A stretch of DNA of 64,000 nt. Origin: Diphasiastrum complanatum. Lineage: Eukaryota; Streptophyta; Lycopodiopsida; Lycopodiales; Lycopodiaceae. The stretch is from contig CM055113.1 of the NCBI GenBank assembly GCA_029204225.1, positions 18,753,746-18,817,745 on the forward strand, read 5' to 3'. The notes beneath the pieces are model-generated. The model saw nothing but the letters and a program-made list of their open reading frames with translations. It was not told the origin of the DNA and did no database searches. The position numbers were made by a program, and so were the translations under genes. Positions 1 through 64,000 of the stretch are shown here, piece after piece; within the stretch, counting starts at the first letter, position 1; the number at the start of each line of letters is the position of its first letter.

Positions 1-515
1 TTCAGATTTTTTCTTTAGGTAGTAGATCGTAGTCATCCGGCTGTAATCATCTATGAATGTCAGATAATACCTCGATCTTGAGAGCAAATACATTTTCATC
101 GGTCCACAAACATCTAAGTGAATGAGCTCAAGAACTTCTTTGGCTCTTCTTCTCTCATGTATGAATGGATTCTGATGTTGTTTGCCTTTCTGACAGGCTT
201 CGCAGAACTCAATATCGGGTCTTGATATCTTTAGACCTGTGACTATGTCTTTCTTACGCATGTCATGCAGGCTCCTCATGTTCAGATGATACATTCTCCT
301 GTGCCAGAGCTGATCTTTATTTTCTGATGCATTTAATATGCTATCAAAGTTGCTGATTATCTTGGCTTGGTAGAGATTTCCTTCTCTACATCCAACCATC
401 AACAATTTGTTTGTAATTTTCTCGATCATGCGGCATGTATTGCCATCGAACAAAACTCAAATTTCAAGATCTGTCATCTTGGAGACTGATAGCAGATCAT
501 CGTGTCTTCTCCCAT
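1..515 (-). pseudogene. Ty1/copia polyprotein fragment (pre-integrase and start of integrase)
   Basis: Read on the minus strand this is the middle of a copia Gag-Pol. It begins with LLSVSKMTDL, then has the zinc-binding HHCC region (WHRRMYHLN followed by EFCEACQKGK) and enters the integrase core at LIHLDVCGPM and YLTFIDDYSRM, which carries the first catalytic Asp. An in-frame TGA near 460 shows it is dead. The window edge cuts the integrase, so the rest of the element lies to the left. Confidence 0.85.
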
Positions 516-819
516 CACCTAGAATCACTCACAACTACATACATTGGCAATTTGCCACGCATATTGCCACGCACATAAGACAAGGGTCAATTTGGAGCTC
601 ATCCGGTTCGCGTGGCAATTCGCATGGCAATGCACATGGCAACTGATGCGTGGTAGAGCCATGCGTGGAAGAGCCACGTCGGCAAATTTTCTGGCAGACA
701 ACAACCCGTCCGGCAAAGAAATGATAGAAATTTTGATAAAAGGTAAATTAGAAAACATGAAACATTAAACTTTAATCAAACAAAGACTTTTTAATTGTCA
801 TCGTCCAAATCCGAGTCTT

Positions 820-1935
820 GGCGGAAGCTTGTCCTTCACTGTCACTTCCGGACATCTCCCCTAATTCCCTTCCGCTTCCGCTTCACCGGCTTCTTCACCT
901 GACCCCTCCTCTACATAAGATGCCGAGCTTCTCTACACATTACAAAAAAATAACAAAAGTCAATAACCAATAAGTAAAGTGAATGAAACTCATTAACAAG
1001 CAAGAAAGATAAAATAAAAATGATTATTAGATGATAGAAGCAAATGAGACGAATGTAGCAAGAATTTACCATAGGATGAATGCCTTGTTGAGCAAGATGG
1101 TCCACCAAGGCATTGTAGCCTTGTTGGTACCCAATCTTATATTTGGCATTCGTGTATTTTCTCCCAAAATCTCTTTGCTATACAAACATGAATACAATCA
1201 TTTAGATACAAAACATGATTAGTTATTAAAAACATTACTAAGATAATTATTATAAAATCAAACTAGAAAAGTAAAACCTACAAATTGGGCTTGTAAATTG
1301 GATTTCCACCCGAGAGATTGGCCCAAGAGATTGATTCTTGATTTGGTCGCTTCCCGTTGTTGTTTAAAGCCATCCGGATTCGGATGTTTTGACTTGTGTA
1401 TCACCTTTGTCCAATCTTTCTTTGAAGCCCATCCCGGCCTTTTTTTTTTTCCATTTTTTTACATATCTTCGTAAGAATTGACGCTTATGACAAATATGCG
1501 TACACATCTCCGTCACTGCCACACCTCCCCAAATCTATTTGATTGATGAAACTCACTATTCAAAAGCGCAAGTATCTTATTCTTGTCATCTTAATTTTGT
1601 TGCTCCCAAGGAGTGAATAAGTTATGGCCAAAATATTTGAGAGCAAGGCTGTGCATCCTATTGATGACGACATTGCCTTTGGTATCCTTGATGATGGAGC
1701 CATCATCTTCTAAATTATAAAAAAAATTTGATGATTCCTCCGATGGGACATCCATCGAAGGATTACCTCTATTGGAATCGGGCTCCTCTTCGGAAAGATA
1801 AAGATGTTTCAATCTTTGTCTCTCATCGGGAGATAGCGACCATAAAAGTCCGCAATCCGATCGGAACCGGATCCTCCTCTTGCACTAGAAGAAGATCTTG
1901 GTTTCTCCTAGAACCACTACCACTAGAAGACATTG
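820..1935 (-). pseudogene. Unrecognised transposon-type protein relic
   Basis: Three coding-like minus-strand blocks can be chained. One (1935-1590) contains SPDERQRLKHLYLSEEEPD and LKYFGHNLFTPWEQQN. A second (1440-1280) contains GFKQQREATKSRINLLGQS and ends at a GTAGGT donor. A third (1180-1065) contains RKYTNAKYKIGYQQGYNAL. An acidic/basic tail follows near 900-820. Stops and frame changes separate the blocks. The composition looks like an accessory protein of a plant DNA transposon, but I do not recognise the family. Confidence 0.3.
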
Positions 1936-2056
1936 TGTGTGTAAAGAGAGAGAAAAGAGAGAGATAAAAGCTTAACAAATGTAAAGAGAAAAAAAAAGAG
2001 CTTAAGAAAAAGAGAAAGCTTGAGAAAGAGAGAGCTTAAGAAAAGTAAAACTTCAA

Positions 2057-2174
<118 letters not shown>

Positions 2175-2799
2175 ATCACTGACACAATGAAAGCAATAAC
2201 AAAGAAACACTATGCAAAAAACTAGTGAAAAAATGCGTTCAAAAACGCTATATTTAAAGCATTTTTTGGATTCAAGTTTGCGTGGCATTGCCATGACAAT
2301 TTTTGCCACGCGTGGCAAAAAATAAATTATTTTTTAATGTCGTAGTACTCTGATGGCCTGAAGGTTACAAAATGCAAATTTTTTCGTGCCCACGGCCTGC
2401 AAGGTGTCAAAATGTAATTGTGTGCAAAAAAAAAATTGTTACTTTAGTTATTAAAAAAAAGGGTGAGAATTCATTTACAAAATATAAAAATTTAAATGTC
2501 TTGTCTCATTCTTTTAAGGACAAGTGAAAGTGAGACAAGATATTTAATGTTTTTATTTTAGAAAACAATTTTTAAAATAATAAGACATTAAGTTTAAGTA
2601 ATTTACAAGATTATCTTAGAACTTATAAAAGAATAAAGAATAGTATGACATGTTTTAGGTTTTTTTAATTTTTTTGATGTTAGTGACATGTAAGAAAATT
2701 GTCGAGGACCCGCGCACCCACCCGACCCCACGCACCCACCTAAGTCCATGGCTCGAAGTGGTTGCGAACCAAACTTTATCTTTAAAAAAAATAGTATAT

Positions 2800-3540
2800 G
2801 TATGTCGAGATGTCCTACGCATCGTGAGTCATGACATTCATAAAGAATTTTATTTTTAACAACATCCACATCAGGCACACAAACCTTCCCTTTCCTGAAC
2901 AAATGTCCATTACGGATAGAGAAGTCATCAGTACCCTTTATATCCTTCCCCCCAAACTGATCACCATGATCATCAGTCTCGCTTGATGAAACTGTTAGAA
3001 TCCTATTTCAGATTGGTCCAAAATGTGGGTCTTTCTCATAAAGACCCCTCAAGGAGAGAAAAAAGCCTGTATTGATCTTAGTGAAGGAAAGTTCAGTCAC
3101 TTCACCAATTCGACTAAGTGCATCAGCCACCTGACTAGATGAGTCTCTGATATACCGCACTTCAAAGTCAAATTCTTGCATGACTTCTGCCCATCTAGCC
3201 TTACGACCTCACAAATCATTCTGATTACAGAAATACTTTAAAGGTTGATGATCTGTACTAACCACGAATTTATTACCGTACAAGTAATGCCTCCATGATT
3301 TCAAAGCATGGATCACAACAAAAAGCACTTTTTTTTTAGTGGTGTACTTGACCTGCGCATCGGTTAATTTCTTACTCTCAAAGGCAACAGGCTGACCCTC
3401 CTATAAGAAAACAACTCCAATAGCCGTGTCACCCGCATTAGTGTTAATGACGAACGACAAATCTGGCCTCAAAACTGGAGCTAAGGCAATTAGAAGCTTG
3501 AGTTTCGAAAACTGTCATCTAATTTCTCATTCCATCTAAT
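2800..3540 (-). pseudogene. Ty3/gypsy pol fragment: RNase H to integrase zinc finger
   Basis: Minus strand from 3540 downwards reads the RNase H region of a gypsy Pol (FVINTNAGDTAIGVVF, then LKSWRHYLYGNKFVVSTDHQ and PLKYFCNQND). It continues through the connector (QVADALSRIGEV) into the integrase HHCC finger (KVCVPDVDVV, LYECHDSRCVGHLD). Several stops interrupt it, for example within VVFL*EGQP. It ends after GHLDIHI near 2800. No LTR is visible nearby, so this is an internal relic. Confidence 0.85.
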
Positions 3541-3584
3541 GGGAGGACTTGGCCTACCTTTGCGTCTTTTCACACCTTTCAACA

Positions 3585-4015
3585 ATATATTTCTTATTTC
3601 GAAAAAAAATACAAGGCAAAAAGTATGGTGTAGATATGGCTCCCTTGACAGATTTTTCAAGATCATGCAAACAAAGATATTTTGTGGTGAAGGGGATTCT
3701 GATGTGGATGATGCACAATTTTCCTAGGTATGGAGCTGAGTGCTTTCATAAGATATTGTTTCTATTTATTTTTACATTAAATTTCATGTATATGCATATA
3801 CACCCCATGAATTTTTTTTTCCTTTGATTCAGACATTACAATCACAAATATATCGGTTGTTTTGTTTCAATGCAGGACTCCAAAGTAATGGCTACATTGC
3901 ATGTCCCATATGTGGCGACAAGCACGTCACTCACAACATCTGTGAAAGATGGTTTACAAGGGCCACACTCAATGCCTTCCACTCGATAACCTCTATGTGA
4001 TGGACTTGTTGGTCA
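3585..4015 (+). pseudogene. CACTA (En/Spm) TNP2-like transposase fragment
   Basis: On the plus strand, GVDMAPLTDFSRSCKQ and KGILMWMMHNFPRYGAE (about 3627-3740) resemble the TNP2 region where a GV-T-DA stretch leads into an L-W-T-ND-FPAYG motif. After an intron-like gap ending in GCAG near 3874, GLQSNGYIACPICGDK (3875-3925) resembles the following Cys-pair region of the same family. The match is by motif order only, the frame is broken and the flanking ends are not identifiable. Confidence 0.5.
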
Positions 4016-4374
4016 ATGTCCCCGAGCTATGAAGGTATATCATATTTGGGCCAATTGTCATTTTGTAACATTTACTATAATTTATGATCTAACAAAATTG
4101 ATTAAATGTTGTGTTGTGAGAGATTTCAACAAGTTTAGTCATATTTTGGTAAATTGTCAATATAAGGCCAAAACTCATTTTAGACTTAGAGATAAACTTT
4201 TTGAAGTTATATCAGTTTAAGATACATTCAATAAACACTTTCTGAAAGCGTGGGAAAGTTGGTAGTCGAGTTTGAGAGAGATTCAAATTTGAACTTTGGG
4301 TACATGAATCTAGACCCAAAAATAGTAGGGTTTACATTTTGGAGGGAAAGCCAAGTGGCCAAATAGGGTTTGGA

Positions 4375-4756
4375 CCTGCTACAAAAGGATGAAACTTGTG
4401 GAGAGACACATATTCTCTCTTCTCTCTCTCATTTCATCATTATACATGGTTCTCTTTGGGTTCTACTACTCATTGGTGCACTATCTTGGTGTTATCTTGC
4501 AATTTTATGTGTAGAATGACCATTTATTGCTATTTTTGGTTTCACACGTGTGAAATACAATAGGGTATTGTAATTGTATGAAAAACAACTATATTTTATG
4601 TTTTGGTTCATGTTTGATCAGTATCTCTTAGAGTTTGGATGTCATTTTGTATGTAGATGCTGATTTTTCTACATTGGCAAGATTGTTGGTTTGCTCCTTT
4701 TGTAACCAAAGATTAGGGACATCGATTGGATCTTGAATGATCCGAAATCCTTCACA
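4375..4756 (+). repeat. 5' LTR (at least its 3' part) of a small LTR element
   Basis: This segment matches 5353-5799 almost throughout. It contains a TATA-like TACAAAAGG at its left edge, and ends in TTCACA followed at once by the primer-binding site TGGTATCAGAGC (4757-4768, complementary to initiator-Met tRNA). The left limit is where similarity to the second copy starts, so the U3 may extend further left. A 14-bp palindrome TTCACACGTGTGAA lies at 4541-4554. Confidence 0.7.
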
Positions 4757-4768
4757 TGGTATCAGAGC
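4757..4768 (+). other. Primer-binding site, initiator-Met tRNA type
   Basis: TGGTATCAGAGC directly after the LTR end ACA. This is the standard minus-strand priming site of plant copia and TRIM elements, and it fixes the element's orientation as plus. Confidence 0.8.
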
Positions 4769-5352
4769 TATTGTGTTTCAGGTTATTAAAGGATCAGACA
4801 TCTTTAGCAAGGATTTGGAGGAGTTACCAATGCTAGAGCATGTTAGATTGATTTCTACTCAAAAATCAGCATTTTTGCATGTGTAGAATTGATCTTTTGT
4901 AGGTCAAAACTCAATATAGGGTTATATACTTGATCAATTCTGATTTCACACCTGGTTCACTGGAATTAGCCAGTTTGTGGTACACTAGGAAGGTATCATT
5001 GGAGGCTACAAGAAGATATATCAAGTTTCTAGAAACTGCATGTAGAATTTGAGATATTCAATTTTTTGTGATTATGTCAAAACCCTAATTATGATTGGAT
5101 CTCTGTTTTGTGAGGCTATTGAACTTCATTTGAGTGTGTTTCAATCTTAGTAAGTGACAAGAATAATTAGGTTGAGGATAGATCATAGGTTGTTCAAGAT
5201 TTGACTATTCTATGTGTTGTTTTTCTAGTTAGAAGTGCTAGAAGAGATTTGAGAAGTTCCATATCTTTGTGATTTCTTCTTAAGTCCATTTGTTGACATT
5301 CAAGAGAGTGCTTTGTGCATTAGAACAAGTTGAAAGAGAAGATCAGGTCACA

Positions 5353-5799
<447 letters not shown>

Positions 5800-8740
5800 T
5801 GTGCTTGTTTCTTAAAAGACAAGTGATTGGCTTCAAATTTGGAGATCCAATCAAGAACGAAAACACCTCCCTCCTGGTATGAAGGGGTTATCTATTACTC
5901 CATGAACTTCCCTATTGGGGAGAATTGTTGATAAACCATCTCTTGGACCCAACGGACATATTCAAGAACATAGGGAGTATAATTTGGGAGAATTTGATTT
6001 GTGCCAAAGATAAAAGAGTTGCACAAGACGACCTGAACAAAATGGAAAAAGATGACGAATATTATATGTGTTCTTTTTATGTTCAATTTTGGCATGGTAG
6101 AGTTATCACATGCATATGATGCATGTATAAAAAAGTGATAACAGATCATTCATGATTATTACCTATATGTAAATGCCATAGTTTGTTCATGTCTCTATAT
6201 CAAGTATATGTGCTTTGGTATGGTGAATGAGAAAACAAAGTCATGAATATAATTACATATACAAAAAAACAATCCAGACCATTGTGATTGATGATGCACA
6301 ATTTAATATTTAAAGAGACATACTTCCATTATAATTCATACAATTGTGAAAGACAAGTCCAGTAGGATATCAAAATTTGAACTATTGGTAAAAGCCTCGA
6401 TATTTTCATTGGTATCATCGATACTACCGAGGCAAATACCTTTGGAAATATCGATGAAACTGAGGACCACAAAATAATGATTGTGAAAATGTCCACAAGC
6501 TCAGGCAAAAGTTGTCTATCCCCCAAAAAAATATTGTTGGAAAATAGCCATTGTGTCATAATGTAATATTACCTCAAATTGGACGACATGTAATTTTTTA
6601 TTGCCTGGGTAGCGGAGTGTTGCTTGTTGATTTTCAAGTTCAAATTTTTTTCAAACACTTCACATAAGTTCAATATTGGCTTTTATGCATAAAACAATCA
6701 TCAAATTTAAACGTCGCCTATCATAATGACCTTTGAACCTACAACATAGACTTATGTGTAATTACTAAAAGTAATGATGCGAGTATAGATATAATGTTTG
6801 AAAATAAAGTGAGTCTAGTTAATGATGCTAGTGCAAGGATGATGTTGCTAAAAAAATCAACACGAGCATTCTAGAAACCAAGCAAGCACGTTATACAAAG
6901 ATTTCAAATCTTGGCAAGGTTCTATCCAGGGCTTTCAACATCATTGAAAAAATGCAATGTTCTCCAATACTTTATAATACAATATTGTGTTCATTAGACT
7001 ACAAAGTTTTGGTTACATGGCACATTGATCAATGGCACCGACCATCTAGGTTATATTGAATATGTACCTATATACGTATCTATTGACAACCCACAATCCT
7101 ACACATGCACTTAAATTTGGTGATTTATTGATGTTGTTTTTCTCTCTCTAAAACTAGAGACCTATTTTTTATCCCAAAATCTTAATGGTAAGAAATTCTA
7201 ACCTCAATTGCCTACCTCCCTCAATGCCTAAAATGGCGCCATTTTGTGGAAAGACTCCTCTCCATCATTGTATGTCGAGAACGTCCTAGGTTGTATGTCG
7301 AGAACGTCCTAGATAGTGAGTACGAGCGCGAGTGCGAGTGCGAGATAACTTCTTTTTGAGTTATCGTCTAAACTTTGCATTTTTTAAAGCTTCTAGATTT
7401 TTTAACCACTATTACTCATAAACGGGTTCATATGCCTATATGAAAAATGGTAAAAATTTACATGATATCAATATCAGAGAAATAATAATGCCCATGTCAT
7501 TCCTATACTTCTTTTGACAATTTTGGAGAGCACTCTTGGAAACCCCAGAAAGGTACGGCTCATTTAGATTCAGCAGATTCCGTTTCCCCGTTAGTGAGGA
7601 AATTCTCTCTCGCCTGCGTTGAGAATAGGCCAGTCGCAGGCGATTATCGAGCCGCTTCCCATGATAGCGCAGCCTACTCTGCTTCAGGTGGTATACAGCA
7701 GCCAACTCTTATGATCATCTATGTCCTTTCAATTGATAGTCCTTTTCGAAGTTCGAACTGTCACTATGTTGCGTGGTGCAAATGCCGCGCAGTGTTTGTC
7801 TTTGCTACTACATAACTTCAAATGTTGTTATTTTCTTGTATGTCCAATGTATGAGCCTGAGTGTAATTGGACGAGCTTTCGAGGTGAATAAAGTAGCAAT
7901 CAACCCACGTGGCATCGACGGTTTTAGAATTTAGTGTGAATTACATTTGTGCATGACTTATCACAACAGAGCAATCACATGTTATTATTGGTGATCTACA
8001 TATTCTAGCGCACACAACGATGCTGTAAACCAGAAACTACATTGGATTTTGTTGATTCAATGTCAGCTCTGCAGGCAGTAAAAATTCGCCTTGTGCTTTA
8101 ACATGGTTTTATGCCTGAATTTTTCAGCAATTTCTGTTTGTCAGACAATTGAATTTTAGAAACTTTCAAATTCTGGAAGGTTGTAAATCAAGCAACACTT
8201 TTAGCTCCAGCATCATAGATTCTTGGCTTGTTTTAATCTATGAGTATCTATGTGCTTAGTAACATCTGACGTGTACACCTAAAGTTTATATTTTAGAAAT
8301 GCGTCTATACATACTTGTCAGCTTTTTCAGTTGACATGCGATACTGTGAGAATATGCTTTGGCTGAAAGTAGCTGCATTCGCCTTGGAGACGGTTTTTTT
8401 AAAAAGCGCACAAGAATTTCGCCGATTGAGATTCTAGGCTTTGTTCAGTCCACCAACTGGAATTCTGTTTTAACATCCTTTTTTTAGGTTCGTTGAGTCT
8501 CAGATATCTTACAAAGTATACCCACAAATGAGAGTCAGTTCTCTCACTGCCCTTTTAAATGTGCCACGTCAGGAGTAATATATGCACCCTTGGTCCGTAG
8601 AATAAAATAGCAGATGAATGAACCCTTGGTCCATTCATCTAAAACGTTGTATACTTCAAGCTGTAAAGGGCTGTTGCCCATTCGTAATAATACATTGCTG
8701 TTTAGTTTCTCTCTCTCTCTCCTGCTACTACTGCGTAAAA
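5800..8740. other. Intergenic stretch without a supported gene
   Basis: I find no homology-level coding signal here. Short open frames (such as about 5925-6119 plus and 7436-7705 minus) have no motif I recognise. A 23-bp unit is duplicated in tandem at 7268-7312, with unit core TATGTCGAGAACGTCCTAG, and is followed by GAGTGCGAGTGCGAG. The right part (about 8500-8745) could be the end of an LTR, because a primer-binding-like site follows. Confidence 0.5.
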
Positions 8741-8748
8741 TCACAATA

Positions 8749-8758
8749 TGGTATCAGA
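8749..8758 (+). other. Degenerate primer-binding site of an LTR element
   Basis: TGGTATCAGA followed by CTCTCAGAGCC: the tRNA-iMet-type site with an apparent insertion, just after a pyrimidine-rich leader. It suggests an LTR ending near 8748, but I could not find the second LTR. Confidence 0.35.
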
Positions 8759-9370
8759 CTCTCAGAGCCTCGCGCGACGTCATCCTCCTTAAACACCCGA
8801 TCGTCTTCTAGAATGTGCAATGCCTTGTTCCTGCTCAGGGTAAAGCGAGGCTTCCTTCCACCAGCCCCAGTTGAATCAATGCTGTAGTCCTATACTAACG
8901 TGGCTCTAAGTGTCGCTGAAAGCTGTGTGACCTGACCGTGTGATGAGATCTCAAAATGAAAGTGCATGTAATGTATTATATTGTGTGTGTGTGTGTGTGG
9001 GTGTGTGTGTGGGTGGGGGTGGGCCCTGCCTACGTAATGCCATTGTGTGAAGGTTTGTTTTTTTTTTTTTTTTTCATTTTTTGGCCGTACGCGTGGACCA
9101 GTTTTTTTTTTTTTTTTCTTTATTTTTTTTTTTCGATTTTTGCCATTTTTTTTCGCAAATTTTTTTACATTTGTGGTGGAATGTGGATGTGGACAGCCAA
9201 TGACGGACTGCCACATAGCACATGCACATTCCACCGGAGAGATGAGAGAGAACGTGCATTCCACCAGAGAGAGGAGAGAGAACGACAGATTCCTAAGAGA
9301 GAAAATTGGATGGACATTATGCTCCTAGAGGTGGTCCCAAAATACAAAGGACACCTGAGCACAAGGCATT

Positions 9371-9487
9371 ACGGCCCTGGAGGGCCCATTATGAGATTTT
9401 GGGGGGCGAGCCCGGGAGGGCTCGCCCTCCCCAAAATCTCATCGGGCTCGCCCCCCAAAATCTCATAATGGGCCCTCCAGGGCCCGT
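9371..9487. repeat. Near-perfect 44-bp-arm hairpin (foldback)
   Basis: Arms 9371-9414 and 9443-9487 are inverted complements with a single one-base bulge, separated by a 28-bp loop that repeats part of the arm. The arms are GC-rich and contain GGGCCC, GGGGGGCGAGCCCG and ATTATGAGATTTT. The outer edge CCCGTTATCTGACGTTAT recurs at 10473-10490, where a small ATAACGGG/CCCGTTAT hairpin also sits. It is therefore part of a repeated inverted module. Confidence 0.85.
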
Positions 9488-9547
9488 TATCTGACGTTAT
9501 GGTCAAATGGTGCCCTTCAAGATAGAGAGAAAAATTGAGAGGGGGTG

Positions 9548-9578
<31 letters not shown>

Positions 9579-10005
9579 TCATTGCTGATGCAAAATTTTG
9601 ACAACCACAAACAAGTTAACGCACATCAAACCTTTCGACCTATAGCTTGCTCGGGCAAAATCCTACAAAGGAAAACATATCTGATATTTTGATTCAAGCG
9701 AAGAAAGCTTACTACAAACTAGACATTACGAGGTAAAAACAACATGAGGTAAAGCGCTTTCTACCATCCACCAGAAAACTATCATATGCATCCATCGTCG
9801 ACTTAATCCAAAATCAATATGTACAAAAGCACTAGTGATCTATCCTAGATCCCGATCCATAACAGATTCATGTCGATGTCCAGCCCCAAGGAATAGCAAA
9901 TAAAATCAAACAATTTGAGCATTAAGTCACTAACAAATGCGTCCGTCAATTCAATCAAAGACACCAATCGCAGATGATACTCCATTGCCCTGCACATGTC
10001 CACCT

Positions 10006-10022
10006 CCCTCTCCCTCTCTCTT

Positions 10023-10069
<47 letters not shown>
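10006..10069. repeat. (CT)n-rich microsatellite
   Basis: Nearly pure CT repeat with a few C and G interruptions. It generates long Ser/Leu or Arg/Glu pseudo-frames on both strands. Confidence 0.9.
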
Positions 10070-10070
<1 letters not shown>

Positions 10071-11333
10071 GCGCTAGTGCTACACCCACCTTGGCCCCGT
10101 TGAATCCTGAGTGGCCACATGTACTAACGAACACATGCACCAACAAGAAGAATCATCACTCAAATGGTTAACAAACATAGAGATCAGAGAGGGTGGGCCA
10201 CATCTGAAGGGAAAACACGCATCACATGCAAAATTGTTCAAACTTTCCTTATCAATCTGCCAAGCCAGGGCATGACGACAACGGTGACTGGTGAGCAGTC
10301 AGTCTAGTCAGCGAAAGAATGCCTGCACCTTTCAATTTTGAAAGGTATAAATGGCTGCACCCTTCAAAGCTGCCTTACTATGAATAGTAAGGTAGATTAT
10401 GGCATTTAATGTGCCTAATTTTAACCAATAATCAGCACCAGCAAAAAAACTCGATAACGGGTCCCTACGAGCCCGTTATCTGACGTTATTATCACTTTTT
10501 TTTTAATACGTCATGTATACCGTATGTTCGGAGACATTGTGGAGGTCAGCTCGTGTTTTGCGGATGAGTCCCAGGCAACCAACCATGTCTTTAGCTTTGG
10601 GAAAATTTCACATCTAATGCTGGCCCAACAGAGACTACGCTCTCCATTGAATTAGCTCTGGACAATCCTGAATCACATCTGCTGAGAGGTGTATTTGGTT
10701 TAGGGGAAGCCGAGTGCACTGAGCTTTCCTCCATAACACAAAACTGATCTCTAACAGATGATCAAGGTGCAAGCAAGAATATGATGTGGGCGATGGGAGC
10801 TAATATCCCTCGCATCTGCAGCAGGCAACAAGATCTCTCGCATCTGCATTCCTTGCTTATGGTTCCATTGCAAACCCACGTGATCTGATGTCATAGATTT
10901 TGCTGTGATAACATCGCTCCTCCTTTTGTTCTGTTTCTATGCATAAATCCTTGATATGCTCTCACTTGCCTTCTTGTCTAACCTTCACGCTTCTCAGCTT
11001 CTGACTTACAGTCCACAAAAGCTTCTGCGATCTACTCTAAGATACTTTCGGTGCTCCTTCCTCTGCCATTGGCTGCTCACCCAGAGTCTCTTTGCATTCT
11101 TCATCTGGCCATGCCTTTGGTGATGGAAGCTTAGGTCTGCTACCAGCGAGGAGAAGCTACACCGCTGTGAGATTAGCGAGTAGAAGACGAAGAGAAAAAA
11201 GAACGCGTATATTCTGAAAGTCGTATAAATACAAAACTACCGTATAAATGTACGGTCCAAGACTAAACAAAAACGGTCGATTAGGGATTTAATTCACCTG
11301 TTTCTGCTTCGTTTAAGTCTCAAAGTGATAATA

Positions 11334-11515
11334 ATGTGTGTATACTTGACTGTGTGATAATGTGTGATATACATTTGTCCATCAGCAGTAATAAATGTAA
11401 TAAATGGATTGGTCCATTTATTATTGTTGACGTGGCACATTTATATTAACAATCTCACTTAATCATAGATCTGTCCGATCAAATCCATGATCACACAGTC
11501 AAGTATACACACAGT
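11334..11515. repeat. Foldback sequence with 25-bp inverted arms
   Basis: GTGTGTATACTTGACTGTGT near 11334-11355 is matched by its inverted complement at about 11491-11515. The centre contains AAATGGATTGGTCCATTT, itself partly palindromic. The structure lies just inside the right terminal inverted repeat of the 8895-11589 element. Confidence 0.7.
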
Positions 11516-11589
11516 ACATGCACTTTCAGTTTGAGATCTCATCACACAGTCAACGTCACACATCTTTCGGCCCACTTGAGCCACGTTAG

Positions 11590-12120
11590 TAAAAGAAATC
11601 CATGATAGTACAATGGTGAAGTTCAGTTGGGTATGGGATGGATCTCAAGTGTTTAAAACGAATGTACTCCAATATTGCACGATGAAGTAAGAACAATTTC
11701 CAAGGTATATTAATTTTTTTAAGTGTATCTCAGATTTCAAAAGCATATTCATACTCAATCTATCCTGGTTTGTTATTGTGCACATGACGACACGTTTCAG
11801 TTTCCTTAAGGATATCTATCGTTACGTATTCCGTTGTTCAATTAGATTGCTGAAGGCTTCATTTCCAAAAACTAGAGTAAGAGAGATGTGGAAATGTCTT
11901 TTCAAACCCACGCAAGCAGTTGTATATTGTTCGGCATTGGATTAGAAAATGCTCACAGTGATGGTGAAAGATAGCCTCCTGAATGCCAAAAGATCTGGGT
12001 ACACAAGTATATCTAACATATTGCCCACCGTTGTGGTAAGCTGCAATCAAAAATTTCAACGCACTCCTTTCAAGGATCATCTCGTGGAGCAAGCCGCACA
12101 AGCCTATCTGAGGGCCCCGA
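11590..12120. other. No recognisable feature
   Basis: AT-rich sequence with short frames on both strands, none with a motif I can assign. Confidence 0.4.
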
Positions 12121-12550
12121 CTTTGCACAAGAAACTTTTGTTCAATTCCTATATAGGAAAAAAAAAGAAATCCCACACAATTTCCTAGATTCAAGTGAAC
12201 ATATCTAGGAAAGTGCTAACTAGGAAAAGTGGAACGTTCCCTAGATTGACAAACTAGGGAATTTAAGGGTAATAATCCCTATATAGGGAATTCAATGCTC
12301 GAAATTTCCTAGATCACTCCCTATATAGGGAATAACATGTAATAATCCCATAGGGAATTCAATCCTCAAAATTTCCTAGATCACTCCCTATATAGGAAAT
12401 TGCAGGATACTAATCCCTATATAGGGAATTGCAAACTACATTGCATTCCCTATATCCCTATATAGGGAATTCAATCCTCAATTTTTCCTAGATCACTCCC
12501 TATATAGGGAATTGCAAACTACATTGCATTCCCTATACACGAAATTGTGA
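12120..12550. repeat. Cluster of CCCTATATAGGG palindromes in degenerate tandem repeats
   Basis: The 14-bp palindrome TCCCTATATAGGGA occurs intact at 12276-12289, 12318-12331, 12414-12427, 12455-12468 and 12497-12510, with one-base variants near 12385 and around 12340. Copies are embedded in repeated phrases such as GGGAATTCAATCCTCAA, TTTCCTAGATCACTCCC and TTGCAAACTACATTGCATTC, giving a degenerate tandem organisation. CTAGGGAA and CTAGGAAA half-sites extend the cluster to the left. Confidence 0.9.
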
Positions 12551-14150
12551 ACTAGAAAAAGTAGTGTTTCAAGATTTCATTGTGCTATTGATGTACTAAT
12601 TCTGAAATCTATCTTGCTTGCTTTTCCAAAATAGCCCATATTAGGATTCAATAATTCGATGGCTTATACTTGAGCCGATTATTTCATTTTTTTGGCAAAC
12701 CATAGCTCATGTTTTACGACTACTTTAAAAACTCAATGCAACAAATACTTGATCTGAAATATACTATCCAAATGTTTATGTGAAACCAAATGCGAAAGTA
12801 GAGCTAAGCAAGTATGAAATTGGATTGCAGGCAGATGCAAGAAAAATATGGCTTCCGTTCTGCAAAGCACAAACAGAAGGTTCAACTTCGTTATTCATTT
12901 CATTCTTTGGGGCACTATTATCGGGTGCCACAACTCAAAATATCAGTTTGTATATCCAAATAACATCAGAAAAATTTAGATCTGAACAATATGCGTAAAA
13001 AAATTTATCGATATCACAACAAAAACTCGTAATATAAGGGATCCATTGTTTTCGATAGAAACATCTTGTGAATGTGCATTTTGGCTACCAGCTTCCAAAC
13101 AAGCTACATAGTCCTCTATTAAATTACCAGCAAACCATGCCTCCATGATAACAGAAACCAGTTGTGGCACTTTGGCACTACAATACCCAGATCATTCCAA
13201 CACTATTACAACTTACGTGATACCCAAATCAAGTCAAGAATTCAAGTCCAATTGGCTGCACAAATGAGAAAATACAAGAGAAAGAAAAAGCCAAATATTG
13301 CGGTACAAGGTGAGGCTAATAGTCATAATTATCTGCTAGATGTTAGAAACACACCGGCTGGAAAGCAAAAGCTTTGTTATCAACGCCTCTATTATCAACA
13401 GGTATAATAAAGGTTGACAATTTAACCAAACAAAAATATAAACAACGAAGAGATTTTTGGATAAACTGCATTCAGGATGGCCATGGCCATTCAATCACAG
13501 CTTAGAAAATTAGTCCATCAAATAGAATCGTTGAGACTTATTACATGAATAATAACAATTACTTGTCTCAAAACGATAACTACTACCATAAGCAAATACA
13601 ATCTATCAAAAATTGTTCCACCTACACTCTATGTCACCTGCATTAGCAATAGAGACCGCACATGAAACGCCTTGCTACACCCATACAAGTCATTGATGCA
13701 CCAACACCGTGCATGATTCAAGCATGAAGCAACCTGCTGAAAAATAGATGCTTGAAGCAACCTGCTGAAAAATAGATAAAGAACTTATTCCTATCGGATA
13801 CTCATAATAGAGAAGCTGTATGAAAAACACTGAGTGCGATGAACAAATCTTATCATATATATAAGCGAAAGTCATGCTGCATATGGGCCATATGAAAGGC
13901 ACTTTGCTCTTCCACCCACAGTATAAGATGCCACCACAACTTGAGCACAGATGGCGAGATGTTGACAATGGACCTTACCTCGCCAAAAATAAAACTACTT
14001 AAGTTCTTTAAAAAACAACACTACTTAACATAAACCAACTCACTTCAGATTGACAATCTGTAGATTCTTCAATCTCGCAATACTTAACATCGCCCTCAAT
14101 GATCATTTTTGATCTGTGAAGACAGTAGATAAACATTCATTTGCAAGAAC
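12551..14150. other. Intergenic stretch with no supported gene
   Basis: Contains small frames only (for example 12780-12998 plus, 12976-13170 minus, 13690-13968 minus). I recognise no domain. A 24-bp phrase (GAAGCAACCTGCTGAAAAAT core) is duplicated in tandem at about 13723-13772. Confidence 0.35.
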
Positions 14151-14419
14151 AACTAAAAAGAGAGAGAGAGAGAGCACACCTGCGATGGCGGATCGTCGTC
14201 TGTCGCCCAGATTAGAAGGATGTGTAGAAGGCATTTAAATTCTTCCACTTGATGCACGGTACAAAGTTTCCAGCTGCTCGTCGTGTTGGATTCTCCAGTC
14301 CTTGTGGAGTCGGTTACTATTGGAGCTTTATCCAGAAACCTGGCAGCATTCCGATCAACAAGCAAGCATCCAGTCACTCTCATATGATTACCTATACTTT
14401 GTGGAGTCTAAATATAGCA

Positions 14420-15345
14420 AGGAATCATGGTGAATGGCGAGGATCAGAATCAAGAACGTACATCATGTTGGAATGAACATGTCTCCCAGCTTCAAGAACG
14501 TACATCATTTTGGAATGAACATGTCTCCCAGCTTCATGTCCTTGAATGCTTCGCGTACCAGCACCAAAGCTGGAGTGTATAGGCGCAGTGACTCGTTCAG
14601 GATCATTCCTACCTGCAGCAACAATTTCATGAAGATTTATCAGTTTATAAGAGACTGTTTCCTGCCTTCTTCCTGAGAATATTAGTGCAAAGATTTGATC
14701 AACAACTGGATTGAATATTTCCTTCATGTCTTTCTCATCTAAATCCATTTCATCATATGAATGCGCAGGGGAGATAAGTTGGTGTCTGCAATCAGATTCT
14801 TTCCATGCCTCAACAAGCTTTGATGGCAAATCGATGTTAAACGAACAGCTTGAACCGTCAAACTCGTGCTTATAATAGCCCCAATTTTTCAATATGTTCA
14901 GCTTTTCAGCTGGATACTCTTTGGCGAACGGTCTGGAGCAGCTAATTTTTCTGGACAGAAACTCAAAGAATGCATCGTCGACATAGCTACCTCCAAATAA
15001 TCCTCCAGTGCTTCTGGAAATCTCTCGCACCTTACGTGGATAAGTCTCGATGACTATCTCATGGACGACAATGTCAACGGTTCCACCTCCACAATCTGCA
15101 ACTAAAACTTTATCACCTCTTCACAGCTTCAGAATGCTGCGCTGCTGCTGGCAATAAAGCGATGATTCCACATCCACAATCTGCAACTAAAACTTTATCA
15201 CCTCTTCACAGCTTCAGAGTGCTGCGCTGCTGTTGGCAATAAAGCGATGCAGCTTCAGGCTCTAAAATCATTAAAAGACGATAAGAACTAAACTCCATAG
15301 AGCGGCATGCTGATCCTGCCACAAGTCCTGCCATGTCTGTGCACA
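14420..15345 (-). pseudogene. HSP70-like ATPase of the HSPA12 type, pseudogene fragment
   Basis: Minus strand. The first block (about 15345-15240) has SSYRLLMILEPEAASLYCQQ, which is the HSPA12 motif before the phosphate-binding region. After a tandem duplication comes KVLVADCGGGTVDIVVHEIV (about 15110-15040), the phosphate-2 loop of the actin-like ATPase fold. REISRSTGGLFGGSYVDDAF and FFEFLSRKI follow, as in HSPA12 proteins. The frame then runs to about 14580, where it must shift to read LVREAFKDMKLGDMFIP. Two internal tandem duplications (about 80 bp at 15083-15250 and 36 bp at 14453-14528) break it. N- and C-terminal parts are missing. HSPA12 relatives are distant HSP70s of poorly known role, and I infer a dead duplicate. 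Confidence 0.75.
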
Positions 15346-15384
15346 TTTGTGCATATGCTATGGAGATGTCAGCAACGACAATCT

Positions 15385-15877
15385 TCATCAACTCAGTGGA
15401 TATTCTGATGCAAGTTGGGGAGGAGATGCAGACCATCGTAAGTCCACATCTGGATTTACATTCTTCTTCAATGGCGGTTCTATTTCGTGAAACAGTTGTA
15501 AGAAAACCTCTATCGCACTTTCTTCTACTGAAGCAGAATATATTGCTGCTTCTCAATCTATTAAGGAAGCATTTTGGTTGAGAAATTTGCTGTCAGACAT
15601 CAATCTGTATCAGTACAGCCCTATAGTTTTGTTTTGTGATAACCAAAGTGCTATTGCCTTATCGGCCAACCCTAGATTTCATTCTAGGAGTAAGCACATT
15701 GAGATAAGATATCACTACATCAGGGGCAAGGTTCTCGACAGAGAGGTGAGCTTGACGTACTGCAGAACGCAGGACATGGTTGCAGACATTTTTACGAAAG
15801 CACTCAGTGTTAATGCACACAACAGATTTTGTGCATTGCTAAGTCTGAAGATTAAGACATTCACAGATCTAGATTAA
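15385..15877 (+). pseudogene. Ty1/copia RNase H, 3' end of pol
   Basis: Begins abruptly at GYSDASWGGDADHRKSTSGF and continues with [53 protein letters not shown] and DMVADIFTKAL to a TAA at 15878. This is the complete C-terminal copia RNase H with its acidic residues, apart from a frame change near 15500. The left boundary lies 40 bp from the HSPA12-like pseudogene, so the element is 5'-truncated there. A polypurine tract and LTR follow immediately. Confidence 0.85.
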
Positions 15878-15884
15878 GGGGGGG

Positions 15885-16600
15885 TGTTGGATTTACTCCT
15901 CCTACTCTCCTAAATCCCAATTTAATCTGTCTCCATTCATGTTGCTTATTTTTCTAACGTTGTCACGCAGTCTGCATTTTCTACACGCAAATTTGCACAG
16001 ACGAAGAAAAGACGAATGAATCGCGACATTGTGTTCTTACACAAGTCATGGTGACAGGTGAAAAGGGGACACTACCTTACTGAATGCCAAAGGTGCCCTA
16101 ACAGTTAAGGCATCATGTAAATCTTATCCTAAGGCCATTCGTAAGAGTGACGCACTTTTGCGTCATCACCAACGTTCACTTCAGTACTGGCTGACGTCTC
16201 ACCCCATGCAGTTGCGTTAACAGATTGGACAACGATTGCAGCCATCCACGGTCTCCTAGAGACAGCACATCCACTCTGTACTTTCGCATCTGCACACCTG
16301 TAATATTATGTATATATATTGGATACCATCTGTGTATTCGATGATGATGATGATTAGATGATCAAGTGAGTGAAGAAGTGACTAAGAGAAGAGGTTTCAT
16401 TCCTCATTACAAACAAAACTAAGCTTTGTAGGACACACAGTTTCGTTCGCTACAGTCTTGTGCTCTACCGCATTATTGAATTGTATACTTGATATACTTA
16501 ATCTGACACAGTTCATTTGTTCTACGTTTTAAATCTGTCAATATTTGCTATGCTTATTCTTCATTCTGTCTGATGTTTCTTGTTGCTCTTTCTGGTAATA
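15885..16600 (+). repeat. Copia 3' LTR (right end uncertain)
   Basis: AAGGGGGGG (polypurine tract) is followed by TGTTGGATTT, the usual copia LTR start. A TATA-like run (TATGTATATATATTGG) lies at about 16306. The stretch up to about 16600 has no coding signal. Without the 5' LTR, the CA end cannot be fixed. Confidence 0.6.
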
Positions 16601-17960
16601 GACAGTTAACTTTTACTCTTGTCTTTCGCAAATAATTCATGACTAATTATCAGTTGAGCACAGTCTAGCTCTTCGCGAATCATTCGCGACAGATAATTTG
16701 TCTTGCAATTCGCGACAAATTGTTCATCTAGCGCTTCATCCATTTAAATGTTTGGCTACGTAATCTAGAATGACTGTGATTTCTATCACTAAAGTTCTGT
16801 TCATTCTGATAGGCGTAGTCATGCTTATAGAGAGAGTCAAATAATTCATTCCGCTGTGCACGAACATTTTTTGTTCGAGTTCGCTTCTCGTTCGTTTCTT
16901 GTTCGAGTTTGTTTCTCGTTCGTGTTCGTCATTTATTCTTCCTCCCTCTCTCCCAACAGTTCCTACATGGTCATTCCATCTTTCGGGATTCACCCCATGA
17001 GGCTTACACAGTTCTTGCTTGTCATTCTTAACTAGTACTTCTTGGCTCTCATACTCGACTCTTAGTCTTCATTCGTCTCATCTTCTCAGAGACCTCCTTG
17101 GTCTAAGGTGAGAGGTGCTCGTGGGTAGCTCTGGCCGAGTATCTTGGGGATTCGTCAGAATCAGCCAACATCATTCCACCCCTAGTGTGTTGCAAGACCC
17201 ACTGCAACTAATATTGGATGATATTATTCGGCTTTGCATTGGCATCTTCAATTGTCACTTGGAAAAAGCGTAGATCCTTGTTCGCTTGCATAAATCCAAG
17301 TGCTTATTGTTGTCAGTCTTTATCAAAAAACTGCTTTTCGCAATCTGCCGCAACGTAACCAAAATGTCTTATTGCTGCAAGTGGTTGACATTCTCAAAAT
17401 TGGAGAGCTCCCAACAACTTCACAACTCTGCATGCCTGATTGCTTCTTTTTTGTCTTTTTTGCATCTGCCATGGATGGCTTCGCTTCTTGTTTCTTGAAA
17501 AATTCTAACTTATGGGAGGTTTGTATCCTCCATTTTGCTTCTATAGGTGTTTCCTCAGTTCTTCCCTCTGTCGAATTCCCAGTCTTGTAAATGCTCTTTC
17601 CTTGATGAGAAGAGAAAAATCTTTGATTGGTAGGTTGCACAAATCATGGTTAACAATCTTGTATGATCTTAAGAGGTTTCCAAAAGTGGTAGGCTGTTGT
17701 TGTAGGGCTGGTATGCTGTTGTTTTTGTCTGCCATCAATACCTTTTATTAGTTTCTTTTGTCTCTTGAATGCTTTGTCAAGTTCATGTGTATCAAAGGTA
17801 GCATTAGGATGCTTTGCCATTTCTAGCTTTTGTAGCTTGTTTTGCAAAGATCTTAGCCAAGTATTTTGGGAGTTTGGATCCATTCAAGATCCACTTTTTT
17901 CACAATTGTTACAAAGATTGTCCAGCAAGATCAAAACCATCGCCGGTTACTGACAAAATT
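16600..17960. other. No supported gene; short TTCG/TCGCGA repeats
   Basis: At 16660-16735 the word TTCGCGA recurs, and at 16859-16935 GTTCG/CTCGTTCGT phrases repeat. The rest, including several overlapping frames at 17286-17999, has no motif I recognise. The minus frame 17650-17883 is Lys-rich and could be a gag relic, but nothing confirms it. Confidence 0.35.
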
Positions 17961-17974
17961 TCTAGAATTCACAC

Positions 17975-18749
17975 GTGTGGGGAATGTCCACAAGTATGAT
18001 TGATCTTGATTAAGCTTTTTGATTACCACAATAACCTTATCCTAGATTGTTTAGCAAGATCTAGTTCAGAAAAAATGGCTTAACCACAATCTAGCATGCT
18101 AAGCATCAGAATATGATAGCAATGAATCAAATAATGAACAAAAGTACAAGATTTCAATGTATTAGCATTAGCTTCAACACGAGTTAGAGAGAGAAAGCTA
18201 GAGAGATAACAAACAAAATAGTTTAGATCCAAAATAGCATGAGGTAGCTACAAAACTTTGGTTCTTCATCATTGATTGTGAGGAGAGCTACACATATTTA
18301 TGGAGTTTGAGGTAGCTCGAGGTAGAACCACATCCATCATTCCAAAATGACTACTAAAGTGACATCTAGAGTCTATGTGACATTTGTCACTTGCCATGCA
18401 TGAAATTCTACCAACTTTTTACAAGTGTACTAGTTCTAACTAACAAAGTACAAATCATTATGCATGTGTCCATTATACTTTGTGCATGCGTTGCATGTCA
18501 CTATGGATCACTTACAATTAATGCATGTGAATTGTGACGAGTTTCTACAAGCATGAATTTGCCAATTCTATGTCTACAAACTATATGCAAGTTGTATTCT
18601 TCAATCTAGACATTACATAACCATGTAGCTCGAGTTCTATGTAGGCAAAACTTGGCATTTTGCATTTATGAGCTACATACTTGCATGGTACAACATTTGT
18701 AGCAAGCCAAGAAATCAATATGCAGATTTGTTTTTCCAATTTTAACACT
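17975..18749 (-). repeat. Probable 3' LTR of the copia element at 18765-19990
   Basis: Read on the minus strand, a polypurine tract (AGGAGGAG) is followed by TGTTAAAATTGG at 18749, a normal LTR start. The sequence to about 17975 has no coding potential. The left end is uncertain and no 5' LTR is recognisable to the right. Confidence 0.5.
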
Positions 18750-18764
18750 CCTCCTAAAAATAAT

Positions 18765-19990
18765 CTATATTGATTTGAACATGGATCTTGGTATAACTCC
18801 AAGATTGGCTCTATGCTTGATGAGGGAACTTTTGCTCAAAGGTTTGGTGAGCATATCAGCAATGCAAGATGATGTGTCGTTGTGCTCCAAATTGATTTCC
18901 CCTCCAATGAGCTTCTCTCTCACGAAGTGATGTGCAACTTCGATAAGCTTGCTCCTTGCATGGAATATCGGGTTGTTGGCAAGGGCTTGGACTGAAATGT
19001 TGTCACACATGATCATAGGTAGATCCTCTTCCAAGATTATCTTTAGTTCCACTAGTAACCTCTTGATCCAAAGCACTTCCTTTGTTGTTGTAGTGAGTGC
19101 CTTGTACTCAGCTTCACATGATGAGAGTGATACAGTATCTTGCTTTCTGGAAAGCCAAGATATCAAGTTTCCTCCAAGATATATGACATAAGCACTTGTG
19201 GATTTTTTATCTGCCCTATCACTTGCAAAATCTAAGCCAGAAAACCAATAATAGAAAGATCTTCACTTTTATACAATAAACCAAAATCAAAAGTTGAAGA
19301 TATATATCTAAGCACTCTCTTGGCCATTTTCCAATGATAGATAGTAGGATTTTGCATAGCCTGGCTCAACTTATGAACACTAAAGCTTATGTCAGGTGTT
19401 TCTATACTCTTACAATTCAACATATTGAACTTCTCTAACATTGAAAGAGCATATTTGGATTGACATACAAAAGCTTTATTTTTAAGAAAGTCAATCTCTA
19501 ATCCTAGAATATAGTGAATTTTTCCAAGATCTTGCATCTTGAACTCTTCTCCAAGTGCAATCTTGGTTTCCTCAACTAACTTGATACTACTTCCTGTCAG
19601 AATGATATCATCAACATAAATTTGATTCAGCAACTATTTGAACTCATTTAGATGATCACTGACTGAGGTGCCTTCACTCATTTTGAGGGCAAGGATCTTC
19701 TTTCTCAAAAAGAGATGAGTCAATACATCTGAAATTTCATAAATACTTGTCCAAATATCTCGTGCTTTTTTGGAAGTGGAACAATTTGATACATGAGCTA
19801 TCTGAGTGTCTTTCAAATTTAAGGATACAATGGCAAGAGCTTTGCCATCCTTTGCTTCCCATGCAGTTATGGTTTCGTCAGTCTGGCTATTGAACCATTG
19901 ACATATCCCCATAGCTCCTTTTCGATTAGCATCATCCTCATTTTGAATTTCCACATGTGGAAATCATCTTTGTTGAACTTATTGATCAAT
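18765..19990 (-). pseudogene. Ty1/copia pseudo-polyprotein: gag joined directly to RT and RNase H
   Basis: Reading right to left, the relic begins in Gag (DDFHMWKFKMRMMLIEKELW near 19980, then KARDIWTSIYEISD and SDHLNEFK). At 19633/19634 it jumps straight to the reverse transcriptase active-site region (QIYVDDIILTGSS, then LGKIHYILGLEIDF and WKMAKRVLRYISST). It continues to RNase H (SWLSRKQDTVSLSSCEAEYK, LIEVAHHFVREKL, CIADMLTKPL). Zinc knuckle, protease, integrase and the first half of RT are absent. A stop lies exactly at the gag-RT joint. Confidence 0.85.
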
Positions 19991-19999
19991 CATATCTCT

Positions 20000-21310
20000 G
20001 AGTTTGAATCTTCCATGTAGATCGATGAACAGAGATTATATAAATCAGATATAAACTAGCTCTAAGAACATGAACATATTTGGTTCTTTCCTCCCCTTGC
20101 ATAAGTAACTCTCGCAGACTATTCCGTTATTTCCAAAAGGTCATTTTACATCAGTGATCAAGCCTACGAGAGTTAGTTTGAAGTATTGACTGATCTGTTA
20201 GCCAGGATGGATCAAATGGATAGATCTGAGTGATGTGGCCCTCTTCACACGTGTGAAGACCTGCTGGACTATACCAGACTCATGGATGTACTTGATCCAT
20301 AAAAGGATCATCATTTTGCTAAGAAGATTGATGAGACTTTTGCACTCTACACTTTTGTGAGGTTTCTAGTCATTTGTCTTGTGATTTTTATGTATGATTG
20401 CTATCTAGTATCATTTTACTTGTTGTTTCAGGTGCAGGCCATATTGTGGACAGTACTCCACACGTGTGAGGCCGCTCTCACTAAAAAATGATGTGTTGAT
20501 CCATTGCTCTTGCTTAAATCCAAGTGTAGTGAATCTAGATCAAGATCTAATGTGTAGAACTTGATAGATTCATTGATTAAGCAACCATTAACTCTCTATG
20601 ATTGTAAAGTACAATCATTATTGTCCTAAAAACTGTAAAATTTATCAGTCTTGTCTCTCAAAATGAGATAACCTACCTGCTGTGGAAAGTCAAAACCTAT
20701 AAACAAGCTCTATTTGATTTTCATGCCAAGTTCGATGGGTTTAAAGACAAAGAGACAACTAAGTTAGCAAAATCCAAAGTGATTATCAAAGAAGATGAGC
20801 AGCCAACATCTGCCATTCTTCAGACGACTCCACAAATCCACATGACGAGCATCTTTAGCACCACCGCAAGATCAAGGGCAAGATGACTCAGACATTGGAC
20901 AGGTGGACGTCGATCCATCTCAATCACCTCTAGTTCAAGAAGCGAGGCCTTCCACAAGAACGACCATACCACTTTTCCAACGACTTGTCAACCTAGATGA
21001 CGAAATTCAGAAATTCCTAAAATAACATCCACATGAAAGATCATGAGGTGGTTGGGTAGTGAAATTTAAGACTTTAAAAATCGACGTAGGAAAAGAACTT
21101 GATAAGCTGCCAACATTGGGTGAGCAACCCCATAGAGGAAAACAATCTTTGAAAAAACTCCGGGTGGTGAGTCCAAGGCAATTACGCGTAGATCCTTATT
21201 ATGTGCCTATGCCACGACAAAAATAAATGGAAGGATTGTGGGATTTCTTTGGATAAAATCACCATCCACACACCAAACTGGCCAATCATCCATCAAAGCT
21301 TCAACTAGAA
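20000..21310. other. No supported gene; two CACACGTGTG palindromes
   Basis: The palindrome TTCACACGTGTGAA lies at 20244-20257 and CACACGTGTG at 20459-20468. Around 20690-20880 a plus-strand frame reads FDFHAKFDGFKDKETTKLAK, which looks retroelement-like but I cannot assign it. Confidence 0.35.
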
Positions 21311-21317
21311 CATCTCA

Positions 21318-21536
21318 GTGGATTTTCATAGAGCTCTCCAAGCCTATGCCAAGGAGTATGTTTTTTCACCAGATCCGACGGTTAGACAATTAGCTATTTT
21401 TGTGAAAGACTTGGCTACCTTGGCTTCCATTCCTACGAGATGGGACGAATGTCTGCCTGTTTTATGCTTTGATCCAAATCTTCCTATGACATCAGACAAA
21501 GTCCCTGATCAACTACCATTAGCCATATTGTACTAA
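21318..21536 (+). pseudogene. Unrecognised coding-like fragment
   Basis: A 72-codon frame with normal amino-acid composition (AYAKEYVFSPDPTVRQLA, PTRWDECLPVLCFDP) and no low-complexity sequence. It has no neighbours I can connect it to. It might be a relic of a gag or of a host exon. I do not recognise it. Confidence 0.2.
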
Positions 21537-22210
21537 TGTGCGGCGATGCTGAGTGGAACCTAGGAGTAGAAATTCATTGTGTGGACGACATTGTTCAGAG
21601 CTCACAAGTGCTTTTATCCACATCCACGAGATTTCAATGAGTCGTGCTTGGAATTCATGGACAAAGTCTAGTACCACCTCATAAAAGTCTGGCGCGAGGA
21701 TAACCAGAGCCCGCAGAATAAGTCTCTCTCGAGGTGTCGTGGGATTGCCACCAGTTTTGGTGGACAATATTGTTGGAGGGTTTGCAAATATTGAGGCAAC
21801 CCTAATTAGATTATTCATCTATTAGTAGGTAATAAGTGACAATGATCACATAGTTATTTGATTAGTTAAAAGTTGATAAGAGGAATTTAGGCCTTTTTGT
21901 GAGAATTAAATGTCACAAGGTCTAATAGTCAAGTTAGTGAATAAAAAGAGTTCCCCCCAAATTTCAAATTTTAAATAATAAAGAGGTGGAAATTGGCCAA
22001 TAGCATTTGAGGCCAAAGCCCTAAAATCCACTATACAAAATGGTACTTTGTGATTCAGTTTACATGTTCATTTCAATAAAGCAGGTTGAATCTCTATCAA
22101 ATTGAAATTGGATGTCCTTACTCTTCTTTCTTGCTTCATCTCTCATGTTTTATTTAGATCTTTATGTGATTTGGATTTGCTAATTGTTGGGATTGTTTCT
22201 TATTATACTT

Positions 22211-22318
<108 letters not shown>

Positions 22319-22499
22319 AAGCTTGATCTTTGGTTGAGTAGTGTTAATGGATCAGTGTTAATTGATCGTAGTGTTAATTGTGGAATCATAAGCATCTGTA
22401 TGAATTTAAACTATGCTATCGCTCTCACGAGAACGAATCTCCGCATGACACATTAATCCTCTTCATCCTTTGATGCTTGATTGTTGTTGGATATAGGTT

Positions 22500-22800
22500 T
22501 GAAGGTTGATGGGAAATACTTGCTACAATGGACAAAATTTGAAGGCCCTTAAGAATCATTGCTTCTTGGACTAACTTGGATGAAAATTGAAGGCCACCCT
22601 TTGGGACATTTTTTCTTGGACAAAAAGTGGAAGGTTGTCTTTTAGGTTCTTCATGGCTTGGACGGAGGTTGGCCTTTTAAGCCATTGTTGCTTGACTAAA
22701 GTTATGCCTGATTATGCTCTTTGTTGGCCCTTTGGGGCCATTTACCTTGCTCAGCTAGGTTGATGTGTCACCCCTTGGGCCATTAGTCACAAGTGTGGTC
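22500..22800. repeat. Degenerate tandem repeat, GAAGGCC(C)TTTGGG type
   Basis: The phrase TTGCTTGGACTAA...GAAGGCCCTTTGGGCCATT recurs in variable form about six times at intervals of roughly 40-65 bp (for example near 22537, 22575, 22624, 22667, 22733 and 22775). The copies are strongly diverged. Confidence 0.45.
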
Positions 22801-24000
22801 TACAACGTGCTAGTTTCAAGTTCCCACTCCAGCTAGGTTGTCATGGAAAACAAAAATGGTCAAATGCTTCATAGTTTGTAATTAATCAATGAGCGGTAGA
22901 CCTTGAAAATGATACTTGAAATGATTTAACAAAGACATAGATTCCAAGGACATTTAAACATCTAAGCATGTGATATCGGAGCCATCAATAAGATCATGCA
23001 ACTCTTTTGTTCTTACCATACACACAATGTGTTTCTCACTATAACTTACAAGTTATACACCACAATCACACAGGTTGTTAACCTTTCGAAATAAAAAAGA
23101 GATTTCCCATCAAAGTTACTTTTATTTCCATCATTTCAAACTACTATTCCACATCTATCTTTCCATTATTTGTCTGAAAGCTTGCATCAAAATCTTATAG
23201 GGTTAATGATTCACCCATAATTTCCCTTCATCCTTATTCAAAGACATCTTATAAAAGGTGGGCCACAATTTTTTAATGGCAAACATGTGTCTAAATATTT
23301 TTTTGAAAGAAGCCTTTTGTATCCCTATGAACATGTGTTGATAGCCCTAAAAAGATTGTGAAGAAATGGAGTTAGAACTTTTTGCTTCAATGCTTTGGCT
23401 AATTCTACCTTTGTTAGGTTTGCGATGTTTGTCACACCTGCAATAGATTTGGAAGCATACCACATGATTATACTTGTGATCCTCACTTAACAAAAATGAA
23501 GACACTTTTATGTTGCTAACTATTCAACTGAAAATACAAAATATAGATGGAATCATACTACACTTGATAATGCATTGAAACTGTCAATATTTGACATCGA
23601 ATGTTGGATTGATCACCATACTCTTGAGGAGGAATGCACTGGACTTTGTGTAACCGATTCAACATATTTGAAAGCTAGTTAGTCAATCAAATCCATGTAT
23701 TATTGAAAGCTGTTATGAAGATATACCCTTGTTCGAACACAAATTCAACTGTACACATTCAATTATCTTGGGAAGCATGTTCTAGTAGAGTTCCAAACAT
23801 ATACCTAGTTGCTGATTTGCTATACCTTATGATGAAATTTTGATTATTATTACTTGGTTTGTACAAGACACACACAATTGTCGTTGCTTGTTCATGATCT
23901 AAATTTACCGAGTTAAGAATTTGTTGAAATTACCTTTTAGATGCCACCACTGAGAGTAGGCATGCAAAGTTTATAGTATGAAAGTCAATTCAATCTATCA
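22800..24000. other. No recognisable feature
   Basis: AT-rich sequence without an open frame of note or any repeat that I can see. It may be the degraded 5' part of the copia element that follows. Confidence 0.4.
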
Positions 24001-24002
24001 AA

Positions 24003-25790
24003 AAAGTGAAAAAATACCTTCTCATGAATCACATTAATCAATTCAAGAACCTGCTAAGACAAATGGTCACTGTCGGATCTATCATAGACGATCAAGAAAC
24101 AGTGATGCAACTGCTTACAAGCTTGCCAAGTTCTTATGACAGCTGGGTGATGATTATCACGACACATCCAGAGTTGACTCTTTCGAGAGTCATTACTATG
24201 TTGTTGCAGGAAGACACGCGAAGGAACGAAGCCTTGAGTTCCTCAGCTGATTTCACGCCTTGTACACCAACAAGAGCACGACAAAGCAGAAGAAGAAGAA
24301 AGCCCGAAGCAATCGAAGCCAGACCATAAATCAGCTCAACACAAGGAACAGTCGAATCCGCAGACAAAGAAGAAGCTGTTCTGCAGATACTGCAAACGAA
24401 ACAACCACAAAATACAAGACTGCCGCATACTTCAAGCAAAGAACAACAGAAAAGAGCAGTCGAATCAAGTGGCGAATGCAGCTACAGAAGCTCCACAGCC
24501 TATTCAAGAAGCGGATCATAATGCCTTCATGACCAACCATCAAGGAGCATTTGGCGACAGTTCTTGGTTCCTGGATTCCCGAGCCACTCAGCACATGACT
24601 AGCCTAATTGGCTGTTTTGAGGTTTATACACCTTACAGTACCCAGAAATTTGTTCACCTTGGCGACAATAGCACACAAGCTATTAAAGGTGAAGGCACTG
24701 TAAGATTATGCTTTGCAAATGATTAGTCTAAGCTACTCTCTAAAGTCTTGTATGTACCAAAGTAATCTACAAATTTGCTCTCTGTAAGCAAAATCACAGA
24801 TCTAGGACACAGAGTAGAATTCGAATGTGATCAGTGTAAAGTAGTTGATAGGACAGGCAAGACCCTAACACTCAGAAAGAGGCATGGATACTTGTATAAA
24901 TTAAGTCCTTGTTTTTCTGCCTCTAGTCAGGCTCTCAGTACTTCAATTCATACAAATAAAGGTTTACTTTGGCATTGTAGACTTGGTCATTTAAATCATG
25001 CTACTGTACAACGAATGTCTAGACAATCTATTGTTCTTGATCTAGACTATCATCGAGTTACATGTCTGTCAAGACTGTCTAGTTGGTAAACAGACTAGAA
25101 AACCATTTAAATCAAGTCATCAGCATGTTGCTAGATGTTGTACATTCAATTATTTGTGGCCCGATGAAAAATCCTTCACTGAAGGATGCCAAGTATTTTA
25201 AAACCTTTATTGACGAATTCTCTAGAAGGACGATAGTGTCTTTCATAAAGAAGAAATCAAAAGCCTTCAACTGCTTCAGAATCTTCAAGGAGCGTGCAGA
25301 AAAGGAGACTGAAGGACGATCAAGGCCCTAAGGTCAGACAACGGTGGAGAAGATATCTCTATCAAGTTTAAGGAGTACTGCCAAAGCCAAGGCATTGAGC
25401 AGCAATTCATCACTCCTTACAGTCCTCAGTCTAATGGCTTAGTTGAGAGGAAGAACCGTACTTTGATTGAATCTGCTAAGTGTATACTATCGCGTGCATC
25501 GTTGCCCAAGAGATTATGGGCTGAAGCTGTCTCCACTGCAGCTTACCTCAAGGCCCTCTCAGACAAGACACCCCACGAGGTGTGGACAGGCTCTAAGCCT
25601 TCTTTGAAGAACCTAAGAGTGTTTGGGTGCATTGCCTAGATGTAGATCCCAAAGGCACAAGGAAGAAATTGGACTTCTAAGGTCTGAAGACCGTCCTGAT
25701 CGGATATACTTTGTCTGATAACACCTACAAGCTGTACGATCCTGATTCCTAATCTGACGATACAGTTGTCGTCAATCCATTGATACAGTG
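24003..25790 (+). pseudogene. Ty1/copia gag-protease-integrase, decayed
   Basis: Plus strand. The end of Gag (HINQFKNLLRQM, LLTSLPSSYDSWVM, SRVITMLLQED) is followed by a CCHC zinc knuckle (CRYCKRNNHKIQDC) near 24380. Next are the protease (DSSWFLDSRATQHMT, where the usual DSG triad reads DSR), the pre-integrase (LLSVSKITDLGH, LLWHCRLGHLN) and the integrase core (LRSDNGGEDI, then TPYSPQSNGLVERKNRT with the catalytic Glu, FGCIA). Many stops and frame changes are present. The reading direction changes at about 25790, where the next polyprotein segment is on the opposite strand. Confidence 0.85.
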
Positions 25791-25794
25791 AGTC

Positions 25795-26035
25795 TATATC
25801 AAGAATGTGCCATTCGTGTGATTGCTTTTTGCGCACTCGGCTTGATCTTCTGAGAGGATTTGACTGATGAACCACTCCTGGGACTTGTTGCTGGGTAGCA
25901 GCAACATCTTCGTCTGATTCACTGTCTCGAAGTGGGTCAACAATAGACACGCCTGAGCCAGAAGCTCGGACTGTCGTGTCAATGGCAGGAGATGTAGGTT
26001 CTTCTTGAGCAATATCCTTGCCTTTGAGGTCGACG
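25795..26035 (-). pseudogene. Inverted continuation of the copia polyprotein (IN-RT linker)
   Basis: On the minus strand, DSESDEDVAATQQQVPG and SNPLRRSSRVRKKQSHEWH form the typical linker between copia integrase and RT (basic RRSSRV followed by P/W-rich sequence). It lies in the place where the plus-strand polyprotein at 24003-25790 should continue, but in reverse. This implies an internal inversion, or a second head-to-head copia fragment. Confidence 0.6.
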
Positions 26036-26049
26036 AACTAATCCTTGAT

Positions 26050-26570
26050 AAAGACTGTATCCCGGCTATACAAGATTTGACAAGTATGTGGTATACCTAT
26101 GGGTTTTTTGTGTTCACCATACATTCTTTTAGATACATTGATGACATATGTTTAATCAATAACCCTAATATTGAGCTTTTTATGGATAAAACACAAACCA
26201 AAACCCCTAAAACCCATACTGGATCTACTCGTTAGACTTTCTAGAAATAGAAAGAAAAACTTCAGAAGGTAACATTACTAGCTTTTTAAATATATCCATT
26301 GTCTTTGATCAAAATTCTGGTCTAACACACCTTTCAAAGTTTGACAAAAGAAGGGAATGACCTTTTTCTTTTTTGCAATATATACATCTGGCTTCAAATA
26401 GACCAATCTAAAATTCATATAAGATTATTGGTTCACAGGTCATTGCCACAATGTACTGTTGAAACAAACCAGATACATTTATAAAAGAGGTTGGAATTTT
26501 GGTTGATGATTTTCAAAAAAATGGATTTATGAGGGATAAACTATGTCTTATCATCAGTAAATCAAAATGA
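26050..26570 (+). pseudogene. Penelope-like element RT fragment
   Basis: Plus strand. FRYIDDICLINNPNIELFM carries a Y-x-DD catalytic box in a context unlike LTR retroelements. In another frame it is followed by FLEIERKTSEGNITSFLNIS, FDQNSGLTHLSKFDKRRE, then YIHLASNRPI, SYKIIGSQVIATMYC and DFQKNGFMRDKL. The order (RY-DD, FLD-like strand, KxDKRxxF, SNxP--SYK--SQ, GF---L) matches the C-terminal RT region of Penelope-like retroelements. At least two frameshifts and several stops are present. No GIY-YIG endonuclease is visible. LINE or group II origin fits less well. Confidence 0.6.
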
Positions 26571-26611
26571 CCAAAAGGTCTTAAGTAACTAGCTCCTTAG
26601 AGTTAAGGATT

Positions 26612-26618
<7 letters not shown>

Positions 26619-26646
<28 letters not shown>

Positions 26647-26647
26647 C
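26619..26647. repeat. (AG)n short microsatellite
   Basis: About 14 AG units following the Penelope-like fragment. Confidence 0.9.
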
Positions 26648-26649
26648 TA

Positions 26650-28320
26650 GAACCGTAGCTATTGTTTTGAGTCTGTAATTAGGAGCGCACACTTATCAGC
26701 ACTATTGTATTTGTTTTGATTCTCTTTTATGTATATAGATTCGCTACTGTTCATTCCTTACATTCTTGATTGAATGCAATTGTCTCTCTCACTCTCTTGC
26801 ACACAAACACAATTATCAGAGACAGAGGATAGCATGGCTGTCCAAGATGCCTAATGCTACGTAATCCTACTGGTACAATAGTCTCAGACTAATACTCTAA
26901 TAACCCAAAAGGATAACAAGCTTTTGATTCTGTTCCCTAGTCAATCCACATTCCTGAATTCGTAGTTACTACTGTGTTCATTGTTTTTTTTTCCTTACTG
27001 TTGGTAGCGACATCATTTTTATCATAATCGCCTCTCGTGTTCTGCTTCTGTCACGTCCACTGCAATCGTAATAGATCGTAGACCAAGCATTTCACATCAT
27101 ACACCAATAAGACAAACCATGAAATACCTCGGAGATGTCACTCTGTGTATCTGGATTGTTCAACTCAGAAACACTATCACTCCTTTTCTTTGCTTAGATA
27201 CATATTTAAAGTTGTCAGAGTCTTTTGATTTATTGTAATTACAGTTTACAAGATGATTAATAGTCGTTTAAACAAGGTCCATAGATCTGTTATTGGACGT
27301 CGTGAAGGAGGAGAAGTAGAGAGTAACGTATCCTCCGTATGCGTCGTAGTGCAAAGTAAGTGGATGGGTGGTGTAGATATTGCCCATATTTGAAAATAAC
27401 ACTATCAAATGGTGTTGCAAAAACAAAGGCCAACAAGCTTTTCATCTACTAACTTATAGATACTGAGGCTGTAAATGGGCCTTTACATTAAATGCATAAA
27501 AGTGAAATGGCGCAGCACTCTTTCAGATGATTTTATGATTGAGGTTGCAATTAGGATGTAAACAATCTTCCATTAGCAAGAACCTTAATATCTTGGTTTT
27601 TGCAACTGAAGCTGGCATTAGTTTAGTAGTCCGAAGGCTTACAAGAATTCAGTTGAGAGAAATTAGTGGGAATTCCTTGGAATTTGAATTGTAAAAAAGA
27701 AACAATACCAAAAATATTTTCAATGTTTTCAAAATTTATGGATTTAGCATAACTAGCATCAGATGTATTATGCGAGTTATTTTCATAAAAGTCAATTTTG
27801 CCTTTTTTTTGTTCAAGTGAACATTTTCAATTTTTTAAGTTTTATTAAAAAAAATTATTTTTTTTGGACATGGTGTATTGATTTTTTTGGTCAAAATGGA
27901 TATTTTTTGTATAAATGTTTTTGTGATTTTCGGGATTTTTTTTCGTGAAAAAGCATGTTTTTGGGCAAAATTTCAAAAACTGAAAAATGGTTACACTTTT
28001 TTAGGTTTTTGACCCATTTAAAAAAATTCCGCGTTCATTACAATATTAATTTTTTGGTAATTTGTGTGTACTAGGTACAGTAGAATTTGTGGTTCCTTCA
28101 GTTTGTCAAAATTATCCATAACTCATAAATAACTTAACTTTAGTAAAAATATTGTGACCGAATCTAATTGAACGAAAACCTCTGTGTGGTCATTTCACTA
28201 ACTTAAGCCCATTCCATAGAAAATGTAAAAAAACTTAAATATCAAATTTTCAAAATTTTTGACTTTTTAACAAATTTTACGTAATTCAAAATTTTTTTTA
28301 TGAAAACATCGTTACTACAA
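26650..28320. other. AT-rich intergenic stretch, no gene seen
   Basis: Long A and T runs, especially 27780-28300. No coding signal, repeat unit or structural RNA is recognisable. Confidence 0.45.
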
Positions 28321-28745
28321 AAGACAATCAAAATTCTGTGCCAAGATCCCGAAGAACTAGATCCACGAAAGCCGCTAGCGAACGAAGATCTCATAGAAGC
28401 AGCATAACCCCTTATTAAGGCAATGTTGTAGTAGGCTGAATGGAAACAGTACCCGAAGGATCCACTACTAGTGTCCCGATAACCGTAAATGATCTCTTGC
28501 GAGAATGCATAGATTGGGACCTAGCTGAGGATGAAGCTCTATACAAGCTAGAAGTCTCACTATGGGACAATAGCATTAAGATGGTGAAAGAACCAACAAC
28601 CGACCACCGATCTATTTCACCAAGGCGAGCCAAGGGTAAGGAGGCTGTCACTTTGGATCCCCCATCTAGAGGTTCTCCAAAAGAAAAGCTCCTGTCCCCA
28701 TCGCATAGTTGGGTCCAAAGGCATCTAAGAGCGCAAAATTACTGA
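28321..28745 (+). pseudogene. Unrecognised coding-like relic
   Basis: Two overlapping plus frames of normal composition: QDPEELDPRKPLANEDLIEA (from about 28345) and, one frame over, VPITVNDLLRECIDWDLAED to RRAKGKEAV (28480-28650). The charged and proline-rich composition recalls retroelement gag/linker sequence, but no diagnostic motif is present. Confidence 0.2.
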
Positions 28746-28749
28746 GTGG

Positions 28750-31700
28750 AAGGCCATTGAAAAGGTAGATTAAGGGGGTAAGGATCTTTTTGGAGGGAAA
28801 GATGGTGGTATGGGACATCAGCTATTCCAAAGGGAAGGTTATAAGACCATAAGGCTCTGATTGACAATGGTTGGCTTTGATAATTATTGGATGTCAATCT
28901 AAAACCATTGGTCAAATTTTATGAGGTATTTTTTGAAATTCTAAGGTTTAATCCGATTCCCAAATGGGTATCTCACCATTTACAAACCCTTACCCTTACT
29001 TCTCAATAAATTTCTCAGATACAAGACTTCAAATTGGTTTATATGATTCTTTCGAACATGAAGTTATTCTTTTGAAAGACTGTTATCATCATGTGAAATA
29101 CTACTTATATGAATCAGTCTTGGAATTTTTTATTGAGTTTCAATTTCTTGAACCCAGGTTACTTGGTGAGAGTGAGAGAGTAATCAAAACAACAAAAGGA
29201 GCATCCCAACAGTGTCACCATATCTAGCCTCCCATGTAAAGGTTCTACCTCATCCCAATGTGTGACACTAGGCATGATGGAAATTTGTACTCATCCCCAA
29301 AGACAAGATCCCCAAACTCTTTACCTAATAGCTTAAAAACCTAGTCCATAATTCCTAAAAAAGTAAACCCTACACCATAAAACTAGACTACGTAGTGTCA
29401 TTGCAATAAATCAATGAAAAAATGTGAAAAGTGAAAACAAACGAGTGAAGACTATTGAAGAGTGGAAAGAAACTAACTGCAAAAAAATCACCTGAATCCA
29501 ATGTCTCATCGTGTTTGTGTTAGCTTTGGCTTCACAAGGCATTGATGCGAACATGTCGTATATTGATTCATAAGCTAGGCGCACGATAAAAAAAAGAGAA
29601 TGGTTCACTCAGTCCACTTTCATTGAAGATGACAAACTAGCACAAGAAAATGGGGATGAATGCTAGATTTGTGGTATTGGTATGATACCAAGTTACCGAG
29701 TGATAAAATGAAACAAATTGATGAGCCTAGTTTCAATTGGTGCCATATTAATGACTCGAAGTGGAGTTCAACATGGACAAGGGCCTCATGAAGGATATGG
29801 ACCAAAAATTTAGAGTCATTGTAGACAGATTTTATGAGCCATAAAAAAAAAAAACAATTGCAAAAAGAACGTACAAAAACACATGCAAAAGGAAACCAAA
29901 AAAAGGTAAAAAGAACACCAAATGTCGAATTTCATTACAAAGATGAATTGTCAATGAAGCTCCCTCATGCAACCCAAAAAATCCTACTAGGCACAATTGT
30001 AATAGCCTCTAGAATGTATAACAAAAAAATGAGCTAGAGTATCTAGGTAATATTTTTTTTATTATTTTATTCATTTCAGGTCATCATTGTCCAGAACATA
30101 CTATATGGAACAACGTACAATACATTCCAACATAATTTTCTAGGAACGGGTTTTTGAAATCCAAACAACTAGAAATAATTGACCTAGAATTATAAACCAA
30201 ACAATATTAAAGCCAACTAATTATTTTAAATCCCCAGGCTGCTCAATCACACAGATTTGATTGAATACAATCTCAACTATAATGCTAGGATATGAATGTG
30301 TGCAATACAAAATTAGAGATTCGACCCTACAAGCCTAATGGCTCATGAACATTTGGACATTTTATGACTGCCCAATCAAGTCCACTTCGTCTTTTCTTGT
30401 TCATCTACATTTCATTCTTTACAAATTCAAAAATATGCAAAAAGTTTTCCCACAACCTTGAAACCATAGGTGAGTCATTTACTCTTGGAGCAGATACTAG
30501 TCATTATGTTTCTACAAGCTTGTTGAATCAAGCACCACCCACCCTCCTGGTTATTTTGTCAAGAGCCCTAATATGATGATTGTCAAACTTGGACCCAAGG
30601 CCGTTAGGGTTGAGAAATTGATCAGCTCTGAAGTTCCATCACCAATGATGATTTGAGAGGACACTTCAAGTTTTATATCACAAACAGTTTCCATGTCAAA
30701 CATTACCAAATTGCACCATAAGAGATGTTAACATCGTGTGCTCTCTTCCAAATACCAAAGTACGGATGATCATGACAATCCATGCTGCAGATTTGTAGCC
30801 AAATTGACGTTAAAATAGTCCATAACTACCAAAAAATTTCATTTTGCGTCAAGAAACCTTGTGGTAAGCTCTGCCTTCAAATTAAAAGATCAAATGCAAT
30901 TCTACAATGCTTTGGAAAGTAGCAAGCAAGACTTGTTCAACGTAAATGTATCCAGAAGATTTTTTTTATATGGCAAGTTCCAAGGTCAACCTACTTGTCC
31001 TCTTCAGCTTCCTTATTTCCATTACAAGCATCTTTGCGAAGGGTTGACTGCTTATGAGCTAACCAGCATGACTATGGAGTTCTTGAAAGAAAGCTTGGAT
31101 TCAATGTTGTAATGTTTATGATGCATCCTTCTTACGAGTCAGACATTTGCATGAGGAAGGCAAAACTGTGCAAGCTGTACTTCCAAAAAACTAGGAATGA
31201 AAGAACCTACAAATATTAACCAAACGAACACAAAGCGAGCTTTAGTTTTGAATCCCTAATTTGATCCAATGCTTCATCCCCAATGCTTAATTAGATACTT
31301 GATTCTCATTTTGAAAGACATCCTCGAAAATCCAACTGATCGAAGCACCGAATTCTATATACTTGTCTAGTCCCGAAAGATACCTTCATGATTTTGTCAA
31401 GACTTTGTTCTGCTTCATCATCGTAATGCAGCACTATCACCTTCATAATTTAGTCAGGAATGTGCTCATGCGTTATCATCATATGTATAACTACTTTTTC
31501 TATTCTTGGGGTGCCAAAGTCATGCAGCTCTGTAAGGAGATATGTAGATGTATAATTACGTTGCCCATTGCAAACATCACACCCACTTGCACTATAAAGC
31601 CACTTAACCGAGAATTTCTCTAATGCACCTCAATCTACTTGAAATAAGGCTTAGCCCAATCTAAGAAGATTTCTAACCAGCAGAGGAGTATTAACTCTGG

Positions 31701-32087
31701 ATGCGAAACTTACTCGAATTTTGGGTCAAAATTAAGGTCTTAAATAAACAGCGTACATGCAAGAAAGTGGTACTCAAAGTAGGAATAGCAAAATTCTATG
31801 CAGTAACTACAATGTTCAATCTATTGCAGCTAATTCTCTCCAAGACATAACATTCCCCTCAAATGTTTCCAAAATTCCGCAACTTCAACAAATTGCTCCA
31901 TCTCAATGGATATGCTTCCAAGAAGGATCTTTCTACTTGATCCTGCTGAGTCGATTTGCCTATCTTTTCCCCCCAGTTCGAACAACATGAGACCTCAAGC
32001 TTTTCTTCTTTCTCCTGATTGCTGCATGATAAATCAATTCAGCAGAACCAACCTTCACAAGGTTATTGAAACTATTCCCTTTTTCTG
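28750..32087. other. Region downstream of the host gene, no supported feature
   Basis: Only short frames with no motif that I recognise (for example 30861-31112 plus). It would contain the 3' UTR of the gene ending at 32088. I do not see a convincing polyadenylation signal. Confidence 0.4.
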
Positions 32088-32150
32088 TCATGGGAGTTCT
32101 TCTGCATTCTCATCTGAAGCTTCTGTGTCTTCATCGTCATCTACAGTGTC
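32088..32150 (-). CDS. HMR: HMR exon 7 (terminal)
   Basis: 63 nt, residues 495-514 ([20 protein letters not shown]) and stop TGA at 32090-32088. Acceptor TTACACAG. The acidic run continues exon 6 as in the family. No GT donor occurs before the in-frame TGA, so this is terminal as the sequence stands. The C-terminal segment with a short activation motif known from the Arabidopsis protein is not found here. Confidence 0.75.
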   Translation of the reverse strand, partial: DTVDDDEDTEASDENAEELP

Positions 32151-35100
32151 CTGTGTAACACATGTACATATTCTTAAAAGTTAGAAAAACAGTTATGTTC
32201 CATAATCCAACATTGCAGACAATTGTATTTAAATCAAAAATCAGGTCAAATTACTTGCCTCCTTGTCTCCAATGTCAATGGCTTCACTCATAGATCCACC
32301 TACGCCAATACCTGCTTCTGTGACATCCTCTAGAAGCTGCCAAAGCAACAAAGACAGTAAGGAGCTGCCATATAGTGGTCTGTCATCCCTCACAATTTTA
32401 CTTTGCATAAGCTAGCACTTTTAGAAGATAACCAAATTTGGAGCAATCTCAAATGATGATAATAACTGTGAAAATATTTCAAGCATTTTACATATGTTAG
32501 TGCCTTAGAGCAGATTGACACATTATCAGTGATTTATGAAAATTAGAGCAGTTTATAGATATTTAACATAGCTCAGGGACATCATCTTTCTGTTATTGTT
32601 CTATAACATTTGGTGTACATTTGCACGACCTGAGAAATTTTTATCATGGCTTGGTACCAGGTCACCTTCCCAGCTCGGAGAAAGTGAGCAGCAGCCATGG
32701 CATGTATCAGATCTCTTGTTGTGGATTGAATTCGGGGTTAAAACCTTGATTTTCATTTTATTTGGGTCCAGTTTCAGCAAAGAGCTCATAATTTCATTCC
32801 AACAACATATCTGATTTCCTCTGATCAACTCAACGTACAAGATATAATTCTGTAGGGCAATCGACAGGACGATGGAGCACCGTAGAATCAAGTTCTTTCA
32901 ATTTTTGGCACTGCACTTTCTTAGTGCTGGTTTTTGGTCTTCAACAAACTCTATTGGCTCCTTGATGTTGACTCTTTAAATGGTAGAGATCTTCCTCTCA
33001 GCAATTGAGCTTGACATTTTTAAACGAGTGGTGAGCTGGTTAAAATTTTCTTTCCTCTACTTGAGTTCAGCAGTTCTCCATCTACAACACAAATGAGGAC
33101 ATATAATAGAAAAACAATTAAACTTGCTCATCATAATGTTCTGCTAGAGGCCGTCAGAATCTCTGTGAGCGTCTGACTTGCACTTCATTTTCTTCAACTT
33201 AAGGTGACGTCTACTGTTAATTACTTGCCTCTGACCTGGTTCGATCACCCATCTCCTCTTGTGTCACAGACATTGGATCTCCAAAGGATGAGCTGTTGCA
33301 TCTCTGAATTGCACACCTATTTACATTGTATCTAAGAAAAGTACGTCGCTGCACTTTCCTTACTACAGAATGCAGGTTGGATTTATGATAGAAGAAACAA
33401 ATCAATACTTCCTTCTACTCCATCCCAGACTGCTCAGGGGTGGGTAGGACCTATTCTTGGTGCACAGTACAGCTGGTAGTTCATATATCAACACCTTGGC
33501 CAATCTGAAGTAGCTGTTCAAATTGGGCCGATTCGTCTGGTTCAAAGATATCTGACACCAATCCGTAAAGGTTGGTTGTGGTGAAATGAATTGGGTTAAA
33601 AAGTGTGATGTTTTGAAATGCTGATGTCTGGCTGGACATGGGTCCCTTCACAGAGATTTCTTGACATTACGTTATCCATTTAAAAAGAAATAGTATCCTT
33701 ATTTTGCTAGTGAGTTGCAGGATTCTCAGCCTTGGTAGAGATAACGATTACAAATCTTTGACTGAATTTGGAATTATATGCTATGTTAAAATTTGTAGTG
33801 AATTCTTTTGTAAGGCATACAAAATCCTGATTGGTCCACTGATGCTTTCAGGTACTGAGGATTATCTAGCATGCTTAAACTTGAACATAAGCATATTGGG
33901 AGAATTGTCTAGTGATAGTTGCTCATGATGTAAAAGGCCATCTTTGGTGATGGTTATTTTGTTTAGAATATTGGGTGATGGTTGATCCCCCTTGGCAATA
34001 GAAAATTGAAATTTAGCATTTTTCAAAGACAAGTATTGTTGGGGAATACATGAAGAAGCTCTAGAGTTTAAAGTGACGATGTAACTCTTACTAATGAGCT
34101 TGAGAGTCTATTTCGTTGGCGGGTTGCAAAGATTGCTTAACCAGAAGATACTTGGCATCAAGCTAAAAAAAATAAATTTGGCACAATATTGAACTCATTG
34201 AATCCTTCTTCACGCATGCCTATCAATAGTACAACTTTTTGATTCATCCACAACTTCAATCCAAACACTCTCCTCTCAAAGTATAATTGATTTACACAAT
34301 TTTTACTTCAGGTGTCACCATCCACAAAGCAAGTGATTTTCTTGGCAAGATACCTTCAATACAATCTATGCCATATGATTGCTAGTCCATCTAGTTACAA
34401 TAGCATTATAGAGAGGACTATTTGCAATTGATGCAATACCTCTCACTACCAAATACTCTCCTCTCAAAGTATAATTGATGTACACAAAGAGAATTTTTAC
34501 TTCAGGTGTCACCATCCACAAAGCAAGTGATTTAGGCTAGAGCTTAGGTTTTGGGATTAGTTTTTTATTTGAAGTTTGAAGTTAATACTATTACTTTGTT
34601 GATACTAGATAGCTATTAGCTATGCCCAAACAATGGGATCCTTTATGGGATCGCGTCACCCTTAATTCAGGTTGTGGCACATTAGGCACAAAGAAGTGGA
34701 CTTGTAAGTATTGCGGGAATACTTATGGAGGTGGCCCCGTTTGAATAAGGGCGCCGTCTCCAACGATACAAGATATTTGAGAGGTAGGGATGTTATGTGG
34801 CAGCCAGTGAACAGGGATGCAGCTGATGTTGTTGTTAGGAGGTGCTTTTACTGGTGCAACCTCCCCTTTCATTTGGCTATGACCCCTGCATAGAGGGATA
34901 TGATGCGAGCAGTATCTCGTATCGATGTTGAGAGGGAAGGCCCAAGCATGGAACAGTTGAGGATGAGAGAACTATATGCTGAGCGACAATCCATGGATAA
35001 TGACCTACAGCCCATTAGGAAGTCATGGGCGAGCTATACTCTAGTTTTCACTTTAGATGTCATTGAAAGGTCCTTAGTTCTTTAAAACCTTTGCACTTAC

Positions 35101-38100
35101 TACATTCAAATTTCAACTTTGAACTTTCAAATTTGTAAGTTAAAAGCCTCAACTTTCAGATTTCAACTTATTTGACTCTTGAAAGTTGAGTCTAGACTCT
35201 TTGGTGTTCAGTGCCGAGTGCTCTTGTTGGTAACCTAGTAGCATGAGGCCTACAAGTTACTTGATAGTTGAAATTGTTGTCGAATGTTCTAGATATGGAT
35301 GCACCATCCTATCAATGCAAGGAGGCGCCATATTGTGAATATATTGGTGTCTTCTTGCATGGGCACCATGCTTTTGAGGTCCATTAATACGTCGGAGGCA
35401 AGCTTGGCATTGGATGGCAGGAGATTGTTTGAGTACATCTCACAGGCCATTGAGAGGTCAAAAAGAAAATGTTGTCCAGGTATGCACTTTCAAGTTTCAA
35501 CATCAAACTTTGAAGTTACATTGTGAATCATGATTATTGTTTTGAACGTTACAATTTGCATTTGTCATTTACAGTTTTTTGTGAATTTCGACGTTCGTTG
35601 TGACTTGTTTAAACTTTGCTGATTCCGAAATGCTCAATGCTGAATGTCCCTGAGTTATGATTCAGCCTTTGTCAAATTCCAATGCAGGTTGTCACGGACA
35701 ACGCATCCAATTGTGTTGCCATGGGGAAGCTCGTGCATGAGAGTAGTCATACATATGACTCATGAGGCCTCAGGCTTGAGCCTGGAAGCTACGCTTGAAA
35801 CTCTTGTTATTTACGCTTTTACTTTAAAGAATAAAGTTTAAACTTTTGACTCTTAAATTGTAATTTGTGATCTGTTAGTGGTCAGTACATTATTGTACAG
35901 TTTATAACTTCACTATTCATAACTTTTGGAAGTTCTTGGATGTCTAAGACTGTGATGTGTTGCGTGCATTGTAATTTGTGCATGTGTCATGACTCATGAG
36001 TCAACTTTATAGTATTCATGTAGTTACTACTATTATCTATGGAATGTACCATATCTTATAAGTTACGATGAATCGTGATTCATTTAAATTGTAAATTGTA
36101 ATCCATATTTCAATTTTACGGTCACTGGTAAGTCGGAATTGGTCACGACTCACTACGTGTGAACTCTAATGCACTTGCCACTTAGCACTGTGAACTAAGA
36201 ACTTTCAACTCAGTCTTGTAATATGTATGGAATATGGCGGTATCTAGTTTCTACAAGTGTATACAGTATGATCACCTATTTAGTACATGATAGGGCCAAA
36301 TTTAGGGCTAGGAATAAGATAAGGACTAGGCAATGGGCATTGGGCATAAAAGTGTGATTGTTGACATGTTATCGAGTACCTACTACCATGTGGCAATGGG
36401 CATGCAAACTCTCACGAGCTAAACTTCTTGCTCTCTTACAGGACTGTAAAGATCATGATGGTCGTGTCTTTACATACTTCCTGAAATTTGAATGCATTTG
36501 AGCATGATTTCTCAAGGGCCATAAGCTTTGTGCTGGCTTGAACACATTCTCACAACCTAATAACCTATCCATGACAATATCAATAATAGACTGAGGAAAC
36601 CGACCATACATAGTTTCTCCTCTTGAAATTGCATTCTCTAGAGCATTCTCATGAAATTGGATGTATCTACTTGGTACTAGTCTTTCTATGACATGTCTAA
36701 ACTGTAGGAAATCAAAGTGCCAAGATCCTTTTAACATTCAATCTCCATATACAAGAAGAAGAAGAAGAGGGAGAGGGTTAGGCGCCCTCAAGGAGAGAGA
36801 AAGTAGTAGCAATGCTTGAAAGGGAATGAATTACAAATGAACAAAGAGTACATATAAATAGGCCTTCCAAGGGCCTAGACTCTTCCAAACTCTAAGTTCT
36901 AGAACCTTCCAAGACCCACTACTAATTATAGGGTACCCCCAAATGTCAAGGTAGGGTCCCTTAACATAATTAAACTTTACTTGGACCCACGAATTACTAC
37001 TAGACCAAAATTGGGTCCAACTCAACTAAAACTGACTTAACATGGTCTAAATAATAAACCTAACCCATGGTTACACAAGTCTCGGCCTTTTGGGTCAAAG
37101 TAACCTATGGGAAACTAACATTATCATTTATTACTTCTAACACCCTCCTTAAATGATAATGTAAAAAACATAACATGACATGAAGTATGAAAAATTGCAA
37201 CAAAAATGCAAAGTGTTGCATGCTGCCCAAAACTCCATGTAGCCGAAAAAGAAAAGATATAGCTTGCTGTCCAAGCTTAATGCCGCCAAAAAAAAAACTT
37301 CAGCTTGAAGTAGTCGAAGTAGCCGAAATCTCAGCCCCAATCATGCCCGATGTAGAAGAGATGTAGAATACGAAGTGCGGTAGCATCAAGTCGAAGAGTG
37401 AAGACAAGCATGCTCCATCCAAAGTAGGTAACCAAAAAACTAGCCACAAGCCGAAATATGGATTTGCAATATGGTTCCCACATGATTCCATAAGTCTTCT
37501 TAGCACAAGAAACATAAAGAAGAGTACGATACTCTTTTACCATCACATCCTCCCGAATCTTACTATCAATGATCTGCTCACCAACACTAGGTAAGACAAC
37601 ACCGTCATCATAAGAAGTAAGCATCAAAACATGAAAATCAGCATAAGGTACTGATTTTGGTGAGGCATGTGTGTTTCCTCGAAGGTAAAAAGATGCTTTG
37701 CTATCCCGCAAAGACTCGGACAACCAACAAGAGGCTGTAGCAGGCTGTCCAACAGCCACAAAATCACCAACACTTTGCTATCCAAAGTGTTCCAAATGTG
37801 GACCTTGTTGTCCAAAAACCTTCCGCAGGCCGTTCTCGATGCATAATAGGATGCTCACGATGTAACATAGGCTGAAAATGATCAATAAACCATGGCTAAA
37901 TCTAGTGTCCACCATCTTCAAGAAAAAAACGAACAGCTTGCCACTTTGAACACCCAAAAAATCCAACAACACGCCACTTTGAACCAATGTACTAATTGAC
38001 ATGATTTTTTCCCCTCCTCCATTAGTACAAAATGGCTTCAAAGAATGCTTGATTTCAGCCTTTTCCAAAACATTATCTTGAGAAGCTTGCTCATAAAGTT

Positions 38101-41100
38101 CTTCACTAATGCATCCATCATTTGCAACAAATGGCTCAAGAGAAGAAGAATGCTTTACCATACCAACATTCCAATGCAAAGTTGTACTTGTAGAAAGACA
38201 ATGATCAAACTTTGCATGACTTTGCTCTTCTGCCTTCAAAGAGGATGAAGTAGAGGGACGAAAGCATGATGATGAATCTTTTATTTGGTACATCTTTAAA
38301 AGTGTTTCCCAAGCACTTTTAGAGGTCTTGCAAAATCTCAAATGATATAAGATAGATCTTGACGTTGATGCAAAATCTCAGCATTCAACTCCATGAAGCT
38401 CTACCACTGAGCTATCCGCCCCGTTTGATAGTTCTCTCTAGAGTGTGGATTGATATTTCAACACTTACCACAAGAAACATAAAGAAGAGTATGATACTCT
38501 TTTACCATCACATCCTCCCGAATCTTACTATCAACGATCTGCTCACCAACACTAGGTAAGACAACATCGTCATCATAAGAAGTAAGCATCAAAACAGGAA
38601 AATTAGCATAAGGTACTAATTTTGGTGAAGAATGCTTGATTTCAGCCTTTTCCAAAACATTAACTTGAGAAGCTTGCTCATAAATTTCTTCACTAATGCA
38701 TCCATCATTTGCAAGAAATGGCTCAAGAGAAGAAAAATGCTCTACCATACCAACATTCTTGTACTTGTAGAAAGACAATGATCAAACTTTGCATGCCTTT
38801 GCTCTTCTACCTTCAAAGAGGATGAAGAAAAGAGGAGAAAGCATGATGTTTCCCAAGCACTTTTAAAGGTCTTGCAAAATCTCAATTGATATAAGATATA
38901 TCTTGTTACCGATAAAATCTTGATCATCACATCGATGCAAAACCTCAGCTTGCAACTCCAAGAAGAATAGTTGGTGCCATCCAACATATCTTCGCTCGAA
39001 CAAGTACGAATTGCACCCAAATCTCTTGCCATAAGAACCAGCCAAGAAGATAAATTTTTTCAAACCCTAAATGTGCCCTAAAAGACGCAAAAACCAGCAA
39101 GTATCAAATCTGAAAAATTAGCACCGGAATGTGTCGAAACCACACATTAGATGGATGTGGGAACTCGCCCTCCTACAAGCCTTGTGTGCTGAAACTTTCA
39201 GCCTGAAATTGCATTACAAACTCAAAAAACCAGCAAGCAAAGAATTAGGTTAGCCTCCAAAAAAGCTTTTTCAGGAACCCTTCTTTTTTGCCAAAAAGTG
39301 TGAACAGTACACACACAGATAGGGCTGTTGCAAACACCCTACAAATGGTAATATGCTGTCCAATTTTCAGCCTCGGAATGTGATCGGATCATCACAAAAA
39401 ATTAACACCTTCTTCCACACCTAGAAACAAGCATAGTTGCAGCGCGATTCCTGAATCGCGATTCAAAATCGCGATCAGAATCGCGATTCCGATTCGCGAT
39501 TCGGGATTTTCCCAGAATCGTGTAGAATCGATTTTTTTTTTTTTTTTTGAAATTTTTTTAGGCAATATGGGTATCAGATGAAAGCTCTGATCGAGGGGAT
39601 TATGATTGTGTAGTTTGCCGACTGTTTCGGGTGCGAAACACCAAAAAGTGTGTTTTCACTCGGGGAGTTGGAAGGCCAAATCATGAAGACGCCTTACCGT
39701 CGGGGCCGGGGTCTACCGGCAGCCCCCGGACCCCGCCGTGTCCCCCGAACCCCCTAGAGCTTCTTGCTATATAGACATAGTAGATAGAAATGCCACCGCC
39801 CCCCTGTAGATAAAAATGGGGTCCAAATGCGCGCCGAGAAGGGCCCAATATTTATGCCCCCAACTGTATGTACATTGCACTCACATCTCCAGTGAACCAA
39901 TTGCAAAAGTGATCATCATCCATACAGTTGATAGTCCAAACTGTAGCATTAACATTTACTGAAAACCAGAGCAAATGACAACCGGATAGCTACTGAAAAT
40001 AAGATTTGTTTGTGCCTCATCTACTGCACTTATGAGAGGCAAAACGCTGGTTTGACCATTGATCCCCAAAAAAAATTACAGCAATAAGCTATTTTTCCAG
40101 AAAAAAAAAAAATTTTTTTTTTTTTGCGATTCTGGGTCGCGAATCGCGACCCGCGAATCGCAGACCCAGCAAATCGAGATTCGCTGCAACTATGGAAACA
40201 AGCAAAAAGAAGCGGATCTTCACTTTGTAAAATCAGCAAGGGTGCTGATTTTTCAGCCAAATCAAACGATAAAAATTGCTTGTAGATGGGCGCCCTCCTG
40301 CAACGAAGCAAATCTGAAAAATAGGGCAGCAGCGGACCAACGAAAGTAGGATAAACCTACACGGATGTGGGCGACCTAAAAGCAGCCCCGAAGAAGATAA
40401 TTAATGGCGCCTTCTTGCAACCTGAAAAATCAGCAAACAACCAACTGATTTTTGGGCGCCCAAAATCCTATTATCTCCTTTGATGTGTGGCGCCCTCCTG
40501 CAAAACGGAAAAGAGTCAAAACTGAACAGATCTTCACTCCAAAAAATCAGCAAAGGTGCTGAATTTTTGTGATCCCTAAGTGAAGACGATCTCTTTTGGT
40601 AGGGCGCCCTAAATCAAGCATAGAAGATCCATGGCTCTGATACCATCATGTAGGAAATCAAAGTGCCAAGATCCTTCTAACATTCAATCTCCATATACAA
40701 GAAGAAGAAGAAGAGGGAGAGAGTTAGGCGCCCTCAAGGAGAGAGAAAGTAGTAGCATTGCTTGAAAGGTAATGAATTACAAATGAACAATGAGTACATA
40801 TAAATAGGCCTTCCAAGGGCCTAGACTCTTCCAAACTCTAAGTTCTAGAACCTTCCAAACCCACTACTAATTATAGGGCACTCCCAAAAGTCAAAATAGG
40901 GTCCCTTGACATAATTAGACTTTACTTGGACCCACGAGTTACCACTAGACCAAAATTGGGTCCAACTTAACTAAAACTATCTTAACATGGTCTAAATAAT
41001 AGACCTAACCCATGGTTACACAAGTCTCGACCTTTTGGGTCAAAGTAACCTATGGGAAACTAACATTATCATTTATTATTTCTAACACTCTCCCTTTGTA

Positions 41101-43466
41101 TTGTGCTTTACAGCGACCAATTTGATGCTCTGTAGCCAAAGTTATGATCATCAGAAGTTTTGGTAGTTTTGAGTTCAAAATTTTTGTTATGTTTTGATTG
41201 CATGTCAGTGAAGGAAGCAATAGTGTGCATATCCAACGTGAAAAAATCCTTTCTGAGTCACTTTGCATGTTTGGGAACATGGTGCTTGATTTTATAGTAG
41301 TTTGATCAATCAGATTTCGTGCATGGATACAGTTTGAGTAGAAAGCAGTCAAAATGCGATTTTTTTGTTTAATTAGGCAGTTTACATAAAAAATTTGATC
41401 TTTTTGTAAATCACTGCATGTTCAACATGATGCATGTCGACGGTTCGAAATTAGTTCAAAATGGATTGGTAACAGTGAAACTGAAAATTCGATGATGGAA
41501 ATCAATTTTCACAGTTTCGGTTTCATATTGAAGTTTTGAACGGAGTTCAAAAATCCCAATTTCATAAATTTTTGAAAGAATCGTAAATGTTTTGATTTTG
41601 TCTAAATCTATTGGATATTCATTAAAACGAAATTGGCTTGTGAAGCAGATGACCTTACTGAGATGTAATCAATTGGTTTATCAGGTCACAATTATTTTCA
41701 CTTTCGGTTGAGGACTTCGGATCTGTCCACTAATTGAAGCAATTTCTTGTTTTAGGTGATCAATAATGATAGAGGATAACGCAAGTCTTGAGGGAACAGT
41801 ACCTATGCCGACCTATTAGGAGATTTGCTAGCAGATGAGTACGGCACTTAACAAAATGAATAATCGGAACAATCTGCGAGATCAACAATGGAAAAGTTGT
41901 TGAATCAAGTGAAGACCTTATCTCCGCCGAATTTGGGCATTCAGCCAAAACCATATTCGAGGGAAAAGAAGCCTGAGGTAGTGGACAATAAGTTGACCAA
42001 GTGGACCAGATATTCCAACCTACACGGAATTCCTAAAGAGAAAAAATCAAGAGCGTGGTCCTATTTTTCCGTGGTAAGGCTTCATCATGGTGGCATGACT
42101 GGCAACTGAAACCCGCTACGTGGGAAGAATTCATGGAAGTTTTCATAAAATCGTTTGTGGTTGTGGATGATTCAAACTTATCAAAGATTCATTAATTGCA
42201 AAATGAAACGAAGAGTTTAGACTCTTATTTCCAAGGGTTCATGGATTTATGAAACAAAGTTCCATCATTCAATTCAAAACTGGCTCTTTGGCAATTCATC
42301 CCAGGTTTGCCAGTGGATTATCAGAACAAATGTAAGCGAAACGTGCTTCAAACATTCAATGATGTGGTCCGGATCGCAAAAGCTTATCATTCCACGATGA
42401 CGATGGTGGCATCCAGGAAGTAGTTTCAAGCTAATCCATCAGTGCCCAGACCACAAAAAGGAAAGAGACGAGTTCGTGACAAAACTCAAGTCAAATATTT
42501 TGACGAGCTTGATCAAATGGCATCAGAAGGTAAGCAAAGAAACAAATTTCCCAAGAAAAGGCTAAGAAGGCGAATCTATGCTTTATTTGCAACAAGCCTG
42601 GACATGTTATGAAATTCTATTCGAAGCGAAAGAAACCCGCAGCTCAAGTAATTGAGATGCCAAGTAAGGGAAATCTAAAATTGCAAATTAACCTGATTGA
42701 TTGTGAGTGTGAATGTTCATCCAGTACTACTTCTTTCTTGCCAAATAAATTGTTTCGTGTGAAAGACACAACTAAAGATCAAGGAGTCCGTAAATTGGTG
42801 GATAGTGATTCAACTCATAATTTCATTAATTCTCGTCTTGTGCAAGAACTCAGCGTGGACATTGAAGCCGGCAATCATAGATATAAAGTATATCTAGCTT
42901 CAAGTGCGAAGTTGGAGACTTGGGAAGTCAGAGTTCCAAAGCAAAGATTTAAGACTATAGAGAATTAGTTGATTTTCATGTTTTAGTTTTAGCACGTACG
43001 GATATTATTCTAGGCTATGAGTGGTTATTCAAAAAATTTCCTGATATTGATTTTGAGAAACATGTGCTCTTATTTTGAGAGGGGGATAAAGTAGCTACAC
43101 TGGTTGGAGACGGATGTACATCTACCTGAGATGGTCTCAATGGCTAATATGATAGAAATTTTTTATTCACAGTATGAAGCTTATTCTTTGTTTGCTAAAC
43201 CGCTTTTGGATTGTTCTCAAATGCATCTAAATAGTTGTGAATTTTCTAAAATTCTTAACTCAGTGGATTTAGATCGGAGCAAATCAGTGTTTCATCGAAA
43301 CACGTTTCGAACGCTGAAACGGGTTCGAAACGGAACGTACAAAACGGGCCCGTTTCAAAACGGCGTTTCGTTGTTCGAAACGACTGGTGAAAAATCGCAA
43401 ATTTTTTTGCAATACAGCGGGGGCCCGAGAGGTGAGTGTTTTCACTCTTTGGCACGTTAGAAAAAC

Positions 43467-43501
<35 letters not shown>

Positions 43502-46500
43502 AGTGTGTGTGTGTGTGTGAAAGAGAGGGAGTGTTTGTGTGTTTGTGTGTGTGATGTGTGTGTGAAAGAGAGGGAGTGTTTGTGTGTTTGTGACGTGTGT
43601 GTGTGTGTGTGTGAAAGAGAGGAAGTGTTTGTGTGTTTGTGTGCATTGTGAAGTAGAGGGAGTGTGTGTGTGTGACATGTGTGAACTTTCAACTTTGAGT
43701 GTGGTGGTGTGTTTGTGTGTGTGGTGGTGTGTTAAACTTTTAACTGTGTTTTTGTTTGTGTGTTTGTGTGTGTGCACTGTGTGGTGTGTGTGTGTGAGTC
43801 TTGAGACTGTCGTGACATGTGCGTGTGTGTGTGAGATTGAGAGAGAGAGAGTCTAGAGAGAGAGAGGATAGGGATAGATTGAGGATAGATTGAGGTTAGA
43901 ACTTAGAGCATAGGTTTACCGTTTTGAAATTAGAATTTAGGATTAGTTTTTAATTTGAAGTCTGAATTTAATACAGTTATTGTTTTGTTGACGCTAGATA
44001 GCTATTAGCAATGCCCAGACAGCGGGATCCCTTATGGGATCACGTCACCCTTAATTCATTCAGCTTATGGCAAATCAGGCACGAAGAAGTGGACTTGCAA
44101 GTATTGCGGGAACACTTATGGAGGTGGCCCCGTTCAAATCAGGGCGCATCTTTTACGTCTTCGAGGATATGAGATCGTCGTTTGCACTCAGACCCCAGAG
44201 TCACTGAGGATTGCTGGGATCGGGGACGACTCTCCTGCCACTACTTCAGGCACAGGTGATTCTTGAATCTTGTTTGATCAATGACATTGATTGACAATTT
44301 GAAATTTGATCTAAAGCTAAAACTTAAAAGTTTATTCTATAACTTTAAACTTTGATTACAATTTACTAATGAGTATTAAGTAATTAGTGATTGTTCCCTG
44401 AGCTCTCTCACTGACTAGTGACTATAATTTATTACCTAAAGCCTGCTGCGTAACTAGTTAGTAGTAAGTTGTAACACCAATGTTATTGTTACAGGTGCGG
44501 CAGAGCGCCAAGATTCCCCATCGCAGCCGCACATGTAGCCGGCACTAGCTCCGCTGCAGCATCCATTCCACCTTCTGGAGAGACTCCTGTAGTGCCAGTT
44601 GGTGGGGCCGACAGTAGTGCTATTGGTAGCACTGTTAGGGGACGGGGTCGAGGACATGTGAGAGGCAGGGATGTTTTTGTGACAGTCTTCCAGCAGTCGC
44701 ACAGGGATGCAGCTGCTATTGCTGTTAGGATGTGCTTTTACTTGTGTGACCTCCCTTTTCATGTGGCATAGACCCCTGCATGGAGGGATATGATGCGAGC
44801 AGTATCTCGTATCGGTGTTGACTGGGAGGGCCCGACCATGGAGCAGCTGAGGACGAGAGAGCTACATGCTGAGCGGCAGTCCGTGGATGCTGACCTACAG
44901 CCCATTAGGAAGTCATGGGCGAGGTATACCTGTAACCTGTTACCTTACATCTTCAAAACCTTTGCACTTGCCACTTACTACTTTAGAAATTAGTACTTTC
45001 AAGTTTGAAGTTTCTAACTTTGAAATTTCAATCTCCAAATTTGCAAATTGCAAGTTGCAACTTAGTTAGTTGAAACTTGAAAGTGTTGTCGAATGTTTTA
45101 GGTTTGGATGCACTATAATATCATATGGTTGGACCGATGCAAGGAGGCGCCATCTTGTGAATATATTGGTCATACCAATTTGTTGTTTTCATTCTCTTTC
45201 ACGTGTGTGACTATTGTCTAACAACAATAGGGTAACTTGTATGAGCAAGTCGGTTTTCTAACATATTAGAGTATGGTTCAAGATTTGAGAGAACAAGGAG
45301 GTACTCAATGAATAGGATCAATCATCATATAGAGACTGATTGGACCATTTTCGAGGTGTGGAGGTGGTGTCCCTACCCAGCTCTCAATTTCAATTTTCTC
45401 TACAAGGGTGGCAACTTTGTAGAAGGAGATTTGGCGCTACAAGGAGTTGTGCTGGATGAGGAGACTACGAAATTTGCCCCAAATCTTAGGTAGAGATCAA
45501 TAGCTAGTGGAGGTTGGAAGTTACAGAAGTTCTAAGATTGGACAAGGTTAAGTTGAGGTTGGAATCGACAAACGTGCAAGCTCTAAGAGGATGCTTCATT
45601 GTTTCACAGTTTCTTATCATGGTGGCAAATGATAAGTTCATTGTTACAAGTGGCAAGTGTGACAAGTTGCGTGGTTGTCATTCTACTTTGTATTGGTTTG
45701 GGAAGACAAAGATACCAAGGAGCAATTTAAAAGCCTTGTATTGGGTTTTTATTTGTTCTAAATTGTTTGGTTTTTATCCAAGTCATAGTAGCTTGTTTAT
45801 GTGGTAGAAACTTTCTTGTCTATCTGAATTAATATCACTTGAGGTTTATGATTAATCAAAGTGATTGTTTGTTGTGGTTGTCAAGTGAATTCCTGGATAC
45901 CATCCAAGTCATAATTCATCGTTCATGTGGTGGTAACAAGTGCGATCAATTCTACTAGAAAGGTCTAGTTTAATGTCACGTTGTCTATTATATTTCATGT
46001 GATAACTACGTGAATTTAGAAGGTATAACTTGCTCCAATGATCCTATCATTGTGAAATTTACTAAGTATTTAGTATCATAGGAAAAGCAAGTTATATATA
46101 CCTCCTCCTCTTCATCCTCCTCTTCCTTTGCCAAGATCTCATCAAGTTGCTCTTGTGTTATCATTCGTCCACACTACAAAACAAAGGCTACAATTGTCAA
46201 TGTGGATATTGCATTGAAACAAACGAATAACACTTCTATAAACCATGTCCACAAGACGTTCTACAACATAAGGACACATAAATAGTTGTTGAATAGTAGA
46301 CCCACTAGCATCCTTATCAACTCTCAAGGTGTGACAATACCAAACTGCAAGATTTACCACCATTTATCACTTCAAATAGAATCATGCATACACACTTTTT
46401 ACCGCTTTCAAATATTCTTCCACCGTTGGTGTAGGATCATGAAAATTAGGACCTCGATAGTCTATCTTTTCTTTAGGATCTCGAATACAATTTATTGTTG

Positions 46501-48551
46501 GGTACACTGGATCCCCTCCGTACACTATCAATAACATCAACATATGAGCCAGGTGAGAGAAAAGCAAAAAAGTCAGTTGAAATTTCTACATAGTCACAAA
46601 TATCACTATCAATGTTTTTGTTGTACATTACAATAGGAACGAAAACCAACTTTATGCATTTCCATAAAACCAACTTCATGCCAAGTACTAAAAACTTTCA
46701 AAGATTAAATATGAAGTCAAAACACCGCAATGACCCAAAAAAACACTCAATTAGTCATATATCTCCTCAATGTTGAAGTTCTCAATTAAAGAGACCATCC
46801 CCAAACAACGTCTATGTTAAATGTTACTTAAGTTTTCTAGCTAGAATTTCAAATGAATCTATCATAACACATGAATCGTATAAATTCATGAGATGCAATA
46901 TCTAGGACTTTAATCAAGACATCACAAAAAGATCAAGGAACCACATAAGATGCCACTTTGTGGGTAAATTGCTAATCAAATTTCACAACGGCGAGAAGTA
47001 CGAGATTCTAAATTAACAACAACAATTGAAAGATCATTCCTTATCAAGTTTGTCAAGAATCCTAATGGAGCTAAATCATTTTCCACAAGCGATCAATGCA
47101 CAATCACAAATTCAATTGGATCAAGGGGATTGAATATCTATCAAAAGGTTGATACATCCCCTACAAAGGTTGACTAATGGATCATATGCTACAATAGAGA
47201 AGGAGCAGGTGAGTAGAAGAAAAGAAGTGGAAGAGAGAAGGGTGAAGAGAAGAAAGACAATGAAAAGAGAAAGGGAAGAATAGAAGAAAAGAAATAGGAA
47301 ATAGAAAGAAATAAACTAGTTCATGGTGTCATATCGAAGCAACAACTTGAAACATTGACTGATATTCCTCCTCGATCCATCCCCAATATTCATTCTCAAC
47401 TGTCAATCACATCACAAACCTATATCTTTGATTTAGTCACATGATTCGTAAATGCAATTTTCTTTCAAAAGATCAAGATGACCATCACCAAGTAGATATC
47501 ATTCAAGTTGATCAAATTGTGAAGTTCAAGCAAGGGAAACAAACTGAATATAAAAGGGAATGCCGCTATGAGATACGACATCATCTCGTTTGAGGATCAA
47601 TGCATTGAAGATCAAGATGAGTGTCATGATGATAAAGTACAATCAAGTATTAGTATGATAATGCTTTATCATGAATCCTTACGCTCTTTGTGATCTCATT
47701 TCCCCTTTGAGGAGGACTTGGACTCCTAGTCTAGTTTCCTTGCTAAGACTCTACATATTGTAGCCTCAATGTCCTTTCCATCTAAAGCCCATACAAGTAA
47801 ACCCTAGACCACACCAACCGCTCAACTCACCCTTGGTATGATAATGAATGTCATCATCTTCATTCTCTGCTCAAGTTTGCCAAAATTCATACTCCTAATC
47901 TTGTTCGTGAGACTAACCGTAAGTACAGGAAAGCTCTTCATAGTAAAAAGGAATCTTATAAAGAAAATAAGGAAAGGAAGCTTATTAACTCCCTCTTTCA
48001 ATTCTTCATCTGGGGCTTTTTGGCATGACTTCATTCCTCATGCTCCATCTCCTGCTTTCCTTGACTTGTAATTCTAGGACATTATATATTGTTCATAGCG
48101 ACTCTCGTATCGCCATCTCACCTCATCCTACATCATGTGTTGGAAAATGGAAATAAACTACATATGAGTCAAAAAACTATTCGACAATGATAGTTTGAAT
48201 GACTGCTCGATACCGATAGTTCAATATTCGATTAGTAGAAACAATAGCTAATGTAATAACAAAATCATTTCGTTACTATCATAAACATAACTTATTATCA
48301 TTCACAAGTGCGGAAAATGAATGATAAAGAAAGATCGCTTCATTGTCAATTATCAGAACTCAAATCGAATAGCATGAATAACAAAAACAATAAGACAAGA
48401 CAAGTCATACAATTGTCGAATGCAGTATGTATTGCTGAATAATGAAAATTACATCCACTGTCTACTAATTGCACTATAATAATAGCACCTCTTATTCTGC
48501 TATAAATTTCGCTCATACACATGTAATCGCGATAGCTTATAACGATTAGTC

Positions 48552-48592
<41 letters not shown>

Positions 48593-51500
48593 GAAGAAGA
48601 AGAAGAGTGCCTACTCCTGAAACTTGAACTGATTCAGTTTGAATAAAGTTGAATAAAATGAACTAATCTATGATCTATCTATAGTTGTTGATGGCACAGC
48701 CCTAATGGAATGCCCCGTCATCCACCTGGCAGTTGCCACGTGGAGATAAGGGATTGGACTTGAAATGTGTAATGGATAAGACTCCTCAACCAAATCTGAT
48801 GAATCGTTATTTGGTAACCCTTGAATAATCGATGTAGTCTGCTCGACATTGTGTCGACAGTACGTGTGTTTTTGCAGACGGTCTCGAATACTTCGACACT
48901 ATCTGGACAATGCGAGTAAAACTGCAAAGTAGATCCACATTACAAAATGATTGAAGAATGAAATCCAACACTCCCCCTCAATGTGAACTCATAAAAATCG
49001 AGGCATTAAGTTGAGCATACTGCTAAACTTAGAATGATTGTCGAACGATAATGCTTTAATAAATATATCCGCTGTCATGAAATTTGTTCTACAAAAGATT
49101 AGAATGACCTCCCTTTCGAGTACTTTGTCTCTGACGAAATGATACTTTATCTCAATGTGCTTGCTCTGGGAATGATACCTGGGTAATTAACAGATAAAGC
49201 AATTCTACTCTGATTGTCGCAAAATACAGAAGTTGCTTGTAGCTAACTAAGATTGATGTTTGCGACAATAGACGCCTTAACCAGATAGCTTCTTTTGCAG
49301 AATGTGCGGCAATGTATTTGGCGCTATCAAAGATAATGCAGTCAAATTCTGCGTCTTCCTAATCCAAGACCTTGAAGAAGATTAACATGGTCATTCGAAT
49401 CATTATTCGAGTTTCCACCATAACAAATGCAATGATTTTGTGTCGACGGTAGATATCGAAGAACTCCAAGTAGAGCTTTCCAATGAATGAAACCTAGATT
49501 CAACTTGTATTGGCTTAGTGTACTAACTAAATAAGCAATGTCAGGTCTAGTACACATCATGGCGTACATGAGACACCCAATAATAGAATGATAAGGATAT
49601 TGCTTATGTTGGAATATCAATCCATACTCTAGAGAGAACTGTCAAACAGGGCGGATAGCTCAGTGGTAGAGCATCCCATCCGGTATGAGGGAGGTCCTGG
49701 GTTCGAATCCTAGTCTGTCCATCCATATTATGATTTATGAATTTCTAACATGGTATCAGAGCCAATTTAGACCTAACAGTTCATGGTGTCAAAGCCATGG
49801 TTAGGTGGCCCAAGTTGTGGGGCGGGTGACAGCTAGGACCCCAACCAAGTGTGGCTTGAGGGGGGGTGTTGGAATATCAATCCACAACACTCTAGAGAGA
49901 ACTATCAAACAGGGCGGATAGCTAAGTGGTAGAGCATCCCATCCGGTATGAGGGAGGTCCTAGGTTTGAATCCTAGTCTGTCCATCATATTATGATTTAT
50001 GGATTTCTAACAGTTTTTGTTCGACATCAAATGACTGGGGACACTAGTCCTTCGAATATTTTGAACCTAGATCCACTGGAGTTTTGGTTGGTTTACAGTT
50101 GTCCATTTGATGTTTGAATAACAGGTTGTTGGAATATCAATCCACACTCTAGAGAGAACTATCAAACAGGGCGGATAGCTCAGTGCTAGAGCATCCCATC
50201 CGGTACGAGGGAGGTCCTGGGTTCGAATCCTAGTCTGTCCATCCATATTATGATTTATGGATTTCTAACATGGTAACAGTTCATGGTGACGAAGAACATT
50301 GTTCATCATCTGCTGAAGGTCGCGGGAGCATTTGTCAATCCAAACGGCAAGTCCAGAAACTCATAATGGCCATACCTTGTCCTAAACCCGGTTTTTTCAA
50401 CGTCCTCACTCTTAATACAAATTTAATGATACCCTGATCTCAAATCGACTTTGGTGAAGTACTATGCACCATGTAATCGATCAATTAGTTCATCCATTCG
50501 AGGTAAGGGATATCTATTTTTAATAGTTAACTTGTTTAATTTTTTTAGTCTACACAAAGACGAACTCCTCCGTCCTTTTTATTAACTAATAAAATTGGCG
50601 CCCCCCAAGGGGACTTACTAGGCCTAACATGGCCCATCTTTAAATATTGTTGCAGTTGCCTAAAAACTTCGTCTTCTTCCTTTGTGCTCATCCTATAAGG
50701 GTAGGAAGATATAGGTGAGCTTTCGAGAAGAAGCTCTATGCAACCCCGAAAGGGGGGAAGACTGGTCTGGGAAAACGTCACTAAATTCAGGCCTAAGTTT
50801 CTAAAGGTTTCACCTTGTTGTGATTGCTCTACCCTTAGATTATTAGTCATTAGTGCAAACTGCATGTTACACCTGTATAAATTGCATTCTTCCTGATAGC
50901 TAAAATCCTTTAACGAACATAAATAAGAATCACAATCCAGAGCATTCATGCATTCAATTGTTTCCAAAGGAGAAAGCATATAAGGAGAAGAAATATCCAC
51001 ATTTCCATAAGTTCTATGAGTGAGCCATTATGCAAGAACGACAAACTGTGAGTTACATAATTTTTCTTTAGCGACTCATTCCCGCTCTCATAAAACCACT
51101 CTTTACCAAGTACAATGTCTACTTTGTCCAAATTCATTACATGGAGATCTAATCTATCTTTATGTCCCTGAATTTGCAAAGGAAGACATAAGACTATCCG
51201 GTCCCATACTTGGCTCTCTACTCCCGTGGCCAGCTTTATCATGTACCGATGGTCACTTTGCCTTGTTTCCACCTTCAGCTTCTGCAACAATTTAGAGTTA
51301 ATAAAATTATGTGTAGAGCCATCATCGAACAAAACTGTTACGGCTTGGACATCTACAGTCCCATTCACCCGAATAACATCGCGAGGGCTAAAAACTGTCG
51401 TTAAAACAACAATGCTCACAACTAGAATTCTCAGCAAAGGTTAAATCAATGCTAAAAATGCTAGAGTTACTTGGCATCTTAAAAGAGGCCCTTTAACATT

Positions 51501-53951
51501 ATTCTTTTTCTTTGGGCATTCCTTTGCGACATGACCTACCTCCATGCAATTAACGCACAAATTGTCGCTCCTGGCCTTTGGGAAGGTCTCTTGGTCCATC
51601 GTGGATCGTTTCTTTGATCCGCTAGGTCCAGAAGAACTATCCTTCGACCTTTCTTTTCCCTCTTTTGAAAAGAATGGTTACTTGCCCTTTACTTCGGGCT
51701 TTCCAAAAGGCTCAAATCTAGCCACTACACAAGTATCATCATATAGCTTGGCGTAATGAACAACATCCTCGAGGGTAAGAGGCTGGTTCTTCCTAGCCTC
51801 TAACTGAAAATCTTTGGGCAATCCCAAGATGAAATGCAACTTGAATAAGGCAGGATCTATTCTAGTAGCAAAATGAGAATATACCTCTTGAAAATCCTAT
51901 AAGTATGCATCCAAGGGCCGGTTCCCCATGTGAATCATCACATACTGGCAATAAAATTCGAAGCCGTCCATAATGGCTAAGAAGGCCACCTTGAAGGTCT
52001 TACAAAAATCCTCCCAGGTTTTGGGCACTTCAGTCTTCTCTCGTAGATCTTGCCACCATCTAAATACTTTACCTCGCAGGTACATGACAACCATACTGAT
52101 CTTATAGTCGTCCATCGAATCATGCATGAAGAAATGCGAACTCCATCCAACCAGCCACAATATCACGACATCGGGGGATCTATCCTTCAAGACACATCAT
52201 CCTTTTGAGCTTGTGCACTCGGATGTCCATTTCTCATCTTCCAAGAGCAAAGGAGGAGCTACATGCTTTGTCACCTTTATTGATGATTATACATGATTTT
52301 CTTGGTTGTATCTCTTACCTTCCAAAGCCATGTTGTTTGATGTTTTCCTCAAGTTCAAAGCTTTAGTAGAAAAGCAATTCTCTTTCAAATTAAAAGCTTT
52401 GAGATGTGATAGTGGTGGAGAGTACATCTCCAACAAATTCAATGAATTTTGTGAGCAAGAGGGAGTTAGAAGAGAGTTTACTTGTGCTTATTCCCCTCAA
52501 CCAAATGGGGTTGCCGAGAGAAAAAATAGAACTTTATGTGAATGTGCACAAGCACTTAGGATTGGACAAGTACAAGGTATAAACCACCTACTTTGCAAAA
52601 CTTTGTCAAGGATAATCAACAAGCTAAGGTCTTGTCCATGGCTGCCAAAGCTCTTGAAGGAAGCTTGAGAACTGTAAATGCAAATGAGAAGAATGACAAG
52701 AAGAATGGCAATCCACCAATCATTCCCCTTTCAAACTTTACCCTTTCCATGCAAGTGTTGGAGACGCACCAATCTCACATAGGCAGCAAGTGTGTTGGCT
52801 GCAGATGTGTCAGGAGAATGATGGGCTGGCAGGCAGTGCCACATTGGCAACCAGCCAGCCTGCCAGCCACACAGGCAAGGGGAACCCCCCCCCCGGGAGG
52901 ATGGTCTGCCTGACCGTACCACCTACTGGCCACCAAGTGGATTGGCTCGAGCCAGCTAGCGAGGGCCTGCTGGCTAGCGAGCCGCTGGGTGCCAGCAGGT
53001 GGCGCACTGGCCCATGGAGCTCAATTTTTTTTTTAAACTTCTCTAAATGACTTAAGAAAAGAAATAAAAAAGATAACCCTAATCCAGAGTTTCTGGATTT
53101 GAAAACATGGCATGGTCACCCTGCGGTAAAACCATTATTTTACAGGTCACACTTCTTGGAGTTTGATTGGGTTGGATATCCTAGACTACCTTAATATTTG
53201 AAAATTGGTTTATCTCGGGGGCTTCGGGAACATTTGGGGCAGCTTAGAATCTCATCTCGTCAGTTATATATGGAGACAGGTTGGTATTAGGACCTACGTC
53301 AGGTGAAAAGGATTTGTCATTTATGTACACTAGATGAGGAGGAGGAGCATTTCATTTTCAGATGCCCTATATATTAAAGAGAGATATTTTTGCCTAAACT
53401 GAAACTCACCGATGACACTTCATTCTCTGATTACCTATGATGATCCAAGATGTGTGGCTTTGATGATTCGGGAGATGATAGCTTTGAGACGAGACATATG
53501 TGAGAGACATGCACAGGATCTATTCTGGCCTAGCGTCACCGCATTTTCCGACAAAGATCCGATTGGGTTTTGAGAGTTGAGATTGAGAATGAGATTGAGT
53601 TTATACCTCACCGATATAGGGCTCATGCGAGGACACCCATGGTTCCCTCTGCAGTACCTGCATCATCATCTATACTTGCTTTCTTCAGCAGGGGTCCATT
53701 GTAATATGATATCTATTATACAGCTCTGCTCTATTGATTGTACAGCTCTAATTATATTGTACTTCATTGTATCATCTTTCAGATATATCTTTCGTGAGTG
53801 TGGAGTAGAGTTCTGTCTAGTTTTGCTAGTTCAATCTTTAATTTGATAGTTGTTTGTTTCTGGAGACATTTATATGCTCCGTTTCAGAATTATCAAACTT
53901 GAGATTTACATATTGGTCTCATGTGCCTTTTGGCATTAAAAAGCATCAATG

Positions 53952-54002
<51 letters not shown>

Positions 54003-57000
54003 AGCACAGTTTCAAAAGACTGTTTTACAGCATAATGTAAAGATGAGTAGCAGGACACTACAGAACCAAGCCTTATGATCAAAGATGACAAATCAGGAAA
54101 AAAACCAACCCATTTTCTTGTGTTCTTGTGACGCTCTCATTGAAATGGGGTCTCTTTGTATACGACTATCAGTGCCCATCATGACACGATACTCTTCCTG
54201 TGTTTGGAGAGAAAGCATGTCCATCAGCTGAACTGCAACATCTTCTCCTGTTTCTTCATAATGCTTCTGAACAGCCTCTAAAGAGGTATCCCTCTTCCAT
54301 GCCCTTACCCATTCCTTATAGTATGCCATAGAACCAATCTCTTTCCTTCTCTTCTCCTCTAGCTCAATCCTGTCTTTCAGCTAATTATCATCATCGCATA
54401 GAACCTTCAGCATTGCAGACTGACGTTATCCAATAAGCTCAAAGGTGCAGACTTCACAGCATTATCAACTATTGGCTGACTTATTTTCTACTGAAAGGTT
54501 AAACAACACAGCAATATGTTTTGAAAAATAACCATGTGTAATAAATACGCAACCAAAATAGACCTTGCTGGAAACGCGTTGGAATGTAACTACTATAAGA
54601 GCCAAAAAGATACATGATCCAGTAAGCACTAATTGAATAAGAACAATGAAGATGATTCATAGCCAGGTTTGACATATACTTTTGAGCCCTAAATAACACA
54701 AACACATTAACGTGTTTCATTCTCAAAAATTTATAAATAAGTTCAGACACAGATACATCCCTCACTGATAGTGCAAAGGTTCCATTCAGCTTCCATTCAT
54801 CAGTGTTATAGAATTGAAAATAGAGATAGAAAGGATCGTTAAATCGAGGTTTACCAACCTAGGAATCCTCGATCGTCTTCTACAACTCAAAATAGATTAA
54901 AATCAGCAACATGCAATCAACATGCAAGCAAATACAGTGACATGCAATCAACATGCAAGCAATCTGAAGAATTCTAGAGGCATGCATGCAACATGCATGG
55001 ACTAGTACTTGCACATGCAAACGGAAATTGATAGCAAATTGTAATTTTGTCGACATGCAATGAATAGATTTTATTTTCGAAATAATCAGATCTGCTGGCT
55101 ATGGAAGGCAGCAAGCAAGATGAAGAAGAGGATGCGAGCAGAAATTTGCATGAAACTTCCGTCAGAAACTTGCTACACAAACTAAAATGATAGCATATGC
55201 TATAAGGAGCATTCTAACGTCATTAATCCTGGAAATTGCTCCTCCAATTGGGTCGATTGGATCACGAATGCTTGTTGTCCATGAATTTCCAGCAAGAAGA
55301 TTAGCAAGAATACAACGCAACAAATCAGATCCAACAAGACACCAATCTAGGATAGCATTACACTAGCATTGATTAGCAAGAGATTATACCACAAAAAGCA
55401 AATCACAAGAGCATATGAAAAAGAAATCTCTCTCTCTCCAAAAGTGCGCCCATCTAGGAAGAGGAGGTATCATTTACAGATTGGAAACAAATGATATGTG
55501 ATGTACATGGCTTCCAAGTGTCAAAAGTAGGTGAAATAGGTGTCCCACATGCTAAGCATGCACTTTCCCTCTTCATGCAATGATTTGCCTTGGTCCACAA
55601 GTTTCTTATATAGGAAAAATGCGCCCTCCTACAACATAAGAAAATTCATATAGTTCCAACATATAGTTGGTAGCATGTAAAATTGCCCCCCTAGGGTCCC
55701 ATGTACAACTTATGGGCCTACTCAAGGTTTTAAAACCTTTACAATAAATATTTATAATGTTTACAAACTTGGTAAGCCTATTTAAACTTTGAGAGAATAC
55801 AACACAATCAAAATTGCGTGGCGCTAAAATACATGGTGAAATTGATCAAACTTAAACCATAACAGCTCCCTCCTAAGTTTGGTCATTTTTACATACTCCA
55901 AGCTTTTTCCTATGACGATGAAATAATTTTGCATGGAGTGGCTTTGTAAGAATATCTGCAACCATGTTACTTGAGTCAATGAAGATAGGGGAGATAATCT
56001 TCTTCTTGACTAGATCTCTCAAATGATGATACTTGATATGAATATGTTTGGTCCTCCTATGAAATACGGCATCTTTTGAAAGTACAATAGCAGAAGTGTT
56101 GTCAATAAATAAAGAACTTGGGCCTTCATCAAGTTGATGTAGATGTTCAAGCATGAATCGCAGCCAAACTACTTCATTAGAAACTCTTGAGGCTGCGATA
56201 TATTCCGCCTCGCAAGAGGATTGAGCAACGAAAGATTGCTTCTTGCATATCCATGTGATGGCTGCCCCTGAAAGTATACTACATCCTCTTGTAATGCTTT
56301 TATAATCACTGGCATCACTGTATGAAGCAAGTGATAGACCATCTTGTTTAGAGAAAACAATTCCATAATCGGAAGTAGCTTTCAAATATTGTAAAACATA
56401 TTTAGCATGCTTCCAATGAATAACACCAGGATTAGTAGCAAACTGACTAAGAGTATGAACTGCATAGGCAATATCAGGCCGTGGCCAAGTAGTGAGATAC
56501 ATTAAAGATCCAATCAAATTGTGATAAGGAATCTTGGACATTTCTTCATGTTCCTCTTTAGTCTTCGCTCCATCTTCTGTGGATAATTTGACTCCAGGTA
56601 GCATAGGAATGTCTTTGCCTTTGCACTCCAGCATATTGTAGTCCTTCAGGATCTTCAAAATATAATATTGTTGATGAAGTGCAATGGTGCCTTTTACCCT
56701 GTCATGATGAATTTGAATTCCAAGGCAAAATTTTGCCTCTCCAACGTCCGAAACATCAAAGATAGAGCCAAGTAACTTCTTACAATGATTGATGAAAGGA
56801 GTAGAATTTCCTATCAACAATGAATCATCGACATAGACTGTCAACAATACATAATACTCATTCACCCTTTTGAAATAAACATTACCAACAGGAATGAATG
56901 GTATAAACCCCAATGCTCTTAGGACTTCATCTATCTTCTTATTCCATTGCCTAGCGGATTGCTTTAAACCATATATACTTTTTTAAAGTAAGCAAACCCA

Positions 57001-60000
57001 ACTAGGATGATGTCTACTCACATAGCCTAATGGCTGCTTCATAAAAATAGTTTCATCAAGTGTGCCATATAAATATGTTGTTTTCTCATCTATTTGATGC
57101 ATTTCCAGATCATAATAAGCGGCCAAAGCAACTAGCAAACGTATGCTAGCTTGCTTTACAACGGGAGAAAACGTATCAAAATAGTCAACTCCAAACTTTT
57201 GAGAATAACCTTTTGCTACAAGGCGAGCCTTGAAGTGTATAATATCACCTTCAGGTGAAAATTCCAGCTTATAGAGCCATTTGCAATCTATAGCCTTTCT
57301 TCCTGGTGGTAAAGGCTGCAGCTTCCAAACTTGGTGTCGATACATGGACTCCATCTCTTCATCCATAGATTTCGTTCTTTACTTTGCATTGCTTCTTCAT
57401 AAGTTGATGGAGCTTCCACAAAATATCCAAATTCTCTTTGGAAGCGAACTGGCTCTCGTCTTTCTCTCCTTGGCCGTGATGCAGCAGCTTCCTCATCTTC
57501 GAATTCTTCTTCTTCCTCACCTACATGTTCAATGATTTCTTCTTCTTCTTCTTCTTCTTCATCAAGAAGAAGTTCATGCATAGTTGGAACAATAGGCTGC
57601 TCTTCTGGAGTAGCATGAAACAGTTTGAAAACATCATATCCTAGAACATCTGCTTCTTCCTTTTTATGGAATATAGGATCATCTATGAACTTACATCTCT
57701 AGAAAAATGAAATTTCTTTGTAGTTGGAATGTAGATCTTATAATAATGTGAGATTGCATCATATCCAACTAGAATTCCTGGCATAGCAGTATTGGCTAGC
57801 ATATTGCGTTTAACTTTAGGAACAAATAAATATGCTAGACATCCAAAAATTCTAGCATGTGTTAACTTGGGCTTTTTCCCAGTCCAACATTCATAAGGAG
57901 TTTTCTCCTTATCTAGAGATTGTAAAGTACGATTCTGCAAGTAATTGGCAGTATTAACTGCTTCCGCCCAAAATTTAGCAGGTAACTTTGCATGAATCAT
58001 CATGCAGTGTGCTGCCTCAACAAGAGTTCGATTCCGCCGTTCTGCGACACCATTGTGCTGAGGGGTGTACACAGCCGTAAACTGATGTAGAATGTTATTG
58101 CTGGTACAAAACTCCTGAAATTCTGCAGGAATATATTCACCACCACGATCTGAACGTAGTTGTCTAACTGTCTTTAAAGTCTTAGAGTGCACAAAACTGA
58201 GAAATTCTTTAAATTTCGAAAGAACGTCACTTTTATTAACAATAAAATAAACCATTGCCGTCGATGAATGTGACAAAATAACGTGCACTTCCAATAGAGT
58301 TAACAGGCAAAGGTCCACAAACATCTGAGTGAACTAATTCAAGAAGTTCTTTAGATCTATGGCCCTCCTTATTGAATGGAGAGCGAGTCATCTTGCCCAC
58401 CATGCAAAAGTCACATGGATGATATGAAGTGGGAATATTGATGTCAAAATCAACCCCTTCAAACAACTTTCTCTTTGTTGCATCAAGAATGCTTCGCATG
58501 CTCATGTGATAGAGCCTAGCATGCCATAATGCATGCATTTTGTCTTCGACGACTGAAACTTCGTCACATGCAATAAGAACTTTTGCATGATACAGGTTCT
58601 CCCTTCGTAAGCCTGTTGCAAGCTGCTTTCCACTTTTTGTGTCCATTAACCTGCAATCATTGTCAAGAAACAAAACTTTGATGCCCACATCTATCATGCG
58701 GGCTACTGACAACAAGTCCTTTTGCATGGTTGGTACATGCAATACATTTCGAAGAAATTTAGAACCTTCAATTGTGAGTAAACTCAAGCTTCCTATTCCT
58801 GAAACATCATGAGTATTATCAGTAGAATTAAAACAATCTTCTACACAAACAAAAGCAGCAGCTAGAGTGTTTTCCTCTTTGCTTGAGTTAGAAGAAAGTT
58901 GTTCCTCTTGACAAACATTGGCTTTACTATTGGTAGGCCTAGAATAGCATTTGAAAGATGAATGACCAATTTTACCACAATGTCTACAAGGTACTCTAGG
59001 ATTAGCCCAACATTTATCGAGAGTATGTCTTGGCTTTTTACAATAGTTGCAAAAAGATTTCTTTGACTTAGGTTCAGATGATTCCACTTTGGAATCTTTA
59101 TTGTTTGGATCTTGCATGCTAGTAGCTTGGAACTGGTTTCCGGTCCTCTTGCCTTGCCCTTTCCTTTCTTCGCATATAAAGCTTTAGCTCCTCCTTGAGA
59201 AGGTGAACTTCCTCGCCGCATGAGATACTCCTCTCGAAGGCTTTGAATGGCCTCTTCAAAGGATTTACCTGGGTAATAATCACTTTAGCTTTTGAATCTG
59301 CATGCAACCAGGCGTGAAGATCTTTTAAATCTTCTTCATAAGCTGTTGTATTTATTACATCAGGTACATGCGGTTTGGGAATGGTCCCATCAACATAAGG
59401 CCACAGCTTCTCAGCCTGCAAGATCAGTCGAGTCTTTGATCTCCATGCAGGGTAGTTGGATCCATCTAGGATCGTTATTTTCGCATGAAAAGAAGAAATA
59501 GAAGCCATAGCTCTGATACCATTAAATCAGCAACATGCAATCAACATGCGACATATAAAGAGCATTCTAACATCATTAATCCTGGAAATTGCTCCTCCAA
59601 TTGGGTCAATTGGATCACGAATGCTTGTTGTCCATGAATTCCCAACAAGAAGAACTTTACATTAGCAAGAATACAACGCAATAAATCAGATCCAACAAGA
59701 CACCAATCTAGGATGTGAGCCCATCTAGGAGGAGGAGGTATCATTTATAGATTGGAAACAAATGATATGTGATGTACATGGCTTCTAAGTGTCAAAAGTA
59801 GGTGAAATAGGTGTCCCACATGCTAAGCATGCACTTTCCCTCTTCATGCAATGATTTGCCTTGGTCCACAAGCTTCCTATATAGGAATAATGCGCCCTCC
59901 TACAACATAAGAAAATCCATATAGTTCCAACATATAGTTGATAGCAAGTAAAATTGCCCCCCTAGGGTCCCATGTACAACTTATGGGCCTACTCAAGGTT

Positions 60001-61636
60001 TTGAAACCTTTACAATAAATTTTTATAATGTTTACAAACTTGGTAAGCCTATTTAAACTTTGAGAGAATAGAACGTGTGCAAGCGGCCTAGATACTTTTA
60101 TTTTAGTATATATTTCATGTTGAAGAAGTCTCAAACTTCAGGACCTTCAAACCACGAAGAAAAATTGATAGTTCAATACCAAATTGCATATAGATGCTTT
60201 GGCTCAAGGGTTTCAACCAGCAAATTGATATGTTTTGCCAAACTAACCTTTCTTCATAAAATACTCGCTTTCGAGCACGATGGATCAATTCTTCGCACAG
60301 TGTGGGTTTGTCACCAAACAGCTTAATTTGCCCAATAGCTTGCATTGCAGCTGCCATTGCCTGAAAGTTTAGAAGCAGAGACATTCAGCAATCACTCATC
60401 TTGTGCCATAGCTTACATTATTTCTCACACTATAGCTTATAAACACAGCTCTTTTGTAAAGCAAGCTCATCATGGCATTAGAGGTTTTGAACTAACATAT
60501 AGCACCCACATAGAACTGCTTTGAATGCTTAAATGTACGTGACATACAGAGTTTGACTAGTGCTTGGAGTCAGATTGGCAGTCTCAACAATCTGAACTAC
60601 AAGAGAAAGTGTTTCCACAAGATCTAGCAAACAAACTTACCTTGAAAACTTGTTAACTTGAAAACATCACAAGAGGATATTAACAAGTAGGAATTCCTAA
60701 AACACAACAGCAATAACCACTTAGAAAAAGGAAAAACAGTGCCTTTTTGACAAGGACCAGAGGAACTTGTCTTCAAGACTGAGCAACTGGCATACATACT
60801 GCATCTTTAGTAGGTGTTCGATTTTGCCAACGAGTCCATACAGCCTCTTCAGGAGGTGGCCGCTGCCGATTCCACCAAAGCTGATCGTTAGGAAGAGGCG
60901 GAGGTGGAGGTGTTATCGGTTTCTTTCCTTTCGGATAAGCTGAAAGGGGATAACTCCCCTTGTTGTTTTTTATTTCTTCAAGAGTCATTTCTGGCTCCTC
61001 CTCTTCTTCTTCCGCATACACTACTTTTCCCTCATCGTCATCTTCCTCTTCCTCCTCTTCCTCTTCCTCTTCCTCTTCCTCTTCTTCTTCCTCCTCTTCC
61101 TCTTCAGCAATATCAGCCTCATTCAAACCAACCATTTTCTTGTCTAACTTTTGTCCATCTGAATTGGGGTTTCCTTCAGGTTCTGCATCTGTTCCTTTAG
61201 CATGCGCAACCGATGTATGAGTCGGTGATGTCTCTGTGTCTCGCTTCCGTCTACGTCCACGTCTTCGTGGTTGAGCAAGTGAATCAGTCTCAGAATTGTG
61301 ACCCTTTGGTTGGTCAGAAACATGAGAAGATGAGCTCCTCCGAATCGTGTCTTCGTCCCAAAACGAAGTATTAGACAACGCATTTCTGTGCCCATATGCA
61401 GGTGCTGGCTCTTTTGTGATGGGGTCAATGTAGCTCGTATAGGGAGGATCATCAACATATGCATACAAAAAATCATCCTCAACCCCACCACTACCACTAC
61501 ATCTAACAATTCCTTTGGAAGTCTTGAAATTTCTCAAAATGTGAGATTTTGCAGAATGGTGTGTATTGGTGTTGCCTACATGGAAGAGATTATCCTTCAA
61601 AATCTGCAGCGGAAAGGTCCCATAATTTATTTGCAT
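32088..61636 (-). CDS. HMR: HEMERA / pTAC12 (PAP5), seven exons, introns full of transposons
   Basis: HEMERA (pTAC12, PAP5) is an accessory subunit of the plastid-encoded RNA polymerase, needed for chloroplast transcription. A nuclear pool takes part in phytochrome signalling and PIF turnover. Coding exons, in order, are 61636-60800, 60360-60248, 54369-54110, 46524-46403, 46173-46102, 32336-32259 and 32150-32088. They sum to 1545 nt, 514 residues plus TGA, and every junction is in phase. Landmarks: basic N-terminus (1-46, putative plastid transit peptide), [14 protein letters not shown] (59-72), basic RRRGRRRKR (124-132, possible NLS), a 21-Glu run (178-198), WWN..RP and W.RWQ (255-271), [13 protein letters not shown] (288-300), [16 protein letters not shown] (331-346), [12 protein letters not shown] (380-391), GGDPVYPTI (406-414), [12 protein letters not shown] (425-436) and an acidic C-terminus. 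These are family hallmarks as I know them. Introns are 439, 5878, 7585, 229, 13765 and 108 bp. Confidence 0.93.
32259..32336 (-). CDS. HMR: HMR exon 6
   Basis: 78 nt, residues 469-494, phase 0 on both sides. It encodes a short acidic segment ending [11 protein letters not shown], matching the family pattern MDEA---A-DIG-+E. Acceptor TTGGCAG. The donor is GAG/GCAAGT, a GC-AG intron with otherwise perfect donor consensus. The assignment rests on the motif, the phase and the neighbouring acidic exon, because the exon is short. Confidence 0.8.
34261..34537. repeat. Direct repeat pair (about 77-90 bp) separated by ~110 bp
   Basis: The segment containing CTCTCCTCTCAAAGTATAAT and GGTGTCACCATCCACAAAGC occurs at 34261-34337 and again at 34448-34537. 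It lies immediately left of the hAT copy 1, so one copy may mark its truncation point. Confidence 0.75.
34560..35780 (+). pseudogene. hAT transposase copy 1 (BED finger and DUF659), decayed
   Basis: Plus strand. The ATG at 34622 starts [14 protein letters not shown]... [16 protein letters not shown], a BED-type zinc-finger start, which stops at 34744. After a deletion the DUF659 region follows: [36 protein letters not shown] and [12 protein letters not shown] (34800-35045). Then, across an intron-like gap, come [17 protein letters not shown] (35310-35360) and [15 protein letters not shown] (35685-35730), a diagnostic hAT motif. Stops interrupt it and the dimerisation domain is not seen. It is about 80% similar by eye to copy 2 at 44011-45175. 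Confidence 0.8.
36453..36702 (-). pseudogene. Unrecognised open frame cut by an LTR
   Basis: Minus frame with ordinary composition ([48 protein letters not shown]). It runs into the LTR at 36703, so the element inserted into it. I do not recognise the protein. Confidence 0.25.
36703..37142 (-). repeat. 3' LTR of the gag-only element
   Basis: 440 bp, nearly identical to 40649-41087. It is preceded on the minus strand by a polypurine tract. Confidence 0.85.
37331..39063 (-). pseudogene. Copia-type gag relic with internal duplication
   Basis: Minus strand. [17 protein letters not shown] (about 38990-38940) is the classical copia Gag start, and [18 protein letters not shown] (38340-38287) continues it. 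Further left the frame is unlike known Gag. A block of about 140 bp (37503-37640) is repeated at 38467-38606, and another of about 130 bp (38039-38165) at 38625-38755. There is no protease, integrase or RT. Confidence 0.6.
38398..38463 (-). repeat. Truncated LTR of the tRNA-like TRIM family
   Basis: On the minus strand it begins TGTTGAAATATCAATCC and runs through the AGAGAGAACTATCAAAC leader into the first 24 nt of the tRNA-like part (acceptor strand and D arm with A box TAGCTCAGTGG). It then breaks off at 38398. It is a fourth copy of the LTR described at 49607-50270, in an independent location. Its outer edge lies 3 bp from the start of a duplicated block. Confidence 0.85.
39432..40194. mobile_element. 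763-bp hAT-type MITE with 8-bp target-site duplication
   Basis: Perfect 13-bp terminal inverted repeats CATAGTTGCAGCG (39432-39444) and CGCTGCAACTATG (40182-40194) are flanked by the 8-bp direct repeat GAAACAAG (39424-39431 and 40195-40202). An 8-bp duplication with a CA...TG end is diagnostic of hAT. Both ends are packed with the palindromic word AATCGCGATT and its variants (39438-39512, 40124-40180). The interior is non-coding, with a poly-T tract and a GC-rich block at 39690-39760. Confidence 0.9.
40633..40645 (-). other. Primer-binding site (initiator-Met tRNA)
   Basis: TGGTATCAGAGCC on the minus strand, three bases from the 5' LTR end. It fixes the direction of the element. Confidence 0.85.
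40649..41087 (-). repeat. 5' LTR of the gag-only element
   Basis: 439 bp, next to the primer-binding site at 40633-40645. Beyond its outer edge the sequence CTCTCCCTTT resembles the complement of a polypurine tract, as if a further element copy once lay to the right. Confidence 0.85.
41880..43284 (+). pseudogene. Ty3/gypsy gag-protease relic
   Basis: Plus strand, three frames. A Gag core ([20 protein letters not shown], then [18 protein letters not shown]) is followed by a zinc knuckle [14 protein letters not shown] near 42570, whose last Cys is replaced by Tyr. Next come a protease-like [18 protein letters not shown] (42800-42855) and [20 protein letters not shown] (42990-43050). The rest of pol is missing: the sequence is interrupted at 43284 by the hAT copy that starts CAGTGTTTC. 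Confidence 0.8.
43285..45175 (+). mobile_element. hAT transposon copy 2 with 5' end and transposase (3' part missing)
   Basis: CAGTG at 43285 is the consensus hAT terminus, and the following 130 bp repeat GTTTCGAAAC/CGTTTCGAAAC as subterminal motifs. GA and GT microsatellites follow (43465-43860). The transposase begins at ATG 44011. After a frameshift it reads [20 protein letters not shown] and [20 protein letters not shown], a BED finger, up to a GGCACAG/GTGATT donor near 44255. The next exon (from 44494) includes [20 protein letters not shown] and [12 protein letters not shown] (44700-44925). The exon at 45105 has [17 protein letters not shown], where it ends. The BED-DUF659-hAT order is that of plant hAT transposases. 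Confidence 0.8.
43463..43860. repeat. GA and GT microsatellite block
   Basis: Alternating GA and GT tracts with a repeated unit GAAAGAGAGGGAGTGTTTGT (about three copies near 43518-43630). They give spurious His/Thr-rich and Cys/Val-rich frames on the two strands. Confidence 0.9.
45176..46101. other. HMR intron 5 edge, unassigned insertion
   Basis: The hAT coding sequence stops abruptly at 45175 and is followed by non-coding sequence of unknown type that includes a TTCACGTGTGTG word. Short frames such as 45514-45807 plus show no motif. Confidence 0.35.
46102..46173 (-). CDS. HMR: HMR exon 5
   Basis: 72 nt, residues 445-468 ([19 protein letters not shown]...). Phase 0 on both sides: acceptor TTTGTAG, donor GAG/GTATAT. 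The sequence G+(I/M)I--E-L--IL-KE is the conserved segment after the PTP motif of pTAC12. Confidence 0.9.
46403..46524 (-). CDS. HMR: HMR exon 4
   Basis: 122 nt, residues 404-444. Acceptor GATAG, donor GCG/GTAAAA. It contains [16 protein letters not shown] and [19 protein letters not shown], the signature of the pTAC12 C-terminal half. Confidence 0.93.
47860..48070 (+). pseudogene. Possible LINE ORF2 fragment
   Basis: Plus-strand reading [20 protein letters not shown] with an adjacent frame [19 protein letters not shown] resembles the linker after the endonuclease of plant LINEs (basic helix, then an S-GAFW-like step). It is short and frame-shifted, so weakly supported. Confidence 0.3.
48138..48970 (-). 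repeat. Copia 3' LTR
   Basis: 833 bp with matching ends TGTTGG...CCAACA (read on the minus strand). It directly follows a polypurine tract (TGAGGGGGAG) at 48971-48980. It contains an AG microsatellite at 48559-48590. It belongs to the copia RT-RNase H relic to its right. Confidence 0.75.
49607..49750 (+). repeat. TRIM 5' LTR
   Basis: 144 bp, TG...CA ends, differing from the third LTR at 50127-50270 at five positions by eye. It carries intact A and B boxes. Confidence 0.9.
49649..49721 (+). ncRNA. tRNA-like sequence with Pol III A and B boxes (LTR 1)
   Basis: 73 nt. Acceptor strands GGGCGGA and TCTGTCC pair with two G-T wobbles and are followed by A as discriminator. D arm GCTC/GAGC is perfect. 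T arm CTGGG-TTCGAAT-CCTAG has four normal pairs and one G-T. A box TAGCTCAGTGG (49656-49666) and B box GGTTCGAATCC (49700-49710) fit the plant Pol III consensus. The anticodon arm is imperfect and the loop lacks T33, so this is not a functional tRNA. A CAA motif precedes it at the position favoured for plant Pol III starts. Resembles tRNA-Ala in its 5' half. Confidence 0.85.
49751..49763 (+). other. TRIM primer-binding site
   Basis: TGGTATCAGAGCC immediately after the LTR end ACA, complementary to the 3' end of initiator-Met tRNA. Confidence 0.9.
49867..50012 (+). repeat. TRIM 3' LTR
   Basis: 146 bp. Compared with LTR 1 it has three extra bases near the start, one missing base near the end, an A-box C to A change (TAGCTAAGTGG) and a B-box C to T change (GGTTTGAATCC). 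It is followed at 50014-50018 by TTTTT. Confidence 0.9.
49912..49984 (+). ncRNA. tRNA-like sequence (LTR 2), boxes mutated
   Basis: Same 73-nt module as at 49649. One substitution in each internal promoter box suggests it is weaker or inactive. A compensating G to A in the T stem is also present. Confidence 0.75.
50127..50290 (+). repeat. Third TRIM LTR with remnant of the internal region
   Basis: LTR 50127-50270 (144 bp) followed by TGGTAACAGTTCATGGTG. Relative to the intact element, 20 bp are missing between two TA words, which removes most of the primer-binding site. At about 50288 it passes into gypsy RT sequence. It is a separate, truncated insertion 115 bp from the intact element. Confidence 0.85.
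50169..50241 (+). ncRNA. tRNA-like sequence (LTR 3)
   Basis: 73-nt module with B box GGTTCGAATCC intact and the last base of the A box changed (TAGCTCAGTGC). Otherwise it is nearly identical to LTR 1. Confidence 0.8.
50290..52195 (-). pseudogene. Ty3/gypsy gag-protease-RT relic
   Basis: Minus strand, right to left. Gag ([38 protein letters not shown]; 52190-51900) leads to a zinc knuckle [14 protein letters not shown] (about 51555-51514, perfect CX2CX4HX4C). Next are the protease [18 protein letters not shown] (51340-51285) and a linker with [12 protein letters not shown] starts at [38 protein letters not shown] and GGVRLCVD, then a [12 protein letters not shown]-like segment with the first catalytic Asp, and [11 protein letters not shown]. 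It ends before the Y-x-DD box, where the truncated TRIM LTR begins. Stops break the later part. Confidence 0.85.
52195..52575 (+). pseudogene. Ty1/copia integrase core fragment
   Basis: Plus strand. [20 protein letters not shown] and FVTFIDDYT carry the two catalytic Asp residues. [17 protein letters not shown] and [18 protein letters not shown] carry the catalytic Glu. One stop occurs after FIDDYT. It is isolated, lies in opposite orientation to the neighbouring gypsy relic and ends near 52575. Confidence 0.85.
52745..53030. other. GC-rich island with GCCAGC/GCTGGC repeats
   Basis: Unusually GC-rich for this window, with many inverted and direct GCCAGC, CTGGCAGG and GCTAGCGAG words and a run of ten C. 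No credible coding frame. Possibly an LTR or a transposon end. Confidence 0.5.
53090..53530 (+). pseudogene. LINE-type ORF2 C-terminal zinc-finger (zf-RVT) relic
   Basis: Plus strand across frames: [36 protein letters not shown]-like sequence, then [20 protein letters not shown] with CPIY (about 53305-53375). This gives the C-x2-C...H-x4-C pattern found at the end of non-LTR retrotransposon RTs. [20 protein letters not shown] follows. Stops are frequent, and RT itself is missing. Confidence 0.55.
53955..53999. repeat. (CT)n microsatellite
   Basis: About 22 CT units in HMR intron 3, just downstream of exon 3. Confidence 0.95.
54110..54369 (-). CDS. HMR: HMR exon 3
   Basis: 260 nt, completing Arg317 and coding 318-403 plus one base. 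I chose the acceptor GACAG/G because an upstream AG would bring a stop into frame. It contains a charged helix ([12 protein letters not shown]) and then the most conserved stretch [32 protein letters not shown] and [15 protein letters not shown]. It ends ATGG/GTTGGT. Confidence 0.93.
54896..55864 (-). repeat. Copia 3' LTR (full length, ~969 bp)
   Basis: Begins TGTTATGGTTTAAG at 55864 after the polypurine tract and ends ...GTTGCTGATTTTAAT at 54896. It contains a block of CATGCAATCAACATGCAAGC repeats (54910-54960) missing from the other LTR. Confidence 0.8.
55873..59508 (-). pseudogene. Ty1/copia gag-pol, nearly complete but frame-broken
   Basis: Minus strand, from [20 protein letters not shown] (59508). 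Two zinc knuckles follow ([28 protein letters not shown]; 59050-58940). The protease active-site DSG segment is absent, the frame passing directly to [12 protein letters not shown]. Pre-integrase ([18 protein letters not shown]), integrase ([37 protein letters not shown]), a Glu-rich linker (57540-57590), RT ([20 protein letters not shown]) and RNase H ([37 protein letters not shown]) follow, to a stop at 55873. Frameshifts or stops occur near 59200, 58240, 57680, 57370 and 56990. The long intact 346-codon 3' frame implies a fairly recent insertion. Confidence 0.9.
59510..59521 (-). other. Primer-binding site of the intron 2 copia
   Basis: TGGTATCAGAGC on the minus strand, immediately after the 5' LTR and two bases before the Gag start codon. 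Confidence 0.85.
59522..60072 (-). repeat. Copia 5' LTR (truncated)
   Basis: Matches the 3' LTR at 54896-55864 except for two internal deletions and a missing outer end. A 12-bp primer-binding site abuts it. Confidence 0.8.
60248..60360 (-). CDS. HMR: HMR exon 2
   Basis: 113 nt, residues 280-316 plus two bases of Arg317. It is preceded by TTTCAG and ends AAAG/GTTAGT. It carries [13 protein letters not shown] and [11 protein letters not shown], which continue the WWN/W.RWQ block of exon 1 in the order typical of pTAC12. Confidence 0.93.
60800..61636 (-). CDS. HMR: HMR exon 1
   Basis: Codes for residues 1-279. The first in-frame ATG is at 61636-61634 ([13 protein letters not shown]), and an in-frame TAA lies about 30 nt upstream. 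The N-terminal 46 residues are basic, with few acids, as expected of a plastid transit peptide, ending near IVRCSGSGG. The exon contains the conserved AYVDDPP block, the basic RRRGRRRKR cluster, the poly-Glu run and a second Glu block. It ends in the WWN/W.RWQ block. It ends after GCA at a textbook donor GTATGT. Confidence 0.93.
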
Positions 61637-62330
61637 ACACCCCAAATGCGATGTGTAGAAATCTTAGCTTTGAGCCTAAACCACAAACCGTAGAAAACCC
61701 TAAATGGAAGAAATTACCCTTTAAAATCTGCACAAAGTTTGATTAGGTCCCAAAATTTGGTTTCATACGCCCCAATTGCAAAAACATTAGCACTGACCTT
61801 AAACTCTTGCCTACGCCCCAATAGCATTGAACCTAAACCCTAATCTCTAAACGCTACTGAATCGAAAAGTTACAGCTAGGTTGAGAATCGCTAAACCCTA
61901 CATGGGGTAGTCCTCAATCTAGTGCTTGTCTGAAAAATATTGTTTATTTCCCATGTGCACATGTGCACATGGGATTTCAAACACAACACCGTTGTCCTTC
62001 AACCTCAAACGCGTTCCATAGTCCGTAAAAATGGAAACTATGGCACTCAATAAAGTCTATGCTAAAAAAGTACACAGCTCTCCGGGAAATTTTGCTTACA
62101 CGTTTTATCAAACGCTGTGCATGCTTTCCTGAAACATGGCATGCATTTCGTCCATGAAACTGCGTTGAACAGAAAGCATCTGCTTGCCAATACAAAAGGT
62201 GAGTTAAATCCTAGCATAACTTTTGCAAAATGCAATCTTTCGGAGATAAGGGTGAATAAAAACTCTTCAAAACTGCAGCAATTACTAAGAAGCTCATTTC
62301 AGACATGAACAAGTAGAATTCAAACCTGGA
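61637..62330 (-). promoter_or_regulatory. Probable 5' UTR and promoter region of HMR
   Basis: Non-coding on the minus strand, with an in-frame stop just upstream of the HMR start. It contains the E-box palindrome and a phrase duplicated in part from exon 1 (GGAAGAAATTACCCTTTAAAATCTGC near 61707 resembles GGAAGAGATTATCCTTCAAAATCTGC near 61582). The transcription start is not identifiable. Confidence 0.4.
61949..61974. promoter_or_regulatory. 26-bp perfect palindrome of CACATG/CATGTG E-boxes
   Basis: A perfect inverted repeat centred at 61961/61962, about 310 bp upstream of the HMR ATG. It holds four overlapping hexamers CATGTG/CACATG (61952, 61958, 61960, 61966). CACATG is the PBE-type E-box that bHLH factors of the PIF class can bind. 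The presence of the palindrome is seen directly. A regulatory role is inferred only from its position. Confidence 0.5.
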
Positions 62331-62934
62331 AGCTTTGGGCATGTAAGCAAGATGGCATCCATAAGGTGCACCACACTTTTTCCTTTTACCTCCGCAGCTG
62401 CTGCTGGAACAACCGTGCTTGTAATACTGAACCTGGAACAACCGTCCTTTCCTCTAAACATTTGGCATCATCATCATATCAAACCATTGGATATCAAACC
62501 CAAATCAGATACAGCCACAATATCAAAATGCTGACATATGACAGATGAGCACAGCTTACTAATACATATGAGTTACGGGATCAGTGTCATGAGGATCAGG
62601 TACGTTGTGCACAACCATTTCATCATTTTAGTGTTATGGGTTGCTACTAATTTAGATCATATACATGAACCATGAAATCTCTGTGATGAGCTCAGTACAT
62701 ACAGCTCGTTTCTTGCTTCCTAGTGCTCAAGGAAAAAGCCCATGTTCCTTTGGTGGGTCTCATACATGATAGTGTTGGATTCTAAGTCAATATACTAAAA
62801 TTAAATCTAAGATGCATAGAAATTTGAAGATATGATGCAGGCATTTGCAGATTAGAAACACTCTTATGCACAATCTAGATGATGAGATAGATGTATTCTT
62901 GTTGTCTTAATCTATCATCTAATGAACTCACTCA
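62331..62934. other. Upstream intergenic sequence, no supported gene
   Basis: A minus-strand frame 62211-62441 contains a short Cys/Ser-rich stretch (YYKHGCSSSSCGGKRKKCG) with a GGAG/GTAAAAGG donor-like step. It could be a small exon of something upstream, but I cannot support it. Confidence 0.3.
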
Positions 62935-63125
62935 TGGTCCATCCTAAGGTGGTATGCGGGTAAAGTTGTTGACTATTACCGGCAGTGCACGGGCTCGAAA
63001 TCTCAACTACTACGTAATGACATCTTAAGAGCTTGCTCCCAACTTGGCATTGCCCACATGGCATTGCTAGGTTGTATATGTTGTGTATAACCACCACTAG
63101 TTGCGTAACTATGTTACAAAAAATG
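62935..63125 (+). repeat. Possible tRNA-derived SINE
   Basis: GGTGGTATGCGGGTAAAG followed 45 bp later by CACGGGCTCGAAATCTC resembles a degenerate A box and B box (GGCTCGAAATC against GGTTCGANNCC). The unit ends in TTACAAAAAATG. The general layout is that of plant SINEs, but the boxes are poor and I see no second copy here. Confidence 0.3.
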
Positions 63126-63519
63126 AATGACCTCATCTAGAATCTTCAATTAATTATTGAAGCTCCTTAAACACAATTTTTAAAGAAATTAATATTTTTC
63201 AAAGGGCAAATACATTTTACTTTGAAAAATTAAACTCACAATATATATATATCAAAATAAAATAAAATAAAAACTCATTTCGTGACGGAACAAATTTTGG
63301 AATGCATTTTGTTTTGAACCTAGTGTTTTAGAATAGGTATTTATGGAACTTGTTACCACCTGCCATTTGGGCAGATGATGGAACCTTCCGAGGACGCCAA
63401 ACATGTTTCCTAGACGCCCATACGAGATGTGAACAATTTCTGGCCACATGGTTTATAAAAGGTTTATTTTCAAATATCAAGACTTTTCATTTTTTTCCCA
63501 TCCAGCAGTGGCTCATGAA

Positions 63520-63587
<68 letters not shown>

Positions 63588-64000
63588 TATTCGCTTTGTC
63601 GTAGTACTGATGAGCTATTGTAACCATTTGTTAAAAGTTGAGATGTCACTCTTAGATAAGTTTGAGCATTAAAATTATAAAAATTTAAATTTCTAATTCT
63701 TCTAAAATTGATTTTGTTTTTTTTTTTAACAATTTGAATGTCACACGTAAGGCAAAGTTTCTCATGATGTATCCAATAACCTTGCATAAAAATTTATATG
63801 TTTGCATTACATGTCCTTTTTATATGAAACAAGAGAGTGTGGCAAGCCAGATGGCCCTGCCTTAAATTGCGACTTATTGATTTGTTATCTTTGTAGAAGG
63901 CAATTTATTCACATGTATCATAAGGGAGTTTAGCAAGTCACAAGGTCCTTTATTGAAAGTTGACTCTATTTTTTAGATTGTTTTTAAGTCTAAGAAGAGT
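63126..64000. other. Intergenic; contains a (CT)n array at 63524-63584
   Basis: AT-rich sequence with a (CT)n array of about 30 units at 63524-63584. The long Ser/Leu and Glu/Arg frames there are microsatellite artefacts. No gene is seen. Confidence 0.6.

Follow-up and report, generated by a model that had tools for sequence, protein, structure and literature searches.

The 64-kb stretch of DNA analysed here (the window) contains a 406-bp element at positions 49607-50012, read directly as LTR1, interior and LTR2, which on the strength of its sequence is quite probably a Helenus-type TRIM (TRIMp3), that is, a non-autonomous land-plant LTR retrotransposon whose LTR carries a tRNA-derived type-2 Pol III promoter. 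We would classify it as a new family of the Helenus type from a land plant, assigned by its layout and compared with the Selaginella moellendorffii family Helenus-1_SMo by description, and it is probably the second plant Helenus on record within the accessible literature searched. A preliminary description of this DNA had advanced much of this reading, and its interpretation is partly supported overall.

Anatomy, copies and insertion sites

With two LTRs, a length below 1000 bp and no coding capacity, the element has the build of a TRIM. The preliminary description had outlined a 406-bp TRIM with LTRs of 144 and 146 bp, a primer-binding site (PBS), a polypurine tract (PPT) and a 116-bp interior, and this is borne out by the coordinates (Table 1) and by the 93.2 % identity of LTR1 and LTR2, which are separated by 6 substitutions and 2 indels (JC distance of 0.043). 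The core of the PBS, TGGTATCAGAGC(C), begins at 49751, and we take the PBS to be of the initiator-Met type.

Table 1. Features of the element, its copies and its immediate flanks (window coordinates)
Feature	Position	Strand	Details
Possible 5′ target site duplication	49602..49606	.	GCTTA
LTR1 (5′ LTR)	49607..49750	+	144 bp, TG...CA
CAA motif	49643..49645	+	4-6 nt upstream of LTR1 module; likely start region
tRNA-like module of LTR1	49649..49721	+	73 nt; ARAGORN Thr-GGT; RF00005 49.8 bits, E 1.1e-7
A box of LTR1	49656..49666	+	TAGCTCAGTGG
B box of LTR1	49700..49710	+	GGTTCGAATCC
Interior	49751..49866	+	116 bp; too short to hold retroelement proteins
PBS	49751..49763	+	TGGTATCAGAGCC; presumed initiator-Met type; opens interior
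PPT	49858..49866	+	GAGGGGGGG; G-rich; closes interior, adjoins LTR2
LTR2 (3′ LTR)	49867..50012	+	146 bp
tRNA-like module of LTR2	49912..49984	+	ARAGORN Thr-GGT; RF00005 46.3 bits, E 1.1e-6
Possible 3′ target site duplication	50013..50017	.	GTTTT
First run of at least four T after module start	50014..50018	+	TTTTT; flank, outside element
LTR3 (third LTR copy)	50127..50270	+	followed by short interior-like piece; 3′ end lost against gypsy fragment
tRNA-like module of LTR3	50169..50241	+	ARAGORN Thr-GGT; RF00005 46.3 bits, E 1.1e-6
Fourth LTR copy, 5′ 69 bp	38395..38463	-	A box intact; ends after D arm

Two further copies, missed by the preliminary description, are LTR3 (50127-50270), which is 96.5 % identical to LTR1 and 93.9 % identical to LTR2, and a fragment at 38463-38395. 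The window thereby holds three apparent insertion sites, at 49607, 50127 and 38463, with a complete element at the first only. Immediately 3′ of LTR3, an interior-like stretch at 50274-50294 matches the element at 19 of 21 bases.

The element appears to interrupt a copia reading frame. A single BLASTP comparison matches its left flank (49366-49605) to a copia polyprotein at 43 % identity across 82 columns (E 1e-19). When the two flanks are joined, the copia frame is restored with 2, 5 or 8 bp removed (scores of 187, 180 and 178, respectively), against scores of 165-166 for six other removal values. A 5-bp target site duplication (TSD) is suggested, with the removal of 2 bp scoring above that of 5; the presumed duplication, GCTTA/GTTTT, agrees at three of the five bases and differs at two.

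A tandemly arrayed TRIM was considered for the neighbouring LTR2 and LTR3 and rejected, as the 114-bp spacer between them aligns with copia coding sequence once joined to the other flank; the 26-aa stop-free part of this spacer gave no BLASTP match to the in-window copia (best E of 0.39). Nor does LTR3 stand as a simple solo LTR with a TSD, given that its 5′ flank is copia-like and its 3′ flank derives from a gypsy reverse transcriptase on the minus strand. Because the interior-like stretch and then gypsy reverse transcriptase sequence follow downstream, with copia-like sequence upstream, the preferred reading of LTR3 is a truncated copy lacking a TSD. The gypsy assignment of the 3′ flank comes from RVP_2 at 50946-51440 and from a 12-residue motif that we take to be a mark of gypsy reverse transcriptases; no Pfam domains were detected in the two copia flank pieces or in the gypsy piece at 50545-51027.

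Exact matches to TGGTATCAGAGC occur at four sites in the window: 49751, 4757 (+), 40645 (-) and 59521 (-). No autonomous partner was found within the 64 kb, the connection to other elements there being identity of the TGGTATCAGAGC PBS only. One of these sites, 40645, belongs to an LTR retroelement at 36703-41093 (-) with LTR-like repeats at 36703-37148 and 40649-41093, the interior of which is partly duplicated, the two copies being diverged and broken into pieces (37499-38271 versus 38464-38848); the TRIM LTR fragment borders the second of them. The site at 4757 falls in a region of approximately 1.4 kb (4374-5801), where two short repeats (about 4374-4758 and 5352-5801), placed as LTRs would be, probably mark another non-autonomous LTR element. 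A copia element at 55201-60014 (-) displays reverse transcriptase, integrase and, by eye, gag ORFs, all between repeats within 55201-55743 and 59554-60014 that are 95-96 % alike.

Beyond retroelements, the ORF at 60773-61663 (-) has similarity to pTAC12/HEMERA chains (E 6.5e-9), pointing to a plant host; it contains a long Glu run and, judged from its sequence, may represent a single exon of a host gene that has diverged. Two ORF pieces at 14425-15592 (-) flank an 84-bp tandem duplication and resemble an HSP70-type ATPase by eye, with weak similarity to DnaK (E 0.02-0.04); the piece at 14425-15120 had no Pfam or PDB match.

The tRNA-like module and its putative promoter boxes

Rfam cmscan of the 64-kb window at the gathering cut-off and ARAGORN on the same 64 kb place tRNA at three locations only, each within LTR1, LTR2 or LTR3. 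RF00005 is the sole Rfam family detected at this cut-off, and 5S rRNA was not found in the window by the same scan. The 73-nt tRNA-like module that the preliminary description had seen in each LTR is confirmed by both programs. All three full LTRs carry the module whole, and the 69-bp fragment retains its first third along with the A box. Retention in other LTR copies had been named beforehand as a test, and since both LTRs and two other apparent insertions carry the module or its start, a one-off SINE insertion is argued against.

A related possibility is that ordinary tRNA genes, or a SINE, happen to lie between unrelated repeats, and ARAGORN does indeed call three tRNA-Thr genes here. This we regard as highly improbable, and the LTR boundaries common to the copies refute it: the modules sit at the same position in TG...CA repeats that are nearly identical, two of which enclose a PBS and a PPT, no SINE tail was seen, and the anticodon arm is faulty. 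Elements of the tRNA-derived SINE2 type have no LTRs, their tRNA head leading into a tail that is LINE-like or A/T-rich. They resemble the module in their internal A and B boxes but are LINE-mobilised and lack LTRs, PBS and PPT, whereas here the module resides inside TG...CA LTRs accompanied by both.

Counting G-U, the acceptor arm (7/7) and T arm (5/5) are fully paired in every module, and the D arm is paired at 4/4 positions in LTR1 and LTR3 and at 3/4 in LTR2, so that the paired acceptor, D and T arms of the preliminary description stand except for the D arm of LTR2. In each of the three modules an A-A mismatch interrupts the anticodon stem, and the anticodon loop reads CCGGTAT or CCGGTAC, with C at position 33, which in tRNAs is normally U (the U33 rule). 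Given this mismatch and the C in place of U33, the module looks like a promoter relic of a tRNA rather than a functional one. Fold energies offer no advantage over shuffles (z of -0.55, -0.54 and -1.03); stability was therefore rejected as support for tRNA identity, and the identification rests on the family models.

These same features bear on the idea that the module serves mainly as RNA structure rather than as a promoter, through tRNA mimicry in RNase P/RNase Z 5′ and 3′ processing, in stability or in packaging, although the two roles could coexist. The acceptor and T arms, paired throughout, are in keeping with such a role, as is the replacement of a G-U pair of LTR1 and LTR3 by A-U in LTR2. 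The shuffle-like fold energies and mismatched anticodon arm speak against it, as does the finding that the module and the PBS stretch are perfectly complementary over 4 nt at most; this also means that the module is not the source of the primer site. We accordingly judge a mainly structural role improbable, and favour the promoter reading. A separate 6-bp hairpin lies directly 3′ of the module in LTR3 (50242-50270; z of -2.0, with 6/200 shuffles folding equally well); the corresponding hairpins of LTR1 and LTR2 are shorter and weaker.

As the preliminary description had it, LTR1 carries the A box TAGCTCAGTGG and the B box GGTTCGAATCC, with CAA just upstream. LTR2 has one substitution in its A box and one in its B box (GGTTT), and LTR3 has one in its A box (TGC for TGG). 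The majority sequence of the three LTRs nevertheless retains both boxes intact, and from this the source copies probably had intact boxes as well. A regular-expression scan for A-to-B box pairs on both strands returned three places, namely LTR1, LTR3 and a poor match at 3116 (-); LTR2 is absent because of its B-box substitution.

Eight substitutions separate the three LTRs, of which five fall within the module (73 of 144 bp). None of the three private to LTR1 lies in the module, whilst all three private to LTR2 do (one per box among them, with both indels outside), as do both of those private to LTR3, one being in the A box. On this sequence comparison, the copies would seem to decay after insertion without visible constraint, the module like the remainder, as expected for non-autonomous elements.

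From the start of the LTR1 module to the last base of LTR2 (49649 to 50012), the sequence contains no TTTT. The motif is also absent from 507 of 1000 shuffles of the same sequence, so its absence is no proof of selection, even if only 69 of 638 strand-stretches of equal length in the window lack it.

Relationship to Helenus and other Pol III-type elements

The preliminary description knew of no family with this layout, a point that does not hold: in the accessible text of Kojima 2024 (PMC10886601), Helenus elements are TRIMs with tRNA-derived sequence inside their LTRs, found in fungi, animals and one plant. That paper proposes TRIMp3 as a name for Pol III-type TRIMs, placing Helenus alongside Cassandra, with Pol III transcription of Helenus unproven there. 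The present element corresponds to Helenus in being a TRIM with a tRNA-like sequence per LTR, a PBS and a PPT, and its 406 bp fall within the published range of 311-1263 bp (PMC10886601). The published boxes, TRGCY...YGG (A) and GGTTC (B), are found in LTR1 and in the three-LTR majority sequence, with LTR2 (GGTTT) and LTR3 (TGC) deviating (PMC10886601). A 5-bp TSD is reported for plant and fungal Helenus families, tRNA-Thr-like modules are known from fungal and bivalve families, and SINE2 has been proposed as donor of the module (PMC10886601).

Helenus-1_SMo, the sole plant family in that paper, has an LTR of 120 bp, an interior of 85 bp and a 5-bp TSD (PMC10886601); compared by description only, the element here differs in its LTRs of 144-146 bp, its 116-bp interior and its initiator-Met-type PBS. 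No further plant Helenus appeared among the matches listed by a search covering freely accessible articles, outside subscription journals, supplements and Repbase. The other match listed from 2024 on for 'Helenus' with 'retrotransposon' is a meeting report citing Kojima 2024 (PMC12859917). In Gao 2016, a paper about plant TRIMs, no words starting with 'tRNA' were found in the main text (PMC4717578), and no TRIM with a tRNA-like LTR was seen in the available portions of papers on Ectocarpus transposable elements (PMC12477816) and maize retroelements (PMC2774510).

Four 16-18-nt strings of the element had no match among 5.39 million papers searched, and exact element patterns had none in viral contigs (three patterns) or prokaryote contigs (two patterns); as these collections are viral, bacterial and archaeal, misses there are uninformative on plants. 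A blastn comparison of the 406 bp with 50 697 phage records matched four, at 80.3-82.8 % identity over approximately 60 nt of the module. Three of the four are annotated as tRNA-Thr (two being records of one phage) and one (H1) is without a feature, and these were rejected as relatives of the element, reflecting ordinary tRNA similarity.

The analogy with Cassandra drawn in the preliminary description is apt. Each is a plant TRIM whose LTR bears a Pol III promoter, a putative one in the present element, and the two have the PBS TGGTATCAGAGC in common (PMC7215508, PMC10853983), but the Cassandra LTR contains 5S rRNA where a tRNA is found here. The 5S sequence of Cassandra holds a terminator, and its transcript ends inside the 3′ LTR (PMC10886601, PMC7215508), whereas the LTR described here lacks a T-run terminator. 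Ajax, a nemertean TRIM (PMC10886601), likewise has a small-RNA promoter inside its LTR, but differs in using a 5S fragment and in its animal host.

Proposed transcription and its significance

Based on these features, synthesis of the genomic RNA by Pol III is plausible. The module runs in the sense direction, from PBS to PPT, as a genomic-RNA promoter requires, and CAA lies within 10 nt upstream, as it does for roughly 36-45 % of the tRNA genes of angiosperms (PMC11700998). Against this, the LTR is without a T-run terminator, unlike Cassandra and most angiosperm tRNA genes, 67-72 % of which have a downstream poly(T) (PMC11700998). Further points against the Helenus-type reading with a Pol III promoter are the five of eight substitutions that fall in the module, the imperfect TSD, the slightly higher score for a 2-bp removal and the failure to find an autonomous partner in the window.

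The missing terminator is one ground for supposing that a TRIM of the same build has its RNA made by Pol II, with the module a passenger captured from one source copy. A Pol II promoter is typical of retrotransposons, Cassandra being the exception (PMC10853983), and the module is no better conserved among the copies here. Yet the majority-sequence boxes have the exact motifs at the right spacing and in the sense direction, the module is preceded by only 42 bp of LTR1, and the LTRs of published Helenus families, not well conserved as a whole, do show conservation around the two boxes (PMC10886601). A Pol II origin of the RNA is, on balance, unlikely.

Under Pol III synthesis, TFIIIC/TFIIIB would bind the boxes in LTR1 and transcription would start near 49643-49649. 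Meeting no T4 run in the element, the polymerase would pass through the interior and LTR2 to the flanking T5 at 50014. An RNA of this kind, starting in LTR1 and retaining all of LTR2, would have an R region of approximately 100 nt common to both LTRs. Initiator-Met tRNA would prime at the PBS, the short minus-strand strong-stop cDNA could jump to LTR2 across these ~100 nt, the G-rich PPT would prime the second strand, and reverse transcriptase and integrase supplied in trans by copia or gypsy elements would complete insertion.

A bolder reading, which we consider rather unlikely, is a vascular-plant TRIM lineage that would have arisen independently of known Helenus families and dropped its Pol III terminator, such that a full-length read-through RNA driven by the tRNA-type promoter ends in flanking DNA and the LTR consists of U3 and of R extending to the LTR end, without U5. 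If true, terminator-less read-through would represent a solution to the R repeat unlike Cassandra's end inside the 3′ LTR.

For genome annotation, a second land-plant family would serve as a warning that LTRs account for some of the 'tRNA-Thr' genes called in plants. Clean boxes combined with a missing terminator would allow a Pol III role in making the genomic RNA of TRIMs that bear tRNA sequences to be tested in a plant. Finally, the published plant record, in the accessible literature searched, comprises one Helenus family, from a lycophyte; a second would indicate that tRNA-type Pol III promoters of TRIMs are not restricted to Selaginella among plants.
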